DNA of 64,000 bases from Syntrophaceae bacterium. Its GTDB lineage: Bacteria; Desulfobacterota; BSN033; UBA1163. Position 1 is the stretch's first letter; each line of letters begins with the position of its first letter. Positions 1 to 64,000 of this stretch are shown one piece after another. The notes under the pieces are model-generated. The model ran no database searches and was not told the origin of the DNA. It saw only the letters and a program-made list of their open reading frames with translations. A program made the translations under genes and the position numbers. The DNA is taken from contig JACAEX010000041.1 of NCBI GenBank assembly GCA_013388635.1, forward strand, positions 1 to 64,000, in the 5' to 3' direction.

Positions 1-1
1 C

Positions 2-82
2 GAAATCAGATTCTGGTGCGAGGGAAAACTGATCGATGTGCAACGCATTAAAAATACCGACCTCAAAGGTGTGCACTTTTAA
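2..82 (+). mobile_element. C-terminal end of a probable transposase (cut by window edge)
   Basis: The second forward frame is open from the window edge to a TAA at 80-82. It encodes about 26 residues, including the stretch RFWCEGKLIDVQ and a final GVHF. This resembles the C-terminal strand region found after the integrase core of some DDE transposases, which is a recognition from memory rather than an alignment. The stop codon lies inside the first copy of a 15-bp direct repeat that may belong to the element end. Only the tail is visible, so the family and whether the gene is intact cannot be judged. Confidence 0.4.
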
Positions 83-105
83 AACTTAAAGTGTGCACTT
101 TTAAA
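69..105. repeat. 15-bp direct repeat at the transposase end
   Basis: GTGTGCACTTTTAAA occurs at 69-83 and again at 91-105, one copy every 22 bp. The first copy contains the transposase stop codon. It could be a transposase-binding end repeat; the other end of the element is outside the window. Confidence 0.55.
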
Positions 106-190
106 TTTTAGCTAACACCACTTTTATTGGAAGGAAGAATGGAGTACTCACCTCATCCCTCCGCTTCAGCGAAGCCCGATCATGACTCGA

Positions 191-267
191 AATCTTAAAT
201 CTGCAATCTGCAATTTGAAATCTGCAACCTGCAATTTGAAATTTTAAATCTGAAATCTGAAATTTTA
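191..267. repeat. Heptad array 1 (11 tandem 7-mers)
   Basis: Eleven consecutive 7-bp units can be read without a gap: AATCTTA, AATCTGC twice, AATTTGA, AATCTGC, AACCTGC, AATTTGA, AATTTTA, AATCTGA twice, AATTTTA. The last unit contains the TAA stop (265-267, read on the minus strand) of the radical SAM gene, so the array starts exactly at that gene's 3' end. It is one of about thirteen such arrays in the window. Confidence 0.85.
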
Positions 268-1299
268 ATAATTCCCCACTCCCACCCTCTCTTTTAAAAG
301 CAAATAATCCTTATCCGAGGAGGCAAATATCCCTGTGTTGCCAAGCCTCACATTCCTCAAACCGAGGGCCTTGACCTCGAGGTAAGCCTCCACCATCTCG
401 GAGATCTTCGGGGCTTTGTATCGCTTCATCTGGTATTCCGGGAAAAAGGCCAGAATCGTAAAGGGGATTTCCGGATCGACATCATAAATCAGCTGGCCGA
501 TCTTCTTGATCTGCGGAGTCTCCACCAGATTGGGAATATAGAGGGAAAGGATCTCTAAGACAAAACCTCTCTTAACGATCTCCTCCGGGAGTTTAAGGAT
601 ATTTCGGTTGAAACAGCCGGTCAGCCACTTATGGTCTGTCGCATCAAAGGCCTTGATGTCGAGCCAGAAGGAATCGACGCCGGCCTCCTTCAAGACGTCG
701 AGATTTTGAGGGGTGAGACCATAGCCATTGGTCTCGATCAATACCCAGAGATTGGTCTCTGCCTTGATCAGCCGGGTGCACTGAACATAGTACTCCGGGC
801 AGCAGGTCAGATCTCCTCCGGTGAAGGCCACAATATTTCGAGCGGGCCCCCATCCCTGAGGACTTAAAAGGATGTCTTTCTTCTGAATCACCTTCGGACA
901 GAGAGGGGAGCGTTTCCCATGCATCACGCAAGAACCGCAACACCGGCAGGCATCGTGGGCATGGAAAGCCGTGGCTCTCTCTCGAGGCTCGTGAAGCGTG
1001 ACCTCTCTTTCATACTCTTTACAAGCCTTCAGGATGTCGCCGGGTGACCACCAGTCTCCCTTGGCAATCTTTGTGAAGGCCCAGGAATGGCACTTCCGAC
1101 AGGAGAAATTACATCCCGACTGGTAGATGGAAAGATAATTTTCCGGCCGGGAGAGATGAACGGCTGAAATCAGCCGGAGGGGACCGTTGTCTGCCTGCTT
1201 AAGCGTGGCTTCGCAGGCGAGAGCCTTTCCTCCCTCGACCCCCACAAAACAACTCCCCTGGGGATACCCCTGCTTGATCAAATTGCATTTCATTAACAA
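265..1299 (-). CDS. Radical SAM protein, glycyl-radical-enzyme-activase-like
   Basis: Protein of 344 residues. The radical SAM cluster motif C-x3-C-x2-C is seen in GCNFSCRKCH near residue 63, followed by a glycine-rich FTGGDLTCCP segment that fits the SAM-binding GGE-type region. Between them is a second cysteine group, CRCCGSC followed ten residues later by another Cys, which suggests an additional iron-sulfur cluster as in activases with a ferredoxin-like insert. Overall it resembles PflA-like activating enzymes, which cleave SAM to make a 5'-deoxyadenosyl radical. No glycyl radical enzyme lies nearby, so the target is unknown. The stop codon falls in a heptad array. Confidence 0.7.
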   Translation of the reverse strand: MLMKCNLIKQGYPQGSCFVGVEGGKALACEATLKQADNGPLRLISAVHLSRPENYLSIYQSGCNFSCRKCHSWAFTKIAKGDWWSPGDILKACKEYEREVTLHEPRERATAFHAHDACRCCGSCVMHGKRSPLCPKVIQKKDILLSPQGWGPARNIVAFTGGDLTCCPEYYVQCTRLIKAETNLWVLIETNGYGLTPQNLDVLKEAGVDSFWLDIKAFDATDHKWLTGCFNRNILKLPEEIVKRGFVLEILSLYIPNLVETPQIKKIGQLIYDVDPEIPFTILAFFPEYQMKRYKAPKISEMVEAYLEVKALGLRNVRLGNTGIFASSDKDYLLLKERVGVGNY

Positions 1300-1354
1300 A
1301 TTCTACCACAGCTTATCTCCGCCTTGCAAGGGAAGGCAGGGCTGTGATATAGAA

Positions 1355-1412
1355 GTTTTAAATCCGAAGCACCAAACCCCCGCCTGCCATAGGACTTGTT
1401 CGGCGGGCAGGC
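1355..1412. repeat. Intergenic heptad words plus CCTGCC/GGCAGG hairpin
   Basis: Between the divergent radical SAM and sirtuin genes lie the heptads AAATCCG, AAGCACC and AAACCCC. They are followed by an inverted pair GCCTGCC (1382-1388) and GGCAGGC (1406-1412). Both words recur elsewhere in the window. Unlike most heptad arrays here, this one is not next to a stop codon. Confidence 0.5.
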
Positions 1413-1478
1413 TCCTCCTGGTTGGCAACAGGGGTGGTTTCTGCTTAATAGGGATTTCGATACAGGACGGGGTGGAAT

Positions 1479-2258
1479 ATGGAGGAAAAGATTAAACAGG
1501 TGGCACAATGGATCGTCCAAGCAAAACGGACGGTTGTCTTCTCTGGCGCTGGCCTGAGCACTGAATCAGGAATTCCAGACTTTCGGAGTCCAGGGGGGGT
1601 ATGGGATCGATACAATCCCGAAGACTTCTACTTCCAGAATTTCCTGGCCAGCGAAGCCTCCCGTGAGAAATATTGGCAGATGGCAACGGAGATGTATGAA
1701 CCGATGAAGAAAGCTCAGCCCAATCCAGCCCATCTGGCCATCGCTGAGATGGAGAGGCTCGGAAAGCTGGATTGCGTCATCACTCAGAACATCGATGGCC
1801 TTCACCTCAAGGCCGGAAATTCAGAGGAGAAGGTGATCCAGCTTCACGGGACAGCCATGTCCGTTTCGTGTCTGAACTGCAGAAAGAGATACGACCGCGA
1901 GGAGATCCAGGATCGGATCCGCAAAGGGGTGAAAGTCCCTTACTGTGATGATTGCGGTGGCCCCCTTAAACCCGCGACCATCTCCTTCGGTCAGTCGATG
2001 CCGGAGAGGGAGACCGAAGAGGCTTATCATCGATCTTCCTCAAGCGACCTGTTCATGGTCATCGGTTCCTCCCTGGTGGTACAGCCCGCGGCTTCGATGC
2101 CATTGGTGGCAAAGAGAAACGGAGCCAGATTGGTGATCATCAACCGTGATCCAACCCCTTATGATCATATGGCAGACCTCGTCCTCCACGGTCAGGCCGG
2201 TCCGATCATGGCCAGCATCCTGGAGGAAGTCAAAAAGGCATTAGGAGGCCTGGATTAG
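1479..2258 (+). CDS. cobB: NAD-dependent protein deacylase, Sir2 family
   Basis: Sirtuin of 259 residues, the usual size of a bacterial single-domain enzyme. It removes acyl groups from lysines using NAD and releases nicotinamide and O-acyl-ADP-ribose in the cytoplasm. Visible motifs in order are GAGLSTESGIPDFR (NAD binding), TQNIDGLH, the catalytic His in LHGT, two CxxC pairs (CLNC and CDDC) for the structural zinc, and GSSLVVQPA with IINRDPTP at the C-terminus. All key residues are present. It is transcribed away from the radical SAM gene and precedes an alpha/beta hydrolase. In bacteria a common target is acyl-CoA synthetase, but no such gene is adjacent. Confidence 0.9.
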   Translation: MEEKIKQVAQWIVQAKRTVVFSGAGLSTESGIPDFRSPGGVWDRYNPEDFYFQNFLASEASREKYWQMATEMYEPMKKAQPNPAHLAIAEMERLGKLDCVITQNIDGLHLKAGNSEEKVIQLHGTAMSVSCLNCRKRYDREEIQDRIRKGVKVPYCDDCGGPLKPATISFGQSMPERETEEAYHRSSSSDLFMVIGSSLVVQPAASMPLVAKRNGARLVIINRDPTPYDHMADLVLHGQAGPIMASILEEVKKALGGLD

Positions 2259-2319
2259 CGGAAGATTGAACGTTCCTTAAATCGGGCATTGAGGCGTTGA
2301 AAGAGGACTGGTATAAACC

Positions 2320-3282
2320 ATGGCAAAGAGTATGAAGAAGATATTCCTAATAGTCCCGTTCCTCATCATTCTGTGTTTGATCGCGGTCTATTTTCTACTT
2401 CCGGGAACGACAGCCGATCTCCTGAGAAAAGCGGAGAGAAGCGCCAGCGGCCTTAAGCCCCGCAGCATCGATGTCAAAGGGGTGCGGATTGAATACCTCG
2501 AAGGAGGAAGAGGCGACGCGCTTCTGCTGCTCCACGGTTTCGGTGCTAACAAGGACAACTGGACTCGAATTGGAAAGCATCTCACGCCACATCTCAGGGT
2601 GATCGCACCGGATCTGCCGGGCTTCGGGAAAAGCAGTCCCGCTCCTGATGGCAACTATACCATCACCACCCAGGCCGAGCGGGTGAAGGCATTGGCCGAA
2701 GCCCTGGGGATCAAATCATTTCATCTCGGTGGAAGCTCTATGGGAGGCAATATCGCCGGAGCTTATGCAGCAAGATACCCAAAGGATCTCAAAAGTCTCC
2801 TGCTGATCGCCCCAAGCGGCGTGGCCTCCTCTGAACCGAGTGAGATGAACCAGCGGCTAAAGGAAGGAAAACCAAATCCTCTGGTTGTGGAAAGCACTGA
2901 AGATTATGAGCGCTTGCTCGATTTTGTTTTTGTAAAAAGGCCATTCATTCCAGGACCGATTAAAAAGGCCCTTATGAAGGAGGCTATCGGGCATCATCAG
3001 ATCAACCGCGAGATTTTCAATCAGCTCCGGAGCTCTGTGGACGTTCCGCCGTTGGAGTTGCTGCTGAAAGGCCTGCCAGTTCCGGCCCTGATCGTCTGGG
3101 GTAGACAGGACAGGGTACTTCATGTATCCGGTGCAAAGATTCTCGAATCGGTTATGCCGAAGGCAAAGGCAGAGGTTATGGATTTGGCTGGCCATCTGCC
3201 AATGATTGAGAGGCCTGAAGAAACAGCGAGGTTATATTTGGGCTTTCTTGAATCAGGAAAACTTCTCGAGGGATCAAATTAA
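2320..3282 (+). CDS. Membrane-anchored alpha/beta hydrolase
   Basis: Protein of 320 residues with an N-terminal hydrophobic segment (about residues 7-28) that should act as a signal anchor or signal peptide, followed by an alpha/beta hydrolase fold. LLLLHGFGANKDNW gives the oxyanion-hole HGF motif, GGSSMGG the nucleophile elbow (catalytic Ser), GRQDRV the acid and AGHLPM the catalytic His, so a full triad is present. Related proteins include esterases, haloperoxidase-like and C-C bond hydrolases; the substrate cannot be called. It starts 61 bp after the sirtuin and may be cotranscribed with it. Confidence 0.8.
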   Translation: MAKSMKKIFLIVPFLIILCLIAVYFLLPGTTADLLRKAERSASGLKPRSIDVKGVRIEYLEGGRGDALLLLHGFGANKDNWTRIGKHLTPHLRVIAPDLPGFGKSSPAPDGNYTITTQAERVKALAEALGIKSFHLGGSSMGGNIAGAYAARYPKDLKSLLLIAPSGVASSEPSEMNQRLKEGKPNPLVVESTEDYERLLDFVFVKRPFIPGPIKKALMKEAIGHHQINREIFNQLRSSVDVPPLELLLKGLPVPALIVWGRQDRVLHVSGAKILESVMPKAKAEVMDLAGHLPMIERPEETARLYLGFLESGKLLEGSN

Positions 3283-3597
3283 GAGGCCATCCCAGGACGG
3301 GCAGTTTCATATCCCAACCTTCAAATGAACAATTTTTATTCCCCTTCTGAACTTTTTTGCAACTCATCGGCCAATTTTTGTCTCTGATCGACAAAAACCT
3401 CTCGAAATTTAAAGACAAAAATTCATCCAATTTACGGCACACAAAATGCAAAGCCTAAATTTTCAGCGATTTGACGATCCCGGCAAAGGATTGGGTCTAC
3501 GGTGCGTCTTTTTGCGAATAACTGCTTAATTTACTTAAATTATTTCCTTTAAATCTTTTTGTGGTCCACGTATTTATCAACAAATAAGGAGAAAGCA
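3283..3597. other. A+T-rich intergenic region with one inverted repeat and a possible promoter
   Basis: No gene is seen in this 315-bp stretch. A perfect 8-bp inverted repeat TTTTTGTC/GACAAAAA with a 7-nt loop lies at 3375-3397, a weak terminator candidate for the upstream hydrolase. TTGCGA (3512-3517) followed 17 bp later by TTAAAT (3535-3540) could be a sigma70-type promoter for the lipoprotein gene. Confidence 0.4.
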
Positions 3598-4479
3598 ATG
3601 TCTAAAAGCCATCGGATATACTTCTTCATCTTCCTTTCTGGATTACTCCTCTCCGCGTGCTCTGGATTGGGTCTCCAATCTAAAAAGGAGACCCGGGAAC
3701 CGGCCTCGATCCCGGACTGCGAGCAGAACTATACAAAGGAAGGAAATTTGATTTCCGGCCGGGTCTATAAGACATGGGTTAAATATGAGAACCTCGAATA
3801 CAAGAGAGGATTCGACACTGCGGTTATGGCCCTCAAGACCCGGGGACATCGGGTGATCTACACAGACAGGGATTCTGGAACGATCCATAGCGAGATGGTT
3901 TTCAGCCCCCAGCGCCCTAAGATGTATCCTGCCGAGATCAAGATTATCAAAGAGAAGACCTCCCTGACCATCCATCTCAGTACCAAATCTGCGGCTGGGT
4001 CGTCGGCACAGGAAACCTTCTGTAGCTTTTATGAGGAGTTTGAGAAAAGGATAAAACAGGCCTCATCTTCCACCAAACAGGCGGCTGTTGCTCCGAAGAA
4101 ACCAGAGATAGATAAGGAGCCCGCCTCCCCTTCGCCGCCTCCTGCGGAAACTTCAAAACCCGTTCCCCCTTCCACTCCTTCTCCCGCTTCACCTTCTAAG
4201 CCTTACCTGGCCCAGGCTGAGGTCGTATGGAATTATGTGAACCTCCGGGATGGACCGGGGACAAACCACAAAGTGATTCGGAAAGTGAAGAAAGGAACGG
4301 CATTAACCATTCTCGAAGAGAAGAACGGATGGCTGCTCGTCCAACTCAAAGATGGGACGGAGGCGTGGGTAAGCAAGGCCTCAACCTCCCTATCTGACAA
4401 GGCTCCGTCATCTCCTTCCTCCACCCCTCCTAAGCCCCCGAGTGGATCCGATTCTCCGAAGCCAAAGAGCCCGATGTAA
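3598..4479 (+). CDS. SH3-domain lipoprotein
   Basis: The ATG at 3598 is preceded by AAGGAGA at a good distance, so this start is preferred over an in-frame TTG 39 bp earlier; the product is about 293 residues. An N-terminal signal sequence ends in the lipobox LLLSACSG, predicting a lipid-anchored Cys and export across the inner membrane. The middle third is unrecognised, followed by a Pro/Ser/Lys-rich linker. A bacterial SH3 (SH3_3) domain follows, visible as NYVNLRDGPGTNHKVI and NGWLLVQLKDGTEAWV, and the tail is again Pro-rich. SH3_3 domains usually contact peptidoglycan or peptides, so a periplasmic wall-associated role is inferred. The zinc-ribbon gene follows 11 bp later. Confidence 0.8.
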   Translation: MSKSHRIYFFIFLSGLLLSACSGLGLQSKKETREPASIPDCEQNYTKEGNLISGRVYKTWVKYENLEYKRGFDTAVMALKTRGHRVIYTDRDSGTIHSEMVFSPQRPKMYPAEIKIIKEKTSLTIHLSTKSAAGSSAQETFCSFYEEFEKRIKQASSSTKQAAVAPKKPEIDKEPASPSPPPAETSKPVPPSTPSPASPSKPYLAQAEVVWNYVNLRDGPGTNHKVIRKVKKGTALTILEEKNGWLLVQLKDGTEAWVSKASTSLSDKAPSSPSSTPPKPPSGSDSPKPKSPM

Positions 4480-4490
4480 CGGAGGTCGAG

Positions 4491-5714
4491 ATGGCTCTCT
4501 GCCCAAAATGTAACACCGAGCACGATGGGGGAAAAAATTATTGCAGAAATTGTGGTAGTTTTCTCTTAACCGAAAGGATAAATATCTTGAGCGTTGAAGG
4601 AATGGAATCGCCAGAGAAAGAGAGAAAGAGAAAAAAACTGATCTGTCCCAAATGCCAGGTCGTTTATGAAACGGGGAAATATTGCGACCAATGCGGATCC
4701 TTGCTGGTGAAGCGGACTGAGTTCCGAGAAATAGACCATCGACCAGTGGAAAAAGGATTGGTGAAGAGATGGTCCAAAGAATGGTTGAGACTCTCCGAGG
4801 AAAAAGCAAATTTGGAGAACTGCCTGAGCAGACTGGAAGCGCAACGGGAGAAGGTCTCCAGCGATATCTTCCAGCTGACTCAGGTTCGTTACCAGGATCA
4901 GATCAAGTCCATCTCATCCCTCCGTCAAAAAATCGGAACGCATCTCGAGGCAGCTCGAAGAAGGGCATCGGAGGAGATCGATCAGCTGGAGAGAGAATTG
5001 ACGCCCATGCAAAAAAGGCTTGAGGAGGTCCAATCCCTTTATCAATCGGGAGCCATGACCAAGGCCGACTTCTCCAAAATGAAGAACGAGATGAAGAAGG
5101 AGATGGGATCAAAGCAGAGGGGCTTAAAGAAGTATCGACAGATCCTCTCCCTCTTACCCAGCCAGATGGGAGGAAAGATGAGTTCGCCCTGGAGCGCAAG
5201 GGATCTCCTTCGGCCTCTCCCTTTGATGATCGCGGCAGGAATCCTCATCGTTGCAATGGGTGGATACCTTGTCTGGCAGAAGGGCCCTCAGCCGAGCAGT
5301 GCGATCTCCCAAAAAATCGATACCCCTCCTCCCTCCTCCCCGGCCAGCCAGCCCGCCGTTACAGAAAGCCAGGAAAGGGAGAGGATCAGGGCGCTCTTTG
5401 AAAATATCCGGCAGGCGAATCTCAAAAAGGACATCGACCTCTTCATGTCCTGTTACTCCCTCGATTATCCTGAGAGAAAGGCAAAGAGAGCAGCGACGCT
5501 CGAAACCTGGAAAGATTTTGATTACCTCGACCTCTCCTATGAATTGAAGAACCAGAAGATCTCCACCCATATTGCCAGCGTGAGGGTGGAGTGGCGGGTC
5601 AGGATTTCTCAAAAATCGGGCGGAAAGACCCAAGAGAGCAAGGCAGCCCTGGATGTTCAATTGAAGAAAGAAGGCGGCCACTGGAAGATAAAGGAGACCC
5701 AGCCGGTGAGTTAA
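4491..5714 (+). CDS. Double zinc-ribbon protein with coiled coil, one TM helix and NTF2-like tail
   Basis: Protein of 407 residues. Two zinc ribbons open the protein: CPKC with CRNC, then CPKC with CDQC. They are followed by a long charged helical region (about 90-200) likely to form a coiled coil, one hydrophobic helix (about residues 244-261), a Pro/Ser linker, and a C-terminal alpha+beta segment resembling SnoaL/NTF2-like domains. The likely arrangement is cytoplasmic ribbons and coiled coil with a periplasmic tail. The function is unknown. It lies between an SH3 lipoprotein and another zinc-ribbon membrane protein, all on one strand with short gaps, which suggests an envelope-associated operon. 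Confidence 0.7.
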   Translation: MALCPKCNTEHDGGKNYCRNCGSFLLTERINILSVEGMESPEKERKRKKLICPKCQVVYETGKYCDQCGSLLVKRTEFREIDHRPVEKGLVKRWSKEWLRLSEEKANLENCLSRLEAQREKVSSDIFQLTQVRYQDQIKSISSLRQKIGTHLEAARRRASEEIDQLERELTPMQKRLEEVQSLYQSGAMTKADFSKMKNEMKKEMGSKQRGLKKYRQILSLLPSQMGGKMSSPWSARDLLRPLPLMIAAGILIVAMGGYLVWQKGPQPSSAISQKIDTPPPSSPASQPAVTESQERERIRALFENIRQANLKKDIDLFMSCYSLDYPERKAKRAATLETWKDFDYLDLSYELKNQKISTHIASVRVEWRVRISQKSGGKTQESKAALDVQLKKEGGHWKIKETQPVS

Positions 5715-5743
5715 TTTTTTAAAAAGGCAGAGGAGGACTGTTC

Positions 5744-6187
5744 ATGTTTTGCACGAATTGCGGCACCTACAATAAGAAGGAGGCTAAGTTCTGCATCAAC
5801 TGCGGCGAAGCGTGCAACGAACCCCGAAGAAAAGAGAAATTTCTCCGAACGGTTTCAGCCATCCCCAAACAGGTCCGTTTCCTCAAGGCCCTCTTTATCT
5901 TTTCATTTCACGGGTCCGTCACCCCCAAGATCATTAAATTCCTTTACGCTCTCTCGATTCTTCTCGCTGCTCTCACCGCCTCTGTCTTCGTAATGGTAGG
6001 GCTCCACTCCCCAACCGGAATAGGCATCCTTGCCTTCCTCGGCGCCCCGTTGATCTTTCTCTCAATGGTGATCTTCAGCCGGGTCCTTCTGGAAACGATG
6101 GTGGCGATCTTCCACATGGCAACCCATGCGACGAAGGCGATGGGGAAGTCGGACCCAAAAGACGGCATCCAGTGGAATATTGAGTAG
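5744..6187 (+). CDS. Small zinc-ribbon membrane protein
   Basis: Protein of 147 residues. The N-terminus carries one zinc ribbon (CTNCGTYN then CINCGEAC), followed by a basic linker and two hydrophobic helices around residues 68-88 and 93-115. The last 30 residues are soluble. The motif CxxCG-x11-CxxCG is the common bacterial zinc_ribbon_2 type seen at the start of many inner-membrane proteins. It starts 29 bp after the preceding gene behind an AGAGGAGG-like ribosome binding site and probably shares its transcript. Function unknown. The gene converges with the YdjM-like gene, whose stop lies 4 bp away. Confidence 0.65.
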   Translation: MFCTNCGTYNKKEAKFCINCGEACNEPRRKEKFLRTVSAIPKQVRFLKALFIFSFHGSVTPKIIKFLYALSILLAALTASVFVMVGLHSPTGIGILAFLGAPLIFLSMVIFSRVLLETMVAIFHMATHATKAMGKSDPKDGIQWNIE

Positions 6188-6191
6188 ACCT

Positions 6192-7244
6192 TCACTCCTT
6201 CTGCTTTTCTTCCTCCCTAAAAAACCCTTCTGATAAAACCCTTCCAGAATCGTCCAGCTCGACAAAGTATAGGAAAGGCAGTCGGATGCCGGGAATGAAG
6301 AACCTCACATCCATAAATTCGACCCGGTGCCTTCCATCCCTGGAATTCACAGACCTCACCACCGGAAAACGAGCAAACCAGTAGTAGAATTTCACACCCT
6401 CCGTATCCAACGCCCTCTCCACCCAAGGAGAACCGTTCAACTTATGCCAGGAACGATACTCCATCTTCTCAGGAGGACGATAGAGACTGTCCAATTTCTT
6501 CAATCTCCCCGACAAAGAGGTGGAAGAGAAGGGTGTTGCTTCTCCTACGGTAGCGGAAACGTCTTCCTTCCTGATAAGATCGACAAATCCCTGGTAGACC
6601 TTCTCTTCAGTTTCAATATAATTGGCCCAGCGGAAGGGAGACAGGGGTTGAGGCAAGGAAGCCACCCGAACAATCTTCTCTCCCAAATGCCTGGCAAATG
6701 ACTTCGTTAAATCGATCGCCTGATCGTGTTGGGCCCAGCAAAAAAGGAGATACAGCGTGAGTCCGATCAGGGACCCGCGGCAGATCCACTGGGCCTTCCT
6801 TCTTATGAAAAGGCTGACCGCCAATGGGAGGACGATGATCCCGGAGAAGATCAGATCGACGATGAAGACCAGGTCCCAGGAGAAACGGTGTTCAAAAAAA
6901 GGTGAAAAGATCATCGTTCCATAGGACGTCAAAAGATCGAGCAAGACGTGACTCACTAAAACCGGGAAACAGACCTTATAAAAACTCCAGAGGTGGGGTC
7001 GTCTCGATATTTTTGTGAAGAGCCAGCTGAAGAAAAGGGCATAGAGCGGGATCAATAGAAGGGAATGGGTGAAATCCCGGTGGTATTCAAGATAGAATTG
7101 ACGATTGAAGAGGCCAAGAACAAAATCGGTATCCGGAAAGAATCCCATGGAGAGGCCTGCCACGGTCCCCCAGTTTCCAACTTTCTCATCGTCAATGGCC
7201 TTTGCAATGACCGCGCCCGTAAGTGTATGTGTGATGCTGTCCAC
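6192..7244 (-). CDS. YdjM-family membrane-bound metal-dependent hydrolase
   Basis: The GTG at 7244 begins VDSITHTLTG, the hallmark N-terminus of the YdjM/DUF457 family (usually MDSITHxLTG), so I chose it over a start 63 bp upstream; the product is about 350 residues. His and Asp residues in the early helices (SITHTL, FFPDTD, HRDFTHS, HVLLDLLTSYG) are the conserved putative metal ligands. Five or so transmembrane helices occupy the first 200 residues, then a soluble tail of about 150. Members are annotated as hydrolases by motif only; substrate unknown. The E. coli member is SOS-regulated, but no LexA box was recognised here. Confidence 0.75.
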   Translation of the reverse strand: MDSITHTLTGAVIAKAIDDEKVGNWGTVAGLSMGFFPDTDFVLGLFNRQFYLEYHRDFTHSLLLIPLYALFFSWLFTKISRRPHLWSFYKVCFPVLVSHVLLDLLTSYGTMIFSPFFEHRFSWDLVFIVDLIFSGIIVLPLAVSLFIRRKAQWICRGSLIGLTLYLLFCWAQHDQAIDLTKSFARHLGEKIVRVASLPQPLSPFRWANYIETEEKVYQGFVDLIRKEDVSATVGEATPFSSTSLSGRLKKLDSLYRPPEKMEYRSWHKLNGSPWVERALDTEGVKFYYWFARFPVVRSVNSRDGRHRVEFMDVRFFIPGIRLPFLYFVELDDSGRVLSEGFFREEEKQKE

Positions 7245-7289
7245 ATTTTCTATAATAACCCGCAGATGGTTTCTAAGGCAAATTGTTAA

Positions 7290-7308
7290 AATGGGGACAG
7301 ACCCCATT
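7290..7308. repeat. Inverted repeat near gene debris
   Basis: AATGGGG and CCCCATT flank a 5-base loop (ACAGA), forming a short perfect hairpin. Similar GGGGACAGACCCC words often accompany REP-associated tyrosine transposase (RAYT) genes, and a RAYT start fragment lies about 400 bp away. The link is inference. Confidence 0.45.
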
Positions 7309-7441
7309 AATCCTGCATATCTTTTTGGCCTCCAGTCTAATGTCGGGATGTTTTGGAATCATGGAAAATGTAAACCACTCCTTTTTCCCTTCAAATCTTT
7401 CCGCTCCAAACCATTCAAAAGTGTGCCGCTACCTCATCTCC

Positions 7442-7696
7442 CTATTGTGGAAAAATAGAGCCGTCCCGTCTCCCCCCTGGTTTAATCACCGCTAAGAGCT
7501 GATCCCCAAGATAAACATACTCTGCAAGAGTCTGGCCGCCCAGATTTGTCTCTGCAATCAGATGACCCCAGAGGTCATAATGGAAGATTTTGGTCTCGGT
7601 CTGGGTCACCTTCTTTATCCTCTGACCAGCGCCGTTATACGTATGTTGCACAATCTGATTGCTGTTTTGTAAAACCCTGACAGTTGGTTTGGAAGA
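7442..7696 (-). pseudogene. YD-repeat (RHS-like) fragment
   Basis: The minus-strand frame encodes about 84 residues rich in YD/RHS-repeat words: TYNGAGQRIKK, FHYDLWGHLIAET, LAEYVYLGDQLLAVIK. These repeats form beta-strand cocoons in large RHS toxins and wall-associated proteins of a thousand or more residues. Here only a small piece remains: the frame is closed by a stop just upstream (7697-7699) and ends shortly after the repeat. No signal sequence, core or toxin domain is nearby. It is best read as a remnant of a lost RHS gene, or of a cassette moved by the adjacent element. Confidence 0.6.
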
Positions 7697-7700
7697 TCAC

Positions 7701-7730
7701 GGGCGCATCGAGTCTTGTCTGTCTTGGCAT
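7701..7730 (-). pseudogene. First ten codons of a RAYT (Y1 transposase) gene
   Basis: An ATG at 7730 on the minus strand starts MPRQTRLDAP, the highly typical N-terminus of REP-associated tyrosine transposases. After ten codons the similarity stops and the frame runs into the YD-repeat remnant. The upstream bases (about 7750-7800 on the minus strand) also look like RAYT leader sequence. The rest of the gene is missing, so this is a truncated copy or a deletion junction. Confidence 0.5.
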
Positions 7731-7826
7731 GTTGGCACATTACACCCCTTTGCCCCGTCCATTAATAAGTTGTTTCAGAACCAACGTCCCCTTTCTGCGA
7801 ATATCAGATAGGGAAGGACAAGACGA

Positions 7827-7932
7827 TTATGACGATTCGGAGGGCATTTGGATGCCTGTCCATTGGATAATGGCGGGCGCTTCAGTATAACCCGGTAGAT
7901 ACGCAATCAGAACGTCGGTATCCACGGGGCAA
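7827..7932 (-). pseudogene. PIN-domain (VapC-like) toxin N-terminal fragment
   Basis: On the minus strand a short frame reads PVDTDVLIAYLPGYTEA followed by about 20 residues to a stop at 7827-7829. DTDVLIxYL is the first conserved block of VapC-type PIN ribonuclease toxins, carrying the first catalytic Asp. The remaining catalytic residues are absent and no antitoxin gene is seen, so it is a decayed fragment. It abuts the 3' side of the neighbouring hydrolase gene. Confidence 0.4.
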
Positions 7933-7962
7933 TCAGCCAGTTTTGTGCCAGGAGTTTCTCCT

Positions 7963-8670
7963 TCACAGATGCTTCTTAAACCACTCCACGGTGAGGTCGA
8001 TCGCTCGCTGACGATGAGCAGGTTCTGTGATACGATGGTCAGCGCCTTCAATGATATGGATCTCTTTCGGAGCGCCCAGGACATGAAAGATCTCCCAGGC
8101 CTGATCCACGGGAACCGCTTCGTCTTGATCCCCGTGGATCACCAGGCAGTTTGAGACCTTCGGCAAGAGAGGGAGGAGGCGATGTCTCGGAAGATCCTTA
8201 AAGAAGGCCTCTGCCGGAAGGGGATAGTCCTCTTTCTGCTTCTTTGAACCAAGGTCATCGAGGTGAAAGGGCGTGGCCCAGATGACGATCGCTTTGATCT
8301 CCTGGTCCGCCGAACCCCTGATCAAAGTGACATAGCCTCCGAGGCTTGAACCCACCAGTCCCAATGGGGTCTCTCGGCCCAAATAAGACCGTATGAAATC
8401 GATCGCTGAGCCGAGGTCCGCAATCCTGCGGGTGATCGTATCATCTTCGATCCTCCCTTCGCTCTCCCCAACCCCTCTGAAATCGAAACGCAGCATGGCT
8501 ATCCCGTGAGACGATAGTCGCTCTCCAAGGGCGATATACTTCTCGCTATTCTTGCTCGAGAGAAGACCGTGAGAGGCAATCACACAAGGGAAACTCTTCG
8601 CCCAAGGAAGATGAAGGATCCCTGAAATCCTTTGCCCCTCACTCATAAAAGCAACGTTCTCCACTTTCAT
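7963..8670 (-). CDS. Alpha/beta hydrolase, dienelactone-hydrolase/acyl-peptidase-like
   Basis: Protein of 235 residues, soluble, with no signal peptide. VIASHGLLSSKNSEKY gives the oxyanion-hole HG motif, RFDFRGVGESEG the conserved FDxRGxGxS loop, VGSSLGGYV the nucleophile Ser, HGDQDEAVP the catalytic Asp and GADHRI the catalytic His. The order and spacing match YqiA/YtmA-like serine hydrolases that act on short esters or peptides; substrate unknown. It stands alone on the minus strand between gene debris and a heptad array. Confidence 0.8.
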   Translation of the reverse strand: MKVENVAFMSEGQRISGILHLPWAKSFPCVIASHGLLSSKNSEKYIALGERLSSHGIAMLRFDFRGVGESEGRIEDDTITRRIADLGSAIDFIRSYLGRETPLGLVGSSLGGYVTLIRGSADQEIKAIVIWATPFHLDDLGSKKQKEDYPLPAEAFFKDLPRHRLLPLLPKVSNCLVIHGDQDEAVPVDQAWEIFHVLGAPKEIHIIEGADHRITEPAHRQRAIDLTVEWFKKHL

Positions 8671-8697
8671 CTCAGCCTCTCTTTAATTTAACAATTA

Positions 8698-8797
8698 AGA
8701 TTCCAAAATCCAAATTCCAAATAATCACCAATGACCAAAAATCAGTAAAGTCTGGATATTGGTGTTTACCTGCCGTAGGCAGGGAATTTGGTGATCA
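8698..8797. repeat. Heptad array with inner CCTGCC hairpin
   Basis: Seven-base units AGATTCC, AAAATCC, AAATTCC, AAATAAT, CACCAAT, GACCAAA, AATCAGT run from 8698 to 8746. A right arm (GAATTTGGTGATCA) is roughly their reverse complement. Inside it sits a perfect hairpin CCTGCC-GTA-GGCAGG at 8769-8783. The right end includes the stop codon (8795-8797, minus strand) of the B12-type radical SAM gene. Confidence 0.7.
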
Positions 8798-10504
8798 TAT
8801 TTTTATGCCTGCTTCCTCCATTGCCTTTAAATACTCCTCCTTCAACCTCTCCTTTGGAATTCCATGGTCGATGAAATCCCAAGGAAAGATCTCGTCCAGG
8901 TCTCTCTTCCGATAGACATAGAAATCAGGGTTGATATTCGTCTCGCGAAGGGCCAGACCCCATTCCCCATGGTGACGGTGAGCCGCCATCAATATCTTCC
9001 CGATTCTCCGATCCCCCTTCGAAAGCAGGGCCTGAATATAGGCCCATTTGGGAAGGTCATGGATCACCTCCACTCCCTTCTCCCCTTCGAGACCTTTCCG
9101 GATCATCTTCAGCTTCCTCTTCAATTCGGCCACTTCCTCCAGAGGAGCCCACTGGAAGGGGGTGGCAGGTTTGGGAACGAAGGGATTGATGCTCAGCACC
9201 ACCCTCCATCTCTCCCTTTGCCCCCTGGGGTTTGAAAGGATCTGATGCCGGATCTTCTTGGCAAGGAGAATCATGGCTTTCACATCGTCATCGGTTTCAG
9301 AGGGGAGGCCGATCAAAAAATAACACTTGATCTGGCGGATCCCGTTCTCTACCAGGGTATTGACAGCGTTCAAAATCTCTTCGTCCGTATAACCCTTTCT
9401 CAGGACCTTTCGAAGCCTCTCCGATCCTGACTCCGGCGCAATGGCCACGCTTTGACTCCCTCCCGCTCTCAGACACTGGATGAGGGAGGACGTGACCGCA
9501 TCGACCCTTAAGGAGGAGAACGAAATGCCTCCCTGTTGAGAGAGAATGCTCTGGCACAAAGAAAGGAGATGGGGATAGTCAGAGACAGCGGTTCCTGTGA
9601 GGCCTATCCTTCGCTCGTCCGTGAGGCCCACTTTGGATAGGGTCTCAAGAGAGGAAAGCCTCCTGTTTCGAAAAGGATGGTAGACAAAACAGGCTGCGCA
9701 GAACCGGCAGCCTCTCGGGCAGCCCCGGTTCACCTCGACCAAGGCCATCTCTTTAAACTCTGTCTCCGGAGTGAAGAGGATCGATCGGGTTTGAAATCGA
9801 TCGATCTCTTTGACCCACCTCCTCTTAACCTGTGGAGGAAATCCCGGCTCAGGATTCATCGCCCTTATCTTTCCATCATCGGCATAAGCCACCTGGTAGA
9901 ACTTGGGAACATATATCCCCTCCACACGCCCAGCCCTTTTCAAGAGATCCTCTTTCTCACCCCTGCCCTTCTTCGGAAAGGCCTGCCGATAGAGATCGAG
10001 GAATTCCCTGATGACCTCCTCCCCTTCTCCAAGGATGAAGAGGTCAAAAAATTCAGTTAGGGGTTCGGGGTTGAGAAAGACCGATACGCCCCCTCCGATC
10101 ACCAGCGGATGTTCTTCTCCACGAAGCTGGCTTTCCACTGGAACATGGGCCAACTGGAGGAGCGTGAGCACATTGAGAAAATCATTTTCAAACGATATGG
10201 AGAAGGCCAAGATATCAAACTCGGGAAGGGGCTTCTGAGACTCTAAGGAGAGGAGGGGGGTTTGGGTATCATCATACTCTCGGAGATCGTCGGGGTCGGG
10301 AAGGAAGGCCCTCTCGCAGACTATATCGTCTTCCGAGTTCAGGCATTGATAGACGGTCTGAAATCCGAGGTTGGACATTCCGACGTGGTAGGTATTGGGA
10401 TAGATCAGACATATCGTTCTTTTTCCGCCCCATGGTTTTCGGACAGTTCCCCTCTCCTTTTCGAGGGTCCGTCTGGCCTTCTGAACAAGCTTCCAGGAAA
10501 TCAT
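8795..10504 (-). CDS. B12-binding-domain radical SAM protein (TIGR03960-like)
   Basis: Protein of 569 residues. The first 200 residues look like a cobalamin-binding-type Rossmann domain (ICLIYPNTYHVGMSNLGFQ, and LVIGGGVSVFLNPEP before FDLFILGEGEE). A radical SAM barrel follows with C-x3-C-x2-C in NRGCPRGCRFCAAC. Later PESGSERLRKVLRKG and YFLIGLPSETDDDV are typical of the methylthiotransferase/B12 radical SAM group. It matches the TIGR03960 family, often encoded next to or fused with a DUF2344 protein and ribosomal or Rne/Rng-type genes; none is adjacent here. The reaction is unknown. It follows ftsZ on the same strand after a heptad array that could form a hairpin. Confidence 0.75.
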   Translation of the reverse strand: MISWKLVQKARRTLEKERGTVRKPWGGKRTICLIYPNTYHVGMSNLGFQTVYQCLNSEDDIVCERAFLPDPDDLREYDDTQTPLLSLESQKPLPEFDILAFSISFENDFLNVLTLLQLAHVPVESQLRGEEHPLVIGGGVSVFLNPEPLTEFFDLFILGEGEEVIREFLDLYRQAFPKKGRGEKEDLLKRAGRVEGIYVPKFYQVAYADDGKIRAMNPEPGFPPQVKRRWVKEIDRFQTRSILFTPETEFKEMALVEVNRGCPRGCRFCAACFVYHPFRNRRLSSLETLSKVGLTDERRIGLTGTAVSDYPHLLSLCQSILSQQGGISFSSLRVDAVTSSLIQCLRAGGSQSVAIAPESGSERLRKVLRKGYTDEEILNAVNTLVENGIRQIKCYFLIGLPSETDDDVKAMILLAKKIRHQILSNPRGQRERWRVVLSINPFVPKPATPFQWAPLEEVAELKRKLKMIRKGLEGEKGVEVIHDLPKWAYIQALLSKGDRRIGKILMAAHRHHGEWGLALRETNINPDFYVYRKRDLDEIFPWDFIDHGIPKERLKEEYLKAMEEAGIKI

Positions 10505-10509
10505 CTCTT

Positions 10510-10630
10510 GGTGATTCGTGATGGGTGTTGGTGACTCGTTTGCAATATATTACCACAAAGAAAAAAAGTTAACCAATCCTAAGCTTCTCCTGCTTACGAG
10601 TCACGATTCACCATCCACCATTCACCATAT
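10510..10630. repeat. Inverted heptad array 3' of ftsZ
   Basis: The right arm is ACGAGTC, ACGATTC, ACCATCC, ACCATTC, ACCATAT at 10596-10630 and ends at the base before the ftsZ stop codon. The left arm (10510-10540: GGTGATT, CGTGATG, GGTGTTG, then GTGACTCGT) is an imperfect reverse complement. The RNA could fold into a long stem and might end or attenuate dcw transcription. Confidence 0.7.
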
Positions 10631-11791
10631 TCAGTCGGCCTGTTTCCTTAAGAAGGTGGGAATGTCAAAACGATCCTCATCCTCCACCGAAAACTCTGGC
10701 GGCTCTGCCAATTTCAACTCATCGAATCGTTCATTGACCTTCACCCTCCTGACGAAGGTCGAAATCTCCCTGTTCTCTCTGATGCTAAAAGAGATCGGAG
10801 CAACCTTCTTGAATTTTGACACACTCTTCTCCTCAACCCTTCCAAACCCTGTGGCGATCACCGTGACCCTCATCTCTTCCTTCATCGCCTCGTCGATCAC
10901 CATTCCCCATATGATATTGGCATCCTCATGGGCCTCCTTCTGGATGAGGGTCGTGGCTTCGTTCACCTCGCTGAGCGTGATATCAGAGCCACCGGTAATA
11001 TTGATCAAAAGCCCGCGCGCCCCTTCGATGGTGATGTCTTCTAAGAGAGGACTTGAGATCGCCTTTTGAGCTGCCTCCACCGATCGATTCTCACCTGCGC
11101 CGATCCCCGTCCCCATCAACGCCATTCCTGTTTCAGACATCACGGTTCGGACATCGGCAAAGTCCACGTTGACGATCCCATGGCCGACGATGATGTCCGA
11201 TATCCCCTTGGCCGCATGATAAAGAATCTCGTCCGCCCTTTTGAATGCCTCCAGAACGGTCATGCTCTTTCCACTGATGCCGAGAAGTCGCTGATTCGGA
11301 ATGGTGATCAATGCGTCCGCGGTCATCCTCAGATTGGCCAAGCCTTCCTCCGCCTGCTTCGTCCTCTTCCTCCCCTCGAAGTGGAAGGGTTTGGTCACGA
11401 TAGCCACGGTAAGGGCACCCACCTCCCGGGCCACCTCCGCAATCACCGGAGCTCCTCCCGTGCCCGTGCCGCCGCCCAGTCCGGCTGTGATGAAGACCAT
11501 GTCCGCACCCTTCAGGACATCCCGGATCTTGTCCACATCCTCCAGGGCAGCCTTCCGGCCAATTTCGGGATTGGCTCCAGCTCCCAGCCCCTTGGTCAGC
11601 GAGGCCCCCAATTGCAATTTGATCGGAGCCAGGTTTGCCGCCAGTGCCTGGGCATCGGTATTGGCCGCAATGAACTCAACACCGGAGAGGCGATAGGTGA
11701 TCATCGTATTCAAGGCATTGTTCCCCCCTCCTCCAATTCCGATGATCTTGACCTTGGCGGCCAAATTCTTATTCTCGTCGAATTCGATCAT
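10631..11791 (-). CDS. ftsZ: Cell division GTPase FtsZ
   Basis: Tubulin homologue of 386 residues that polymerises with GTP at midcell into the Z-ring and recruits the divisome. Visible are GIGGGGNNALN near residue 18, the tubulin signature GGGTGTG at 106-112, the synergy (T7) loop NVDFAD at 208-213 that completes the active site of the next subunit, and a short linker before the conserved C-terminal peptide DRFDIPTFLRK. That last peptide binds FtsA and other partners. All functional parts are present and the length is normal. It is the last gene of the dcw cluster, 158 bp after ftsA, with a heptad array on each side. Confidence 0.98.
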   Translation of the reverse strand: MIEFDENKNLAAKVKIIGIGGGGNNALNTMITYRLSGVEFIAANTDAQALAANLAPIKLQLGASLTKGLGAGANPEIGRKAALEDVDKIRDVLKGADMVFITAGLGGGTGTGGAPVIAEVAREVGALTVAIVTKPFHFEGRKRTKQAEEGLANLRMTADALITIPNQRLLGISGKSMTVLEAFKRADEILYHAAKGISDIIVGHGIVNVDFADVRTVMSETGMALMGTGIGAGENRSVEAAQKAISSPLLEDITIEGARGLLINITGGSDITLSEVNEATTLIQKEAHEDANIIWGMVIDEAMKEEMRVTVIATGFGRVEEKSVSKFKKVAPISFSIRENREISTFVRRVKVNERFDELKLAEPPEFSVEDEDRFDIPTFLRKQAD

Positions 11792-11814
11792 ATTCTCCTC
11801 CTTTTTTAAGGATT

Positions 11815-11952
11815 AAATCCGAATATCGAAATCCGAAGCACGAAACAAATTCAAATGCTCAAAGTACAAAACAGATAAGAGGTGTTTGGAACATTTGAAA
11901 ATTTGAAATTCGAATTTGCCTCGAATTTCGGCATTCGAATTTCGAATTTTTA
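11815..11952. repeat. Inverted heptad array between ftsA and ftsZ
   Basis: The left part reads AAATCCG, AATATCG, AAATCCG, AAGCACG, AAACAAA, TTCAAAT, GCTCAAA, GTACAAA from 11815. The right part contains GCATTCG, AATTTCG, AATTTTT (11931-11951), roughly the reverse complement of the left. The ftsA stop codon (11950-11952) lies in the last unit. Confidence 0.8.
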
Positions 11953-13176
11953 AAAGAATTCTCCGATCCACTCCTTCATCCGGTGGGTCACCTTTCTGAA
12001 GATGTTCCCCTCACCCACCTTGAATCGGCTCTTCGCCTTGTTTCGACTTCCATAGAGGACCAGACCCACTCCTGTGGCGTACATCGGACTGCTCACCAGA
12101 TCAACCAGACCTCCGATGCCGATCGGGACCCCTCTTCGAACCGGAACGTTAAAAATCTGTTCGGCCAGCTCAGGAACCCCTTCCATGATGACGCTACCAC
12201 CGGTGAGGATCACCCCTGAGGTGATCAGGTTTCCGTAGCCTGTCCTCACCACCTCATTGTGAACCAGGGTGAGGATCTCCTCGACCCTGGGCTCGATGAT
12301 CTCTCCCAGCGTCTGCCTCGAAAGGACGCGAGGTTTCCTCCCTCCGACACTGGGAACCTCGATCATCTCATCCTTCCGGATCAGGGACGTGAGGCTGCAC
12401 CCGTAGCGTATCTTGATCTTCTCCGCCTCCTCCATGGGCGTCCGGAGCCCCATGGAAAGATCGCTCGTGATGTGGTTTCCGGCTAAGGAAAAGACGGCCG
12501 TGTGTTTGATCGATCCGTTCGAAAAGATCACCAGATCCGTTGTCCCGCCCCCGATGTCAATGATGGCCGCCCCCAGCTCCTTCTCCTCGGGGGTCAGCAC
12601 TGCCTCGCTCGATCCCAATTGTTCCAGGACGATATCATCCACATCGAGCCCTGCACGGTTCGCACATTTGATAATGTTCTGAGCAGAGGTGATCGCCCCT
12701 GTGACGATGTGGACCCTTCCCTCCAATCTTACGCCTGACATCCCCACAGGATCCTTGATCCCGTCCTGGTCGTCCACAATGAACTCCTGGGGAATGATGT
12801 GGATCACCTCTCGATCCATTGGAATGGCCACGGCACTCGCCGCATCGATCACTCGCTTGACATCGCTTGGGCCGATCTCTCTGTTCTTCACTGCGATCAC
12901 GCCATGACTGTTAATCCCTTTGATATGGCCGCCGGCAATCCCCGCAAAGACAGAGGTGATGTGGCATCCTGCCATTAACTCTGCCTCCTCGATCGCCTTC
13001 TTGATCGATTGGACCGTGCTCTCAATATTGACGACCACGCCTTTTCGCAATCCTTTTGATGGAGAGGTCCCGAGACCGATGATGTTACACTCCCCATCGA
13101 CGACCTCCCCGACGACCGCACAGATCTTTGTAGTTCCGATATCCAAACCGACCACTACTGGATCTTTCTTGCCCAC
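11950..13176 (-). CDS. ftsA: Cell division protein FtsA
   Basis: Actin-fold ATPase of 408 residues that tethers FtsZ filaments to the inner membrane. VVGLDIGTTKICAVVGE at the N-terminus is the phosphate-1 motif, IDIGGGTTDLVIF (about 205-217) the phosphate-2 motif and LTGGSVIMEGV the adenosine motif. The SHS2/1C domain lies between. The last residues, RKVTHRMKEWIGEFF, form the amphipathic membrane-targeting helix. Length and motifs are standard. The gene follows ftsQ after 27 bp and precedes ftsZ, the classical order. Confidence 0.97.
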   Translation of the reverse strand: MGKKDPVVVGLDIGTTKICAVVGEVVDGECNIIGLGTSPSKGLRKGVVVNIESTVQSIKKAIEEAELMAGCHITSVFAGIAGGHIKGINSHGVIAVKNREIGPSDVKRVIDAASAVAIPMDREVIHIIPQEFIVDDQDGIKDPVGMSGVRLEGRVHIVTGAITSAQNIIKCANRAGLDVDDIVLEQLGSSEAVLTPEEKELGAAIIDIGGGTTDLVIFSNGSIKHTAVFSLAGNHITSDLSMGLRTPMEEAEKIKIRYGCSLTSLIRKDEMIEVPSVGGRKPRVLSRQTLGEIIEPRVEEILTLVHNEVVRTGYGNLITSGVILTGGSVIMEGVPELAEQIFNVPVRRGVPIGIGGLVDLVSSPMYATGVGLVLYGSRNKAKSRFKVGEGNIFRKVTHRMKEWIGEFF

Positions 13177-13203
13177 CCTATGATCACCTCCTTTCAGATT
13201 CCT

Positions 13204-14031
13204 CTAAGACGAAGCCTTCTTGACCACCATCCTCTTCACATCGCTGCAGTCGATCGAGACGGCGGACACCCCCCTTCTCTTTAAATCCGACCAGATCACG
13301 GAGAGCCTTCGCAACTTCTCGCCAAACTCCTCCCACCCCATCCTCACCTCTATCCCCTGGGTCTTCGTGAAACACCGGATCCCATAGATCCTCTCCATAT
13401 GGATCTCAGAGATTTCCTCCGGAGGAAAAACCCTCTCTTTCTCCAGGATCCTCAGAAGCTCCAGGGCCTTCGCGATGAGGCGCTTCGTTTCCACCGGCTC
13501 CTTTTCCAGGGCTTCACGGGTGAGTCCGGTGAGGACGGGATAGTTATATTCATCTCTCTCTCCCACTGGGGAAAAGATCAACCCCGCGGCATCGATGTAG
13601 TAAAGCTCTTCTAACTGGAGGATGGCAACCGGTCTCCGCTCCTCTATCTTTATCCGCACCTTACTGGGAAAGACCTTTCTCACCTCAACCTCTTCAACCC
13701 AGGGATGGGAAGCTAACCGCCTGGCCACCTCTTTCAGCCTGAGGCTGAAGAGGTTTGAGACCTCCTCCAACCCGGCGAGGGAGAGAAGCGCCTCCCTCGG
13801 AATTTTCTGGTTCCCCTCCACCTCTACCTCTCTCACCCGAAAAAATGGATCCTCGAGGAGATGGAGATAAACCCTATGACCGGTAAACAGGAGGAAAAAG
13901 AGGAGCAAGAGCCCAAACGTCACCCGAACGGTCTTCTTCAAAATCCTCTGGAACCTTTCCCCTCCGCCTTCCTCCCTCGGCCTTTTCACCCGGAAAAATT
14001 TGCTCTCTTCGATTGCGTCTCTCTCTTCCAT
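13204..14031 (-). CDS. ftsQ: Cell division protein FtsQ
   Basis: Bitopic protein of 275 residues. A basic cytoplasmic N-terminus precedes one transmembrane helix (about residues 31-50, rich in Leu and Phe). A POTRA domain follows (FFRVREVEVEGNQKIPREAL), then the FtsQ beta domain (VRKVFPSKVRIKIEERRPVAIL). FtsQ links FtsL/FtsB to FtsA and the septal synthase in the periplasm. It lies between ddl and ftsA as in most dcw clusters. Sequence similarity in this family is low, so the call rests on architecture and position. Confidence 0.92.
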   Translation of the reverse strand: MEERDAIEESKFFRVKRPREEGGGERFQRILKKTVRVTFGLLLLFFLLFTGHRVYLHLLEDPFFRVREVEVEGNQKIPREALLSLAGLEEVSNLFSLRLKEVARRLASHPWVEEVEVRKVFPSKVRIKIEERRPVAILQLEELYYIDAAGLIFSPVGERDEYNYPVLTGLTREALEKEPVETKRLIAKALELLRILEKERVFPPEEISEIHMERIYGIRCFTKTQGIEVRMGWEEFGEKLRRLSVIWSDLKRRGVSAVSIDCSDVKRMVVKKASS

Positions 14032-14050
14032 ATTCGAATGTTAATGGTGA

Positions 14051-14100
14051 AACGTAGAAAGTGGGTTTCCTTACACGACTCTCCACACTCTACTTTCCAT
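14051..14100. repeat. Heptad array between ddl and ftsQ
   Basis: ACGACTC, TCCACAC, TCTACTT, TCCATTC can be read in 7-bp steps (from about 14075). A left arm CGTAGAAAGTGGG is close to the reverse complement of CCACACTCTACTTTCC. The stop codon of ddl (14090-14092) and its last codons lie inside the array. Confidence 0.6.
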
Positions 14101-15034
14101 TCTCTATCTTTAATGATGCTCCCAAGAGAATCCTCTCGACCAAATCTGGAAATGGGATCCCCGCATAACTGGCAGCCTTTGGAAGGAGACTCGTCTCCGT
14201 CATCCCTGGCATGGTGTTCACGTCGATCACAGAGGGATCGCCATTCTCATCGGTCATCAAATCCACCCTCACACAGCCAGAACAATCCAGTGCTCGAAAT
14301 GCCTTGAGACCGATCTCCTGGGCATAGAGGTACTTCTCCCTTGGAATTCGGGCCGGGATGATATATTCGGTCTCTCCTTTGGTATATTTCGAACGGTAAT
14401 CGTAAAAGCCGGTCTTGGGAACGATCTCAATCACAGGCAGAGGGATCTCCTCCAGGATGCCCACGGTGATCTCCTTGCCCTTCATAAACTCCTCCACCAG
14501 GATTGCCTCATCGTATTTTGCTGCCTCTTTCAATGCGGGGAGGAACTCCTCCTCTGACCGGGCGATCGAAACCCCAATGGTCGATCCCTCTCTCGCCGGT
14601 TTCACCACGAGCGGAAAGGAGAGAGGGATTTTCCGTGGCGGCCCCTTTTCGACCTCTTTCCGCCGGAAGACCTCAAAGCAAGGAGTGGGGATCTTTTCGC
14701 AGAGAAAGACCTTTTTTGCCATAATTTTGTCAAGGGCGAGCGCGCTTGCCAGGACGCCGGATCCCGTATAAGGAATCCTCATCAATTCCAGCATCCCTTG
14801 GATGGTGCCGTCCTCGCCGAATCTTCCATGGAGGGCGATAAAGGCACATTCGATCCTCTCCTTTACCAGCCTCTCCGCAATGTCCTGGCCGACATCGATC
14901 GAACAGACGTTGTATCCTTTCTCAGCAAGTGCCTTCAGGATCGCTCTCCCGGTCCTCAACGAAATCTCCCTCTCCCGGGAGAGACCGCCCATCAGAACAC
15001 CGATCTTCTTTTGCTTAACCGATTGATCCTTCAT
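14090..15034 (-). CDS. ddl: D-alanine--D-alanine ligase
   Basis: ATP-grasp ligase of 314 residues making the D-Ala-D-Ala dipeptide used by MurF. Visible are GGLSREREISLRTG at the N-terminus (first substrate site), HGRFGEDGTIQGMLE, PYTGSGVLASALALDK, the ATP-grasp segment VVKPAREGSTIGVS, and the metal-binding C-terminal block VDLMTDENGDPSVIDVNTMPGMT. Length is typical of DdlB. It sits between murB and ftsQ. The final residues are encoded within a heptad array, so the extreme C-terminus may differ from relatives. Confidence 0.96.
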   Translation of the reverse strand: MKDQSVKQKKIGVLMGGLSREREISLRTGRAILKALAEKGYNVCSIDVGQDIAERLVKERIECAFIALHGRFGEDGTIQGMLELMRIPYTGSGVLASALALDKIMAKKVFLCEKIPTPCFEVFRRKEVEKGPPRKIPLSFPLVVKPAREGSTIGVSIARSEEEFLPALKEAAKYDEAILVEEFMKGKEITVGILEEIPLPVIEIVPKTGFYDYRSKYTKGETEYIIPARIPREKYLYAQEIGLKAFRALDCSGCVRVDLMTDENGDPSVIDVNTMPGMTETSLLPKAASYAGIPFPDLVERILLGASLKIENGK

Positions 15035-15090
15035 ACCGTGACCACCAGAACTCCCACGTTCTTATTCCGCAATCTATCTCCCTGCCTGCA

Positions 15091-15999
15091 TTAGGCTTCC
15101 CCCACCACCCTCACCTCCCTTTCCAGGGAGATGCCTTTCTCTTCATAGACCTTCCTTTCCACGAACTCCATCAGATCGATCACCTCCTGGGCCGTGGCCT
15201 TTCCGAGATTGATGATAAAATTGGCATGGCGATCTGAGATCATCGCCTGACCTATCCTGAACCCTTTGAGTCCGACCTCCTCGATCCACTTTCCAGCAGG
15301 ACCTTCTGGAGGATTCTTAAAAATGGAGCCTGCGCTGGGATAGTCGAGAGGTTGCGTTCTCCTTCTCATCTCAGAATAAGACTTGACCCTCTCGAGGATC
15401 TCCTCCTTCCTCCCCTTGCTCAGTTGAAACCGTCCTTTGACGATAACCCAGGAGGCCGGAATCGCTAACTGCCGATAAGAAAATTTCAATTTCTGCCGGG
15501 GCCTCTCCACCACCTCTCCGTCCTCTCTCATCAGGGTGACGGAAAGGACGATATCCTTCAACTCCGCGCCCCATGCGCCGGCATTCATCATCAGACCTCC
15601 CCCTACCGTGCCCGGAATGCCGAAGAAGGGTTCAAGCCCTGTCAACCCCTTCTGAATTGAAAACTGAACCAGCCGTTGAATGGAAAGGCCAGCCTCGGCT
15701 TCGACGACCTCTCCGTCTGCCCGAACCTTCTTCATCCACTGCGTGAGACAGATCGCCCATCCACGCACCCCTCTATCCCTCACCACCAGATTCGTGCCTT
15801 TCCCTAAAATCAGAAACGGGATATTCTTCGCTGTGGCATAGCTTATCACCTTCTTCAATTCGACCAGATCCTTTGGGAAGAGGAGGCTATCGACAGGCCC
15901 TCCCACCTTGATCGAGGTGAACTGCTTCATGGGCGCATCGAAAAGGACCCTCCCTTTGATCAGACCTAACGCCGCTTTTCTATAATCCCTTGTCATCAC
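15091..15999 (-). CDS. murB: UDP-N-acetylenolpyruvoylglucosamine reductase MurB
   Basis: FAD enzyme of 302 residues that reduces UDP-GlcNAc-enolpyruvate to UDP-MurNAc with NADPH. Visible features are SIKVGGPVDSLLFP (FAD-binding entry), ILGKGTNLVV, GIPGTVGGGLMMNAGAWG (pyrophosphate loop), YPSAGSIFKNP with the catalytic Ser, and AMISDRHANFIINLG near the C-terminus. It has the shorter type II layout without the extra insert of E. coli MurB. It follows murC in the minus-strand operon, separated by a heptad array. Confidence 0.96.
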   Translation of the reverse strand: MMTRDYRKAALGLIKGRVLFDAPMKQFTSIKVGGPVDSLLFPKDLVELKKVISYATAKNIPFLILGKGTNLVVRDRGVRGWAICLTQWMKKVRADGEVVEAEAGLSIQRLVQFSIQKGLTGLEPFFGIPGTVGGGLMMNAGAWGAELKDIVLSVTLMREDGEVVERPRQKLKFSYRQLAIPASWVIVKGRFQLSKGRKEEILERVKSYSEMRRRTQPLDYPSAGSIFKNPPEGPAGKWIEEVGLKGFRIGQAMISDRHANFIINLGKATAQEVIDLMEFVERKVYEEKGISLEREVRVVGEA

Positions 16000-16005
16000 A
16001 TTCAG

Positions 16006-16076
16006 TCCGGGTTCGGAGCTCAGAGTTCGGAGTGGTCATCCTTTTCTACCAACTCCAAACTCATTACTCCCAACTA
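16006..16076. repeat. Inverted heptad array between murC and murB
   Basis: The left arm is TCCGGGT, TCGGAGC, TCAGAGT, TCGGAGT (16006-16033). The right arm is CCAACTC, CAAACTC, ATTACTC, CCAACTA (16049-16076), a rough reverse complement. The murC stop codon (16074-16076) is the end of the last unit. Confidence 0.75.
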
Positions 16077-17450
16077 TCCGTTCAGCCGTTTCACCAACTC
16101 ATCAGCCACCTGCCAGATATCCCCTGCCCCCAGGGTGATCACCATGTCTCCAGGCGAGACGATCCGGAGAAGATGATCGACGATCTCCTTCTTCGTCGGA
16201 AGGTAGGAGACGTCCTTATGACCGTATTCTCGGATCCCTTCAAATAGGGCTCTGGCCTCAACCCCCTCGATCCGTTCCTCTCCCGCAGGATAGATCTCGG
16301 TGAGGATGAGGACGTCTGCGTCGTAAAATGCGGTCAAAAAATCCTGAAAGAGGGCTTTGGTCCGGGTATAGCGGTGAGGCTGGAAGACCACGACGATCCT
16401 CTTCTTCCAGCCCGTCCGTGCTGCCCTGAGCGTGGCTACAATCTCAACGGGATGGTGGCCATAGTCATCCACGACCAGGACCCCTTTCTTCTCCCCCTTG
16501 ATCTGGAAACGCCTTTGAATTCCGCTGAAGTCCCGAAGCGCCTCCTGAACCGTCCCGAAGGGAATATCGAGTTCAAAGGCCGTTGCAAGAGTGGCCAGGG
16601 CGTTGTAGACATTATGGAGGCCTGCCATGCGAAGCTTTAGCCTGCCTATCTCCTGATTGCGGTAGAGCACATCGAAGCTTGTGGAAAGGCCATCGAATTC
16701 GATCTCCTTGGCCTGAAAATCTGCCTGGGAGGTCAATCCATAAGTGGCAAATCGTTTCTTCAATCTCGGGATGAGACTCTGGACGTTGGGGTGGTCGAGG
16801 CAGAGGACGGCCAACCCGAAGAAGGGGATCCGGTCCAAGAAACTGAGAAAGGTCTCTTTAATCTCGTCGATCCCAGAATAGTAATCGAGATGTTCCGGAT
16901 CGATATTGGTCACTACCGCGATGGTGGGCATGAGTTTCACAAAAGAACCATCGCTCTCATCAGCCTCAGCCACCAGGAAGTCGCCCTGGCCAAGCCTGGC
17001 ATTGCTTCCAATGCTGTTCAGCCTTCCTCCGATCACCACGGTGGGGTCGAGTCCGGCTGCGGCCAGAACGGTTGCGATCAGGGATGTGGTCGTCGTCTTC
17101 CCATGGGTCCCAGCGATGGCGATCCCGACCTTCATCCGCATCAATTCGGCCAGCATCTCTGCCCGAGGGATCACAGGGATCAACCTCTCCTCAGCTGCGC
17201 TCACCTCGGGGTTGCCTCGACGAATTGCAGAGGAGACGACTACCACATCGACCTCTCCGACGTTCTCTTTCCGATGGCCATAGAAGACCTCGCACCCCAA
17301 GGCCTGAAGCCTCCGGGTCACCTCCGTCTCCTTGATATCCGAACCGCTGATATGGTAGCCCAGATTGAGCAGGACCTCTGCAATCCCGCTCATGCCGATC
17401 CCGCCGATCCCTACAAAATGGATATGTTTGATCTTCCCCTTGCGGTACAT
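16074..17450 (-). CDS. murC: UDP-N-acetylmuramate--L-alanine ligase MurC
   Basis: Mur ligase adding L-Ala to UDP-MurNAc with ATP. The ATG at 17450 gives 458 residues, matching the family. The frame stays open a further 76 codons upstream, but that part is a repeat-flanked spacer without Mur similarity. Motifs: [17 protein letters not shown] (N-terminal Rossmann), [13 protein letters not shown] (P-loop), [20 protein letters not shown], then [12 protein letters not shown] and FQPHRYTRT in the C-terminal domain. No good ribosome binding site precedes the ATG, so the start rests on family length. Confidence 0.94.
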
Positions 17451-17460
17451 AATCAATACC

Positions 17461-17707
17461 GGAATAATGGAATATTCAAATATTGGAATGATGCGACAAA
17501 AGTCAAAATACGGATCAACAATCTGACCTCCTGGGTGTGTCACTTCGAGCTTGACTACGCTTGCCCCGTACTGGATACGGGCGAAAGCCAGCCTTTCTCT
17601 GCCAAGACTTTTGAGTGAATGCTTTCTCAGGAATAACGCGCTTCGCTGTTGCCAGCGTCGCTCTATATTTTTTCTCAACCCAATATTCCATCATTCCATC
17701 CTTCCAA
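17461..17707. repeat. Heptad arms enclosing a 183-bp spacer between murG and murC
   Basis: The left arm is GGAATAA, TGGAATA, TTCAAAT, ATTGGAA, TGATGCG (17461-17495). The right arm is CCAATAT, TCCATCA, TTCCATC, CTTCCAA (17680-17707), a near reverse complement. The murG stop (17691-17693) lies in the right arm. The enclosed segment is not A+T-rich, matches nothing I recognise, and keeps an open frame in phase with murC, probably by chance. No other array here encloses such a long core of different composition. Confidence 0.65.
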
Positions 17708-18788
17708 GTAGCCTGTAGCAGTGGTCTACGATCTCCTTAGCTGCAGCCGGCCGGCCCACCTTCCGGATCCTCTCCTCCATTTGAACACGTTTCTCCGGCT
17801 GCTCATAAAGCTCAAGAATGGACCGGGCGAGCGAGGGTCCGCTCAGCTCCTCATCCCGAATCATTTTTGCCGCACCCCTCTCCACCAATTTCTGTGCGTT
17901 GATCAACTGGTGCTGATGGGCTGCATAGGGATAAGGGATGAGGATGGCAGCCTTTCCGCAGACTGCCAATTCGGCCACCGTGGTTGCTCCTGATCGGCAG
18001 ATCACCAGATCAGATATCCGGTAACAGGTCCCCATATCTTCAAAGAAGGGCCTGACCAGCGCATCAAAACCCCTTTCCCGGTAGCCTCTCGAGACCCTCT
18101 CCATATCCTCCCTTCCCGTCTGATGGACGAATCGCACGGAAGACCTCAATCCCTGGAGCAGGTCGAGCGCCTCGATCATCGCCTCATTGATCCGATGAGC
18201 CCCTCCACTCCCTCCAAAAATGAGGAGGGTAAATCGATCTCCTCTCTTCTCTTCGATCTCCCTGTCATCTCTCGCCGGTTGAAGGATCTCTTTCCTGACC
18301 GGGTTTCCTGTAACAATCGTCCTGCGATCGGGAAAGTATTCTCTCGTCTCCTCAAAGGAGACAAAGATCCGTTGGCTGAACCACTTCAAGATCCGATTGG
18401 TCATCCCCGGAATGACGTTCTGTTCATGGATCGCCCGTTTCGTCCTGAGAAGGAAAGCGGCGATGAGCGTGGGACCGGAGGCATATCCTCCTACTCCTAA
18501 GACGAGCTGAGGTTTGAAATCCCTTAAGATCGAATAAGCCTCGCAGATCGCCATCGGAACAGACCAGAGGGCTCTTGCTTTCCCTATAAGGGACTTCCCT
18601 TGAAGGGGCCTGGCCTGGATCATCCTCAGCGGGAATCTCCCATTGGCCAGCACCTTGGCCTCAATCCCTCTTTGCGTTCCAATAAAGAGCACTTCGTTCC
18701 CCGCCTCCCTTTCCACCCATGCCTCTGCCACGGCCATCCCCGGGAAGAGATGACCTCCTGTTCCACCTCCGGCAATCACAAACCTCAT
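17691..18788 (-). CDS. murG: Lipid II synthase glycosyltransferase MurG
   Basis: GT28-family enzyme of 365 residues that transfers GlcNAc from UDP-GlcNAc to lipid I on the inner face of the membrane. GGGTGGHLFPGMAVAE at residues 7-22 is the first G-loop, GVGGYASGPTLIAA the second and LIFGGSGGAHRIN the third. ICRSGATTVAELAVCGKAAILIPYPYAAHQHQ is the UDP-GlcNAc-binding stretch, seen in two parts. Its start overlaps the ftsW stop by 4 bp, indicating translational coupling. The last codons fall in a heptad arm. Confidence 0.96.
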   Translation of the reverse strand: MRFVIAGGGTGGHLFPGMAVAEAWVEREAGNEVLFIGTQRGIEAKVLANGRFPLRMIQARPLQGKSLIGKARALWSVPMAICEAYSILRDFKPQLVLGVGGYASGPTLIAAFLLRTKRAIHEQNVIPGMTNRILKWFSQRIFVSFEETREYFPDRRTIVTGNPVRKEILQPARDDREIEEKRGDRFTLLIFGGSGGAHRINEAMIEALDLLQGLRSSVRFVHQTGREDMERVSRGYRERGFDALVRPFFEDMGTCYRISDLVICRSGATTVAELAVCGKAAILIPYPYAAHQHQLINAQKLVERGAAKMIRDEELSGPSLARSILELYEQPEKRVQMEERIRKVGRPAAAKEIVDHCYRLLGRME

Positions 18789-19885
18789 CTCCGTTCCATC
18801 TTTGTCGAAAGGTGAAGAAGAATCCCCACCCCGATCAGGTTCACCACCAAGGATGTCCCTCCATAACTGATCAAGGGAAGGGTCAACCCTTTCGTGGGAA
18901 GGAGCCCCAGAACGACGGCCATATTGATCACCGCCTGCAAGGAGATCATCAGCGTGATCCCCAGCGCCAGATACGCGCCAAACCGATCCTCAAGGGAGAG
19001 CCCGATCTGGATTCCCCTCAGCGTCAAAATGAGGAAGAGGAGTACGACGATCATGGCGCCGACCAAGCCCAGCTCCTCTCCGATGATGGAGAAGATAAAA
19101 TCGGTATGAGGAGCGGGGAGAAAGAAGAGTTTCTGCCTTCCCTCTCCCAATCCCGATCCGAAAAGACCTCCTGAGCCGAAGGAAAGAAAGGATTGGATAA
19201 TCTGGAAGCTGGTCCCGGTGGGATCCTCCCACGGCCTGATAAAGCTCATCAGTCTTTTATACCGGTACCCGGCATTCATCAGGAAGTACCAGGCAACTGG
19301 AGCCAGCAGCAAGAAGGCTCCGATCACATAGATCAACCTTGCCCCGCTGACAAAGAGAAGGAGAAAGACCATGACAGTCAGGAAGAGAGCAGCCCCGAAA
19401 TCCGGCTCCAGGGCCACCAGCGCAATGATCACACCGGAGAGGAGAACCGGGGGCAGAAATCCGAAGGAGAAGCTCCGGATCTTCTCCTCCTTCTTTGTCA
19501 GAAGATAGGCCAAAAAGATGGTCAAGCCCAATTTTGCAAATTCCGAGGGCTGGAAGGAGAAGAATTGGATCTTCAACCACCGCATCGATCCGCCTGCCCG
19601 GTGCCCGATGCCAGGGATCAATACACCGATGAGGAGAAGCACAGAGACGATCAGAATCGGATAGGCCAGTCGTCTCAAAACTCCGTAAGGGACGAACATC
19701 GTCAGGATCATCAGAACGAAGCCGATTCCGGCATAGAGGGCCTGCCTCTTCAAAAAGTAGTAGGGATCCTGGAACCGATCCCCGGCCAGGATCGCACTGG
19801 TGCTGTAAACCATCACCACCCCGATGCCCACCAAGGCCAGCACTACAATCAATAAGATATAATCGAATCTCCTTTTATGCTTCAT
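18785..19885 (-). CDS. ftsW: Septal peptidoglycan glycosyltransferase FtsW
   Basis: SEDS-family polytopic membrane protein of 366 residues, about ten transmembrane helices, that polymerises lipid II at the septum with FtsI. VVMVYSTSAILA near the start, GGSMRWLKIQFFSFQPSEFAKLGL in the middle (seen as GGSMRW and FQPSEFAKLGL) and PLISYGGTSLVVN near the C-terminus are SEDS signatures. It overlaps murG by 4 bp and follows murD after a heptad array. RodA is the alternative paralogue, but the dcw position supports FtsW. Confidence 0.95.
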   Translation of the reverse strand: MKHKRRFDYILLIVVLALVGIGVVMVYSTSAILAGDRFQDPYYFLKRQALYAGIGFVLMILTMFVPYGVLRRLAYPILIVSVLLLIGVLIPGIGHRAGGSMRWLKIQFFSFQPSEFAKLGLTIFLAYLLTKKEEKIRSFSFGFLPPVLLSGVIIALVALEPDFGAALFLTVMVFLLLFVSGARLIYVIGAFLLLAPVAWYFLMNAGYRYKRLMSFIRPWEDPTGTSFQIIQSFLSFGSGGLFGSGLGEGRQKLFFLPAPHTDFIFSIIGEELGLVGAMIVVLLFLILTLRGIQIGLSLEDRFGAYLALGITLMISLQAVINMAVVLGLLPTKGLTLPLISYGGTSLVVNLIGVGILLHLSTKMERR

Positions 19886-19894
19886 CGTGATGTA

Positions 19895-19953
19895 ATTTCA
19901 GATTTCAAATTTCAGATTTTTCAATCTGGGATTTGCAATCTGCGATCTGAATT
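19895..19953. repeat. Heptad array invading the murD 3' end
   Basis: The left arm ATTTCAGATTTCAAATTTCA and the right arm CAATCTGGGATTTGCAATC followed by TGCGATCTGAATTT are inverted relatives made of ATTTCAGA-type 7-bp units. The right arm is translated as the last ten codons of murD (NSDRRLQIPD). Confidence 0.8.
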
Positions 19954-21306
19954 TAGGCGGCAGACCACCTCTTTAAAAACCTTCCCTCTCTCCTTGTAAT
20001 CTCTGAACATGTCGAAACTTGAACAGGCCGGTGAAAGGAGGACGACGTCACCCCTCTCGGCCGATCGATAGGCGAGGATGACCGCTTCTTCCAGGCTCTC
20101 CGCCAGAACTGAATCGGTCAACCCTCCCAACTCCCGGCCCATTCGCTCCCTGGCCTCTCCGATGAGGATCAGTCGTTTGACCCGGCTCCGGATCAACTCG
20201 CTCAGAGGGGAGAGGTCCCCTTTCTTGTCCTTCCCGCCTGCGATCAAGATGATGGGGTCTGAAAAACTCTGGAGCGATTTGACGACCGATCCCACGTTCG
20301 TCCCCTTTGAGTCATTGTAGAAACGGATCCCTTCGATCTCAGCGACAAATTCAAGTCGGTGTTCAAGGCCCTGAAACCGACCCAGGACAGCCTGAGCCGC
20401 TCTTTTTGAACAGCCGAAGAGTCTCGAAGCCGTGAGGGCTGCCATCATATTCTCGACGTTGTGAACTCCCTTCAAAGGGACTCCGGCCAAGGGATAATCC
20501 TCCTCCCCCTCCCCGAGCCTCAGCCAGATCGCCTGATCCCTGAAAAAGGCCCCCTCGTCCAATCTCTCTCTCAGGCTGAAGAAGATTCTCTTCGCCTTCA
20601 CCTTCTCCACATACCCCATCACCATAGGGTCATCCCTGTTCAGGACGGCCACATCTTCCGAATTCTGATTGGCGAAGATCCTGACCTTTGCTTCGATATA
20701 GTCCTCGTACCGAGGATAACGATCCAGATGATCCTCGGTAATGTTGAGCAGGACCGAGCATCGGGGCCGGAACTCTTCGATCGCCTCTAACTGAAAACTG
20801 GAGATCTCAGCGACCACGATGTCCCATTGGTCTTTACTATCCGCAAAGAGGATCAACGGCTCTCCCACATTCCCTCCCACTCCGACCCTCTTCCCCTCCT
20901 CCTTCAGCATCTCACCGATCAGCAGGGTGGTCGTCGTCTTTCCGTTCGTTCCCGTCACCGCGATGATGGGGACATCGATAAAACGGTAGGCCAGTTCAAT
21001 CTCGCTGATCACCTGGATCCCTTTCTTCAGTGCCTTCTGGATCGGCTCGATGCCCAGTTCGACCCCTGGACTGACCACGATGAGATCCGCCTTGAGAAAG
21101 GTCTCTGTCCGGTGACCGCCCCATTCCATCGAGATATCCATCCCGTTGAGCTCCCGGACCGCCTCACCCATCTCCCCCTTCGGCTTCATCTCGGTTGTGC
21201 TGACGATCGAACCTCTAACTTTGAGAAATTTGACAGTGGCGACTCCGGTCCGGGCCAGGCCGACCACCAGAACCCTTCTTCCGTTGAGATCCATCTCCTT
21301 CGCCAT
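19921..21306 (-). CDS. murD: UDP-N-acetylmuramoylalanine--D-glutamate ligase MurD
   Basis: Mur ligase of 461 residues adding D-Glu. RVLVVGLARTGVATVKFL is the N-terminal Rossmann loop, VTGTNGKTTTTLLIG the P-loop, EISSFQLEAI and LNITEDHLDRYP the central-domain motifs, and NDSKGTNVGSVVKSL with LIAGGKDK the C-terminal ones. The natural end is probably near FKEVVCRL. The last ten residues, NSDRRLQIPD, are encoded by repeat DNA and form an acquired tail. Catalytic residues are intact. Confidence 0.95.
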   Translation of the reverse strand: MAKEMDLNGRRVLVVGLARTGVATVKFLKVRGSIVSTTEMKPKGEMGEAVRELNGMDISMEWGGHRTETFLKADLIVVSPGVELGIEPIQKALKKGIQVISEIELAYRFIDVPIIAVTGTNGKTTTTLLIGEMLKEEGKRVGVGGNVGEPLILFADSKDQWDIVVAEISSFQLEAIEEFRPRCSVLLNITEDHLDRYPRYEDYIEAKVRIFANQNSEDVAVLNRDDPMVMGYVEKVKAKRIFFSLRERLDEGAFFRDQAIWLRLGEGEEDYPLAGVPLKGVHNVENMMAALTASRLFGCSKRAAQAVLGRFQGLEHRLEFVAEIEGIRFYNDSKGTNVGSVVKSLQSFSDPIILIAGGKDKKGDLSPLSELIRSRVKRLILIGEARERMGRELGGLTDSVLAESLEEAVILAYRSAERGDVVLLSPACSSFDMFRDYKERGKVFKEVVCRLNSDRRLQIPD

Positions 21307-21370
21307 ACCACCAGATAATTCTTCCGTCCTCGGATTCCATTAAACGCCCTGTATGTATCGGAAGTCTGTA

Positions 21371-21518
21371 AAATCCGAAATCCGAATATCTAAATCCGAA
21401 ACAAATCCCAAAATCAAATTACCAAATTTCCAAAAAATAAAAATAATCTATTGTTTTGAATTTAGTGCCTTGAGCCTCTGAATTTGTTTCGAATTTCGTG
21501 CTTTGAATTTCGAATTTA
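21371..21518. repeat. Inverted heptad array between mraY and murD
   Basis: Units AAATCCG, AAATCCG, AATATCT, AAATCCG, AAACAAA, TCCCAAA, ATCAAAT, TACCAAA run without a gap from 21371. The right arm (about 21487-21518) carries GTTTCGA, ATTTCGT, GCTTTGA, ATTTCGA, the reverse-complement words. The mraY stop (21516-21518) is the end of the right arm. Confidence 0.85.
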
Positions 21519-22592
21519 CCTCAGTTTCAGTGTGCTGATCGCGACCAATCCCAGAATGATGCCGACGATCCAGAATCGAACAATGATCTTCGGCTCGGCC
21601 CAGCCCTTCAACTCGAAATGGTGATGGATGGGCGCCATCCGAAAGACCCGCTTCCTCCGCAACTGATAGGAGATCACCTGGATGATGACCGAAAGGACCT
21701 CCAGCACAAAGATCCCGCCCACGATCACAAGGAGGAACTCCTGTTTGGTGACGACCGCGACCGTTCCCAGGGCTGCGCCCAGGGCCAGAGATCCCACATC
21801 GCCCATGAAGACCTGAGCCGGGTAGGTATTGAACCAGAGGAAGCCGAGACCAGATCCGACCAGGGCCCCGCATAAAACCGTCAGCTCTCCGCTCCCTTTG
21901 ACGAAAGGGATCTGAAGATAAGTGGCAAATCGGTAGTTTCCTGCAAGGTAACAGAAGAGCATGAAGGTCCCGCTGGCGATGACAACCGGCCCGATCGCCA
22001 ATCCATCCAATCCATCCGTCAGGTTGACCGCATTGGCAGAGCCGACGATGACAAGCACAGCGAAGAGAATGTACCAATTCCCCAGGTCCGGCATCACCCT
22101 CTTAAAGAACGGAAAGATCAATCTCGAATCGTGATCAAAGGTGTAGAACAGGATCAGGCTGATGACCAAACCCATTGCCAACTGGATGGGGAATTTGTAT
22201 CGGGCCTTGATGCCCAGTCCGTTCTTATCGCGAACCTTCTTATAATCGTCCAGAAATCCGAGGACTCCAAAACCCAATGTGGTCAGAAGGACGATCCAGA
22301 TATAATGGTTGCTCAGATCCGCCCAGAGCAGGACCGGGATGAGCAGCCCTGCCAGGATCATGCTCCCGCCCATGGTCGGAGTTCCATTCTTGGCCATGTG
22401 ACGGGACGGGACATCCTCCCTCACCACCTGTTGAATTTGATAAGCCCTCAATTTTTTGATGAGCCAGGGACCGACGAGGAACCCGATCAGAAGCGCGGTC
22501 AAGAGCGCATAGATGGTCCTGAAGGTGATATAACGAAAGACGTTGAAAAACGAGTAAACCGTATGAAGAGGATAAAGTAGGTGATAAAACAT
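21516..22592 (-). CDS. mraY: Phospho-N-acetylmuramoyl-pentapeptide transferase MraY
   Basis: Polytopic inner-membrane enzyme of 358 residues, about ten helices. It transfers phospho-MurNAc-pentapeptide to undecaprenyl phosphate to give lipid [30 protein letters not shown] (aspartate pair), [12 protein letters not shown] (the third catalytic Asp region) and [13 protein letters not shown] are all present. The start overlaps no neighbour but lies 4 bp from the murF stop. The stop codon lies in a heptad array. Confidence 0.96.
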
Positions 22593-22596
22593 CTCC

Positions 22597-23997
22597 TCAG
22601 GCCCTCCTCTCGATCAGACCCTCGACGACCTTCTCCATCGCCATCCCTCTCGAACCCTTCACCAATATCCAGTCACCCTCTCGAGCCATCCCTTTCAAAA
22701 TCCTGACCGCCTCGGAATGGCTCTCCACCACCCTTGCCCTTTCTGCTTCGAATCCATGACGAATGGCCGATTCTACGACAAGGGCCGCATGCTCTCCCAG
22801 GGTGAGGAGCAGATCGATCGAAAGCTCTCTGACCTTCTCTCCCAATCGCCGATGGGCCTCCTCCGCAAAATCTCCTAATTCCAGCATATCACCCAGCACA
22901 GCAATGGCCCTGCCTCCGCCCCTCACCTCGGCAAGCGTCTCCAGAGCCACCTCCATCGATCTGGGATTGGCATTGTAGGCATCGTTGATCAGGCTTCTTC
23001 CGCCTTCGAGACGGACCACCTCCATCCTCATGGGAAAAGGTCGGAAATGTTCAAGCACCTCCTTTACCTTCTCCAACTCGATCCCGAAGAGATCGGACAC
23101 GGCAATCGCGGCAAGGGCATTGGGCACGAAATGCCTTCCCAATAAAGAGAGGGTGACCCCGACCTTCCTGCCTTTGAAGATCAGTTCAAAAGAGGTCCCC
23201 TTCATTCCCTTCACCTCGATCTTCTGGGCCATCACATCCGCAGATTCCTCCACTCCAAAGGTGATCTTCCGCCCGGAAAACCCTCTGCCGAGATCGATCA
23301 CATGGGGATCGTTCTGGTTGACCAGGATCGTGCCATCCCCTCTCATCCTCCGGAAGAGCTCTCCCTTCTCCGCTTTGATCGTCTCCAGACTCCCCATCCC
23401 CTCGAGGTGAACCTTCTCGATATTGGTGATCAGCCCCACGTCGGGCTCTGCGATCTCGGTCAGCCTTCGAACCTCACCCGGCACATTCATCCCCATCTCA
23501 AGAACCACAGCCCTCTCCTTCTCCGTCAGCTTAAGAAGCGTCAGGGGAAGCCCGATGAGGTTGTTCAGATTGGCCTCGGTTTTGAGGACGGGAAGGGTCG
23601 TTTCGAGACAGGCGGAGATCATCTCCTTGGTGGTCGTCTTCCCATTGCTTCCGGTGAGGGCGACCACAGGGGTCCGATACTTGCGTCGCCGATCACGGGC
23701 CAGATCCCCTAAGGCCTTCAACGTATCTTTCACCACGATCACGGCCTTCGAGCGATAGCCGTTCCACCGGAAATCTCCGGCCCTCTCTTCTTCGATCAGG
23801 ATGCCTCCTGCCTTCCTCTCCAGGGCCTCCAAAGCAAAATGATGTCCGTCGAAGCGCGCTCCCTTCAGAGCAATAAAGAGCTCTCCAGGAGCCACCCTTC
23901 TCGAGTCTGTAGAGACCCCCTGAAGCAGGCCATCCTCCTCTCCCTGGAGAAGCTTTCCTCCGGTGGCTCTCAAAACCTCTCCGATCTGAACGATCAT
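22597..23997 (-). CDS. murF: UDP-N-acetylmuramoyl-tripeptide--D-alanyl-D-alanine ligase MurF
   Basis: Mur ligase of 466 residues attaching D-Ala-D-Ala. Visible are [19 protein letters not shown] (split here as VSTDSRR and LFIALKG) for UDP binding, [16 protein letters not shown] as P-loop, [13 protein letters not shown], and [18 protein letters not shown] with LGDMLELG in the C-terminal part. The start overlaps the murE stop by 4 bp, so the two are translationally coupled. Confidence 0.96.
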
Positions 23998-25526
23998 TCC
24001 TCCTCCAGGGCCTTCCTCGCTTCGATCCGATCATCGAAGGGAAATCTCTGCCTTCCGATGATCTGATAGTCCTCATGGCCTTTGCCCGCGATGAGAACGG
24101 TGTCCGAGGGCTGGGCTAGACGAATGGCCATACGGATAGCCTCCCTCCGGTCCGGGATTTTCAGATACCCTTTCCCCGATCTCCATGACCCGATCTCGCT
24201 TTGCTGCCACTCCTTGAGGGAAAGGGATCGGAATCCTGGTTCCACCTCTTCGAGGATGGCCAAAGGATTCTCTGTCCTCGGGTTGTCAGAGGTGAGGATG
24301 CTGAGATCGCTATAGGTCCCTGCCACCCTTCCCATCAGCGGCCTCTTGGTCCGATCTCGATCGCCCCCGCACCCGAAGACCGTGATCACCTTGCCATTGC
24401 CCTGGTGCGAGACCCTCAGGATCTCCCTCAACCCCTTAAGAACCCGCTCCAGGGCATCGTGGGTATGGGCATAATCCACAATGACATGGATTCCTTTTCG
24501 ATTCCCAATCCTTTCAAATCTTCCAGAAACGCCTTTTAGATCTTCCACCCCCTCTTTTACGGTCTCGAGAGGAATATCCATGGCCATCCCCGTAGCCACG
24601 GCTGCAAGGATATTATAAAGATTGAACTCACCGATCAGTTTCGAACGGAGGTGAAAATCGCCCCTGGGCGTTTTGATACGGCAGGAAAGGCCTTCAAAGG
24701 TGGAAACCACCTGATCCGCAGAGACATCACAGGATGGAGCAAGTCCGTAACGAATCACAGGGAGATTCTTTAACCCCTGAACCATCTCCTCTCCCTTCGG
24801 GTCGTCACCGTTTGTCACTGCAAATCGTCGGCTCTTCGAGCTACTGATCAGAGATTCTGAAAAGAGCTTCTTTTTGCTCTCAAAGTAATGGTTCAACGTT
24901 TTATGATAATCGAGGTGTTCAGCTGTCAGATTCGTAAAGATTGCGCCATCAAATTGGCAGGCCCAGACCCTATCCAGGTCGAGCCCATGAGAAGAGACTT
25001 CCATGATCACATGAGAGATTCCCTCCCGCGCCATCTCCCATAGGATCTTCTGAAGATCCAAGGATTCCGGGGTGGTATTGGAAGCAGGGATCGCCTTTTG
25101 ACCGAATCGATAGTTGATCGTCCCGATCACACCTGCCCCGTACCCCGCCTTCCTAAGGATCGATTCGAGGAGATAGGTGGTCGTCGTCTTGCCGTTTGTT
25201 CCTGTAATGCCGATCAGTCTCAAACGGGACGAGGGGTCTCCATAAAAATTTGAAGAGACCTTTGCCAGGGCCTTCCGGCTGTTGGGAACCAGGATCGTGG
25301 TGACACCGGGGACCTCCTGTCCATCCTCCAAAAGAACGGCCACCGCACCCTTCTCAACCGCTTTCTCAATAAACTGATGCCCATCGACTTCCATCCCTCG
25401 AATGGCCGCAAATAGAAAACCCTTCTCCACCCGATCGGAATGGTAAGCAATTCCTTCGATCTCTCTCAGGACCTCTCCGGTGATCTTTCTGATTTCAACC
25501 CCTTCCAATAATTTTTTTAATTCCAT
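23994..25526 (-). CDS. murE: UDP-N-acetylmuramoyl-tripeptide synthetase MurE (meso-DAP type)
   Basis: Mur ligase of 510 residues. GITGTNGKTTTTYLLES is the P-loop, NLTAEHLDYH the carbamylated-Lys-domain block, and VDYAHTHDAL with FGCGGDRDRTKRP the C-terminal blocks. The motif DNPR in LTSDNPRTENP is the specificity signature for meso-diaminopimelate rather than lysine, predicting A1gamma-type, Gram-negative-style peptidoglycan. It follows ftsI after 42 bp and overlaps murF by 4 bp. Confidence 0.96.
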   Translation of the reverse strand: MELKKLLEGVEIRKITGEVLREIEGIAYHSDRVEKGFLFAAIRGMEVDGHQFIEKAVEKGAVAVLLEDGQEVPGVTTILVPNSRKALAKVSSNFYGDPSSRLRLIGITGTNGKTTTTYLLESILRKAGYGAGVIGTINYRFGQKAIPASNTTPESLDLQKILWEMAREGISHVIMEVSSHGLDLDRVWACQFDGAIFTNLTAEHLDYHKTLNHYFESKKKLFSESLISSSKSRRFAVTNGDDPKGEEMVQGLKNLPVIRYGLAPSCDVSADQVVSTFEGLSCRIKTPRGDFHLRSKLIGEFNLYNILAAVATGMAMDIPLETVKEGVEDLKGVSGRFERIGNRKGIHVIVDYAHTHDALERVLKGLREILRVSHQGNGKVITVFGCGGDRDRTKRPLMGRVAGTYSDLSILTSDNPRTENPLAILEEVEPGFRSLSLKEWQQSEIGSWRSGKGYLKIPDRREAIRMAIRLAQPSDTVLIAGKGHEDYQIIGRQRFPFDDRIEARKALEEE

Positions 25527-25568
25527 CTTCGAAACGCTATGCTCTGCATCCTCCCTGCGCTTCTCCCA

Positions 25569-27542
25569 TTACGACGAGGACTGAAGTTTCAGATAGCAGA
25601 TGTCGCCTTTTTCGATCACGATTCCTGCCTTGGGCGTCTGTTCAACGACCTTACCATTCCCTGAGACCTTGATGATCAGCCCCTTCCCTTCAATGCGGCT
25701 CAAGGCCTTCCGCATCGACAGGCCGGTGAGGTCGGGCATGACCGCCTTCTCCAGGGTCTTTCCCACCTTACCATCCTCGCCCAGGCTTTGAGGTTCCGAT
25801 GTCTGATCACCTAAGGCAGCATCCGGTCCCTTCTTCACCACGAGAGTTCCCTTCGGGTGGATATGGAGATAAGGAAGGATCTTCTCCATCATGGCTCTGA
25901 ACAAGGGGGCAGCGACCACGCTTCCGTAGGCCGTACCCTGAGGTTCATCGATCACGACAACAAGGACGATCTTGGGATCCTGCGCGGGTGCAAACCCCAT
26001 AAATCCGCTGATGAAATGTTCTTCAGAGTAACCGCCCAGGACAGGGTCGACCTTCTGTGCGGTCCCTGTCTTTCCCGCCACCTCATATCCTGCAGGCACC
26101 GCGGCCTCCCCTGTCCCGCCCTTCTCTGTCGTCGCCTTAAGCAGTGCGGCCACCTTCCTGGCGGTCTCCTCGGAAATCACCCTCCTGATCACTTCCGGCT
26201 GGAAGGATTGGATGGTCTCACCCTTTTCACTCGTGATCTTCTCTACCACGTACGGCCTCATCAGAAACCCGCCATTGGCAATAGCCGAAAGGGCTGTGGC
26301 CAGCTGGATCGCGGTGACGGAGATCCCCTGGCCAAACGAGATCGTACCCAGAGCCACAGGCGGCCAGTATCTCGGGTGATGGACGATCCCCCTTCCTTCG
26401 CCCGGAAGGTCGATCCCTGTCTTCTCTCCAAAACCAAATGCACGGATATATCGGTAGAAACGGTCCTTTCCCATCTTTACGCCCACCTTGGATGCCCCGA
26501 TATTGCTTGAAAATTTGATGATCTGTTGAAAGGTGAGCCACCCGTACTTGGTATGGTCATGGATCGTTCGGTCATAGATCGCATAGGCTCCGTTTTCGCA
26601 AAAGAAAGAGTCGGATGGCCGTACCACATGCTCCTCCAGGGCAGTTGCTGCGAGAAAGGCCTTAAAAAGGGAACCTGGTTCAAAGCTATCAGTGATCGTT
26701 CGATTTCTCCAGAATTTAGACTGATACTGGAGGAACTGATTTGGGTTGAAGAAGGGATAGCAGGCCATGGCCAGGACCTTTCCGGTCTGAGGATCCATCG
26801 CAACGGCCATGCCCCCTCTCGCCCGCCATTTCTGGACTGCCGAGCTGAGCTCTGTCTCAACCATATGCTGGATATGTTTGTCCAAGGTGAGAAAGATATT
26901 CCGATGCTGATCCTCCTTCTCAAGCAGGCGGTCCCCTGTCACAATCTCCCGACCCAGGGCGTCCCTCCCCCTTGTCCACATCCGATTCCCTCCGTTAAGC
27001 AGGGAATCGTACTGGTACTCCACCCCCTCCAGACCTTTCGAATCGAGGCCGACGAATCCAATCACATGGCTGGCCAGCTGGGCATTGGGATAGCACCTCT
27101 GATTCTCTTTCAAAAAATGGATCCCGGGGAGTTGAAGGGCTTTGATCTCCTCGGCCTCTCTGGAAGATATCTTTCTTCGGATCCACTCAAAGGAGCGGTG
27201 GCTCTTCAGCCTCTTTCGCAGCTCTGCCCGATCCATCCGGAGGACACGGGCAAGAGCGCTTGCCGTCCCTTCGACATCGGTCACCCTCCGGGGATCTGCA
27301 TAAACGGAATCGACCTCAATGCTGACTGCTAACTCGTTCTCCTTCTGATCGTAGATGGTCCCCCGTTTCGGAACTAACGGGATCTGAACATGGTGCTGCT
27401 GAGCAGCCAGTTTATAGAGCTCTTCCTTCTTCAGCACCTGAAGCTGGAACATCCTCCCCACAATCGCCACAAAGCAGAAGAAGAGGAGGATTGAGAGGAG
27501 GATGATCCGGATTCTAAACCAGTTGATGGACTTCCGTTTCAT
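25569..27542 (-). CDS. ftsI: Septal transpeptidase FtsI (PBP3) with C-terminal PASTA domain
   Basis: Class B penicillin-binding protein of 657 residues. One N-terminal transmembrane helix (about 12-30) is followed by the pedestal domain (VPKRGTIYD). The transpeptidase domain has SLFK at 291-294 (nucleophile Ser291), SSN at 345-347 and KTG at 491-493. After a linker, a single PASTA domain occupies roughly 605-655 (MPDLTGLSMRKALSRIE). PASTA domains bind wall fragments and are absent from E. coli PBP3 but found in several other phyla. It overlaps ftsL by 4 bp. Confidence 0.95.
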   Translation of the reverse strand: MKRKSINWFRIRIILLSILLFFCFVAIVGRMFQLQVLKKEELYKLAAQQHHVQIPLVPKRGTIYDQKENELAVSIEVDSVYADPRRVTDVEGTASALARVLRMDRAELRKRLKSHRSFEWIRRKISSREAEEIKALQLPGIHFLKENQRCYPNAQLASHVIGFVGLDSKGLEGVEYQYDSLLNGGNRMWTRGRDALGREIVTGDRLLEKEDQHRNIFLTLDKHIQHMVETELSSAVQKWRARGGMAVAMDPQTGKVLAMACYPFFNPNQFLQYQSKFWRNRTITDSFEPGSLFKAFLAATALEEHVVRPSDSFFCENGAYAIYDRTIHDHTKYGWLTFQQIIKFSSNIGASKVGVKMGKDRFYRYIRAFGFGEKTGIDLPGEGRGIVHHPRYWPPVALGTISFGQGISVTAIQLATALSAIANGGFLMRPYVVEKITSEKGETIQSFQPEVIRRVISEETARKVAALLKATTEKGGTGEAAVPAGYEVAGKTGTAQKVDPVLGGYSEEHFISGFMGFAPAQDPKIVLVVVIDEPQGTAYGSVVAAPLFRAMMEKILPYLHIHPKGTLVVKKGPDAALGDQTSEPQSLGEDGKVGKTLEKAVMPDLTGLSMRKALSRIEGKGLIIKVSGNGKVVEQTPKAGIVIEKGDICYLKLQSSS

Positions 27543-27883
27543 CGGATCAAGATCACCTGATCGGGTTTGGGTTTGACCATTTTCAGCTCTTCCACGGCCA
27601 CTTTTTCAATCCGGGGGTAGGATTTGAGCGTGGCGATCTCCAGCCGCAATCTCTTATTGGCCTCGGCCAACGCTCGCTCCTCTTTCAGGGCGTTTGAGAT
27701 TTCATATCCCAACTGGATCACCTGAATTCTCGACCATACATAGAACAAGGAGACCCCCACGAGGAAGGCCAATATCATGCTGTAAAGGAGGAGAAGATTG
27801 AACTTCATCGGAGCCCGTGGTCTTTTAGAACCCTCCTCCGTCCAGAGTATTCGGCCTGGGTTTCCCTTTGCGGTCTTGACCAT
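27539..27883 (-). CDS. ftsL: Cell division protein FtsL
   Basis: Small bitopic protein of 114 residues with a basic N-terminus, one transmembrane helix (about 27-48) and a periplasmic heptad-type coiled coil (SNALKEERALAEANKRLRLE). It should pair with FtsB and bridge FtsQ to FtsW/FtsI. It lies between rsmH and ftsI, 9 bp after the former and overlapping the latter by 4 bp. The family is poorly conserved, so the call depends on topology and position. This coiled coil is a protein feature, unrelated to the DNA heptad arrays. Confidence 0.9.
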   Translation of the reverse strand: MVKTAKGNPGRILWTEEGSKRPRAPMKFNLLLLYSMILAFLVGVSLFYVWSRIQVIQLGYEISNALKEERALAEANKRLRLEIATLKSYPRIEKVAVEELKMVKPKPDQVILIR

Positions 27884-27892
27884 CTCAAATCC

Positions 27893-28819
27893 TCAGATCC
27901 TCTCCGCGCACCTCAATCTGGCGCTACGGGATCGCGGGTTCCTCCTTCGTTCATCGGCTGAAGGCCTGACAGGCTTAGGGGTCAGGATCCGGATGACCCG
28001 CCCCGGAATGGAGGCATCCATCTCCCCTTTCTCCAATCTCCGGAAGCTCTCCTTAACGATCCGATCCTCCAGAGAATGAAACGAGATGACGCAGATTCGA
28101 CCTCCCTTTCTTAAGAGCCTCCATCCCGTTTCCAAAATCTTTCGTAAATTTTCAAGTTCGTCGTTCACCTTGATACGAAAGGCCTGAAACACCCTGGTCG
28201 CAGGGTCGATCCTCCAGGAACGGCAACGGCCTCCCACCGCGCGATGAACGAGCTTTCGCAGGGCCTGGGTTGTCTGGATGGGACTCTGTTCTCTAACTCG
28301 AACGATGGCCGTTGCAATCCGCTTCGCCCATCTCTCCTGACCATACCCGGAAAGGACATCTTCCAGCTCCTCACGAGAGAGATGGTCGATCCAGTCGGCT
28401 GCCGTGTGTTCAATCCGCTGGTCCATTCTCATATCCAGGGGGCCTTCTCCTCGAAAACTGAACCCCCTCTCCTCCTTCTCCAACTGGAGGGAAGAGAGAC
28501 CCAGATCGAGCAGGATCCCATCGACCTGGTCGACCTTGATCTGATTTAATAGGTCGGCAAGATGGATGAAATTCTCTCGAAAAATTCTCACCCGTTCGCC
28601 ATAAGGCCGGAGCACCTGCTTTGCCTCAGAGATCGCCTCTTCATCCCAATCGATGCCGATCACCACTCCATCCGGTGCGGTTCTCTTCAAGATCTCGAGA
28701 GCATGCCCACCCCCTCCAAGGGTGGCATCGACATAGATCCGACCGGGTTGACATCCTAAAAGCCCCATCACCTCTTCAACCAAAACAGGAACATGTCCTG
28801 TGCGTCGTCCATCATTCAT
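27893..28819 (-). CDS. rsmH: 16S rRNA (cytosine(1402)-N(4))-methyltransferase RsmH
   Basis: SAM-dependent methyltransferase of 308 residues acting on the decoding centre of 16S rRNA. GHVPVLVEEVM, YVDATLGGGGHALEIL (SAM loop), GIDWDEEAI, GILLDLGLSSLQL and CVISFHSLEDRIVKESF are all typical. The start ATG at 28819 lies within a heptad array in which ATG recurs every 7 bp in shifting frames. No ribosome binding site is seen, so initiation here is unusual. It follows mraZ and precedes ftsL. Confidence 0.95.
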   Translation of the reverse strand: MNDGRRTGHVPVLVEEVMGLLGCQPGRIYVDATLGGGGHALEILKRTAPDGVVIGIDWDEEAISEAKQVLRPYGERVRIFRENFIHLADLLNQIKVDQVDGILLDLGLSSLQLEKEERGFSFRGEGPLDMRMDQRIEHTAADWIDHLSREELEDVLSGYGQERWAKRIATAIVRVREQSPIQTTQALRKLVHRAVGGRCRSWRIDPATRVFQAFRIKVNDELENLRKILETGWRLLRKGGRICVISFHSLEDRIVKESFRRLEKGEMDASIPGRVIRILTPKPVRPSADERRRNPRSRSARLRCAERI

Positions 28820-28845
28820 CGTTCATTGTTCATTGTTCATCGTCT
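28811..28845. repeat. Heptad array between mraZ and rsmH
   Basis: ATCATTC, ATCGTTC, ATTGTTC, ATTGTTC, ATCGTCT are read in unbroken 7-bp steps. The array begins 2 bp from the mraZ stop (28848) and its far end contains the rsmH start codon. Confidence 0.8.
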
Positions 28846-28847
28846 AG

Positions 28848-29288
28848 TTAGAGTCCCAGGCTCGCCAGGGTGTCGCTGATCTGGTCAAAGCTCTCCTGAG
28901 ATCTCCGGAATTCCTCCTCCCAGCGCTCCTTGCTCCATATCTCAATCTTCTTGCCCTCGCCTACAAATACGACGTCCTTCCGAAGACTCGCATAATCCCT
29001 TAACGCCTGAGGGATGAGAAGCCTTCCCTGCTTGTCGATGACGCAATCGATACCACTGGAGTAGAAAAACCTGAGAAATGTCCTCGCCTCCTTCTTAACC
29101 AAGGAGAGGGAATTGACCTTCTGTTCCAGCAGAGACCACTCTTCGTAAGGGAGGGCGACAAGGCAGTGATCGAAGTTGGTAACGACTAAGCGATTGTCAT
29201 ACTTTTCCTTGAGAATCTCTCTAAATTTCGAAGGAATGCTGACACGACCCTTGGAATCTATGGTATACTCATATCGACCCCGAAACAT
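28848..29288 (-). CDS. mraZ: Transcriptional regulator MraZ
   Basis: Protein of 146 residues made of two AbrB-like swapped-hairpin units. The first runs from FRGRYEYTIDSKGRVSIPS and the second from CVIDKQGRLLIPQALRDYA, each with the DxKGR/DxQGR core. MraZ oligomerises into rings and represses the dcw operon by binding direct GTGG/TGGG-type repeats next to its own promoter; three such boxes are present upstream. First gene of the cluster. Confidence 0.95.
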   Translation of the reverse strand: MFRGRYEYTIDSKGRVSIPSKFREILKEKYDNRLVVTNFDHCLVALPYEEWSLLEQKVNSLSLVKKEARTFLRFFYSSGIDCVIDKQGRLLIPQALRDYASLRKDVVFVGEGKKIEIWSKERWEEEFRRSQESFDQISDTLASLGL

Positions 29289-29319
29289 CGTTTCATCCCC
29301 CTAATTTCATCGAATCCTA

Positions 29320-29343
29320 CCACCATTTCCCACTTTTTACCAC
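29320..29343 (-). promoter_or_regulatory. Three MraZ-binding boxes with 10-bp spacing
   Basis: On the minus strand GTGG occurs at 29340-29343, 29330-29333 and 29320-29323, exactly one helical turn apart and in direct orientation (GTGGTAAAAA, GTGGGAAATG, GTGG). They lie 32-55 bp upstream of the mraZ start and just downstream of the proposed -10. Number, spacing and place fit known MraZ operators, so autoregulation of the dcw cluster is inferred. Confidence 0.75.
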
Positions 29344-29354
29344 TTGGCAGAAGA

Positions 29355-29381
29355 AATATAATGAAAATTCGACTTTGTCAA
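29355..29381 (-). promoter_or_regulatory. Putative sigma70 promoter of the dcw cluster
   Basis: On the minus strand TTGACA (29376-29381) is followed after 15 bp by TATATT (29355-29360), with an alternative TATTTC at 17 bp. It lies directly upstream of the MraZ boxes. The short spacing makes the exact -10 uncertain. Confidence 0.55.
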
Positions 29382-29489
29382 GTAAAATTTTGTACTTATT
29401 TCACTTTTTTTCGTGGCCAGCCCCAAGGCCCAAAATCTGCTGAGAGATCGTACTTCGGATACCACATCTGGCCCCCGATCTCTTAATAG

Positions 29490-31562
<2,073 letters not shown>

Positions 31563-31588
31563 AAGGAGTTTCTTCTTTCAGATATGAT

Positions 31589-31632
31589 GAAGAGTGCTCT
31601 TTTCACTCTTCTTCCGGAAGCTTTCTGCTTCC
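31589..31632. terminator. Two adjacent hairpins after ligA
   Basis: GAAGAGTG/CACTCTTC (31589-31611, 7-nt loop) is followed at once by GGAAGC/GCTTCC (31616-31632, 5-nt loop). Neither has a clear T-run on the plus strand, so Rho-independent termination is only a possibility. They mark the boundary with the restriction-modification island. Confidence 0.4.
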
Positions 31633-31667
31633 AAAAAATTTAAAAAAGGAGTATATTACAATTTATA

Positions 31668-32318
31668 ATGCGTAAACTCACGGTTGACCTTCTAAAGGCT
31701 GAGGCTAAGGCTTTCGCCGAAAAGGAATCGCGACACAAAGAAGAGTTGCTTTACGGTGTTACGGATGGCAAAGCGGTTGGCACTTATTTGGAACATAAAT
31801 TTCAAAAAGTGCTACAGAGGAAGTATGAGTATATACGGGGTTCTTCAGCAAAAGGCATAGATTTCCCACAACTCGGCGTCGACGTAAAAGTGACAAGCAT
31901 CCGGCAGCCACAGTCGTCTTGCCCCTTCAAATCAGCACGCCAGAAGATATACGGACTCGGTTATTCTCTGCTGATATTCGTCTATGACAAGAAAGACGAC
32001 CGAAATACACGTACCGCCACCTTGGACATCAAACACGTCATCTTTGTTGAGAGCAGTCAGACTGGGGACTTTCAGACTACAACAGGTATCCTGAAGATCC
32101 TGGATAATAAGGCTAATCTGGATGACTTGATCGCATTTATGACGGAACGATTTCTTCCTGTGGACGATATTCAGGCCCGTAGATTGGCGGAAGAAATCCT
32201 AAGGACTCGACCACAAGTGGGTTATCTGACAATTTCAAATGCACTTCAGTGGCGACTTCAGTACTCCCGAGTGATCGCAGAGGCAGGCAAAGTCGAGGGA
32301 GTGCAGCGCATAGTGTGA
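31668..32318 (+). CDS. Putative type II restriction endonuclease
   Basis: Protein of 216 residues. SSAKGIDFPQLGVDVKVTS has the Asp...(D/E)xK layout of PD-(D/E)xK nucleases, with D65-type Asp, DVK and a preceding Glu in YLEHKFQ as likely metal ligands. The specific restriction enzyme family was not recognised. It is followed 2 bp later by an adenine methyltransferase, the usual pairing of a type II system. The A+T content is higher than in the flanking housekeeping genes, fitting horizontal gain. Recognition site unknown. Confidence 0.65.
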   Translation: MRKLTVDLLKAEAKAFAEKESRHKEELLYGVTDGKAVGTYLEHKFQKVLQRKYEYIRGSSAKGIDFPQLGVDVKVTSIRQPQSSCPFKSARQKIYGLGYSLLIFVYDKKDDRNTRTATLDIKHVIFVESSQTGDFQTTTGILKILDNKANLDDLIAFMTERFLPVDDIQARRLAEEILRTRPQVGYLTISNALQWRLQYSRVIAEAGKVEGVQRIV

Positions 32319-32320
32319 GG

Positions 32321-33886
32321 ATGGCAAAGGTAAAGAACAAAATCGAGTACGGTGATTTCCAGACACCACGTGATCTGGCGGATTCCATTGTGGCCTTCCT
32401 CCGGGACGCGGGCATCTCCCCATCCATTATTGTTGAACCGACATGTGGCCAAGGCAACTTTGTCTCGGCGGCGATCGAGGGTTTTCCCAGTGTCCAACAA
32501 GTGTTCGCATACGACATCAACGCAGATTACATCTCCGCTTTGCAGAAGACGATTGGAAATGTGAAAGGCGTTTATTACCAAGTGGCTCAACAGGACTTTT
32601 TCACCTTCAACTGGAGGGAATTCTTCTCAGCCTTTCGGGGGGAAATCCTTGTCATCGGAAATCCGCCGTGGGTGACAAACGCCGCCCTTGGGGCGCTTGG
32701 AAGCGACAATCTTCCTAAAAAAATAAACTTTCAAAACTGCTCCGGGTTTTCGGCCAAGACGGGCAAGGCCAACTTCGACATTTCAGAATGGATGTTGATC
32801 AAACTCCTCGAATCCCTTGATGGTCAACGCGCTTGTATTGCCATGCTCTGCAAGACAGCCACAGCACGGAAGGTGCTGCGGCATGGATGGATCAACCGCT
32901 TCAAGATCGGTCAGGCAACCATCCATCTGATTGATGCAGCCGTGCATTTCGGCGTTTCAGTTGACGCATGTCTGCTCATTCTTCATACGGGCAGCCCCGA
33001 CCTATCGCCCACAGCGGGAGTTTACTCAGATCTGAGTTTCAAACATAAAATAACGACCTTTGGTCTTATGGGCAGGGAACTCGTAGCGGACATTGACGAA
33101 TACAAAAGTCTGAGAGACCTCGACGGACTTGCCTATTATACCTGGCGATCCGGTGTGAAGCATGATGCGGCATCCGTGATGGAGTTCAAAAAGGAGGGCT
33201 CCTTTTTTGTGAATAAAGTCGGTGAACGTGTCGAACTTGAACAGACCTATATGTATCCTTTGCTGAAGTCATCCGACCTTGCCAATGGCAGGCTCACGCC
33301 GCAACGCTATCTTCTTGTTACTCAGCGAACACCTGGCGATGACACAAAGGCCATCTCAATAACCGCTCCGAAGACATGGTCCTATCTGCTGCGCCACGCA
33401 GATGTTCTTGATCGGCGCCAGAGCATCATCTATCAGAAGCGACCAAGGTTCTCAGTATTCGGTGTCGGCGATTACACCTTTTCCCCGTGGAAGGTCGCGA
33501 TCTCTGGACTTTATAAGAACTGTCGTTTTGAGGTAATTGGTAAGTATCAAAACAAGCCCATCGTTTTAGATGACACATGCTACTTCATCCCCTGTAGTTC
33601 TGAACACGAGGCATCCTTTGCATGCCTCCTATTGAATTCCGACCTTGCCAAACGGTTTCTCCATGCGCTCGTGTTCTTTGATGCAAAGAGGCCGGTTACT
33701 ATTGATGTTCTTAATCGAATCGACCTGAAACGAGTTGCGGACAGACTCGGTTTGGAAAGTGAAGCGCGCAAGTATTTCCCTGACGCTGCCTTTTTTGAGG
33801 GACGTCAAGGTCTCCTTGTCTTTGAGAAACAAGAGAAATATCGAATAAAGGCATCCGGTGGACGTCGAGTCCCACGCGGCCGGTGA
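32321..33886 (+). CDS. DNA adenine-N6 methyltransferase (type II RM)
   Basis: The ATG at 32321, 2 bp after the nuclease stop, gives 521 residues; an in-frame upstream start would overlap the nuclease by 70 bp. EYGDFQTPRDLADSIV is motif X, IVEPTCGQGNFVSAA motif I (SAM binding), AYDINADY motif II and VIGNPPWVTN the catalytic motif IV (NPPW) of gamma-class N6-adenine methyltransferases such as M.TaqI. The C-terminal half should hold the target-recognition domain. It would protect the host from the preceding nuclease. Confidence 0.85.
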   Translation: MAKVKNKIEYGDFQTPRDLADSIVAFLRDAGISPSIIVEPTCGQGNFVSAAIEGFPSVQQVFAYDINADYISALQKTIGNVKGVYYQVAQQDFFTFNWREFFSAFRGEILVIGNPPWVTNAALGALGSDNLPKKINFQNCSGFSAKTGKANFDISEWMLIKLLESLDGQRACIAMLCKTATARKVLRHGWINRFKIGQATIHLIDAAVHFGVSVDACLLILHTGSPDLSPTAGVYSDLSFKHKITTFGLMGRELVADIDEYKSLRDLDGLAYYTWRSGVKHDAASVMEFKKEGSFFVNKVGERVELEQTYMYPLLKSSDLANGRLTPQRYLLVTQRTPGDDTKAISITAPKTWSYLLRHADVLDRRQSIIYQKRPRFSVFGVGDYTFSPWKVAISGLYKNCRFEVIGKYQNKPIVLDDTCYFIPCSSEHEASFACLLLNSDLAKRFLHALVFFDAKRPVTIDVLNRIDLKRVADRLGLESEARKYFPDAAFFEGRQGLLVFEKQEKYRIKASGGRRVPRGR

Positions 33887-33910
33887 CACTTAGCGTTTTG
33901 TACCTTTTAA

Positions 33911-34936
33911 ATGTATGAGGAGTCTATATTCCATATAATGATAAAATCGCAGAAAACATCCATGAAGAGCGCATACGTCGATTTTTCCGTCCTAAATCTT
34001 TTAGCCACAGAACCTCCAGACTCAAAAATAAAAACCGATTATCTGGCTATGAATAAGATATGGGAGCTTTACAATTCACACCAGATAAGACTCGTAACGT
34101 GCGGGGCGGACACGAGAATGGAGATTATTAACTGGCTTGAAACACTAGGATGTTATGTGACAAATACAGGGATGATTAAAGAGTGTCTTGACGATTTTGA
34201 GAAATGGGATCAAGCAGACACGGGGCAAATACAGAAGTGTAGGAACGTTCTTGAATATCATGAAGCGATAGAGTCATTGGACTTGCTTTTTGAAGAGTAT
34301 GCCGGTGACTACGGGGCAGGTAATGGCCCTGCAGGAATTTCTCCAGGGGATCGTAGACTGTTATCCCTTATCCGCTATAAAATTTTGAGTTTTAAAAAAA
34401 CGGATAGCTACTTTGAATGCCTTTCAGAGGATGGTCAGGACATAATTTCCCACTGTCTGCTGAATTTAAATGGGTGGTATGGTCCAGACAATTGGGATGT
34501 AGACTTCAGACGTATTGATTATAAATTAAACGGAAAAATCTTAGTATCAGCTTTGGAGAAACACGGGATCAATACGTCGTTTGCAGGAAAGGAAGGTGCA
34601 AAAAACCGACGCCTTTTCGGGATACTCAACAGGGCCGTTGCACTCGCAAGAAGGTTTTACCGAGAGCTGCCGCTCAAACAACAAGACGTGAGTGGGTTAA
34701 TGCAGGAAGTGGCGAAAAGGTACGATTATCACCACGCGGAGAGGGATGCCCGTCATATTTTTCATGCGATTAGATATGGCATACCTTTTTTTGTGACCAC
34801 TGACGGTCGACTTATACGTGGCTACAATCAAAGAAAACACTTGCTCTTAAATAACCCAGAATATCAGTCAATAAACTTGGTCTTACTTACCCCGAAGGAA
34901 TTAATGCAGCAAGGACGACACGTTGGGGAAGAGTAG
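33911..34936 (+). CDS. PIN-like nuclease-fold protein linked to the RM genes
   Basis: Protein of up to 341 residues; ATGs at 33938 and 33962 are alternative starts and no ribosome binding site clearly decides. AYVDFSVLNLL near residue 24 resembles the first PIN strand with its Asp. ERDARHIFHAIRYGIPFFVTTDGRLI (in two parts, Asp at about 279 and 298) matches the C-terminal PIN blocks. The 250 residues between are much longer than in a VapC toxin and unrecognised. It starts 24 bp after the methyltransferase on the same strand, is A+T-rich, and probably belongs to the same mobile defence island. Function unknown; RNase or DNase activity is inferred from the fold only. Confidence 0.5.
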   Translation: MYEESIFHIMIKSQKTSMKSAYVDFSVLNLLATEPPDSKIKTDYLAMNKIWELYNSHQIRLVTCGADTRMEIINWLETLGCYVTNTGMIKECLDDFEKWDQADTGQIQKCRNVLEYHEAIESLDLLFEEYAGDYGAGNGPAGISPGDRRLLSLIRYKILSFKKTDSYFECLSEDGQDIISHCLLNLNGWYGPDNWDVDFRRIDYKLNGKILVSALEKHGINTSFAGKEGAKNRRLFGILNRAVALARRFYRELPLKQQDVSGLMQEVAKRYDYHHAERDARHIFHAIRYGIPFFVTTDGRLIRGYNQRKHLLLNNPEYQSINLVLLTPKELMQQGRHVGEE

Positions 34937-35150
34937 AGGGGCTTAAGCTTGGAATTGGAGGTTGGGGGCTGATTTGATTATTGACTTTTTGATAAGACTT
35001 TCGATGACATTCCGGGCAGACCAGTAATTCAAGCCCCCATAGCTCAAGGGTTACGGTTTCTCATGCCTTTCAGCTTGACATCCGAGTGCTTTTTTCATAT
35101 CTTCAGCCCATCCTCAAAGGAACTCTTCTGAAAATCGGAGTGGGGAAATC

Positions 35151-36182
35151 GTGGAGATCCGTGGACTTTCGGCACTGGTGACAGGCGCATCTGGTTTTAT
35201 CGGGGGTAGGCTCGCAGAACGGCTTGCGACAGAAGAGGGAGTGCGCGTGCGCGCCATGGTCCGGAACGAAAGGAAAGCAGAGCCACTGCGCAAGCTCCAA
35301 CTTGAAATCGTCAGGGCAGATCTCCTGGACTTATCCTCATTGCGTGAGGCTGTCGCTGGATGTGAGCTCGTATTTCACTGTGCTGCCCTGGTCCGGGAGA
35401 CCGGAGACAAGGATGAATTCTTTCGGACCAATGTAAAAGGCACGGAGAACATCCTGAAGGCTTCGGTCGATGCCGGAGTCAAAAGATTTGTCCACTTCAG
35501 CAGCGTTGCCGTGTATGGAATGAACCCGCCGGACAGAGCGGATGAAACCACTCCCTTTCAACCTTGCGGAAATCTCTATTGTGACACAAAGATTGGTGCG
35601 GAGAAGGCCGTGTGGGCGGCTTATCAGGAGGCAGGGCTTCCGGTGGTGGTGATTCGACCTGCCAATGTCTACGGCCCGCGCTCCAATCCATGGACCATTC
35701 GCCCCATCAAACTGATCCGTTCAGGCCAGATGATGTTGATCAACGGAGGAACTGGTCTCTGCAACTGCGTTTATATCGATAACCTTCTCGATGCAACGCT
35801 CGCGGCAGCGAAACACGACCAGTCCGTGGGGCAGGTCTATTTGATCAGTGATGGGGTCGCCATGATGTGGAAGGAATTCTTCGGATACTATGCCCAGATG
35901 GCCGGAAGGTCAGAAATTAGATCTGTCCCACAGTGGCTGGCAAAAATGATTGCCTTAGGAATGGAAATAAGCTCAAAATTCACTGGCAGGCCACCGAAAA
36001 TCACGCGGGAAGCGGTCAGCTATCTGACTCGTCAATCCTATTTCAGCATTGAAAAGGCCAGGCGTGAGCTGGGTTACCAACCGCGATTCTCGTTGGAACA
36101 GGGTATGAAGCTGACCGAGCAGTGGCTGAGAGAATCGGGATATCTTCCCCGGAGTCAGAAGAGTGTGAGAAGTGTTCCTTGA
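35151..36182 (+). CDS. NAD-dependent epimerase/dehydratase (extended SDR)
   Basis: Protein of 343 residues starting at GTG behind GGAGTGGGG. LVTGASGFIGGRLAERL is the nucleotide-binding Rossmann loop (GxxGxxG). Asp follows in RADLLDLSS, HCAAL is a conserved strand end, Ser sits in VHFSSVAVYG and the catalytic YxxxK in YCDTKIGAEK. VIRPANVYGPRSNP completes the extended-SDR pattern. Relatives act on nucleotide sugars or sterol-like 3-beta-hydroxy groups; neighbours do not narrow the substrate. It stands alone on the plus strand. Confidence 0.8.
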   Translation: MEIRGLSALVTGASGFIGGRLAERLATEEGVRVRAMVRNERKAEPLRKLQLEIVRADLLDLSSLREAVAGCELVFHCAALVRETGDKDEFFRTNVKGTENILKASVDAGVKRFVHFSSVAVYGMNPPDRADETTPFQPCGNLYCDTKIGAEKAVWAAYQEAGLPVVVIRPANVYGPRSNPWTIRPIKLIRSGQMMLINGGTGLCNCVYIDNLLDATLAAAKHDQSVGQVYLISDGVAMMWKEFFGYYAQMAGRSEIRSVPQWLAKMIALGMEISSKFTGRPPKITREAVSYLTRQSYFSIEKARRELGYQPRFSLEQGMKLTEQWLRESGYLPRSQKSVRSVP

Positions 36183-36368
36183 GATTATTTATTGTCTGAT
36201 TGACAAATCAAAGATTTGCTGATAAAGGTTTTTACAGATACCTCATCTGAGCGGTTCAGCCCGCAGAAGGAGAGCAACATCCCAGCTCTCCCCAAAAATT
36301 GTGAGAATCGCTCAATACGGGTGATAATTGGTATTCCAAAAAGTGAGATGGCTTTGTTGAGCGGAAGG

Positions 36369-37709
36369 ATGAAAAACAGCCTGACGAGGTTGACCCTGGG
36401 AAGCGCTCTTCTACCACGCTTCCAAAGACGGGGGCTGTCGCAGCCGAACGGGTTGACCCAAATCGCCCTAACCATCATTCTTCTTCTCTTATTCTCCTAT
36501 GCCTTTGCCCAGCAGGAACAGGGTCAATCGCAGGACGCTAAGTTCTACAACGATCGGGGAATGGCCTACCGGGATAAGGGCCGATACGATCTGGCGATCT
36601 CCGATTTCAATAAGGCAATTGAGATCGACCCTGAGTATGCCTATGCCTACGTTAATCGGGGAATGGCCTACAGAGATAAGGGGCAGTACGATTTAGCCAT
36701 TTCCGATTACAACACCGCGATTAAAATAGACCCAACCTATGTCTTTGCCTACCACAATCGAGGGATTGTCTACAAGGACAAAGGTCAATATGATCAGGCG
36801 ATCTCCGATTTCAACAAGGCCCTCGAGCTAAACCCCAGGTATGCCTTTGCTTACAATAACCGGGGGATCATCTACTTAGAAAAAGGCCGGTATGATCGCG
36901 CAATTCAGGACTTCAGCAAGGCGATCGAGATCAGCCCGAGATTCTCCTATCCCTATAACAATCGAGGAAGAGCTCACTTAGAAAAAGGCTTATATGATCT
37001 TGCCATCTCCGATCTCAATAAGGCCCTCGAGATAAACCCGAGGTACTTTGAGGCCTACCACAACCGGGGAATGGCCTATGGACGTAAAGGTCAATACGAT
37101 CAGGCCATCTCCGATTTTAGCAAGGTCCTTGAGATGAAGCCCAGGTTTGCCGAGGCCTACCACAACCGGGGAAATGCCTACCTGGAAAAAGGCCAGTACG
37201 ATCAGGCGATCTCCGATTTCAATAAGGCCCTTGAGATAAACCCAAAGTTCGCTGTGGCCTATTACAATCGGGGAATCGCTTGCCTGGAAAAAGGCGAACC
37301 CGATCAGGCGATCTTTGATTTCAATAAGGTGATGGAGTTAAATCCAAGGTTTGCGGAGGCTTACAATAATCGAGGAATGGCCTATCGGCGTAAAGGCCAA
37401 CCTGATCAGGCGATCTCCGACTACAGCAAGGCGATTGAAATAAGCCCAGGGTTTGCCGAGGCCTTCAACAACCGGGGAAATGCCTACCTGGAAAAAGGCC
37501 AGTACGATCAGGCGATCTCCGACTACAGCAAGGCCCTTGAGATAAACCCAAAGTACGCTGAAGCGCTTGGCAATCGGGCAAAGGCTTATTCCTTAAAAAG
37601 AGAATATGACAGGGCCTGGCAGGATATTCAGAAAGCACAGGATTTAGGCTACAAAATCCCTTCGAAGTTTCTGGACGACCTCCGTAAGGCCTCGGGAAAA
37701 CCGAATTAG
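36369..37709 (+). CDS. Exported TPR-repeat protein
   Basis: The frame is open from 36216, but the region before 36348 does not look protein-like. ATGs at 36348 and 36369 (preceded by GGAAGG) are the plausible starts; I use the latter, giving about 446 residues. A hydrophobic signal segment (IALTIILLLLFSYAFA) precedes eleven tandem 34-residue TPR units of the form NRGxAYxxKGxYDxAISDxxKA. Such arrays bind other proteins, here presumably in the periplasm. Units are nearly identical, implying recent repeat expansion. Partner unknown. Confidence 0.75.
   Translation: MKNSLTRLTLGSALLPRFQRRGLSQPNGLTQIALTIILLLLFSYAFAQQEQGQSQDAKFYNDRGMAYRDKGRYDLAISDFNKAIEIDPEYAYAYVNRGMAYRDKGQYDLAISDYNTAIKIDPTYVFAYHNRGIVYKDKGQYDQAISDFNKALELNPRYAFAYNNRGIIYLEKGRYDRAIQDFSKAIEISPRFSYPYNNRGRAHLEKGLYDLAISDLNKALEINPRYFEAYHNRGMAYGRKGQYDQAISDFSKVLEMKPRFAEAYHNRGNAYLEKGQYDQAISDFNKALEINPKFAVAYYNRGIACLEKGEPDQAIFDFNKVMELNPRFAEAYNNRGMAYRRKGQPDQAISDYSKAIEISPGFAEAFNNRGNAYLEKGQYDQAISDYSKALEINPKYAEALGNRAKAYSLKREYDRAWQDIQKAQDLGYKIPSKFLDDLRKASGKPN
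36541..37645. repeat. 102-bp tandem repeats inside the TPR gene
   Basis: About eleven copies of a 102-bp unit encode the TPRs. Copies 7 and 10 share the peptide NNRGNAYLEKGQYDQAISD except for one residue at its start. The DNA similarity suggests the copy number can change by recombination. Confidence 0.7.
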
Positions 37710-37717
37710 GGGTTGAT

Positions 37718-39094
37718 TCAGCGCACCCGCCCTCTCGAAAGAGAGGCGAAGATGCCCACCAGACGGAGACCCGCGAAGATCGTAAATCCCACCCTCACGC
37801 TTTTTACAAAGAGGACGTAATGCGAAGGGGTGATCTGGACTCGACCGATGTACAGGGAAAAGAGCAACATCACCATGCCCATGCTGAACATCATTCCAGT
37901 TGCGCGCATCGTTCCCAGTATCCCTGAAGCGACTCCGTAGAACCTCCTTTCAACCGAACCCATCACCGCATTCGTATTGGGAGAGGAAAAGAGGGCGAAC
38001 CCAAATCCGATAAGAACCAGACTGGCCACGATGAAGGAAGTGGCCGTCTCCCCATCGAGGAAAATAAAGAGAGAAAGCCCTATGGCGGTTAATGCCATTC
38101 CAGTGGAGGCCACGATTCTTGGTTCGATTCGGTCTGAGAGCCTGCCCGCGAGCGGAGAAAAAGCCGCCTGCACGATCGGCTGGGAGACCATGATCATGCC
38201 TGCATCCTGAGGGCTGAGGCCCTTGATCAATTGTAGGTAAAGGCTTAAAAGAAAACTGACAGCAAACGTAGCACTATAATTGATCAGTGCGGCCAGGTTA
38301 GATAAGGCAAAAACCCTGTTCTTTCTGAGGAGGTTCATATCGAAGACAGGGTTTCTTAACCGGATCTCCAACTTGATGAAGGCCCAGGTCCCTGCGACAC
38401 TTAGTAAAATAAGGAAGGCTCCCCAGATTCCAGGAAGCAGGGAAAACCCGTAGATCATCGTCCCGAGGACGAAACCGTAAAGGATCGATCCCGCAAGATC
38501 GAACCTCTCTCCTCTTGCCTCAGCCCACTCTCCTCTCAATTTCCAAAATGTAAAAAAGACGACGAGGAGCCCGAAGGGAAGGTTGAAGAGAAAGATCGTT
38601 CTCCACCCGAAATGATGGATCAAGAATCCTCCTAAGATAGGCCCACAGGAAAGCCCTGAGTAGACCGCTGCCACGTTTATTCCAAGGACCTTCCCCCTCT
38701 CCCCGCCCGGAAACACAGATGTCAGAATGGCCACCCCCGTGCTGAAGGTCATCGAAGCTCCGATCCCCTGAAGGGTCCTGAAAAGAATCAAGGAGAAGGC
38801 CGATGGCGAGGTAGCTGACAAGAAGGAAGAAAAGGTATAGATGATGAACCCGTAAAGGAAGACCCTCTTTCTTCCATAAATGTCACCTATCCTGCCGGAT
38901 GGGACAAGAAAGATGGCAACCGTCAGAAGATAGGAGGTCGTCACCCAGCTCAATAGAATGGCATTCATCCCGAATTCTTTCCCAATGGCCGGAAGGGCGA
39001 TGTTGATGGAGGAGCCCATGAAGGGGATCAGGAAGGAACCTAACGTGGTCACGATTAACGCGGAGGTTCTGTTGGAACGATGATCAGCATCCAT
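37718..39094 (-). CDS. MFS transporter, DHA2 (EmrB/QacA)-like
   Basis: Membrane protein of 458 residues with 12-14 predicted helices. SFLIPFMGSSINIALPAIG and SWVTTSYLLTVAIFLVPSGR are the helix 1-2 signatures, GRIGDIYGRKRVF the loop 2-3 motif A, and GIGASMTFSTGVAILTSVFP with GPILGGFL (motif C, antiporter) follow. The pattern fits proton-coupled drug or metabolite exporters of the DHA2 group. The substrate is not predictable. The gene is divergent from the nucleoside hydrolase and ends 8 bp from the TPR gene. Confidence 0.82.
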   Translation of the reverse strand: MDADHRSNRTSALIVTTLGSFLIPFMGSSINIALPAIGKEFGMNAILLSWVTTSYLLTVAIFLVPSGRIGDIYGRKRVFLYGFIIYTFSSFLSATSPSAFSLILFRTLQGIGASMTFSTGVAILTSVFPGGERGKVLGINVAAVYSGLSCGPILGGFLIHHFGWRTIFLFNLPFGLLVVFFTFWKLRGEWAEARGERFDLAGSILYGFVLGTMIYGFSLLPGIWGAFLILLSVAGTWAFIKLEIRLRNPVFDMNLLRKNRVFALSNLAALINYSATFAVSFLLSLYLQLIKGLSPQDAGMIMVSQPIVQAAFSPLAGRLSDRIEPRIVASTGMALTAIGLSLFIFLDGETATSFIVASLVLIGFGFALFSSPNTNAVMGSVERRFYGVASGILGTMRATGMMFSMGMVMLLFSLYIGRVQITPSHYVLFVKSVRVGFTIFAGLRLVGIFASLSRGRVR

Positions 39095-39127
39095 TTTGAT
39101 TATTCCCTAATGTTAGCATTCAACATC

Positions 39128-39226
39128 CCTGCCCACCACAGGCAGGAATGACACTTTTAGAGGCAGCCTCGAATATTATAAAACCGAAAAAGAGAAAATA
39201 CCTTATTTTTTCGAGGTGACGAAAAA
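39128..39226. repeat. Two hairpins in the MFS/nucleoside hydrolase intergenic region
   Basis: CCTGCC (39128-39133) and GGCAGG (39141-39146) form one hairpin, a word pair found at several other intergenic places here. TTTTTCG-AGGTGA-CGAAAAA at 39207-39226 is a perfect 7-bp inverted repeat that could be an operator for either divergent gene. Confidence 0.45.
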
Positions 39227-39239
39227 GTTTAACAGGGGG

Positions 39240-39268
39240 TTGACGGGAAGTAAAGATTTCGATAAAAG
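39240..39268 (+). promoter_or_regulatory. Possible promoter of the nucleoside hydrolase gene
   Basis: TTGACG (39240-39245), a 17-bp spacer and TAAAAG (39263-39268) precede GGAGGAGG and the GTG start. The implied leader is only about 15 nt, so the call is tentative. Confidence 0.35.
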
Positions 39269-39289
39269 TTTACTGGAGGAGGCCGACCT

Positions 39290-40216
39290 GTGTCGAAGAA
39301 GGTCGTGATCGATTGTGACGTGGGCGTGGATGATGCCCTTGCCCTGATCCTCGCCTTTCATTCGCCCGAGTTAGAGGTGAAGGCGGTTACAGGAGTCAAT
39401 GGCAATGTTCCTCTGCAGCAAGTATTTGAGAACATCCAGAAGGTCCTCTCCCTGATCCAACCCCAGGATAAGCCGCTCATAGCCAAGGGGGCTGACCGGC
39501 CATTGAAAGGAAAGACCATCTATGCCCATTCTGTTCACGGAAGGGATGGCCTGGGAGGAGCAAACATAGAACGAAACGATGGAGAACGATTTTGGCAGAT
39601 CTATTCTGGTCTTGCCGATCAACTCATTCAAGAGATGGCGCGTCAATATCCGGATGAGTTGACTTTAATTGCCACAGGCCCGCTTACCAATTTGGCGCTG
39701 GCACTCCAGAGAGATCCAGAAGGGATGAGGAAGCTGAATGAAGTAATCCTCATGGGAGGTGCGGTCCGGACCAAAGGAAACATCACTCACCTGGCCGAAT
39801 TCAATCTCTACTCCGATCCCATTGCTGCCAAATTGGTCTTCGAATCAGGGCTCCCCATAACCGTTGTCCCTCTCGACGTCACCCATCAGGTATCTCTCAC
39901 ATCTCCGTTGATAGAAGAGCAAGTGAAACCGATTCAAAATCGTTTTTCGAGGTTTCTTATCGAGGCGATCGGATACGATTTTACCACTCATCGATTCCGA
40001 GAAAAAGAAAGGATCTACCTCCACGACCCCCTCGCCGTGGGTGTGGCGATCCAACCCGATCTGGTGAGAAAAGAGAGAACATCCCTCGACGTGATCGTTC
40101 AAGAAGGTGAGTGCTACGGCCAGATCCGGGAAGTGGAAGAAGGACCAAAGATAGAAGTCTGTTTCGGCGTAGAGGCAAGTAGGTTCTTGGACCTCTTTTT
40201 TGCAAGATTAAAATAA
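39290..40216 (+). CDS. Nucleoside hydrolase (IUNH family)
   Basis: Enzyme of 308 residues starting at GTG behind a strong GGAGGAGG. It hydrolyses ribonucleosides to base and ribose. DCDVGVDDALALIL at the N-terminus is the calcium-binding DxDxxxDDxxAL motif, VTGVNGNV the second block, TLIATGPLTNLALAL the third, and HDPLAVGVAI holds the C-terminal active-site Asp. Full length for the Rih group; base preference cannot be called. The ribokinase-like gene 87 bp downstream would phosphorylate the released ribose. Confidence 0.9.
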   Translation: MSKKVVIDCDVGVDDALALILAFHSPELEVKAVTGVNGNVPLQQVFENIQKVLSLIQPQDKPLIAKGADRPLKGKTIYAHSVHGRDGLGGANIERNDGERFWQIYSGLADQLIQEMARQYPDELTLIATGPLTNLALALQRDPEGMRKLNEVILMGGAVRTKGNITHLAEFNLYSDPIAAKLVFESGLPITVVPLDVTHQVSLTSPLIEEQVKPIQNRFSRFLIEAIGYDFTTHRFREKERIYLHDPLAVGVAIQPDLVRKERTSLDVIVQEGECYGQIREVEEGPKIEVCFGVEASRFLDLFFARLK

Positions 40217-40230
40217 TTCTACAGACACTT

Positions 40231-40251
40231 TTCATTGTTCATCGTTCATCG
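40231..40251. repeat. Short heptad array after the nucleoside hydrolase
   Basis: TTCATTG, TTCATCG, TTCATCG in direct 7-bp steps, 15 bp after the stop codon. The words match the mraZ/rsmH array. Confidence 0.65.
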
Positions 40252-40303
40252 TCAGTAGGATGCCTTCACCTAAGAATGACACATGAAAGTGTGAATCCAA
40301 AAT

Positions 40304-41227
40304 ATGAACAAAAAAATATTAGTCCTCGGCAGCTCAAATATCGATCTCATTCTGAGAATTCCCCGTTTCCATCACCCCGGGGAAACGATCATGGCTGAAG
40401 ACCTGGTGGCTGTATTTGGCGGCAAAGGGGCCAATCAGGCGATTGCATCGAAGCGGCTGGGAGGAAGGGTGATCTTTCTTACAAAACTGGGAAATGACCA
40501 TTACGGAGAATCCTATCGCCGCTATCTGATCGAAAATGGACTCCCTGCAAGGGGTCTGCTGAGAGATCGAAAACTTCCAACAGGCATCGCATTGATCGAA
40601 TTGAATCCCGATGGCGAGAATCGAATCATCGTCTCCCCTGGAGCAAACGGCTCGCTTTCTGTAAAAGATGTGCAAGAGGCCTCCGGTCTCTGGGAAACTG
40701 CTGGCGTCTTTATATCTCAACTGGAGGTTCCAATTTCGGTGGTGAGGATGGGGTTGAAGATGGCAAAAAAACATGGGGCCTTGACCTTGCTCAACCCATC
40801 TCCGCCCGTTCCCCTTTCGTCCGAAATCCTCTCTCTGATTGACTATCTCGTGCCCAATGAATTGGAGGCCCAGACCCTGACCGGTCTAAAATTTGAGGGG
40901 GAGAAAGACCTTCCTAAGATTGCTCGAAGGTTGCTCAGCCGGGGTACAAAAAATGTGGTGATCACCTTAGGCCCCAAAGGCCTCTATTTCAGAAGTCGAG
41001 AAGAAGAGATCAGGATGAGGGCCTTCCGCGTGAATGCGGTGGATACCACAGCCGCAGGCGATGCCTTTATGGGAGGCCTCGCCTGTACTCTTTCAGAGGG
41101 CAGGCCCATTCCGGAGGCTCTAAAATTTGCCAATGGAGCGGGCGCCCTTGCAACAACCAAACTGGGCGCCCAGCCTTCGCTGCCATCAAAAAAAGAGCTT
41201 GAGAAATTTCTCCATAAAATGGTATAA
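40304..41227 (+). CDS. rbsK: Ribokinase-like PfkB-family sugar kinase
   Basis: Protein of 307 residues. LGSSNIDLILRIPRFHHPGE is typical of ribokinase N-termini (first 16 residues recognisable), VFGGKGANQAIASKRLG is PfkB signature 1 and VDTTAAGDAFMGGLA signature 2 with the catalytic Asp and anion hole. VITLGPKGLYF is the ATP-site strand. Ribokinase phosphorylates ribose to ribose 5-phosphate. Placement behind a nucleoside hydrolase supports ribose from nucleosides as substrate, although another sugar kinase of the family remains possible. Confidence 0.85.
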   Translation: MNKKILVLGSSNIDLILRIPRFHHPGETIMAEDLVAVFGGKGANQAIASKRLGGRVIFLTKLGNDHYGESYRRYLIENGLPARGLLRDRKLPTGIALIELNPDGENRIIVSPGANGSLSVKDVQEASGLWETAGVFISQLEVPISVVRMGLKMAKKHGALTLLNPSPPVPLSSEILSLIDYLVPNELEAQTLTGLKFEGEKDLPKIARRLLSRGTKNVVITLGPKGLYFRSREEEIRMRAFRVNAVDTTAAGDAFMGGLACTLSEGRPIPEALKFANGAGALATTKLGAQPSLPSKKELEKFLHKMV

Positions 41228-41337
41228 ACCAAAATCCGCTGTTTGATAAACGCCGTTAAAAATGGAGAGGCGTGATTCTGAATGGGAGAATAGGCCCCGA
41301 GCTCCATGGATGAGAACATCCAAGAAAGGAGTTACCC

Positions 41338-41844
41338 ATGAATGAAGTGCTCAATGCGATCAAAAATCGGAGGACGATCCGAAGATTCAAACCAGATCCG
41401 GTCGATGACGATAGAATCAGGATGATTCTCGAGGCGGGAAGATGGGCCCCGTCGTTCAGCAACCTTCAACCCTGGAAATTCATCATCGTCAGGGATCAAA
41501 ACTTAAAGAATGAATTGGACAAAGCCTCCAGGGAATGTGTTCTTCACCTCGGGATCAATGAGGCACCCGTGGTCATCCTGGTCTGTGTGGATCGAAGGAT
41601 CGACCCCCTTCACGGGATCGAGGCCGGAGCTGCGGCCGCACAGAATATGGCCTTAGCCGGGCACAGTCTCGGTCTGGGGGTGGGTTGGATCGGCGTCTGG
41701 GGAACCGCGGCTGAAATCGCAATCCAAAAGCTCCTTCAGCTCCCTGACACCACCCGAGTGGTCTCCCTCCTCCCCGTTGGCCACGCGGATGAGTCTCCAC
41801 AGAGCAGCCGAAAATCTCTCGACGATCTCATTCAATTTCGATAA
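41338..41844 (+). CDS. Nitroreductase-family FMN oxidoreductase
   Basis: Protein of 168 residues preceded by AAAGGAG. NAIKNRRTIRRFKPDPV is the FMN-binding N-terminal Arg-Ser/Thr-Arg loop, LEAGRWAPSFSNLQPWKFI the dimer and FMN helix, and GLGVGWIGVW with VVSLLPVGHADE the C-terminal region. Members reduce nitro groups, quinones or enones with NAD(P)H, or modify flavins. Physiological substrate unknown. It is monocistronic by spacing. Confidence 0.85.
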   Translation: MNEVLNAIKNRRTIRRFKPDPVDDDRIRMILEAGRWAPSFSNLQPWKFIIVRDQNLKNELDKASRECVLHLGINEAPVVILVCVDRRIDPLHGIEAGAAAAQNMALAGHSLGLGVGWIGVWGTAAEIAIQKLLQLPDTTRVVSLLPVGHADESPQSSRKSLDDLIQFR

Positions 41845-41894
41845 GAATCCGGAACCTAAATTGGGCGATTAACATAGGCTCCATGGAGAGCAGG

Positions 41895-41914
41895 CCTGCC
41901 TTGCCGCAGGCAGG
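41895..41914. repeat. CCTGCC/GGCAGG hairpin
   Basis: CCTGCC (41895-41900) and GGCAGG (41909-41914) form a 6-bp stem with an 8-nt loop in the gap before the LarA-like gene. Copies occur at 1382, 8769 and 39128. Confidence 0.6.
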
Positions 41915-41972
41915 GATGCTGAAAAGGCTTTTAGAGCGATCATTTTTTAATTAGGTGAAATATTCGAACCCT

Positions 41973-43253
41973 ATGAAGAGCTATCCAATCCCTTGCGGGA
42001 AGAAGACGATAAACCTGAAGATCCCCCGGGGTGTCCCTGTCGAATGGGTGGAGTCTCGAAAGATGGCTCCGATTCCTGACGTGAGAGCCGCGGTTAAGGA
42101 AGCCATCGCCCGTCCTATCGGAAGGCCTCGTCTCCGGGATCTGGTGAAACCCGGGCAGACCGTGGCGATCGTCGTCACAGACATCACCCGAAAGCTCCCG
42201 GAGGAGATCATCCTTCCCCTTCTCCTCGAGGAACTGATTTCAAGCGGCATTAAGAAGAAGGACGTGACAGCCGTCGTAGCCACAGGGACGCACCGACCCA
42301 ACACCCCGGAAGAGCTGAGAGAGAAATTTGGTCCTGTGGTCGATGAGATCGCCTTCATCAACCACGATCCACGCAATCGAGAAGGCCTGATCGACCTGGG
42401 GAAGACGCAGGGAGGGATCCCGCTCGTTTTCAATCGGGCGGTGGTCCAGGCCGATATTCGAATCTCGACAGGCGTGATCGAAACCCATCTCTTTGCCGGT
42501 TATAGCGGTGGTGTCAAAAGCATTGCGGTCGGGGTGGCGGGTGAAGAGACCATTGGAGCAACCCACAACTATGAGATGCTACAGCAGACAAGGCTTGGCG
42601 TGATCGAGGGGAATGAGTTTCGGAGATTTCTAACTGAAGCGACCCAGGCCTTAGGGCTCCACTTTATCGTCAATGTGGTTCAGACCGGTAAGAAGGAAGT
42701 GGTGAAGGTGGTTGCCGGAGATCCCGTGAAGGCATTTCACGAAGGGGTGAAGGTGGCGAGGGATCTCTACGAGGTGGGGATCGATCGGCCCGGAGAGATT
42801 GTGGTGAGCGGCGTGAGCTATCCAAAGAGCCGGGACCTCTACCAGGCAACCCGTGCAGCCAACGTGGTTGCTTTTGGCCCCAGGCCTGTGGTAGCAAAGG
42901 GAGGAGCGATTCTCATCCCAGCCCCTTGCGAGGATGGATGTGGCCATCCAGGGTATTGTGACATCATGAGAAGAGCCGAAGACATCGATCAGGTGATCGC
43001 CATCTCTCGAGAGGAAGGATTTGCGCCCGGTGAACAGAAGGCGCTGATCTTGGCATGGATTCTGAGACAGGCGAGGATTGTGATGACCGACTGTTCCCTT
43101 CCAGAGGAGACACTGAAGGGGCTTCATCTTGAATCAGCTCCAACCTTGCAGGAGGCATTCGATCGGGAGTTAAAGAAGAACCCAAAGGCAAGAGTCGTCC
43201 TCATCCCGGATGGACTCTTAACCCTGCCTGTTCTCAAATTGCACGGAGCATAG
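41973..43253 (+). CDS. LarA-like (DUF2088) nickel-pincer-cofactor enzyme family protein
   Basis: Start at ATG 41973 (MKSYPIPCGKKTINL) or an in-frame GTG 18 bp earlier; about 426 residues. The N-terminal DUF2088 domain shows VTDITRKLPEEIILPLLLEE, close to the LarA DxTRPxP region, then GTHRPNTPEEL, NHDPRN and FAGYSGGVKSI, where the Lys would carry the pincer cofactor. GATHNYEM follows. Characterised members racemise or epimerise 2-hydroxy acids such as lactate. The cofactor genes larBCE are not in the window. Followed by lyase and aldolase genes. Confidence 0.75.
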   Translation: MKSYPIPCGKKTINLKIPRGVPVEWVESRKMAPIPDVRAAVKEAIARPIGRPRLRDLVKPGQTVAIVVTDITRKLPEEIILPLLLEELISSGIKKKDVTAVVATGTHRPNTPEELREKFGPVVDEIAFINHDPRNREGLIDLGKTQGGIPLVFNRAVVQADIRISTGVIETHLFAGYSGGVKSIAVGVAGEETIGATHNYEMLQQTRLGVIEGNEFRRFLTEATQALGLHFIVNVVQTGKKEVVKVVAGDPVKAFHEGVKVARDLYEVGIDRPGEIVVSGVSYPKSRDLYQATRAANVVAFGPRPVVAKGGAILIPAPCEDGCGHPGYCDIMRRAEDIDQVIAISREEGFAPGEQKALILAWILRQARIVMTDCSLPEETLKGLHLESAPTLQEAFDRELKKNPKARVVLIPDGLLTLPVLKLHGA

Positions 43254-43312
43254 TCGAAAACGTAAAGAAATTGAACGCGATCCGCTTAGCATTCTCAGAA
43301 GGAGGGAAAAAA

Positions 43313-44200
43313 ATGGATTTTCAACCAAGAGGGATCATTCCTGCGATGGTGACACCGGTCACGCCGGATGGAAAGATCCATGTCGGAGCCTTACGAAAGC
43401 TCACCAATTACCTGATCGATGGAGGGGTTCACGGACTCTTCCCTGTGAGCACTCAGGGAGAATTCTATGCCCTGACCTTTGAAGAGAAGAAGAAGGTGAT
43501 GGAGGTTGTCATTGAAGAGACAGGAGGCCGGGTCCCGGTCTATGCAGGCACAGGCGCGGTGACCACCCGGGAAGCCATCTCCCTGACAAAGATGGCCGAG
43601 GCCATCGGAGTCAACGCAGTCTCTGTCATCACACCCTACTTCATCAAGCCGAGCGAGGGAGAGCTCCTCGAACATTATACCTCGATCGCGAAGTCCACAA
43701 GGCTACCGGTCCTCCTCTATAACAATCCTGGACGGACAGGGATCAATCTCTCTCCGGAATTCGTTGCCCGTGCGTCAAAGGTGGAGAACATCGTCGGCAT
43801 CAAAGACTCCTCCGGAGACCTGACGCTCACAGCAGAATACATTCGGAGGACGGACGAGAAGTTCTCCGTCCTTGCTGGCAGGGATACGCTCATCTACGGG
43901 ACCCTCTGCTACGGAGGAAAAGGCGCCATCGCTGCAACAGGCAATGTGGCCCCTAAGCTGATCGTTGAGATTTACGAGGCCTTTCAGGCCGGAGACCTGA
44001 AGCGAGCGCTCGATGCCCAGTTTCGTCTGGCTCCGCTTCGTCTGGCCTTTGACCTCGGGACCTTTCCGGTTGTGATTAAAGAGGCCCTTAATCTGATCGG
44101 GATCGAGGCCGGAGTGGGAATACCGCCGGTCGGAGGAATCAGTCCCAAGGCCAAAGAGGAACTGAAAGAAATTTTGAAAAATATGGGACTGTTGAAATAA
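43313..44200 (+). CDS. DapA/NAL-family class I aldolase or lyase
   Basis: The ATG at 43313 follows AAGGAGGG, preferred over a start 42 bp upstream; the product has 295 residues. It is a TIM barrel of the dihydrodipicolinate synthase/N-acetylneuraminate lyase family. GIIPAMVTPVTPDGKIH, GLFPVSTQGEFYALT (pyruvate carboxylate loop), LLYNNPGRTGINLSP with the conserved Tyr, and NIVGIKDSSGDL with the Schiff-base Lys are seen. True DapA is possible, but the setting between a LarA-like protein and an HpcH aldolase favours a catabolic 2-keto-3-deoxy-acid-type lyase. Confidence 0.85.
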   Translation: MDFQPRGIIPAMVTPVTPDGKIHVGALRKLTNYLIDGGVHGLFPVSTQGEFYALTFEEKKKVMEVVIEETGGRVPVYAGTGAVTTREAISLTKMAEAIGVNAVSVITPYFIKPSEGELLEHYTSIAKSTRLPVLLYNNPGRTGINLSPEFVARASKVENIVGIKDSSGDLTLTAEYIRRTDEKFSVLAGRDTLIYGTLCYGGKGAIAATGNVAPKLIVEIYEAFQAGDLKRALDAQFRLAPLRLAFDLGTFPVVIKEALNLIGIEAGVGIPPVGGISPKAKEELKEILKNMGLLK

Positions 44201-44202
44201 TT

Positions 44203-44375
44203 AAATCCGAAGCACGAAATTCGAATTTCTAAACAAATTCCAATGACCGAAATATAAAACTTAACGGCATTGATTGTTTGGAATTTGGACATTGATGAAT
44301 TCGTAAAAAGTCATTCCCCTGGATTTTGAGTCCGTTTCGGATTTCGATATTCGAATTTCGTATTTTCAGTTTCGG
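44203..44375. repeat. Inverted heptad array between lyase and aldolase genes
   Basis: AAATCCG, AAGCACG, AAATTCG, AATTTCT, AAACAAA, TTCCAAT, GACCGAA, ATATAAA run from 44203, 2 bp after the stop codon. The far arm GTTTCGG, ATTTCGA, TATTCGA, ATTTCGT, ATTTTCA, GTTTCGG ends at 44375, directly at the GGAGG of the next gene. Confidence 0.85.
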
Positions 44376-44383
44376 AGGTCAAT

Positions 44384-45154
44384 ATGGTTTGGGCAGGTTT
44401 GAGAAGGAGGGTGCTGGCAGGAGAGTCCGTCTATGGAACGATGATCCGGCAGGCCAGGGATCCAGGAGCTCCGGCTGTCTTTGCCGCTGCGGGATATGAC
44501 TTCGTCCTGATCGACATGGAGCATGGACCCTATAACATGGAGACCGTGGCAGATCTGATCAGAGGGGCTAAATCTGTTGGCATTGCACCCCTCATCCGAG
44601 TCCCTCGGCTGGAGACATTCTTCATCTCAAGGGTGCTCGATGCGGGTGCGGAAGGGATCATGGTCCCGATGACCTCCACGAGACAGGACGCGGAGACGAT
44701 CGTCCGTTACAGCAAATATACGCCTTTGGGACAGCGTGGGTATGGCGCTCAGTCAGGACAGACAGATTACAAACCACCGAAGGCGGCTCAGTTCATGAAA
44801 GAGGCCAATGAGCATACGCTCATCATCGCCCAGATCGAGACCAGAGAGGCGATCGAAAACATCGATGCCATTCTCGATGTCGAAGGCATTGATGTGGGCC
44901 TGATCGGCCCGAACGATCTCTCCATCTCCCTGGGAATCCCTGACCAGATGAGCTCAGAGATATTGCTCAAAGCCATTGAAAAGGTGGTTCAATCTGCAAA
45001 GGCAAAAGGCAAGGCCTCGGGGATTCACATCGCAAATATCGAGGCCATCAAGAGGTGGCGGGCAAAGGGGATGACCGTTTTGGCCTATTCGTCGGATCTC
45101 GGGTTTATGTACAATGCCTCCAAGTCGAGCCTCGAAGAGCTGAAACGACCCTGA
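44384..45154 (+). CDS. HpcH/HpaI-family class II aldolase
   Basis: Protein of 256 residues in a TIM barrel that binds a divalent metal and pyruvate enolate. GTMIRQARDPGAPAVFAAAG, DFVLIDMEHGPYN, DAGAEGIMVPM, the metal ligands Glu in AQIETREAIEN and Asp in GLIGPNDLSISLG, and the C-terminal helix are present. Relatives cleave 2-keto-3-deoxy-glucarate, 4-hydroxy-2-oxoheptanedioate or related acids to pyruvate and an aldehyde. With the preceding lyase and LarA-like protein it suggests hydroxy-acid breakdown. Confidence 0.87.
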   Translation: MVWAGLRRRVLAGESVYGTMIRQARDPGAPAVFAAAGYDFVLIDMEHGPYNMETVADLIRGAKSVGIAPLIRVPRLETFFISRVLDAGAEGIMVPMTSTRQDAETIVRYSKYTPLGQRGYGAQSGQTDYKPPKAAQFMKEANEHTLIIAQIETREAIENIDAILDVEGIDVGLIGPNDLSISLGIPDQMSSEILLKAIEKVVQSAKAKGKASGIHIANIEAIKRWRAKGMTVLAYSSDLGFMYNASKSSLEELKRP

Positions 45155-46036
45155 TCATTGAATATTCAGAAGGTAAGCGGGATTGTCCTGAACCATTCTC
45201 TTCAGGTCTTCTTTTGGAATCCCTTTCTCAAGAAGGACCCTCAGAAACATCCTCAAACCCTCCCAGGGAGGAGGGTTATGGAGCTGACCTAAGTCGGTTG
45301 ATAAGACCGTCCTCTCAGGACCAACGGCTTTGATCATCTCAACGATCCCATCGATCCCTGCCTTTGTGGGCCACATCGGAAACATAAAGATGGCTGGATG
45401 TTCGATGAAGGCCCCCGTTCTGCTGAGTTCTTTCTGATCCTCAATCGTACCGTTGACGATAAACTCAGGGTGGTTCACATAAAGGCGCTTCACCCCCCTC
45501 TCCCTGGCTGTCTTCACCAGCAACTTCACCTCTGAGATGGAGAGGTGCCCGGTCGCCAATATGAGATCGTTCTCTGCAATGAGATCGATCACTTCGTAGA
45601 CTTCGGAGAGGAGGTGACCTTTCTCATCCACAATTCGAACCGGTCTTTCCGCCAACCTGCCCTTTCCCTCTTGTTTCATGGGGCCGAATTCCGGACCGCC
45701 CATCTGATCGAGGTGGTTCTTTGCTGAGAGAGTGGGAAACCAGACGATCTTTGCACCCAACCGAGCGGCGGCATCAACGGCAAAGGGATTGATCCCTCCC
45801 ACTGCATTGTTCAACGCCACTCCTCCAAAGAGATCGATGCCGCTTACCAGCTTTCTTACAAAATAGACCCTATCCGAGGTGAATCCATGGTGTTCCTTCA
45901 AAATCAGGGCCCTCATGCCCATAGCCCTCGCAGCCTCTGCTGCCTCCACATGGTCGACCAGTCTCGGAAAGAGGCTCGGGCTGGAGTGGACATGCATATC
46001 AATGGCACCCTGCATCAGTTCCAGGTCTTCCCGCAT
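45155..46036 (-). CDS. Amidohydrolase/PHP-like protein, DUF6282 type
   Basis: Protein of 293 residues. DMHVHSSPSLFPR near the N-terminus, KEHHGFTSDR, ATGHLSISEV, NHPEFI and STDLGQLHNPP are spaced like the metal-binding His and Asp residues of amidohydrolase-fold enzymes. I associate this pattern with the DUF6282 family, whose reaction is unknown. It converges with the aldolase gene without a gap (stops adjacent) and closes the long minus-strand run, 15 bp after the GlcF-like gene. Confidence 0.7.
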   Translation of the reverse strand: MREDLELMQGAIDMHVHSSPSLFPRLVDHVEAAEAARAMGMRALILKEHHGFTSDRVYFVRKLVSGIDLFGGVALNNAVGGINPFAVDAAARLGAKIVWFPTLSAKNHLDQMGGPEFGPMKQEGKGRLAERPVRIVDEKGHLLSEVYEVIDLIAENDLILATGHLSISEVKLLVKTARERGVKRLYVNHPEFIVNGTIEDQKELSRTGAFIEHPAIFMFPMWPTKAGIDGIVEMIKAVGPERTVLSTDLGQLHNPPPWEGLRMFLRVLLEKGIPKEDLKRMVQDNPAYLLNIQ

Positions 46037-46051
46037 CCTTCTTCTCCTCTC

Positions 46052-47218
46052 TCAGCTCTTGATTCCCATTCCAGCAGCAGCGAGGACGATCAGCTCCGTC
46101 AAGCCCAGCCCCCTCTCCCAGGCGCGATTGTAGAACTGTCTGTAACAGAGGGGGCAACAGGTGATGAGCGTCTCCGCACCTGTTTCGACGGCCTCTTGAA
46201 CACGGTCCTTTGCAATCTTTATGCTCAACTTCGGATAGACTAAATTGACCACCCCTCCTCCGCCGCAACACCAGGCGTGTTCTCGATTTCTTCTCATCTC
46301 CACCAGCTCAATTCCTGGTATCCTTCTGAGGATCTCCCTCGGAGGTTCGAAGATCCCTGCCTCCCTTCCCAATCGGCAGGGGTCGTGGTAGGTCACTCTC
46401 TTCTTGATCTGCTCTTGAAAAGAGAGCTTTCCTTCGTTCAAAAGGCGGAGAAGGAGCTCCGTGATATGAATCACCTTAAAAGGTTGCTTTCCTAAGATCT
46501 CTGGATAGTGGTGGTGGAAGGCATTGTAACAATCCGGGCAGGAGGTCAGGATCGTCTTCACCCCTGCCTCTTCAAACATCCTTCCGTTCTCCTCCATCAG
46601 TGCCTTGGCAGAGCAAGACCTTCCATTCCAGATTTGTGGGATGCCGCAGCAGACCTCTTCCTCACCCAGATAGGCCACCTCGATCCCTGCCTTCTTCAAA
46701 ATCTTGACCAGGGATCGAGCAATCTCTGGCCGGTCGTACGAAGTGGCACATCCTGGAAAGTAGAGAAGCTCCCCTCGCCTTGGCAAGCTGAGGCCCTCTG
46801 TCCACTGATTTCTCATCTTCTTGCCAAATCCGTAGGGATTCCCGTAGGCCTCGATATTGGAATCGATCTCGTCGAGGGCCTTCATTTTTCGAAGACCCTC
46901 TTGGTCGATCTCCCTCCTTTGACCACGAACGACTGAGGGCGTATCCACCTGGGTTGGGCAATGGGCCTTACAGTTATAACAACCAAGGCAGGTGTAGATC
47001 CTCTCCACCAGAGAATCTGAATATTCGATCCTTCCTTCAAGCAGTGCCCTGGCCACACCGATTCGGCCCCTCGCATAGGTCGTTTCAAATCCCAACTCCT
47101 CCCGGATGGGACAGATTCGGTAGGCACCTCCTAACACCAACTCCCTGCAAAACCCGCAACGAAAGCAGTGGTAGATCTCCTCTTTATAACGTTCCAGTTC
47201 GAAATGTCCTCTCTTCAT
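46052..47218 (-). CDS. Iron-sulfur CCG-domain oxidoreductase subunit (GlcF/LutA-like)
   Basis: Protein of 388 residues. Two 4Fe-4S motifs open it (CFRCGFC with CP ten residues later, and CLGCYNCKAHCP). Two cysteine-rich CCG domains follow (EEVCCGIPQIW and HAWCCGGGGVVN). Such subunits pass electrons from a flavoprotein dehydrogenase to quinones or a heterodisulfide-type partner. It overlaps the GlcD-like gene by 4 bp, so the two form a glycolate/lactate-oxidase-like complex. Confidence 0.85.
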   Translation of the reverse strand: MKRGHFELERYKEEIYHCFRCGFCRELVLGGAYRICPIREELGFETTYARGRIGVARALLEGRIEYSDSLVERIYTCLGCYNCKAHCPTQVDTPSVVRGQRREIDQEGLRKMKALDEIDSNIEAYGNPYGFGKKMRNQWTEGLSLPRRGELLYFPGCATSYDRPEIARSLVKILKKAGIEVAYLGEEEVCCGIPQIWNGRSCSAKALMEENGRMFEEAGVKTILTSCPDCYNAFHHHYPEILGKQPFKVIHITELLLRLLNEGKLSFQEQIKKRVTYHDPCRLGREAGIFEPPREILRRIPGIELVEMRRNREHAWCCGGGGVVNLVYPKLSIKIAKDRVQEAVETGAETLITCCPLCYRQFYNRAWERGLGLTELIVLAAAGMGIKS

Positions 47219-48591
47219 AATAACCCCGGATTGAGAATCCCATCAGGATCGAGTGCCTTCTTGATCTTTTCGTAGGCCTGATAGTAATTCCCGATCTTTC
47301 CTTTCCAGTATGGACTTAAATGGCCGATCCAATAGGGGCTGACCCCAAGGCCAAACATCAGCTCGCTGAGCTCCCAAACGTAGTCAATGATCTTCTGCCA
47401 CGCTTCTGAATTCGATTCATTACAGAAGAGGGCAACCGGGATGTTCATGGCATTCGTCTTCAAAAGACCTCCCAGGCTCCACCTGATCCCGAGTCGCTCG
47501 ACCTCTGCCTTTCTTGAAGCAAAGTAGTCAAGGATGGGAGTAGCCATTTCAGGGTACCTTTTGATCGGAATAAATCCCGCCACTTCGAGCCAACCAGGCC
47601 CTGCCTTTCCAAAGGCCTCTGCACGAGTGGTGAACCGTCCCTGATAGTAGCTCTTTCCAAACTCAGGGATCTCCTTGCCCTTTGCACGTCTCATCAGATC
47701 GAGGCCCAACCGGCCCTGTTCCTGAACCTCTGCCTTCGTTCCTTTAAGCATGAAGACGAGTCCCGCCCTCCCGGCTATCTCTTCGGGAACCGGATGGACG
47801 AAGATCCGGGTGTCATAAGGAATCCTATATGTTGCAAGGCCATGGAGCGCCTCAATGGCATCGTCCAGGCTTGAAAATGAGAAGGCAAAATAGTCCTCTG
47901 CCTCGTGAAGCGGATAGATCTTTAATGAAACTTCGGTGATGACCCCCAGTGTCCCATGCGAACCGATGAAGAGGCCGGCCATATCGATCCCATTGCAATC
48001 TCTGTCGACCATGAGATTGCCCGGGTTGGCTCCTGTCCCTGTTCTGATCATCTCGCCATCCGGCAGGATAACCTCCAGACCGAGGATCTGAGAACCGAGG
48101 CCTCCATACCGAGCTGCGCCCATGCATATGGCAGCCACTGCAATGGCGCCTCCGACCGTAGCCGAGGGCGCTGACCAGGGACCTTCCAGACCCAATTCCC
48201 AGCCCTTCCCCTGGAGGTATTCGATCACCTCGGTCCACGTAATCCCCGCTTCGACCAAGATCGACATCGTATCCTCATTCAGACTCAGAATTCTCCTCAT
48301 CCGCGTGAGATCGACCATGATCGAAGAGTCAACCAAAGGGATGGGAGCACCGCACATGCTCGAACCAGCCCCTCGCACCGTAACAGGCCTCTTCTCCCTT
48401 CTGACCAAACTGAAGAGTCGCTGGATCTGCTCCTTTGAGTTCGGTATGACAACATAATCCGGCAATTTAGCTGGCAAAGATCCTGCATCCCTCGAATAGC
48501 AGAGGAGTTCAAACTCTTCTTTCGAAACCCTCTCATTCCCAAAAATCTCAACCAACGTTTGGTACAACGTCTTCCCTCCTCTTATCCGCAT
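47215..48591 (-). CDS. FAD-linked 2-hydroxyacid dehydrogenase (GlcD-like)
   Basis: Protein of 458 residues in the VAO/PCMH flavoprotein fold. YVVIPNSKEQIQRLFSL and PVTVRGAGSSMCGAPIPL bind FAD pyrophosphate, GLEGPWSAPSATVGGAIA is the second FAD block, and DPDGILNPGLL ends the protein as in GlcD. Substrates of the family include glycolate, D-lactate, 2-hydroxyglutarate and similar acids. It overlaps the iron-sulfur subunit by 4 bp and touches the upstream gene by 1 bp, indicating one operon. Confidence 0.87.
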   Translation of the reverse strand: MRIRGGKTLYQTLVEIFGNERVSKEEFELLCYSRDAGSLPAKLPDYVVIPNSKEQIQRLFSLVRREKRPVTVRGAGSSMCGAPIPLVDSSIMVDLTRMRRILSLNEDTMSILVEAGITWTEVIEYLQGKGWELGLEGPWSAPSATVGGAIAVAAICMGAARYGGLGSQILGLEVILPDGEMIRTGTGANPGNLMVDRDCNGIDMAGLFIGSHGTLGVITEVSLKIYPLHEAEDYFAFSFSSLDDAIEALHGLATYRIPYDTRIFVHPVPEEIAGRAGLVFMLKGTKAEVQEQGRLGLDLMRRAKGKEIPEFGKSYYQGRFTTRAEAFGKAGPGWLEVAGFIPIKRYPEMATPILDYFASRKAEVERLGIRWSLGGLLKTNAMNIPVALFCNESNSEAWQKIIDYVWELSELMFGLGVSPYWIGHLSPYWKGKIGNYYQAYEKIKKALDPDGILNPGLL

Positions 48592-49445
48592 TATTTGCAG
48601 GCCTTGAGAATCTCAGAAATCTCTTCCTGGTCAAGCCGCACATAGTCCGCTTTCATCACATCTGCCAACATGTCCGAAGACCACACATCATAACCGGGAT
48701 GGGCTTCGAAGATCCACGTCTCCCAAGCCGGTTCGATCACCACATCAGGCGTGAAGAGCCACCCGATGTCAAAGACCACCTCGGGCTTCTTACCCATGAA
48801 GACCAGCTTTCCTCTATATTTTCCGCCCACGAGGTAGACATTCGGGCAGACATAGTAGATCTTAAAGCCTTCTCGATCCAATGCCTCTTTTGCAAACTTC
48901 GTAATGGCGTTGGGGTGGACGCTCGTGTGGACGTTGATGTGCAGATGGTTCGTCGTCGGCATCACCGGAAATTCAAGACCTTTGAGGAAATGATCCGATT
49001 TGAAATAGTCCCTCAGGGCCTTTTCTTCTTTCGACTTCACCCTCCGGAATGGAAATTGGCTATTGAACTGGTTGATGTACCAGCGATTCCAGATGAGAAG
49101 GTTGCAGCCTGATTCGCCTCCTTCGCATGCCCTCAGCCCGACCTCCTGGTTGAAGAACCACTGATAATCAAAGTGGGGTTTCCCCTTGGGCTCCACTCCG
49201 TGAAGGCTTCCCATGCCTGCCTTCGGGGCCATATGATCGATCTTCCGTCTCGATGGCCAGCCTTTCTTCTTGAAGTAACCCTTCATGATCGCTTCGAGAG
49301 AATCGGGATGCACCGATGTCTCGACATAGGCATGCATATGAGTTCCTTCGGGATCAGGGTCTTGGAGGGCCGCGCAGAGACGCCTCCAGTGGTCAGACTC
49401 TGCAAAGTAGTACTTCACCTCTTCGATCAACTTCCTGCGATCCAT
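48591..49445 (-). CDS. Unrecognised protein with two similar halves
   Basis: Protein of 284 residues that I do not recognise. It seems to be an internal duplication. Residues 35-63 begin THMHAYVETSVHPDSL and 166-194 begin NHLHINVHTSVHPNAI, sharing xHxHxxVxTSVHP. About 57 residues later each half has FDYQWFF (92-98) or FDIGWLF (225-231). Repeated His suggests two metal sites or a pseudo-dimer, but that is inference. No signal peptide or membrane helix. Its stop shares a base with the GlcD-like start, so it is probably in the same operon and metabolically linked. Confidence 0.6.
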   Translation of the reverse strand: MDRRKLIEEVKYYFAESDHWRRLCAALQDPDPEGTHMHAYVETSVHPDSLEAIMKGYFKKKGWPSRRKIDHMAPKAGMGSLHGVEPKGKPHFDYQWFFNQEVGLRACEGGESGCNLLIWNRWYINQFNSQFPFRRVKSKEEKALRDYFKSDHFLKGLEFPVMPTTNHLHINVHTSVHPNAITKFAKEALDREGFKIYYVCPNVYLVGGKYRGKLVFMGKKPEVVFDIGWLFTPDVVIEPAWETWIFEAHPGYDVWSSDMLADVMKADYVRLDQEEISEILKACK

Positions 49446-49507
49446 TTTTTCTCCTCCTCAGTGCAATTTGATCACCCCCACCCACCCTCTCCGTCAAAAT
49501 GACACCC

Positions 49508-49772
49508 CTCTCCCCTAAGAGACTGTCTCATAACTTGCCGGAAACTATCTCTGTTGCCGCACAGGAAAGGCGGTCAGGTGACGAAGCCTTAGGGCGGAAA
49601 CCTCTTATTCGCTCAGCTTCTGAGTTCCAAACCGATGAAAGGAATCGCATTTTCAACAAGCCCGATAACCCATAACTTTAAATGACCGCATCCTAAGGCT
49701 GAGGAGCCTGACTGCCTCTCCCACCCGGATCAGCCCCCTATCACGATTACGACACAGTCTCTTGTGGGAGAG
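49508..49772. mobile_element. Small non-coding element with terminal inverted repeats (MITE-like)
   Basis: CTCTCCCCTAAGAGACTGT at 49508-49526 is repeated in inverse orientation at 49754-49772 with 17 of 19 matches, including a perfect 10-bp core AAGAGACTGT. GAGACTGT ends are common in insertion sequences. The 227 bp between hold no convincing gene. The element fills most of the gap between the cupin gene and the duplicated-half gene. Confidence 0.6.
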
Positions 49773-49791
49773 CGTCAGGGTGAGGGGGGGA

Positions 49792-50148
49792 CTACTTTCG
49801 ATCGTAAGATCCTGGTTTGACCGGTGGGCTGAAGACGCTGACCAGGACCAAGGGCTCACTGCCCAATGTCTTGACACCGTGCTCGACGCCAGGCTCGGTG
49901 AAGACAGCGACCCCTGGTTCTAAGGGATAGATCTTTCCGCCGACCTCAGTCTCGCCCCGGCCTGAAAGAACATAGATGATCTCCTCCTCGGCTGGGTGGG
50001 CATGGGTTCCTGGATTGCTTCCCGGAGGGAAGCTGACCACGCCGAAGATCATGTTCTGACACCCCCCATTTTCCGGTCCGATCAACTTCTTCCAGACCCT
50101 TCCCGGCAGCGAAATCCCAGCCTCATCCTTTTCTCGCACGTAGTACAA
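49792..50148 (-). CDS. Single-domain cupin
   Basis: Protein of 118 residues forming one beta barrel. The first cupin motif is seen in GTHAHPAEEEIIYVLSGRGE (two His and a Glu as metal ligands, then the conserved Gly), and the second in PGVAVFTEPGVEHGVKTLG with the third His. Function may be sensing or isomerising a sugar or organic acid, or acting as a metal-binding accessory. It lies 70 bp after the TRAP large permease on the same strand. Confidence 0.8.
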   Translation of the reverse strand: MYYVREKDEAGISLPGRVWKKLIGPENGGCQNMIFGVVSFPPGSNPGTHAHPAEEEIIYVLSGRGETEVGGKIYPLEPGVAVFTEPGVEHGVKTLGSEPLVLVSVFSPPVKPGSYDRK

Positions 50149-50218
50149 TTTGTACCTCCTTTCAACCTGAGCCCCAAAACCCGGGAAATCATCTCCTATG
50201 CCGCATCGTCCCCTGAGA

Positions 50219-51496
50219 TCAGTGAATCAGATTCGGCACAAAAAGCGTGACCTGTGGAAACAGGGTCATGATACTTAAGATTCCGATCATGATCAGGACA
50301 ATGGGAACAGAATTCAACGCAACCTTTTCCGTTGGAACTCCGGAGATGATCGATGAGACATAGAGGGAATAACCGACAGGAGGGGTCAACAGCCCAATGG
50401 ACATATTGACCACAAAAAGCATGGCAACGTGGAGCGGATCCAGTCCCAGAGCCTGACCCAGCGGCATCAAAATCGGCACAAAGATAATCGTGGCCACGAG
50501 GATATCGATCAGCAGACCGGTGAAAAGAAGGATGAGATTTAATACCATCAAAATGACAAACTTATTATTCGAGATCCCAAGCATAAAATCCCTGAATAAT
50601 TCAGGGACACCTTCATTTATAGAGATGTAAGAGAAGACCGAACCTGCACCCATGATGATCACTAACTTCGCCGATGCCTTTGCCGCTGTCAGCAATACTC
50701 TGGGGATTTGCACGACCGTCATTTCTCTGTAGACGAAAATGGCAACGATGAAGGAGTAGACCACGGCAATGATCGAGGATTCCGTGGGGGTGAAGACCCC
50801 GGTGACGATCCCTCCGACGACCACCACGGGTATCAGGATCGCCAGGACGGATCGCCTGAAAGCGGTCATGAGGTTGGTATGAGAGAAATGCGATTGGGAT
50901 CTGCCATAACCCTTATTCTTCGATATGATGTGACAGAAACCCATCAAGCTGAATCCGATCATCATCCCGGGAATGTAACCGGCTAAAAAAAGATCGAGCA
51001 GGGAAAGACCCGATGTCATGGAATAGATGACCATGGGAATGGAAGGAGGAATGATATTTCCGAGAGGGCCCGCAGTCCCCACCACTGCCGCGGAAAACTC
51101 TTTTGGATAGTTCTCCTTCTCCATGGACGGGACAAGGACAGAAGCCACGGCTGCGGTATCGGCCACTGCAGAACCTGAAATCCCTCCCATGATCATACCG
51201 GTTAAAACAGCCACCATGGAAAGACCGCCTTTAAAGTGGCCCACCAGGGCATTACAAAAATCGACAATCCGCTTCGATATCCCTCCCTGACACATGATCT
51301 CTCCGGCCAGGACAAACCCCGGAACAGCCAAGAGGACGAAGGAGTCCATCCCGATCATCAGTCGTTGGGCAACGATATGCAAAGGGAGGTTCCCCGCCAT
51401 GCATGCAAAGGCAGCGGTCAGACCAAAGGAAAAAAAGATGGGCAAACCGATGAAGATACAGAAGAAGAAAACGATGATCGCGGACAGGATCAACAT
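50219..51496 (-). CDS. dctM: TRAP transporter large permease (DctM), system 1
   Basis: The ATG at 51496 begins MLILSAIIVFFFC. The frame extends 66 codons further into dctQ, but that part is out-of-frame dctQ sequence. The protein has 425 residues and about 12-13 helices. GLPIFFSFGLTAAFAC, PGFVLAGEIMCQGGIS, GGISGSAVADTAAVASVLVPSM and GIVTGVFTPTESS are typical DctM blocks. It couples uptake of an organic acid to the sodium gradient with DctQ and the binding protein. It starts 5 bp after dctQ. Confidence 0.92.
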   Translation of the reverse strand: MLILSAIIVFFFCIFIGLPIFFSFGLTAAFACMAGNLPLHIVAQRLMIGMDSFVLLAVPGFVLAGEIMCQGGISKRIVDFCNALVGHFKGGLSMVAVLTGMIMGGISGSAVADTAAVASVLVPSMEKENYPKEFSAAVVGTAGPLGNIIPPSIPMVIYSMTSGLSLLDLFLAGYIPGMMIGFSLMGFCHIISKNKGYGRSQSHFSHTNLMTAFRRSVLAILIPVVVVGGIVTGVFTPTESSIIAVVYSFIVAIFVYREMTVVQIPRVLLTAAKASAKLVIIMGAGSVFSYISINEGVPELFRDFMLGISNNKFVILMVLNLILLFTGLLIDILVATIIFVPILMPLGQALGLDPLHVAMLFVVNMSIGLLTPPVGYSLYVSSIISGVPTEKVALNSVPIVLIMIGILSIMTLFPQVTLFVPNLIH

Positions 51497-51501
51497 CGAT
51501 G

Positions 51502-51990
51502 CTACTCCCTTGAGGAGGTCCCCCTCCCTCGAGCGATGATGGATTTGACCATCCACTCCAGAACGTAGAGCCCCATCAGCATACCACTCACCGGAATCGC
51601 CAGGTAAAGCCAGCCCATAGAAATGCCAAAACTTGGGGAAGAAGCCTCTGCCACAATGGGATAGATCTTCAACCCCTGCTGGATCATCACCCAACAGAAA
51701 GCGATCATCAGCAGACGGATGAAGTTGGATAAAAAGAATCTCAATCTCTCTGGTAGAAGGTCGACGAGAAACGTCATCTGGATGTGGCTCTGCTCACGGG
51801 TGACCAGGACGGCACTGAGCATGATCATCCAGATAAAGATGAACCGACTCAGCTCCTCAGACCAGGCAGGCGGACGATGAAATACGTAACGCATGACGAC
51901 CGCATAAAAAATGATGGCGACGATACCACCGATCAGTATTCGGGAGATCATCTCGATGACCATCTCGATGGTGTCTAAAAGTTTTTTCAT
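51502..51990 (-). CDS. dctQ: TRAP transporter small permease (DctQ), system 1
   Basis: Start at ATG 51990 behind GAGGGTG; an in-frame TTG 12 bp upstream overlaps that site. The product has 162 residues and four helices (about 14-34, 46-66, 84-106, 122-148). WSEELSRFIFIWMIMLSAVL is the conserved DctQ region with the Glu-Glu pair. Works with DctM and the substrate-binding protein. Confidence 0.88.
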   Translation of the reverse strand: MKKLLDTIEMVIEMISRILIGGIVAIIFYAVVMRYVFHRPPAWSEELSRFIFIWMIMLSAVLVTREQSHIQMTFLVDLLPERLRFFLSNFIRLLMIAFCWVMIQQGLKIYPIVAEASSPSFGISMGWLYLAIPVSGMLMGLYVLEWMVKSIIARGRGTSSRE

Positions 51991-52052
51991 CGTCACCCTC
52001 AAATTCCTGGGACGGGAATGGAGATCCCGTCCCAGGCGATCAATGGATCAAA

Positions 52053-53072
52053 CTACTTCTTCCTCACAGTCTTAATAAAGGCAAAGACTTCATCCATAAA
52101 CTCGCCTCCGATCTTGGGCCGGAACTGTTCATAAACGGGCTTCGTCTTATCCCGGAACTCCTCAAAGGCCTTCTGGCTCAGGGAATTCACTTTTACCCCC
52201 TTCTCCTCAAGGAGGCCCTGCGCCTTCCCCTCAAACTTCGCCTGCTCCTTTCTTGACCAGAGCAACGCCTCTGCAGCCGTGTCTTTGATCATCTTCTGTT
52301 CGTCAGGGCTGAAAGAATCGAAGAGCTTCTTGCTCATGATCAGTGGAGCGGTCTCATAGTAATGATTCGTCTGGGAAGCGAACTTGGCGAGATCATAGAG
52401 CTTGAGATGGTAGCCCAGACCATACGTCGTTGAAATTCCGTCCACCGTTCCCTGCTTCAAACCGATGAGGCACTCACTCCAGGCGATCGGCGTACCAATG
52501 GCTCCCATATAGGTCATCGTGGAGACATCCAGAGGGGTTTCCACAGTCCGGATCTTCAGACCTTTCAGATCCTTCGACTTTGTTATGGGACGAACATTGT
52601 TCCAAATCCCCCGGAAAGACCAGCTGGACCAACCCAGACCGACCAATCCTTTGTCCTCCAGCATCTTGAAGAGTTTCTGCCCCATCGGCCCGTCGAGAAA
52701 TGCATTGACCTCTTCATGGTTGTTAAAAAGATAGGGCATGGCCACCATGAAGTACTGCGGGATGAGATTGGCCAAGACCGATCCACTGACAATGCCCGCA
52801 TCGAGAGTGCCCAGCCGGCAACCTTCGATCATCTCACGGTCACCGCCCATCACGGCACGGCCGAGGACCTTGACGGTCAACTTCCCTCCGGATTTCTCTT
52901 CGACAATCGCTTTCCACTTGTCCAGACCTTGATGGATCGTCGTCTCCGGAAGGGCTACGGTGGCCACCCGGATCTCTTTGGCGACCACTGGCCCTGAAAT
53001 CGAAAAAGTGATGAGAAAGAAGAAACATAAACCCGTTACCCATAAATCCTTTGACGTTCTCTTGGTCTTCAT
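52053..53072 (-). CDS. dctP: TRAP transporter substrate-binding protein (DctP), system 1
   Basis: Periplasmic binding protein of 339 residues with a signal peptide ending near SGPVVAKE. RVATVALPETTIHQGLDKWK, LKGLKIRTVETPLDV (with the Arg that usually holds the carboxylate) and TTYGLGYHLKLYDLAK are DctP-family regions. The substrate should be a small carboxylate. Located 50 bp after the dehydratase and upstream of dctQM. Confidence 0.92.
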   Translation of the reverse strand: MKTKRTSKDLWVTGLCFFFLITFSISGPVVAKEIRVATVALPETTIHQGLDKWKAIVEEKSGGKLTVKVLGRAVMGGDREMIEGCRLGTLDAGIVSGSVLANLIPQYFMVAMPYLFNNHEEVNAFLDGPMGQKLFKMLEDKGLVGLGWSSWSFRGIWNNVRPITKSKDLKGLKIRTVETPLDVSTMTYMGAIGTPIAWSECLIGLKQGTVDGISTTYGLGYHLKLYDLAKFASQTNHYYETAPLIMSKKLFDSFSPDEQKMIKDTAAEALLWSRKEQAKFEGKAQGLLEEKGVKVNSLSQKAFEEFRDKTKPVYEQFRPKIGGEFMDEVFAFIKTVRKK

Positions 53073-53122
53073 CTCCTCATTTCCTCCTTTTTATTATTCG
53101 GCCATTGATTTGGCCCCCTCTC

Positions 53123-54559
53123 CTAATCCTCGATGCCGGCCAGACGCTTCGCACAGTTCTTCTTGTAGTTGATATCCGACTCCCTGAAGATCGTGAGCCG
53201 GTGGGCCGCAGGTGATCCTCCGCCATGGATATCTGAGATCGTGTCCGCGCTCTCCATGGCCATCTTCTCAACGAGCCGCAGCATCTTGATCCTCTTCTCC
53301 ACCGGAACGCCCGAGGCGCCCTTCAGATACTTCTTCAGAAGCTCGCCGATGTCAGGGTTCTCAAAGTCCTTATCCGATGGGAGATCCGCGACAAACCCTC
53401 CTGCGATATCGATCATCAGCCGGGTGACCTCTGCCATCTCCCTTCCCTCATGAATCTTCGAGGCATTGGCCAGAACCGGATCGATGAAGTAGGTCCCGGA
53501 AGGCTCCTTCTTCCCCTCATAGGAGGCTGCCAGGCTGCAGCCATAAAGGGTTTCGGCCTTATGGATCATGTCGATCACCTTCTCCTTATGGTGGCTCACC
53601 TTTGTCGTACCGTTATAATCCATCATCATCAGGGCAGCGCCGGTCATGGCATCGATCTTCCCTGCCTTGCATCCGCCGTGGGACTGACGGTGAAACGCGG
53701 AGAACCGGCTCACCATCTCCGCCGCGAATTCGACCTCCCTGAACATGAAGACCCTTTCCCATGGAACCAGGACCTCGTCGAAGATCAGGGTCGGACAGTA
53801 TTTGCTGTAGCGGATATTTCCGCAGTCCACCCCTTCGATCTCACGGGTATCCATCGAGTTTCTGCCCACGACATGGATGAGGTTCTTCGTATCCGATGGA
53901 ATGGCAAAGGCCAGGGCATAATCCTCATCCCCTTTTCCCATTGCCCGGGTGGGGAGAACGATAATCTCATGAGCGCTGAGCGATCCGGTCTGATGGACCT
54001 TTGCCCCTTTGACAATGATCCCCTCTTTGGACTGGTCCACGACGCGGAGGTACATATCCTTGTCAGGCTGCTCGTGAGGACCCAGGCTCCGGTCTCCTTT
54101 GACGTCGGTGACGCTCGCATTTCCGGTCAGGTCGTTCTTCTGCACATATCTCAGGAAGTCCATGAAACGATCGTAGTAATGGGTCCCGTATTTCTTATCG
54201 ATGTCATAGGTGACGATCGAAAGCGTGGCCAGGCAGTCCAGGCCCGTGCACCGCTGATGGCAGGTGCCCACATACCCTCCCAGAATGCGGTTGATCTTCA
54301 CCCGCGCCACCAGATCCTCAATCGATTGGGGCGGTAGGGTGAACCGGTTGATCGGCTCTTTTATGAAAGGCGAGAGGGTCGTGATCAGATCCTTATACTT
54401 ATCGTTGCTGGCCAGCTCATACGTCGCCCCTGTGGCATTGATGCCGGCGCGAATGCGCGGATTATCGACCACGTTCTCAATCTTCTCACCAAACATATAG
54501 GCCGTCGGCTTCAGCCTTCTCAAACTTCTCACGTACTCCTCAAACGTCTTGATCGCCAT
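53123..54559 (-). CDS. 4-Hydroxybutyryl-CoA dehydratase/vinylacetyl-CoA isomerase-type enzyme
   Basis: The start at 54559 (GGAGGAGAAAG then ATG) gives 478 residues; the longer frame adds 18 unlikely residues. HpaB-family flavoprotein. Cys100 and Cys104 (TCHQRC) and His290 with Cys297 (AFHRQSHGGC) match in spacing the four 4Fe-4S ligands of clostridial AbfD (C99, C103, H292, C299). This separates it from the cluster-free hydroxyphenylacetate hydroxylases. The enzyme dehydrates 4-hydroxybutyryl-CoA to crotonyl-CoA by a ketyl-radical route; a related acyl-CoA substrate is possible. Upstream lie the Kor genes. Confidence 0.85.
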   Translation of the reverse strand: MAIKTFEEYVRSLRRLKPTAYMFGEKIENVVDNPRIRAGINATGATYELASNDKYKDLITTLSPFIKEPINRFTLPPQSIEDLVARVKINRILGGYVGTCHQRCTGLDCLATLSIVTYDIDKKYGTHYYDRFMDFLRYVQKNDLTGNASVTDVKGDRSLGPHEQPDKDMYLRVVDQSKEGIIVKGAKVHQTGSLSAHEIIVLPTRAMGKGDEDYALAFAIPSDTKNLIHVVGRNSMDTREIEGVDCGNIRYSKYCPTLIFDEVLVPWERVFMFREVEFAAEMVSRFSAFHRQSHGGCKAGKIDAMTGAALMMMDYNGTTKVSHHKEKVIDMIHKAETLYGCSLAASYEGKKEPSGTYFIDPVLANASKIHEGREMAEVTRLMIDIAGGFVADLPSDKDFENPDIGELLKKYLKGASGVPVEKRIKMLRLVEKMAMESADTISDIHGGGSPAAHRLTIFRESDINYKKNCAKRLAGIED

Positions 54560-54602
54560 CTTTCTCCTCCTTGTAGATTCAAGCCAGGCCTTGAATCTAA
54601 TT

Positions 54603-54681
54603 TCAGATTTCAAATTGCAGATTGAATTTTTTTCAATCTGAAATCTGCGATCTGAAATCTGCGATCTGAAATCTGCAATTA
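54603..54681. repeat. Inverted heptad array after the 2-oxoacid oxidoreductase gamma gene
   Basis: The left arm is TCAGATT, TCAAATT, GCAGATT (54603-54623). The right arm is AATCTGA, AATCTGC, GATCTGA, AATCTGC, GATCTGA, AATCTGC (54635-54676), its reverse complement. The stop codon of the gamma gene (54679-54681) follows directly. Confidence 0.85.
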
Positions 54682-55209
54682 ACTCAGTTGTAGGCCTCTC
54701 CGAAAGGCGTTCAGGTTCAGCGCAATCGCCTTCTTCGGAACGCTCATCTCAATCGCCTTCTCCATCGCTTCCACAGGGAGAAGACCGGTCCTCTTGATCA
54801 GGGCACCCAGGATGATCAGGTTGGCCACGACGGTGTTCCCCATCTCCTTATCGGCAATGCTCGTAGCCGGCACCGAAAGAATCTCATACTCCCCAGGCTG
54901 TATCCCCTTCACCAGATCGGAGTCGATCACCACCAACCCTCTCGGCCTGACCCGGCCGATATACTTTGGAAGGGCATCCTCAGCCAGCAGGATCAGGATA
55001 TCCGGCCTTCTCACCTGTGGGTCGGAGACAGGCTCTTCCGAGATGATCACCTCTGCCCTGGCTGAACCACCCCTCAGCTCCGAACTGTAGGACTGGGTTT
55101 GAACAGCCTTCTTCCCTCCAAACAGAGTGGCGCCGGTACCAAGGAGGATTCCAGAGAGGACCACTCCCTGTCCGCCCACCCCTCCGATCAGTATCTCCAC
55201 ACGGCTCAT
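54679..55209 (-). CDS. korC: 2-Oxoacid:ferredoxin oxidoreductase, gamma subunit
   Basis: Protein of 176 residues. EILIGGVGGQGVVLSGILLG at the N-terminus and SYSSELRGGSARAEVIIS are the conserved gamma-domain blocks. It helps bind CoA and completes the complex that oxidatively decarboxylates a 2-oxoacid to acyl-CoA with ferredoxin as acceptor. Overlaps the beta gene by 4 bp. The subunit set D-A-B-C is that of 2-oxoglutarate enzymes (Kor), but branched-chain 2-oxoacid types look similar. Confidence 0.88.
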   Translation of the reverse strand: MSRVEILIGGVGGQGVVLSGILLGTGATLFGGKKAVQTQSYSSELRGGSARAEVIISEEPVSDPQVRRPDILILLAEDALPKYIGRVRPRGLVVIDSDLVKGIQPGEYEILSVPATSIADKEMGNTVVANLIILGALIKRTGLLPVEAMEKAIEMSVPKKAIALNLNAFRRGLQLS

Positions 55210-56039
55210 TCAGATCCTCCTTTTGCCTTATTCTTCATCCTTTTCACCTCTTCCAACATCTCAGGTTTTTCGATGTCGACCAATTCCCCGACCACGATCT
55301 TTCCTCTCAATTCCTCCTCTGAAAGTTTTGCAGCCTCCTTGGGTGAGATGGAACGCTTCTTATAATCCTCCATCATCTGGACCGCACTTCCCACGCCCGT
55401 CTTTCTCCCGAACTGAATCGGACACTGAGAGAAGACCTCGATGAAGGCAAAACCCTTCTTCTGGATCGCCTTCTCGATGGAGCTGGTCAACTGCCTGGGA
55501 TGGAAGGTCGTCCAGCAGGCGACAAAGGAGGCCCCTGCAGCGATGACCAGCCTGGAGATATTGAAGGTATTCTCGACCGTGCCGTAGGGGGTGGTCGTCG
55601 TTCGAATACCCATGGGCGTTGTGGGAGCGGCCTGACCTCCGGTCATTCCATAGATCCCATTGTTGATACAGATGACGACCATCTCCACATTCCTCCGGGC
55701 ATTCTGGATCAGGTGATTTCCGCCGATCGCCACTAAGTCGCCGTCTCCGCTCACCACCATCACCTTCTTCTCCGGGAGGCCCATCTTGATCCCGAAGGCA
55801 AAGGCAATGGGCCTGCCATGAGTCGTGTGAAGCACGTCCGCATTGAAGAAGGGGCTGGGGATCCAGGCTGCACAGCCGATTCCTGAGACGAAGACGAAAT
55901 CGTCCAGGTCCATGCCGAGCCCGTCGATGGCCCGGAGGATGGACTGGGCCACGATCCCGTCTCCGCAGCCCGGGCAGAAGGTCGTGTGGGTAACCGAAGG
56001 TCTGATAAACCGGTGAAAGGGATGAACCAGCTCACTCAT
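55206..56039 (-). CDS. korB: 2-Oxoacid:ferredoxin oxidoreductase, beta (thiamine diphosphate) subunit
   Basis: Protein of 277 residues. CPGCGDGIVAQSILRAI is the N-terminal CxxC region, and VVSGDGDLVAIGGNHLIQNARRN the thiamine diphosphate-binding GDGD-N motif, followed by NNGIYGMTGGQ. This subunit binds ThDP. It lacks the three-cluster ferredoxin tail of pyruvate enzymes, consistent with the separate delta subunit. 4-bp overlaps on both sides show tight coupling. Confidence 0.9.
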   Translation of the reverse strand: MSELVHPFHRFIRPSVTHTTFCPGCGDGIVAQSILRAIDGLGMDLDDFVFVSGIGCAAWIPSPFFNADVLHTTHGRPIAFAFGIKMGLPEKKVMVVSGDGDLVAIGGNHLIQNARRNVEMVVICINNGIYGMTGGQAAPTTPMGIRTTTTPYGTVENTFNISRLVIAAGASFVACWTTFHPRQLTSSIEKAIQKKGFAFIEVFSQCPIQFGRKTGVGSAVQMMEDYKKRSISPKEAAKLSEEELRGKIVVGELVDIEKPEMLEEVKRMKNKAKGGSE

Positions 56040-57190
56040 TTTGAAACCTCCCGAATCTTTCTCAGAATATCTTCTGGATCCTGAATCTCCCCAACCAGCC
56101 TCGGGGGTAGAAAGGAGACCTCTGCAAAATGGGCTGCCTCCGCCTTAATGTAGGGATAGATTTGACCCAGATTGTTTTCTAAAACGATCACCTGTTTGGC
56201 CTTTCTCGCCATCTTCTCGATCTCCTCACCCGGAAAGGGCCAGACCGTAATCAACCGCAGGGTTCCAACCGGGATCCCTTCCTTTCTCGCCTGAGAGGCA
56301 GCCGTGGCTGCTGCCCTGGCCACAGCGCCGTAAGAGACGAGGACGATCTCCGCACCCTCATAGTCCCGTTCCACGATGGTGATCTCCTCTTTATGCTTAA
56401 GAATCTTATTGCTCAACTTCCGGATGAACTTGTCCAGTGCAGAGATATCGATCAGATTGCGCTTTCCATATTCGTCATGACAGGAACTGGTGACGTGGGC
56501 CTTAAATCCCTTTCCGAAGATCGGCATGGGAGCCACATCCTCGTCGAGAAACCCTCTGATCTTTTGGGGATCTGTCCCCGATTCAGGGATCTTTCGATAG
56601 ACCGTCCGGATCTTTTCAGGCTCCGGGATGATCACCTCCTCTCGCATATGTCCCACAAAGGCGTCCGAGAGGATAAAGACCGGAGTCCGATAGGTCTCTG
56701 CATAATTGAAGGCGATGACCGTGTGATCGAACATCTCCTGGGGTGAAGAGGGGCAGAGGGCGATGATCTCATAATCACCATGGGAACCCCTTCTTGCCTG
56801 AACCATATCGCCCTGCACGCCAACCGTGGGCATGCCTGTCGTCGGAGCCCCTCTCTGGACATTGACGATCACACACGGTGTCTCCACGCCCACCGCGAAA
56901 CCGATATTCTCAAGCATCAGGCTGATCCCCGGACCAGAGGTGACGGTCATCGCCTTTCTGCCTGCCCAGGAGGCGCCGATCACCGCTGCAATTGCGCTGA
57001 TCTCATCCTCCATCTGAAAGAAACCGCCCCCTACCTGCGGCAATCTCTCTGCCAACCGGTTGGCTATCTCCGTGGCTGGCGTGATCGGATAACCTGCTGT
57101 GAACTCGCATCCGGCTGCAATCGCTCCCTCTGCGCAGGCCACATTGCCCATCATAAAATATCTCCCTGTGAGGACCCGTTTCTCGTTCAT
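56036..57190 (-). CDS. korA: 2-Oxoacid:ferredoxin oxidoreductase, alpha subunit
   Basis: Protein of 384 residues, the normal KorA/VorB alpha length. GNVACAEGAIAAGCEFTAGYPITPATEI is the N-terminal pyrimidine-binding block (shown in part), TVTSGPGISLMLENIGFA a second, and VNVQRGAPTTGMPT a third. The C-terminal transketolase-like domain ends in VLENNLGQIYPYIK. Overlaps the ferredoxin-subunit gene and the beta gene by 4 bp each. Confidence 0.9.
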   Translation of the reverse strand: MNEKRVLTGRYFMMGNVACAEGAIAAGCEFTAGYPITPATEIANRLAERLPQVGGGFFQMEDEISAIAAVIGASWAGRKAMTVTSGPGISLMLENIGFAVGVETPCVIVNVQRGAPTTGMPTVGVQGDMVQARRGSHGDYEIIALCPSSPQEMFDHTVIAFNYAETYRTPVFILSDAFVGHMREEVIIPEPEKIRTVYRKIPESGTDPQKIRGFLDEDVAPMPIFGKGFKAHVTSSCHDEYGKRNLIDISALDKFIRKLSNKILKHKEEITIVERDYEGAEIVLVSYGAVARAAATAASQARKEGIPVGTLRLITVWPFPGEEIEKMARKAKQVIVLENNLGQIYPYIKAEAAHFAEVSFLPPRLVGEIQDPEDILRKIREVSK

Positions 57191-57426
57191 CTCTTCGCTC
57201 TCCTCCGTGATTTTTCGCCCGATACAACGATGGCCAGATCAGGGCAGTAGATCATGCAGTTCCCGCAACCGGTGCACCGATCCTCGTTCGCCACCACTGG
57301 AGGCCGGTACCCTTTCTGGTTCAGGGCTTCGGAGGGTTTGAAGACCTCCTTCGGGCAGACATAGATGCAGATCCCGCATTCCTCTGTACCTTTGCACAAT
57401 TCATGATAAATTCGTAACATCGTCAA
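57187..57426 (-). CDS. korD: 2-Oxoacid:ferredoxin oxidoreductase, delta (2[4Fe-4S]) subunit
   Basis: Protein of 79 residues with two ferredoxin motifs: CKGTEECGICIYVCP (an unusual C-x5-C in the first position) and CTGCGNCMIYCP. It carries electrons from the catalytic subunits to soluble ferredoxin. First gene of the korDABC set, 13 bp after the dehydrogenase gene. Confidence 0.88.
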   Translation of the reverse strand: MTMLRIYHELCKGTEECGICIYVCPKEVFKPSEALNQKGYRPPVVANEDRCTGCGNCMIYCPDLAIVVSGEKSRRRAKR

Positions 57427-57439
57427 CTCGACTCTCCTT

Positions 57440-58405
57440 TCATCTCTTCAGCTTAGGTTGGTTCACGGGATGGATCGGAGCCTTTCCTTCCAGAACCCTG
57501 AGCACATCCTCTGCCACCAGGCTCATCCTCCTCAGGGCCTCGTCCGTATGGGCGGCCATGTGAGGCGTGCCGATAAAATTTTCGAGCTCGAACAGAGGAT
57601 GGTCCTTCGGGGCCGGCTCGACTTCGTAGACGTCCGAAGCAGCTCCTGCGATCCTTCCCTCTTTCAAAACCGTATAGAGGGCCTTCTCTTCCCATATCGA
57701 CCCCCGGGCGAGATTGATGATGAAGGCAGACGGTTTCATCAGACCGAATTCTCTCGCTTTCAGAATGCCTCTGGTTTCAGGGAGCATCGGGAGATTGATC
57801 GATACGTAATCGGATTGGGATAGGAGCTCGTCGAGACTTACCTTCGTCGCCTTGATCTCCTTCTCCACCTCCTCATAGCGAAGCGCATCGTAATAGAGGA
57901 TCTTCATGTCAAAGCCTTTATGACCGATGCGAGCGATCGCCCTTCCGATCCGGCCAAAACCGAGAATGCCGAGGGTCTTTCCATGGAGCTCTCTCCCGAT
58001 ATATTCGTAACGTGCCTCAAACCGACCCTCCCTGAGAGCTATATCCCCCTTCTTCAGCATCTTCGAAAGCATCAGTGCCAGACCGAAGAAGTGCTCTGCC
58101 ACAGAGATATCGTTCGCATCCGGCGTATTGACCACCCATATCCCCTTCTCCGTAGCAGCTTCGAGGTCGATATTCTCCACACCCACCCCATGCCTTCCGA
58201 TGACCTTCAGCCTGGGAGCGGAATCGATCACCTTCCGGCTCGCCCTTCCATTGGCCCGGATGATGATCCCGTCCATTTCCTCGACTTCCCTGATCAACAC
58301 AGCCTCGTCAAAAGAGCTTGCGAATGAGATATCTGCCTTCTCCCTTAGGAGGGCCTTTCCAACTTCATGCATGTCTTCATAGAGCAGAATCCTGAAACGT
58401 TTCAT
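57440..58405 (-). CDS. D-2-hydroxyacid dehydrogenase (SerA-like)
   Basis: Protein of 321 residues. The NAD-binding loop is GILGFGRIGRAIARIG (GxGxxG). Catalytic Arg is in INLARGSIWEE, Glu in VYEVEPAPKDHPL and His in GTPHMAAHTDEA. It lacks the ACT regulatory domain of full-length phosphoglycerate dehydrogenase. It should interconvert a D-2-hydroxyacid and a 2-oxoacid, which would feed the adjacent 2-oxoacid oxidoreductase. 2 bp after the racemase-fold gene. Confidence 0.85.
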   Translation of the reverse strand: MKRFRILLYEDMHEVGKALLREKADISFASSFDEAVLIREVEEMDGIIIRANGRASRKVIDSAPRLKVIGRHGVGVENIDLEAATEKGIWVVNTPDANDISVAEHFFGLALMLSKMLKKGDIALREGRFEARYEYIGRELHGKTLGILGFGRIGRAIARIGHKGFDMKILYYDALRYEEVEKEIKATKVSLDELLSQSDYVSINLPMLPETRGILKAREFGLMKPSAFIINLARGSIWEEKALYTVLKEGRIAGAASDVYEVEPAPKDHPLFELENFIGTPHMAAHTDEALRRMSLVAEDVLRVLEGKAPIHPVNQPKLKR

Positions 58406-58407
58406 CC

Positions 58408-59073
58408 TTATCCCTCGGAGGCCTTAATCATTGCCCTTAATTTCTCCATCAGAAGGGATGGGCTTGAAATCACGGGGACGGTCACCTGTTGACCCAGGGG
58501 CCATGCGAGTCTTGCCATGGAGCCCTGGGCCAAAACGAGGACGTCCACCTCCCGTGACAGTGCCTTCGCCTTCTCCAACACCATTCGATCATGTCTCTCT
58601 GTATCTCCTTGAAGGATGGCCTGGAAGGCCTCTTCACATAGAGCCGTCGAAATGGAGATCTCTTTCCCCGCTTCCGATGCCTTCTCTTTCAGCAGCCGCG
58701 ATGTCGGCTCCAATGTCGTTGCGACCGTGGCCACGATCCCGATTCTTCTCCCTTTCTTCACCGCATCCTCTGCCATCGGCTCATCGATCTTCAATACCGG
58801 CCGGTTCACGAATCTCTTTACCACGTCAACAGCGGGCGAGGTGCTTGAGCAAGTAAAAATAATGATATCAGCCCCAGCCTCTTCCACAGAGACGGCATGA
58901 TGGCATAACCTCCGGATCACCTGGGGGGTTATCTCCCCTGCCTTCATAAAATCGATGAGGACGGATTCATCCCAGATGTGGAAGGCCCTGACCGGGAGAC
59001 CGAAAGTGTTCAATTCCCTCTTGATCACTTCCACCATCATCCAGGCGGTATGGATGAAACCGAGCGTCTTCAA
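58408..59073 (-). CDS. Asp/Glu racemase-fold protein lacking the second catalytic Cys
   Basis: Protein of 221 residues. The first catalytic Cys is at 75 in IIIFTCSSTSPAVD. In the second half, where a racemase would have its other Cys, the sequence is LVLAQGSMARL with Gln at 183. A two-base racemase mechanism is therefore unlikely; a decarboxylase or isomerase using a single Cys (as in arylmalonate decarboxylase) is possible. It lies between a second enzyme of the same superfamily and the hydroxyacid dehydrogenase. Confidence 0.7.
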   Translation of the reverse strand: MKTLGFIHTAWMMVEVIKRELNTFGLPVRAFHIWDESVLIDFMKAGEITPQVIRRLCHHAVSVEEAGADIIIFTCSSTSPAVDVVKRFVNRPVLKIDEPMAEDAVKKGRRIGIVATVATTLEPTSRLLKEKASEAGKEISISTALCEEAFQAILQGDTERHDRMVLEKAKALSREVDVLVLAQGSMARLAWPLGQQVTVPVISSPSLLMEKLRAMIKASEG

Positions 59074-59102
59074 GAATCACCTCTCCTACGATTCATGCGG
59101 CA

Positions 59103-59885
59103 TCAAACCCTCGGGACCTTCCGGAGCAGCTGTCCATATCCCTCGATCGGATCGTTGATCTTGAGGAGCTTCATCAGATGCCAGGCCGTAGCCTGGTTGG
59201 ATGCGACGACTGGTTTTCGGGCATCCTTCTCGATCTCCTCGATCACGTCACTACACCGGAAATTGGTACAGGTGATGAAGATGCCATCGGCCTCGGGCAC
59301 GACCGCCTTCATCGCGATCTGGTAGGCCTGGGAAGGTTTGGTCGCGCCTATCTCATGGAGATCCTCGATCTGCAGGCCTGCCACCTTCAGGACTTTAAAT
59401 CCCGAAGCTTCATAAAACTCCTTAAATTTCTGACTGATCTCATCGATGTACGGACCCGCGATGACGATCTTCTTAAACCCCATAAATCTCATCGCCTCCT
59501 CCGCAGCCGTCGCGGTCGTGGTGCAGGGAATCCCCTTGCTGTTGGACTGCATGGCCTCAATCTCTTTCTTATCCCAACCCGGTCCTCCGACGAGGCTCCC
59601 TGCCGTACAGGCAAAGGCAATCGCACTGTTATTCCCAAGAAGAGGCGAGGACATGCCTTCTGCGAGGAGACCGGCAGGCTCTGGCAGCCTTGCGCTCAGT
59701 TTGGAACACTCGCTCACATTCACCACCGGCTCCATATGGATACGGGTCTCCCGTACCTGAACATAGGGAGGCAACATTCTGCAGATCTCCGGGGTTGGAT
59801 TGAGGTTGGGTCCCACCACAATCAGGCCCACTCTTGCCCGATATCCGTATGGCACCCCATATGCTTCTGGATCTCTGTAAATCAT
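59103..59885 (-). CDS. Maleate isomerase/arylmalonate decarboxylase-like protein
   Basis: The ATG at 59885 sits 9 bp after AAAGGAGG and is preferred over starts 9 and 24 bp upstream; the product has 260 residues. Two Cys blocks are present: AFACTAGSLVGGPG and FITCTNFRCSD, as in maleate cis-trans isomerase. GYRARVGLIVVGPNLNPTPE is the usual N-terminus. Maleate isomerase makes fumarate; other members decarboxylate substituted malonates. Gene order TRAP transporter, this gene, second racemase-fold gene suggests a shared dicarboxylate substrate. Confidence 0.75.
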   Translation of the reverse strand: MIYRDPEAYGVPYGYRARVGLIVVGPNLNPTPEICRMLPPYVQVRETRIHMEPVVNVSECSKLSARLPEPAGLLAEGMSSPLLGNNSAIAFACTAGSLVGGPGWDKKEIEAMQSNSKGIPCTTTATAAEEAMRFMGFKKIVIAGPYIDEISQKFKEFYEASGFKVLKVAGLQIEDLHEIGATKPSQAYQIAMKAVVPEADGIFITCTNFRCSDVIEEIEKDARKPVVASNQATAWHLMKLLKINDPIEGYGQLLRKVPRV

Positions 59886-59910
59886 TCCTGACATCCTCCT
59901 TTCTCTCACT

Positions 59911-61200
59911 TTATTTCAAGAGTCCAAACCATCTCGGAAGCCACATCGTCACGTCTGGACAATAGGCGATCAAAAGAAATATTCCCATGAGCAATAGAAT
60001 AAATGGCCAGATCTCGCTCCAGGTATCATCGATCCCGATCCCTGCCAATTTGCAGGTGACAAAAAGGCTGAGAGCCACCGGAGGCGTGATCAGAGCAATT
60101 TGGACCGACATGATGAACACAAGTCCGAAATGATGGGGTTCAATCCCATAAGAAGCGGCGATCGGTGCCAATACCGGAACAAACATGATCATCGTCGCAA
60201 TCGCCTCGATGAAGAAGCCCAAGAAAATCAGGAAGAGAATAACGACCGTCAGGAAAAAGGCTGGGCTTGCTGACAAGGACATCAGAAATGTCCCGCATTT
60301 CTGAGGGATCTGAGCACTGGTCAGTAACCAGGCACAGACCTTGGCCGTGGCCATCAGGATGAAGATGACAGAGCTGGTGATGGCCGTATTCAGAATCGAG
60401 GGGATGATGCTTGAAAGGGTGAGCTTCCGGGTGATAAAGACCCCTATGATCAAGACGTAGGCCACAGCCACTGCCCCGGCCTCGGTCGGGGTAAACACCC
60501 CTGAAAGGATCCCTCCCAGGATGATGATCATGACCATCAGGCCTAAAATGGCTCCTTTAAAGGTCTTGAAGACGTTTATGACTCTGAATTTCTCATCGCT
60601 CATCGGGTAATTTCGTCTCTTCGCTAAGATATGGGAGAGGATCATCAAACCCAAACCCACCATGGCACCCGGCACAAATCCTGCTAAGAAGAGGGCTGCC
60701 ACGGAAATCGTTCCTCCCTGAACATATGCGTAGATCAGCATTCCAACGCTCGGCGGAATGATCGGGCCCATCGTCGATGCCGCTGCGGTCAGTGTGGCCG
60801 CGAACCTTTTATCATATCCCTCCCGGACCATGCTGGGGATGAAGATGGAGCCGATTGCGGCTGCATCTCCTACGGCCGTCCCCGTCACGCCGGAGAGAAG
60901 CATCTCCGTCACAATGCTCACATGGGCCAGCCCAGCTCGAAAATGGCCCACCAGCGATTTGGCGAAGTTCACCAGATTGGGGAGGACGCCACTTCGCTCG
61001 GCAAGGTCTCCCGCCATGATAAAAAAAGGGATGGCCATCAAAGGGAAGGAATCGATCCCGGAGAACATGAGCGTCGGAATGATCAGCAGGGATTCCTGCC
61101 CTGTGATCAGAAGAAAGGCCAATCCCGCAAGACCCAGGCAGAAGGCCACTGGAACCCCGAGGAGTATCGTTGCAAAGAAGGCGACGAAGAGATAGATCAT
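59911..61200 (-). CDS. dctM: TRAP transporter large permease (DctM), system 2
   Basis: Protein of 429 residues with about 12 helices. GVPVAFCLGLAGLAFLLITG, PFFIMAGDLAERSGVLPNLV, LLSGVTGTAVGDAAAIGSIF, GILSGVFTPTEAGAVAVAY and SVQIALITPPVALSL mark the DctM family. Overlaps dctQ of system 2 by 4 bp. It is about as close to system 1 as family members usually are, so the two systems look like separate acquisitions rather than a fresh duplication. Confidence 0.92.
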   Translation of the reverse strand: MIYLFVAFFATILLGVPVAFCLGLAGLAFLLITGQESLLIIPTLMFSGIDSFPLMAIPFFIMAGDLAERSGVLPNLVNFAKSLVGHFRAGLAHVSIVTEMLLSGVTGTAVGDAAAIGSIFIPSMVREGYDKRFAATLTAAASTMGPIIPPSVGMLIYAYVQGGTISVAALFLAGFVPGAMVGLGLMILSHILAKRRNYPMSDEKFRVINVFKTFKGAILGLMVMIIILGGILSGVFTPTEAGAVAVAYVLIIGVFITRKLTLSSIIPSILNTAITSSVIFILMATAKVCAWLLTSAQIPQKCGTFLMSLSASPAFFLTVVILFLIFLGFFIEAIATMIMFVPVLAPIAASYGIEPHHFGLVFIMSVQIALITPPVALSLFVTCKLAGIGIDDTWSEIWPFILLLMGIFLLIAYCPDVTMWLPRWFGLLK

Positions 61201-61703
61201 AGGAAACCCTTCTCCTCTCCAGTGGCTGAGAAGGACTGCTTACCTGAAGCCCCCTTTAGACCTTCCCATATCCTGGGTAAAAGATTCAAAATCATGAGAA
61301 CACTTCCCACAGGAATAGCCAGGTAAAACCAGAAGATCGGCAAACCTAACGAAGGGATGATCTGATCCGTCTGGAAACGGAGGGCGATGATGCCCTCGAC
61401 GGTCAGAAATATGAGAAAGATGATCAGAAGAACTTGTGCGATGAGGTTCAAATAGGAACGCGTTCGGCCTTTGAACCGATTGACCAATATCCCAATACTG
61501 ATATGCGAGTCTTCCCGGAGGGCCAAACTCGAAGCTAAGAAAACGACCCAGACCATCAGGTATCTGGTAAATTCTTCGGTAACATAGAGCGACTTGCCAA
61601 AGAGATAACGAAGAAAAACCTCGATCGGCACCATCACCGTAAGAGTGGAAAGGAAAAGGATGGTCACGACTCTGATCGTCTGGTTGAGTATACGGAAGAA
61701 CAT
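61197..61703 (-). CDS. dctQ: TRAP transporter small permease (DctQ), system 2
   Basis: Protein of 168 residues with four helices and the DctQ segment YVTEEFTRYLMVWVVFLASSL, including the Glu pair. Overlaps dctM by 4 bp; 68 bp after the binding-protein gene. Confidence 0.88.
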   Translation of the reverse strand: MFFRILNQTIRVVTILFLSTLTVMVPIEVFLRYLFGKSLYVTEEFTRYLMVWVVFLASSLALREDSHISIGILVNRFKGRTRSYLNLIAQVLLIIFLIFLTVEGIIALRFQTDQIIPSLGLPIFWFYLAIPVGSVLMILNLLPRIWEGLKGASGKQSFSATGEEKGFL

Positions 61704-61771
61704 CTCTCCCCCTCAAAAGGTAAAGGGTAGGTCCCCTTGACCAAAGAACCTACCCGAGTGGAACGAAGCGA

Positions 61772-62785
61772 TTATTGATTGGCGGCCACAAATTTATCCG
61801 TCAGCTCTTTACCGTCCTTGCCGAATTCCTTAACCGCATCGGGGTAGACCTGAAGCGCAATCTTACGGAATCTCTCGAGCTCCGGGGCGGAGATCGTATT
61901 GACCTTCATTCCTGCCTTCTCAAGTTCCTTGAGATACTTTTGATTGTCCTTATCATTTTCCACCCTCTGCCAGAGGGTTGCCTTCCGTGCGGCTGTGTTC
62001 ACCGCGGTCTGGAGATCCTTGGGCAGCTTCTCGTAAAAAGTTCTGCTCATCACAAAGGCACCCACTTCATTCACGTGAGCAGTCAGGGAATAGTACTTCT
62101 GAACTTCATAAAACTTAGCGGTGTAAGTCATAGAGGGTGGGTTCTCCTGGGCATCGACCACGCCTGTCCTGAGAGCCTCGAAGAGCTCGGTCCAGTCCAG
62201 AGGCGTAGGAGCGGCCCCGATGGCTTTGAAATAGGCGATATGGACAGGGGTGGGAAGGGTTCTGATTTTGAGACCCTTCATATCCTCCACCGTTAGGATG
62301 GGCTTCCGGTTATTGCTCACGTGGCGGAATCCATTGTCAAAAAAACCAAGGTTGTAGAAACCGGCCGATAGCAATCGCTTATCGAGCTCCTTCCCGAGCG
62401 GACCATCCAGAACCTGAAAGAGTCTCGTCAGGTCCTTCCAGAGAAAAGGGAGAACCGTAATACCGAGCTCAGGGACATTCCGCTGAATATGGGCGACCCC
62501 GCCCAGGGCAGACTCCAGGGTCCCCATCCTCACCATTTCCATCGTCTCACGCACTTTCCCAAGTGCCCCGGCATGGTGGACATCGACTGCGATCCTCCCA
62601 CCCGATAGCTTCTCGAGCTCTTCTTTAAAAACGACCGCGGCCCTACCCCACGAGTGATCGGCTGCCACGGGATTTGCCACTCGAATCCTGCGCTCTGCCC
62701 CATAAAGACTAAACGAGGAGAGGAAGAGGAATAGGATGGCCAAACAAAAGATGATGTGAAATGAATTCCAATGCCTGATCTTCAT
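61772..62785 (-). CDS. dctP: TRAP transporter substrate-binding protein (DctP), system 2
   Basis: Periplasmic protein of 337 residues with a signal peptide ending near SLYGAERR. RVANPVAADHSWGRAAVVFK, MKGLKIRTLPTPVHIAYF (family Arg for the carboxylate), PLDWTELFEALRTGVVDAQE and ENPPSMTYTAKFYEVQKY are typical DctP blocks. It lies 18 bp after the GntR regulator gene, so regulator and transporter probably share a transcript. Confidence 0.92.
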   Translation of the reverse strand: MKIRHWNSFHIIFCLAILFLFLSSFSLYGAERRIRVANPVAADHSWGRAAVVFKEELEKLSGGRIAVDVHHAGALGKVRETMEMVRMGTLESALGGVAHIQRNVPELGITVLPFLWKDLTRLFQVLDGPLGKELDKRLLSAGFYNLGFFDNGFRHVSNNRKPILTVEDMKGLKIRTLPTPVHIAYFKAIGAAPTPLDWTELFEALRTGVVDAQENPPSMTYTAKFYEVQKYYSLTAHVNEVGAFVMSRTFYEKLPKDLQTAVNTAARKATLWQRVENDKDNQKYLKELEKAGMKVNTISAPELERFRKIALQVYPDAVKEFGKDGKELTDKFVAANQ

Positions 62786-62803
62786 ACCGTCTACCTCCTT
62801 CTT

Positions 62804-63526
62804 TTATGATCTTCCTGCGGAGCGGGGTCTTCCAGCCCCCTTTCTTAAGCTCTGTTGGACCGACATCTCTTCTGTCCGCCCTCCTAAGTCACCTCCTTTC
62901 AGCTGAGACATATAGCTATTTTTTGAAAACATAAGGTGTTTGACGATAAGCTTCTCCAGCCGGCTGAGGTTTCGATCCTCGATGGCCTTGATCATCTCTC
63001 GGTGCTCCATAATCGACTGTTCGATGCGATGAGGCAGGGACCATGCATTGAATCGAACGATATGGGCCTTTGTGCGGAGGTAATCGATCATGTCATAAAG
63101 ATACCGGTTTCGGCACGCCCTGAAGATCGCCCGGTGGAATTCCGAATCCCTCTCGATCATCTGGTAGGTCTTCTCACGAAGATGCCCCTCCACCTCCCTG
63201 GCCAGCCTCTTTAACTCCCGGATCTCTTCCGCCGTGATATGCTTTAGCACCAGGCGAGCCGCGATTCTCTCGAGCTCCGCCCGGACCGAATAGATCTCCT
63301 CAACCTCCTCCACGGTCAGGTCAGCCACCATCGCCCCCCGGTACGGAGTGGTCCGGACGAGCCCCTTGGCCTCCAACTGTTTCAGCGCCTCCCGGATGAC
63401 CGTTCGGCTGACCCCATAGCGCGAAATCAGATCCATCTCGATCAGCCGCTCCCTGGGTTTGAATCGACCCGAGAGAATGGCTTCCTCCATCTCCTTGAGC
63501 ACCCTCAATGAATTAACCGTCGACAT
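62804..63526 (-). CDS. GntR-family transcriptional regulator, FCD subgroup
   Basis: The ATG at 63526 is chosen (GGGGGA upstream; the longer frame would start inside the promoter); the product has 240 residues. The N-terminal winged helix is ERLIEMDLISRYGVSRTVIRE with LEAKGLVRT. The all-helical FCD domain that follows has metal and ligand His residues in FHRAIFRACRN and MEHREMIKAI. FCD regulators usually repress uptake or catabolic genes for small acids and release DNA on binding them. Two matching operator-like sites lie upstream. Confidence 0.88.
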   Translation of the reverse strand: MSTVNSLRVLKEMEEAILSGRFKPRERLIEMDLISRYGVSRTVIREALKQLEAKGLVRTTPYRGAMVADLTVEEVEEIYSVRAELERIAARLVLKHITAEEIRELKRLAREVEGHLREKTYQMIERDSEFHRAIFRACRNRYLYDMIDYLRTKAHIVRFNAWSLPHRIEQSIMEHREMIKAIEDRNLSRLEKLIVKHLMFSKNSYMSQLKGGDLGGRTEEMSVQQSLRKGAGRPRSAGRS

Positions 63527-63560
63527 AGATTTGGTCCCCCGGTGGCCGGGCTGAATTTTA

Positions 63561-63579
63561 ATACAATCGTGTATACAAT
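63561..63579. promoter_or_regulatory. Operator-like site 1 for the GntR regulator
   Basis: ATACAATCGTGTATACAAT matches site 2 in 16 of 19 positions and includes the palindrome TGTATACA. It covers the -10 (TATACA) of the regulator's own promoter, so binding should repress it. GntR/FCD operators often contain GTATAC cores. Confidence 0.65.
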
Positions 63580-63598
63580 CTTTCAAAAATCTTGTCAA
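63570..63598 (-). promoter_or_regulatory. Promoter of the GntR regulator and the catabolic run
   Basis: On the minus strand TTGACA (63593-63598), 17 bp, TATACA (63570-63575): near-consensus sigma70. It lies 44 bp upstream of the chosen start. With short gaps downstream it could drive the regulator, TRAP system 2 and genes beyond. Confidence 0.7.
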
Positions 63599-63631
63599 GC
63601 CTTAATTTCGGCACACAAAAGAAATTAATAC

Positions 63632-63660
63632 TTGACATCCGGTCGCGATTCTTCTAAAAT
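63632..63660 (+). promoter_or_regulatory. Promoter of the Old-Yellow-Enzyme gene
   Basis: TTGACA (63632-63637), a 17-bp spacer and TAAAAT (63655-63660), the same hexamers and spacing as the ligA promoter. Operator-like site 2 lies just downstream of the expected start point. Confidence 0.7.
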
Positions 63661-63678
63661 CCCGTTCGTTTGAGAACG

Positions 63679-63697
63679 ATACAATATTGTATACCAT
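63679..63697. promoter_or_regulatory. Operator-like site 2 for the GntR regulator
   Basis: ATACAATATTGTATACCAT contains the perfect 14-bp palindrome ATACAATATTGTAT and matches site 1 in 16 of 19 positions. Its place just after the start point of the forward promoter would suit repression by blocking transcription. Confidence 0.65.
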
Positions 63698-63736
63698 TTC
63701 GACCCGACGCCCTTTTGGCCTGGGAGGTATCTTCTG

Positions 63737-64000
63737 ATGACTCAATTCAAGGCCCTTTTCAGCCCCTTCCGCATCGGAAATCTGGAGATCAAGAATCGGA
63801 TCGTGATGCCGCCCATGGCCACCCATTTTGCAGGTCCGGACGGAACTCCGAACGAGCGTCATATCGCCTACTATCTCGAGCGGGTGAGGGGTGGCGTGGG
63901 GTATGTCACGTTTGAGCATACAGGCGTGATGAAACAGGGAAGGGCCTTTCCCAATATGGCGCTCATCGATTCGGATCAGAACATCCCCTCCTTTAAAAGA
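63737..64000 (+). CDS. NADH:flavin oxidoreductase, Old Yellow Enzyme family (5' part only)
   Basis: The ATG at 63737 follows GGGAGG; 88 codons are visible before the window ends. LFSPFRIGNLEIKNRIVMPP is the FMN-binding N-terminus of OYE/2,4-dienoyl-CoA reductase enzymes. MATHFAGPDGTPNERHIAYY and VTFEHTGVM continue the barrel. Longer members add an iron-sulfur cluster and a second flavin domain; that part is outside. It reduces an activated C=C bond, possibly an enoyl-CoA or enoate. Divergent from the GntR gene and probably under its control. Confidence 0.85.
   Translation, partial: MTQFKALFSPFRIGNLEIKNRIVMPPMATHFAGPDGTPNERHIAYYLERVRGGVGYVTFEHTGVMKQGRAFPNMALIDSDQNIPSFKR

Follow-up and report, generated by a model that had tools for sequence, protein, structure and literature searches.

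The window analysed here is the whole 64,000-nucleotide stretch of contig JACAEX010000041.1 from a Syntrophaceae bacterium. It carries, on its minus strand, a gene for a histidine-rich protein of two modules, and the features around this gene are the following.

46052-47218, minus strand: GlcF-like iron-sulfur protein, not kept beside the two-module gene elsewhere
47215-48591, minus strand: GlcD-like FAD oxidase, overlapping the two-module gene by one base; neighbourhood not conserved
48591-49445, minus strand: gene of the two-module His protein, 284 aa, supported by its reading frame and orthologues
48678-49022, minus strand: module B, residues 142-256, with HxHxxVxTxxHP at 167-178 and VFDIGW at 224-229
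49086-49430, minus strand: module A, residues 6-120, with HxHxxVxTxxHP at 36-47, GSLHG at 79-83 and PHFDYQW at 90-96
49470-49791, minus strand: spacer between cupin and two-module gene, bearing a dispersed multicopy repeat
49792-50148, minus strand: cupin (PF07883), 118 aa, directly upstream of the two-module gene
50219-51505, minus strand: TRAP transporter DctM, conserved near the gene in other loci
51502-52002, minus strand: TRAP transporter DctQ, its order conserved in three other loci
52053-53072, minus strand: TRAP substrate-binding protein DctP, 66-71% identical in three other loci
53123-54613, minus strand: HpaB-family flavoprotein with CHQRC and H-x6-C, 74-75% identical in two other loci
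54679-57190, minus strand: 2-oxoacid:ferredoxin oxidoreductase (KOR) genes gamma, beta and alpha, present in locus G630, with alpha also in G058

At 48591-49445 the plus-strand frame is broken by a stop and the minus-strand frame is open, with a Shine-Dalgarno-like gaggagg ahead of its ATG. The gene is considered real because intact orthologues occur in several genomes. Translation of the minus-strand frame placed the two His motifs exactly where an earlier note on this DNA had put them (THMHAYVETSVHP at residues 35-47 and NHLHINVHTSVHP at 166-178), and the trailing FDYQWFF (92-98) and FDIGWLF (225-231) begin 57 and 59 residues after the motif starts, close to the distance of about 57 residues that it gave.

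The same note had described two similar halves, and this similarity proved to be far above chance. The best half-against-half BLOSUM62 local score is 84, compared to 28.2 ± 4.7 for shuffled sequences (0 of 1000 shuffles as high), and hhalign comparison of half profiles built from seven sequences yielded 98% probability with E-values of 2e-12 to 9e-13. The duplication is found independently in a homologue from Sinorhizobium meliloti that is only about 40-41% identical to the window's protein (91 versus 28.4 ± 4.8; 0 of 1000 shuffles). Judged by sequence, the halves of the two-module protein are homologous, and the repeat unit is longer than first described, beginning at YF-x-S-D-H (approximately residues 13-19 and 147-152).

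We found no match to the protein or its profile in Pfam, NCBIfam or PDB sequence searches, in agreement with the earlier description of an unknown family, and no relative in the viral and phage collections. Across 59 genomes, a module profile picked only the known genes above noise, and single-module relatives were absent. A weak plasmid match to a half query was rejected as chance, its frame being adenylate-cyclase-like.

Beyond the window's own genome, orthologues (73-79% identical) turned up in just five, roughly 1% of the sample: a Desulfobacterales MAG, CP070746 (L001, 75%), G058 (73%), G019 (78%, spread across two contigs), G630 and G768. The one homologue found beyond sulfate-reducer-type genomes lies at an unannotated place on the S. 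meliloti plasmid NZ_CP146207.1 (L006 9968-10852). Three carriers, including the window, were found among 395 sampled genomes of the phylum, three among 390 genomes of L001's class and the same three among 341 genomes of its order, while 0 of the 16 same-family genomes searched has the gene. The distribution is patchy, and horizontal spread is likely. The G768 copy looks broken because 100-N scaffold gaps cut the gene (L019 9146-9245 and L020 9542-9641), which makes its appearance an assembly matter; the gaps also leave its two pieces far apart on one scaffold, suggesting a wrong scaffold join.

The conserved partner of the two-module protein is the cupin and not the GlcDF-like oxidase. The earlier note held the gene to be locked into an operon with such an oxidase, and by position in the window this is correct, as the stop codon of the two-module gene and the start codon of GlcD overlap in TAATG; the arrangement is not conserved, however, and the regions fetched around the other two-module genes contained no counterparts of GlcD, GlcF or DUF6282. 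The cupin is found immediately upstream of the two-module gene in all six Desulfobacterota-type loci (so called because L001 is labelled as Desulfobacterales), at 70-79% identity. On the plus strand at 41955-45154, genes for LarA-like (nickel lactate racemase family), DHDPS-like and HpaI-like aldolase proteins point towards the operon's GlcDF/DUF6282 end, in convergent orientation.

TRAP transporter genes precede the cupin in four of the six loci (the window, G058, G630 and G768; DctP and DctM 66-71% identical). An OYE-type reductase is encoded upstream in L001, G058, G630 and G768, and the HpaB-like flavoprotein is present in the window, G058 and G630. L001 and G019 instead carry an acetamidase/formamidase and a peptide-type ABC transporter, and the S. 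meliloti gene is flanked by an NMT1-type ABC transporter and by a PCC-domain protein with a 2-hydroxyacid dehydrogenase; 2-hydroxyacid dehydrogenases occur in the window, in G019 and in the S. meliloti locus. Farther upstream, at 57440-63598, the window encodes a second TRAP transporter, proteins of the arylmalonate decarboxylase (AMDase) and Asp/Glu racemase families, a 2-hydroxyacid dehydrogenase and a GntR regulator; G630 and G768 also have the AMDase-like gene and the TRAP genes.

The HpaB-like protein has a C-x3-C at residues 118-122 and an H-x6-C (HRQSHGGC) at 308-315, the spacing of the iron-sulfur ligands in the [4Fe-4S] flavoprotein 4-hydroxybutyryl-CoA dehydratase. Together with the KOR genes, this ligand spacing suggests a route from a 2-oxo acid to an acyl-CoA that is then dehydrated or reduced. 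Since the neighbours vary between loci, the substrate class rests on the shared flavour of the genes rather than on a fixed pathway. Literature searches returned no description of this gene cluster. An anaerobic benzene 'Magic' cluster likewise pairs Glc-like flavoproteins with an Fe-S protein, with no apparent tie to the two-module gene (PMC13101534).

Aligning modules A and B in nine rows, we found HxHxxV....HP and FDxxW in every module; the invariant columns comprise F-x-S, H, H, V, H, P, two or three G, F, D and W. Across seven homologues, neither module varies at H36/H167, H38/H169, H46/H177 or D93/D226; these homologues are few and, S. meliloti apart, too alike for weighing catalytic residues. 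Because these four positions are invariant in both modules, the suggestion of a pseudo-twofold metal protein is plausible. At 41% identity, His is retained at 9 of 13 positions, somewhat above expectation (p = 0.03, uncorrected).

We compared predicted structures and profiles with known folds. The single-sequence fold of the full-length protein reached a pLDDT of 34. An AlphaFold2 model of half B, with an alignment of four module rows (two modules of two species), yielded a beta-alpha-beta-beta-beta arrangement at pLDDT 56 and pTM 0.55 (strand 27-32, helix 37-50 and strands 57-65, 68-76 and 82-90). Because these rows mix both halves, the structural equivalence of the halves rests on the sequence duplication. 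The predicted order of elements is that of the vicinal-oxygen-chelate (VOC) module (PMC3143149). A Foldseek search with this low-confidence half model returned as its best match the glyoxalase/bleomycin-resistance protein 3rri (E = 0.008; no match was as good as E = 0.001), and VOC proteins made up about 14 of the top 50, with TM-scores of approximately 0.2-0.4 and high rmsd. By TM-score, complex I 30-kDa subunits matched this model as well or better (0.34-0.52); they were rejected, as the PF00329 profile comparison was no better than a reversed control. With no Pfam match, no significant Foldseek match and an hhalign probability below 1% against 24 VOC (PF00903) sequences, again no better than the reversed control, VOC membership is not established. 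Reversed profiles also served as control for the DOPA dioxygenase comparison described below, which likewise lent no support.

Two further folds were set aside. The 2H phosphoesterases need two H-x-[ST]-hydrophobic motifs, and both motifs are H-x-H in all homologues. The PTPS-type HGHxY strand has no helix after it, unlike the first strand modelled here.

Starting from the observed duplication, the invariant residues and the linkage to cupin and TRAP genes, our preferred reading is a two-module metalloenzyme, VOC-like in mechanism, that acts on a 2-oxo or 2-hydroxy acid. We infer its fold, metal, substrate class and reaction, and assign the reading a tentative probability of about 0.35. Tandem duplication of a single beta-alpha-beta-beta-beta-like module would have produced a probably cytosolic enzyme whose putative metal ligands in each module are the His pair of the first strand (H36 and H38; H167 and H169) and the final strand's Asp (D93; D226); the helix opens with a third His (H46; H177). 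The two modules would close up against one another in the manner of glyoxalase I and other VOC enzymes, and one or two divalent metal ions could hold the vicinal oxygens of the acid during an oxygen-independent isomerisation, epimerisation, cleavage or hydration. The proposed route would begin with TRAP uptake, pass through the cupin and the two-module protein and continue to KOR, the HpaB/4-hydroxybutyryl-CoA-dehydratase-like flavoprotein and the old-yellow-enzyme reductase, so that the two-module protein would act ahead of the acyl-CoA steps. In broader terms, the locus probably serves the breakdown of an imported organic acid by a metal-using enzyme.

Several features are shared with glyoxalase I and the VOC family (PF00903): two tandem modules, the predicted order of elements, and in each module a first-strand His and a last-strand acidic residue, which are 55-59 residues apart here and 51 apart in E. 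coli glyoxalase I by its ligand numbering. Unlike VOC proteins, each module has two first-strand His and a third conserved His, Asp replaces Glu and an extra N-terminal segment is present. H46 and H177 would sit far from the first-strand His in a VOC module, which speaks against the VOC-like reading, as do the PF00903 profile result, the missing similarity in sequence and the Foldseek result, to which complex I 30-kDa subunits are comparable. The toxoflavin-degrading enzyme TxDE sets a precedent, as it has a VOC fold but no detectable sequence identity, and it binds Mn(II) through one His and two Glu; our comparison with it is by description only, and its reaction is oxygen-dependent, unlike the step proposed here (PMC3143149).

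A two-module metalloenzyme of new architecture, outside both VOC and the known metal folds, could act in the same route, and we regard it as unlikely but still a serious contender. It would account for the absence of family, PDB and profile matches and of a significant structural match; these absences may stem merely from a shallow alignment, however, and the topology of the half model is a known one. The conserved His, Asp, Asn and Trp would fit equally well with an enzyme that uses no metal, such as a decarboxylase, tautomerase or hydrolase whose His are acid-base groups and carboxylate ligands, but three His and one Asp repeated in each module are more ligands than acid-base catalysis needs, and we consider such an enzyme improbable. 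Transport genes lie close by in every locus (TRAP, peptide-type ABC or NMT1-type ABC), as would befit a solute binder, a sensor or a helper of the neighbouring oxidoreductases; we give such a non-enzymatic role slightly poorer odds again, as the near-absolute conservation of polar residues points to catalysis, and inspection of the sequence by eye reveals neither a signal peptide nor a DNA-binding part.

Members of the DOPA 4,5-dioxygenase family (PF08883; 2PEB, 2NYH) have the same HxHxY first strand and a later H...P...(Y/F)Q..F strand. That the modules are divergent relatives of this family is the least probable reading: the likeness by eye (HMHAYVE / HAHVYFD and LHGVEPKGKPHFDYQWFF / FHERPVGPHPMWSYQLAF) and the best hhalign match of module A, in register on its first motif, amount to a single short stretch (12 columns, probability 6%) where module B does not align, the family is single-domain and not duplicated, no member was matched in the window's genome or the Pfam scan, and the catabolic route looks anaerobic.

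A stronger version of the two-module metalloenzyme reading is doubtful, namely a new family with two equivalent metal sites that is paired with a dedicated cupin and takes an imported 2-oxo or 2-hydroxy acid through a reaction that needs no oxygen and has yet to be described. The two-module family, absent from current libraries, would gain a name and a signature (FxS...HxHxxVx4HP...FDxxW, twice), the cupin as a testable partner, and a setting in a little-studied, probably anaerobic catabolic cluster with TRAP uptake, a 4-hydroxybutyryl-CoA-dehydratase-like flavoprotein and KOR. If the fold is VOC-like, it would be one more VOC fold out of sequence reach.

The distance between the cupin and the two-module gene is 346 bp in the window only, compared to 37-58 nt in the other loci. 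The repeat inserted in this spacer is non-coding and approximately 230-320 bp long; the genome has roughly a dozen other copies of it, of which the long ones, in several places, are 78-90% identical. By eye, its ends have an inverted-repeat, MITE-like look (aagagactgt...).
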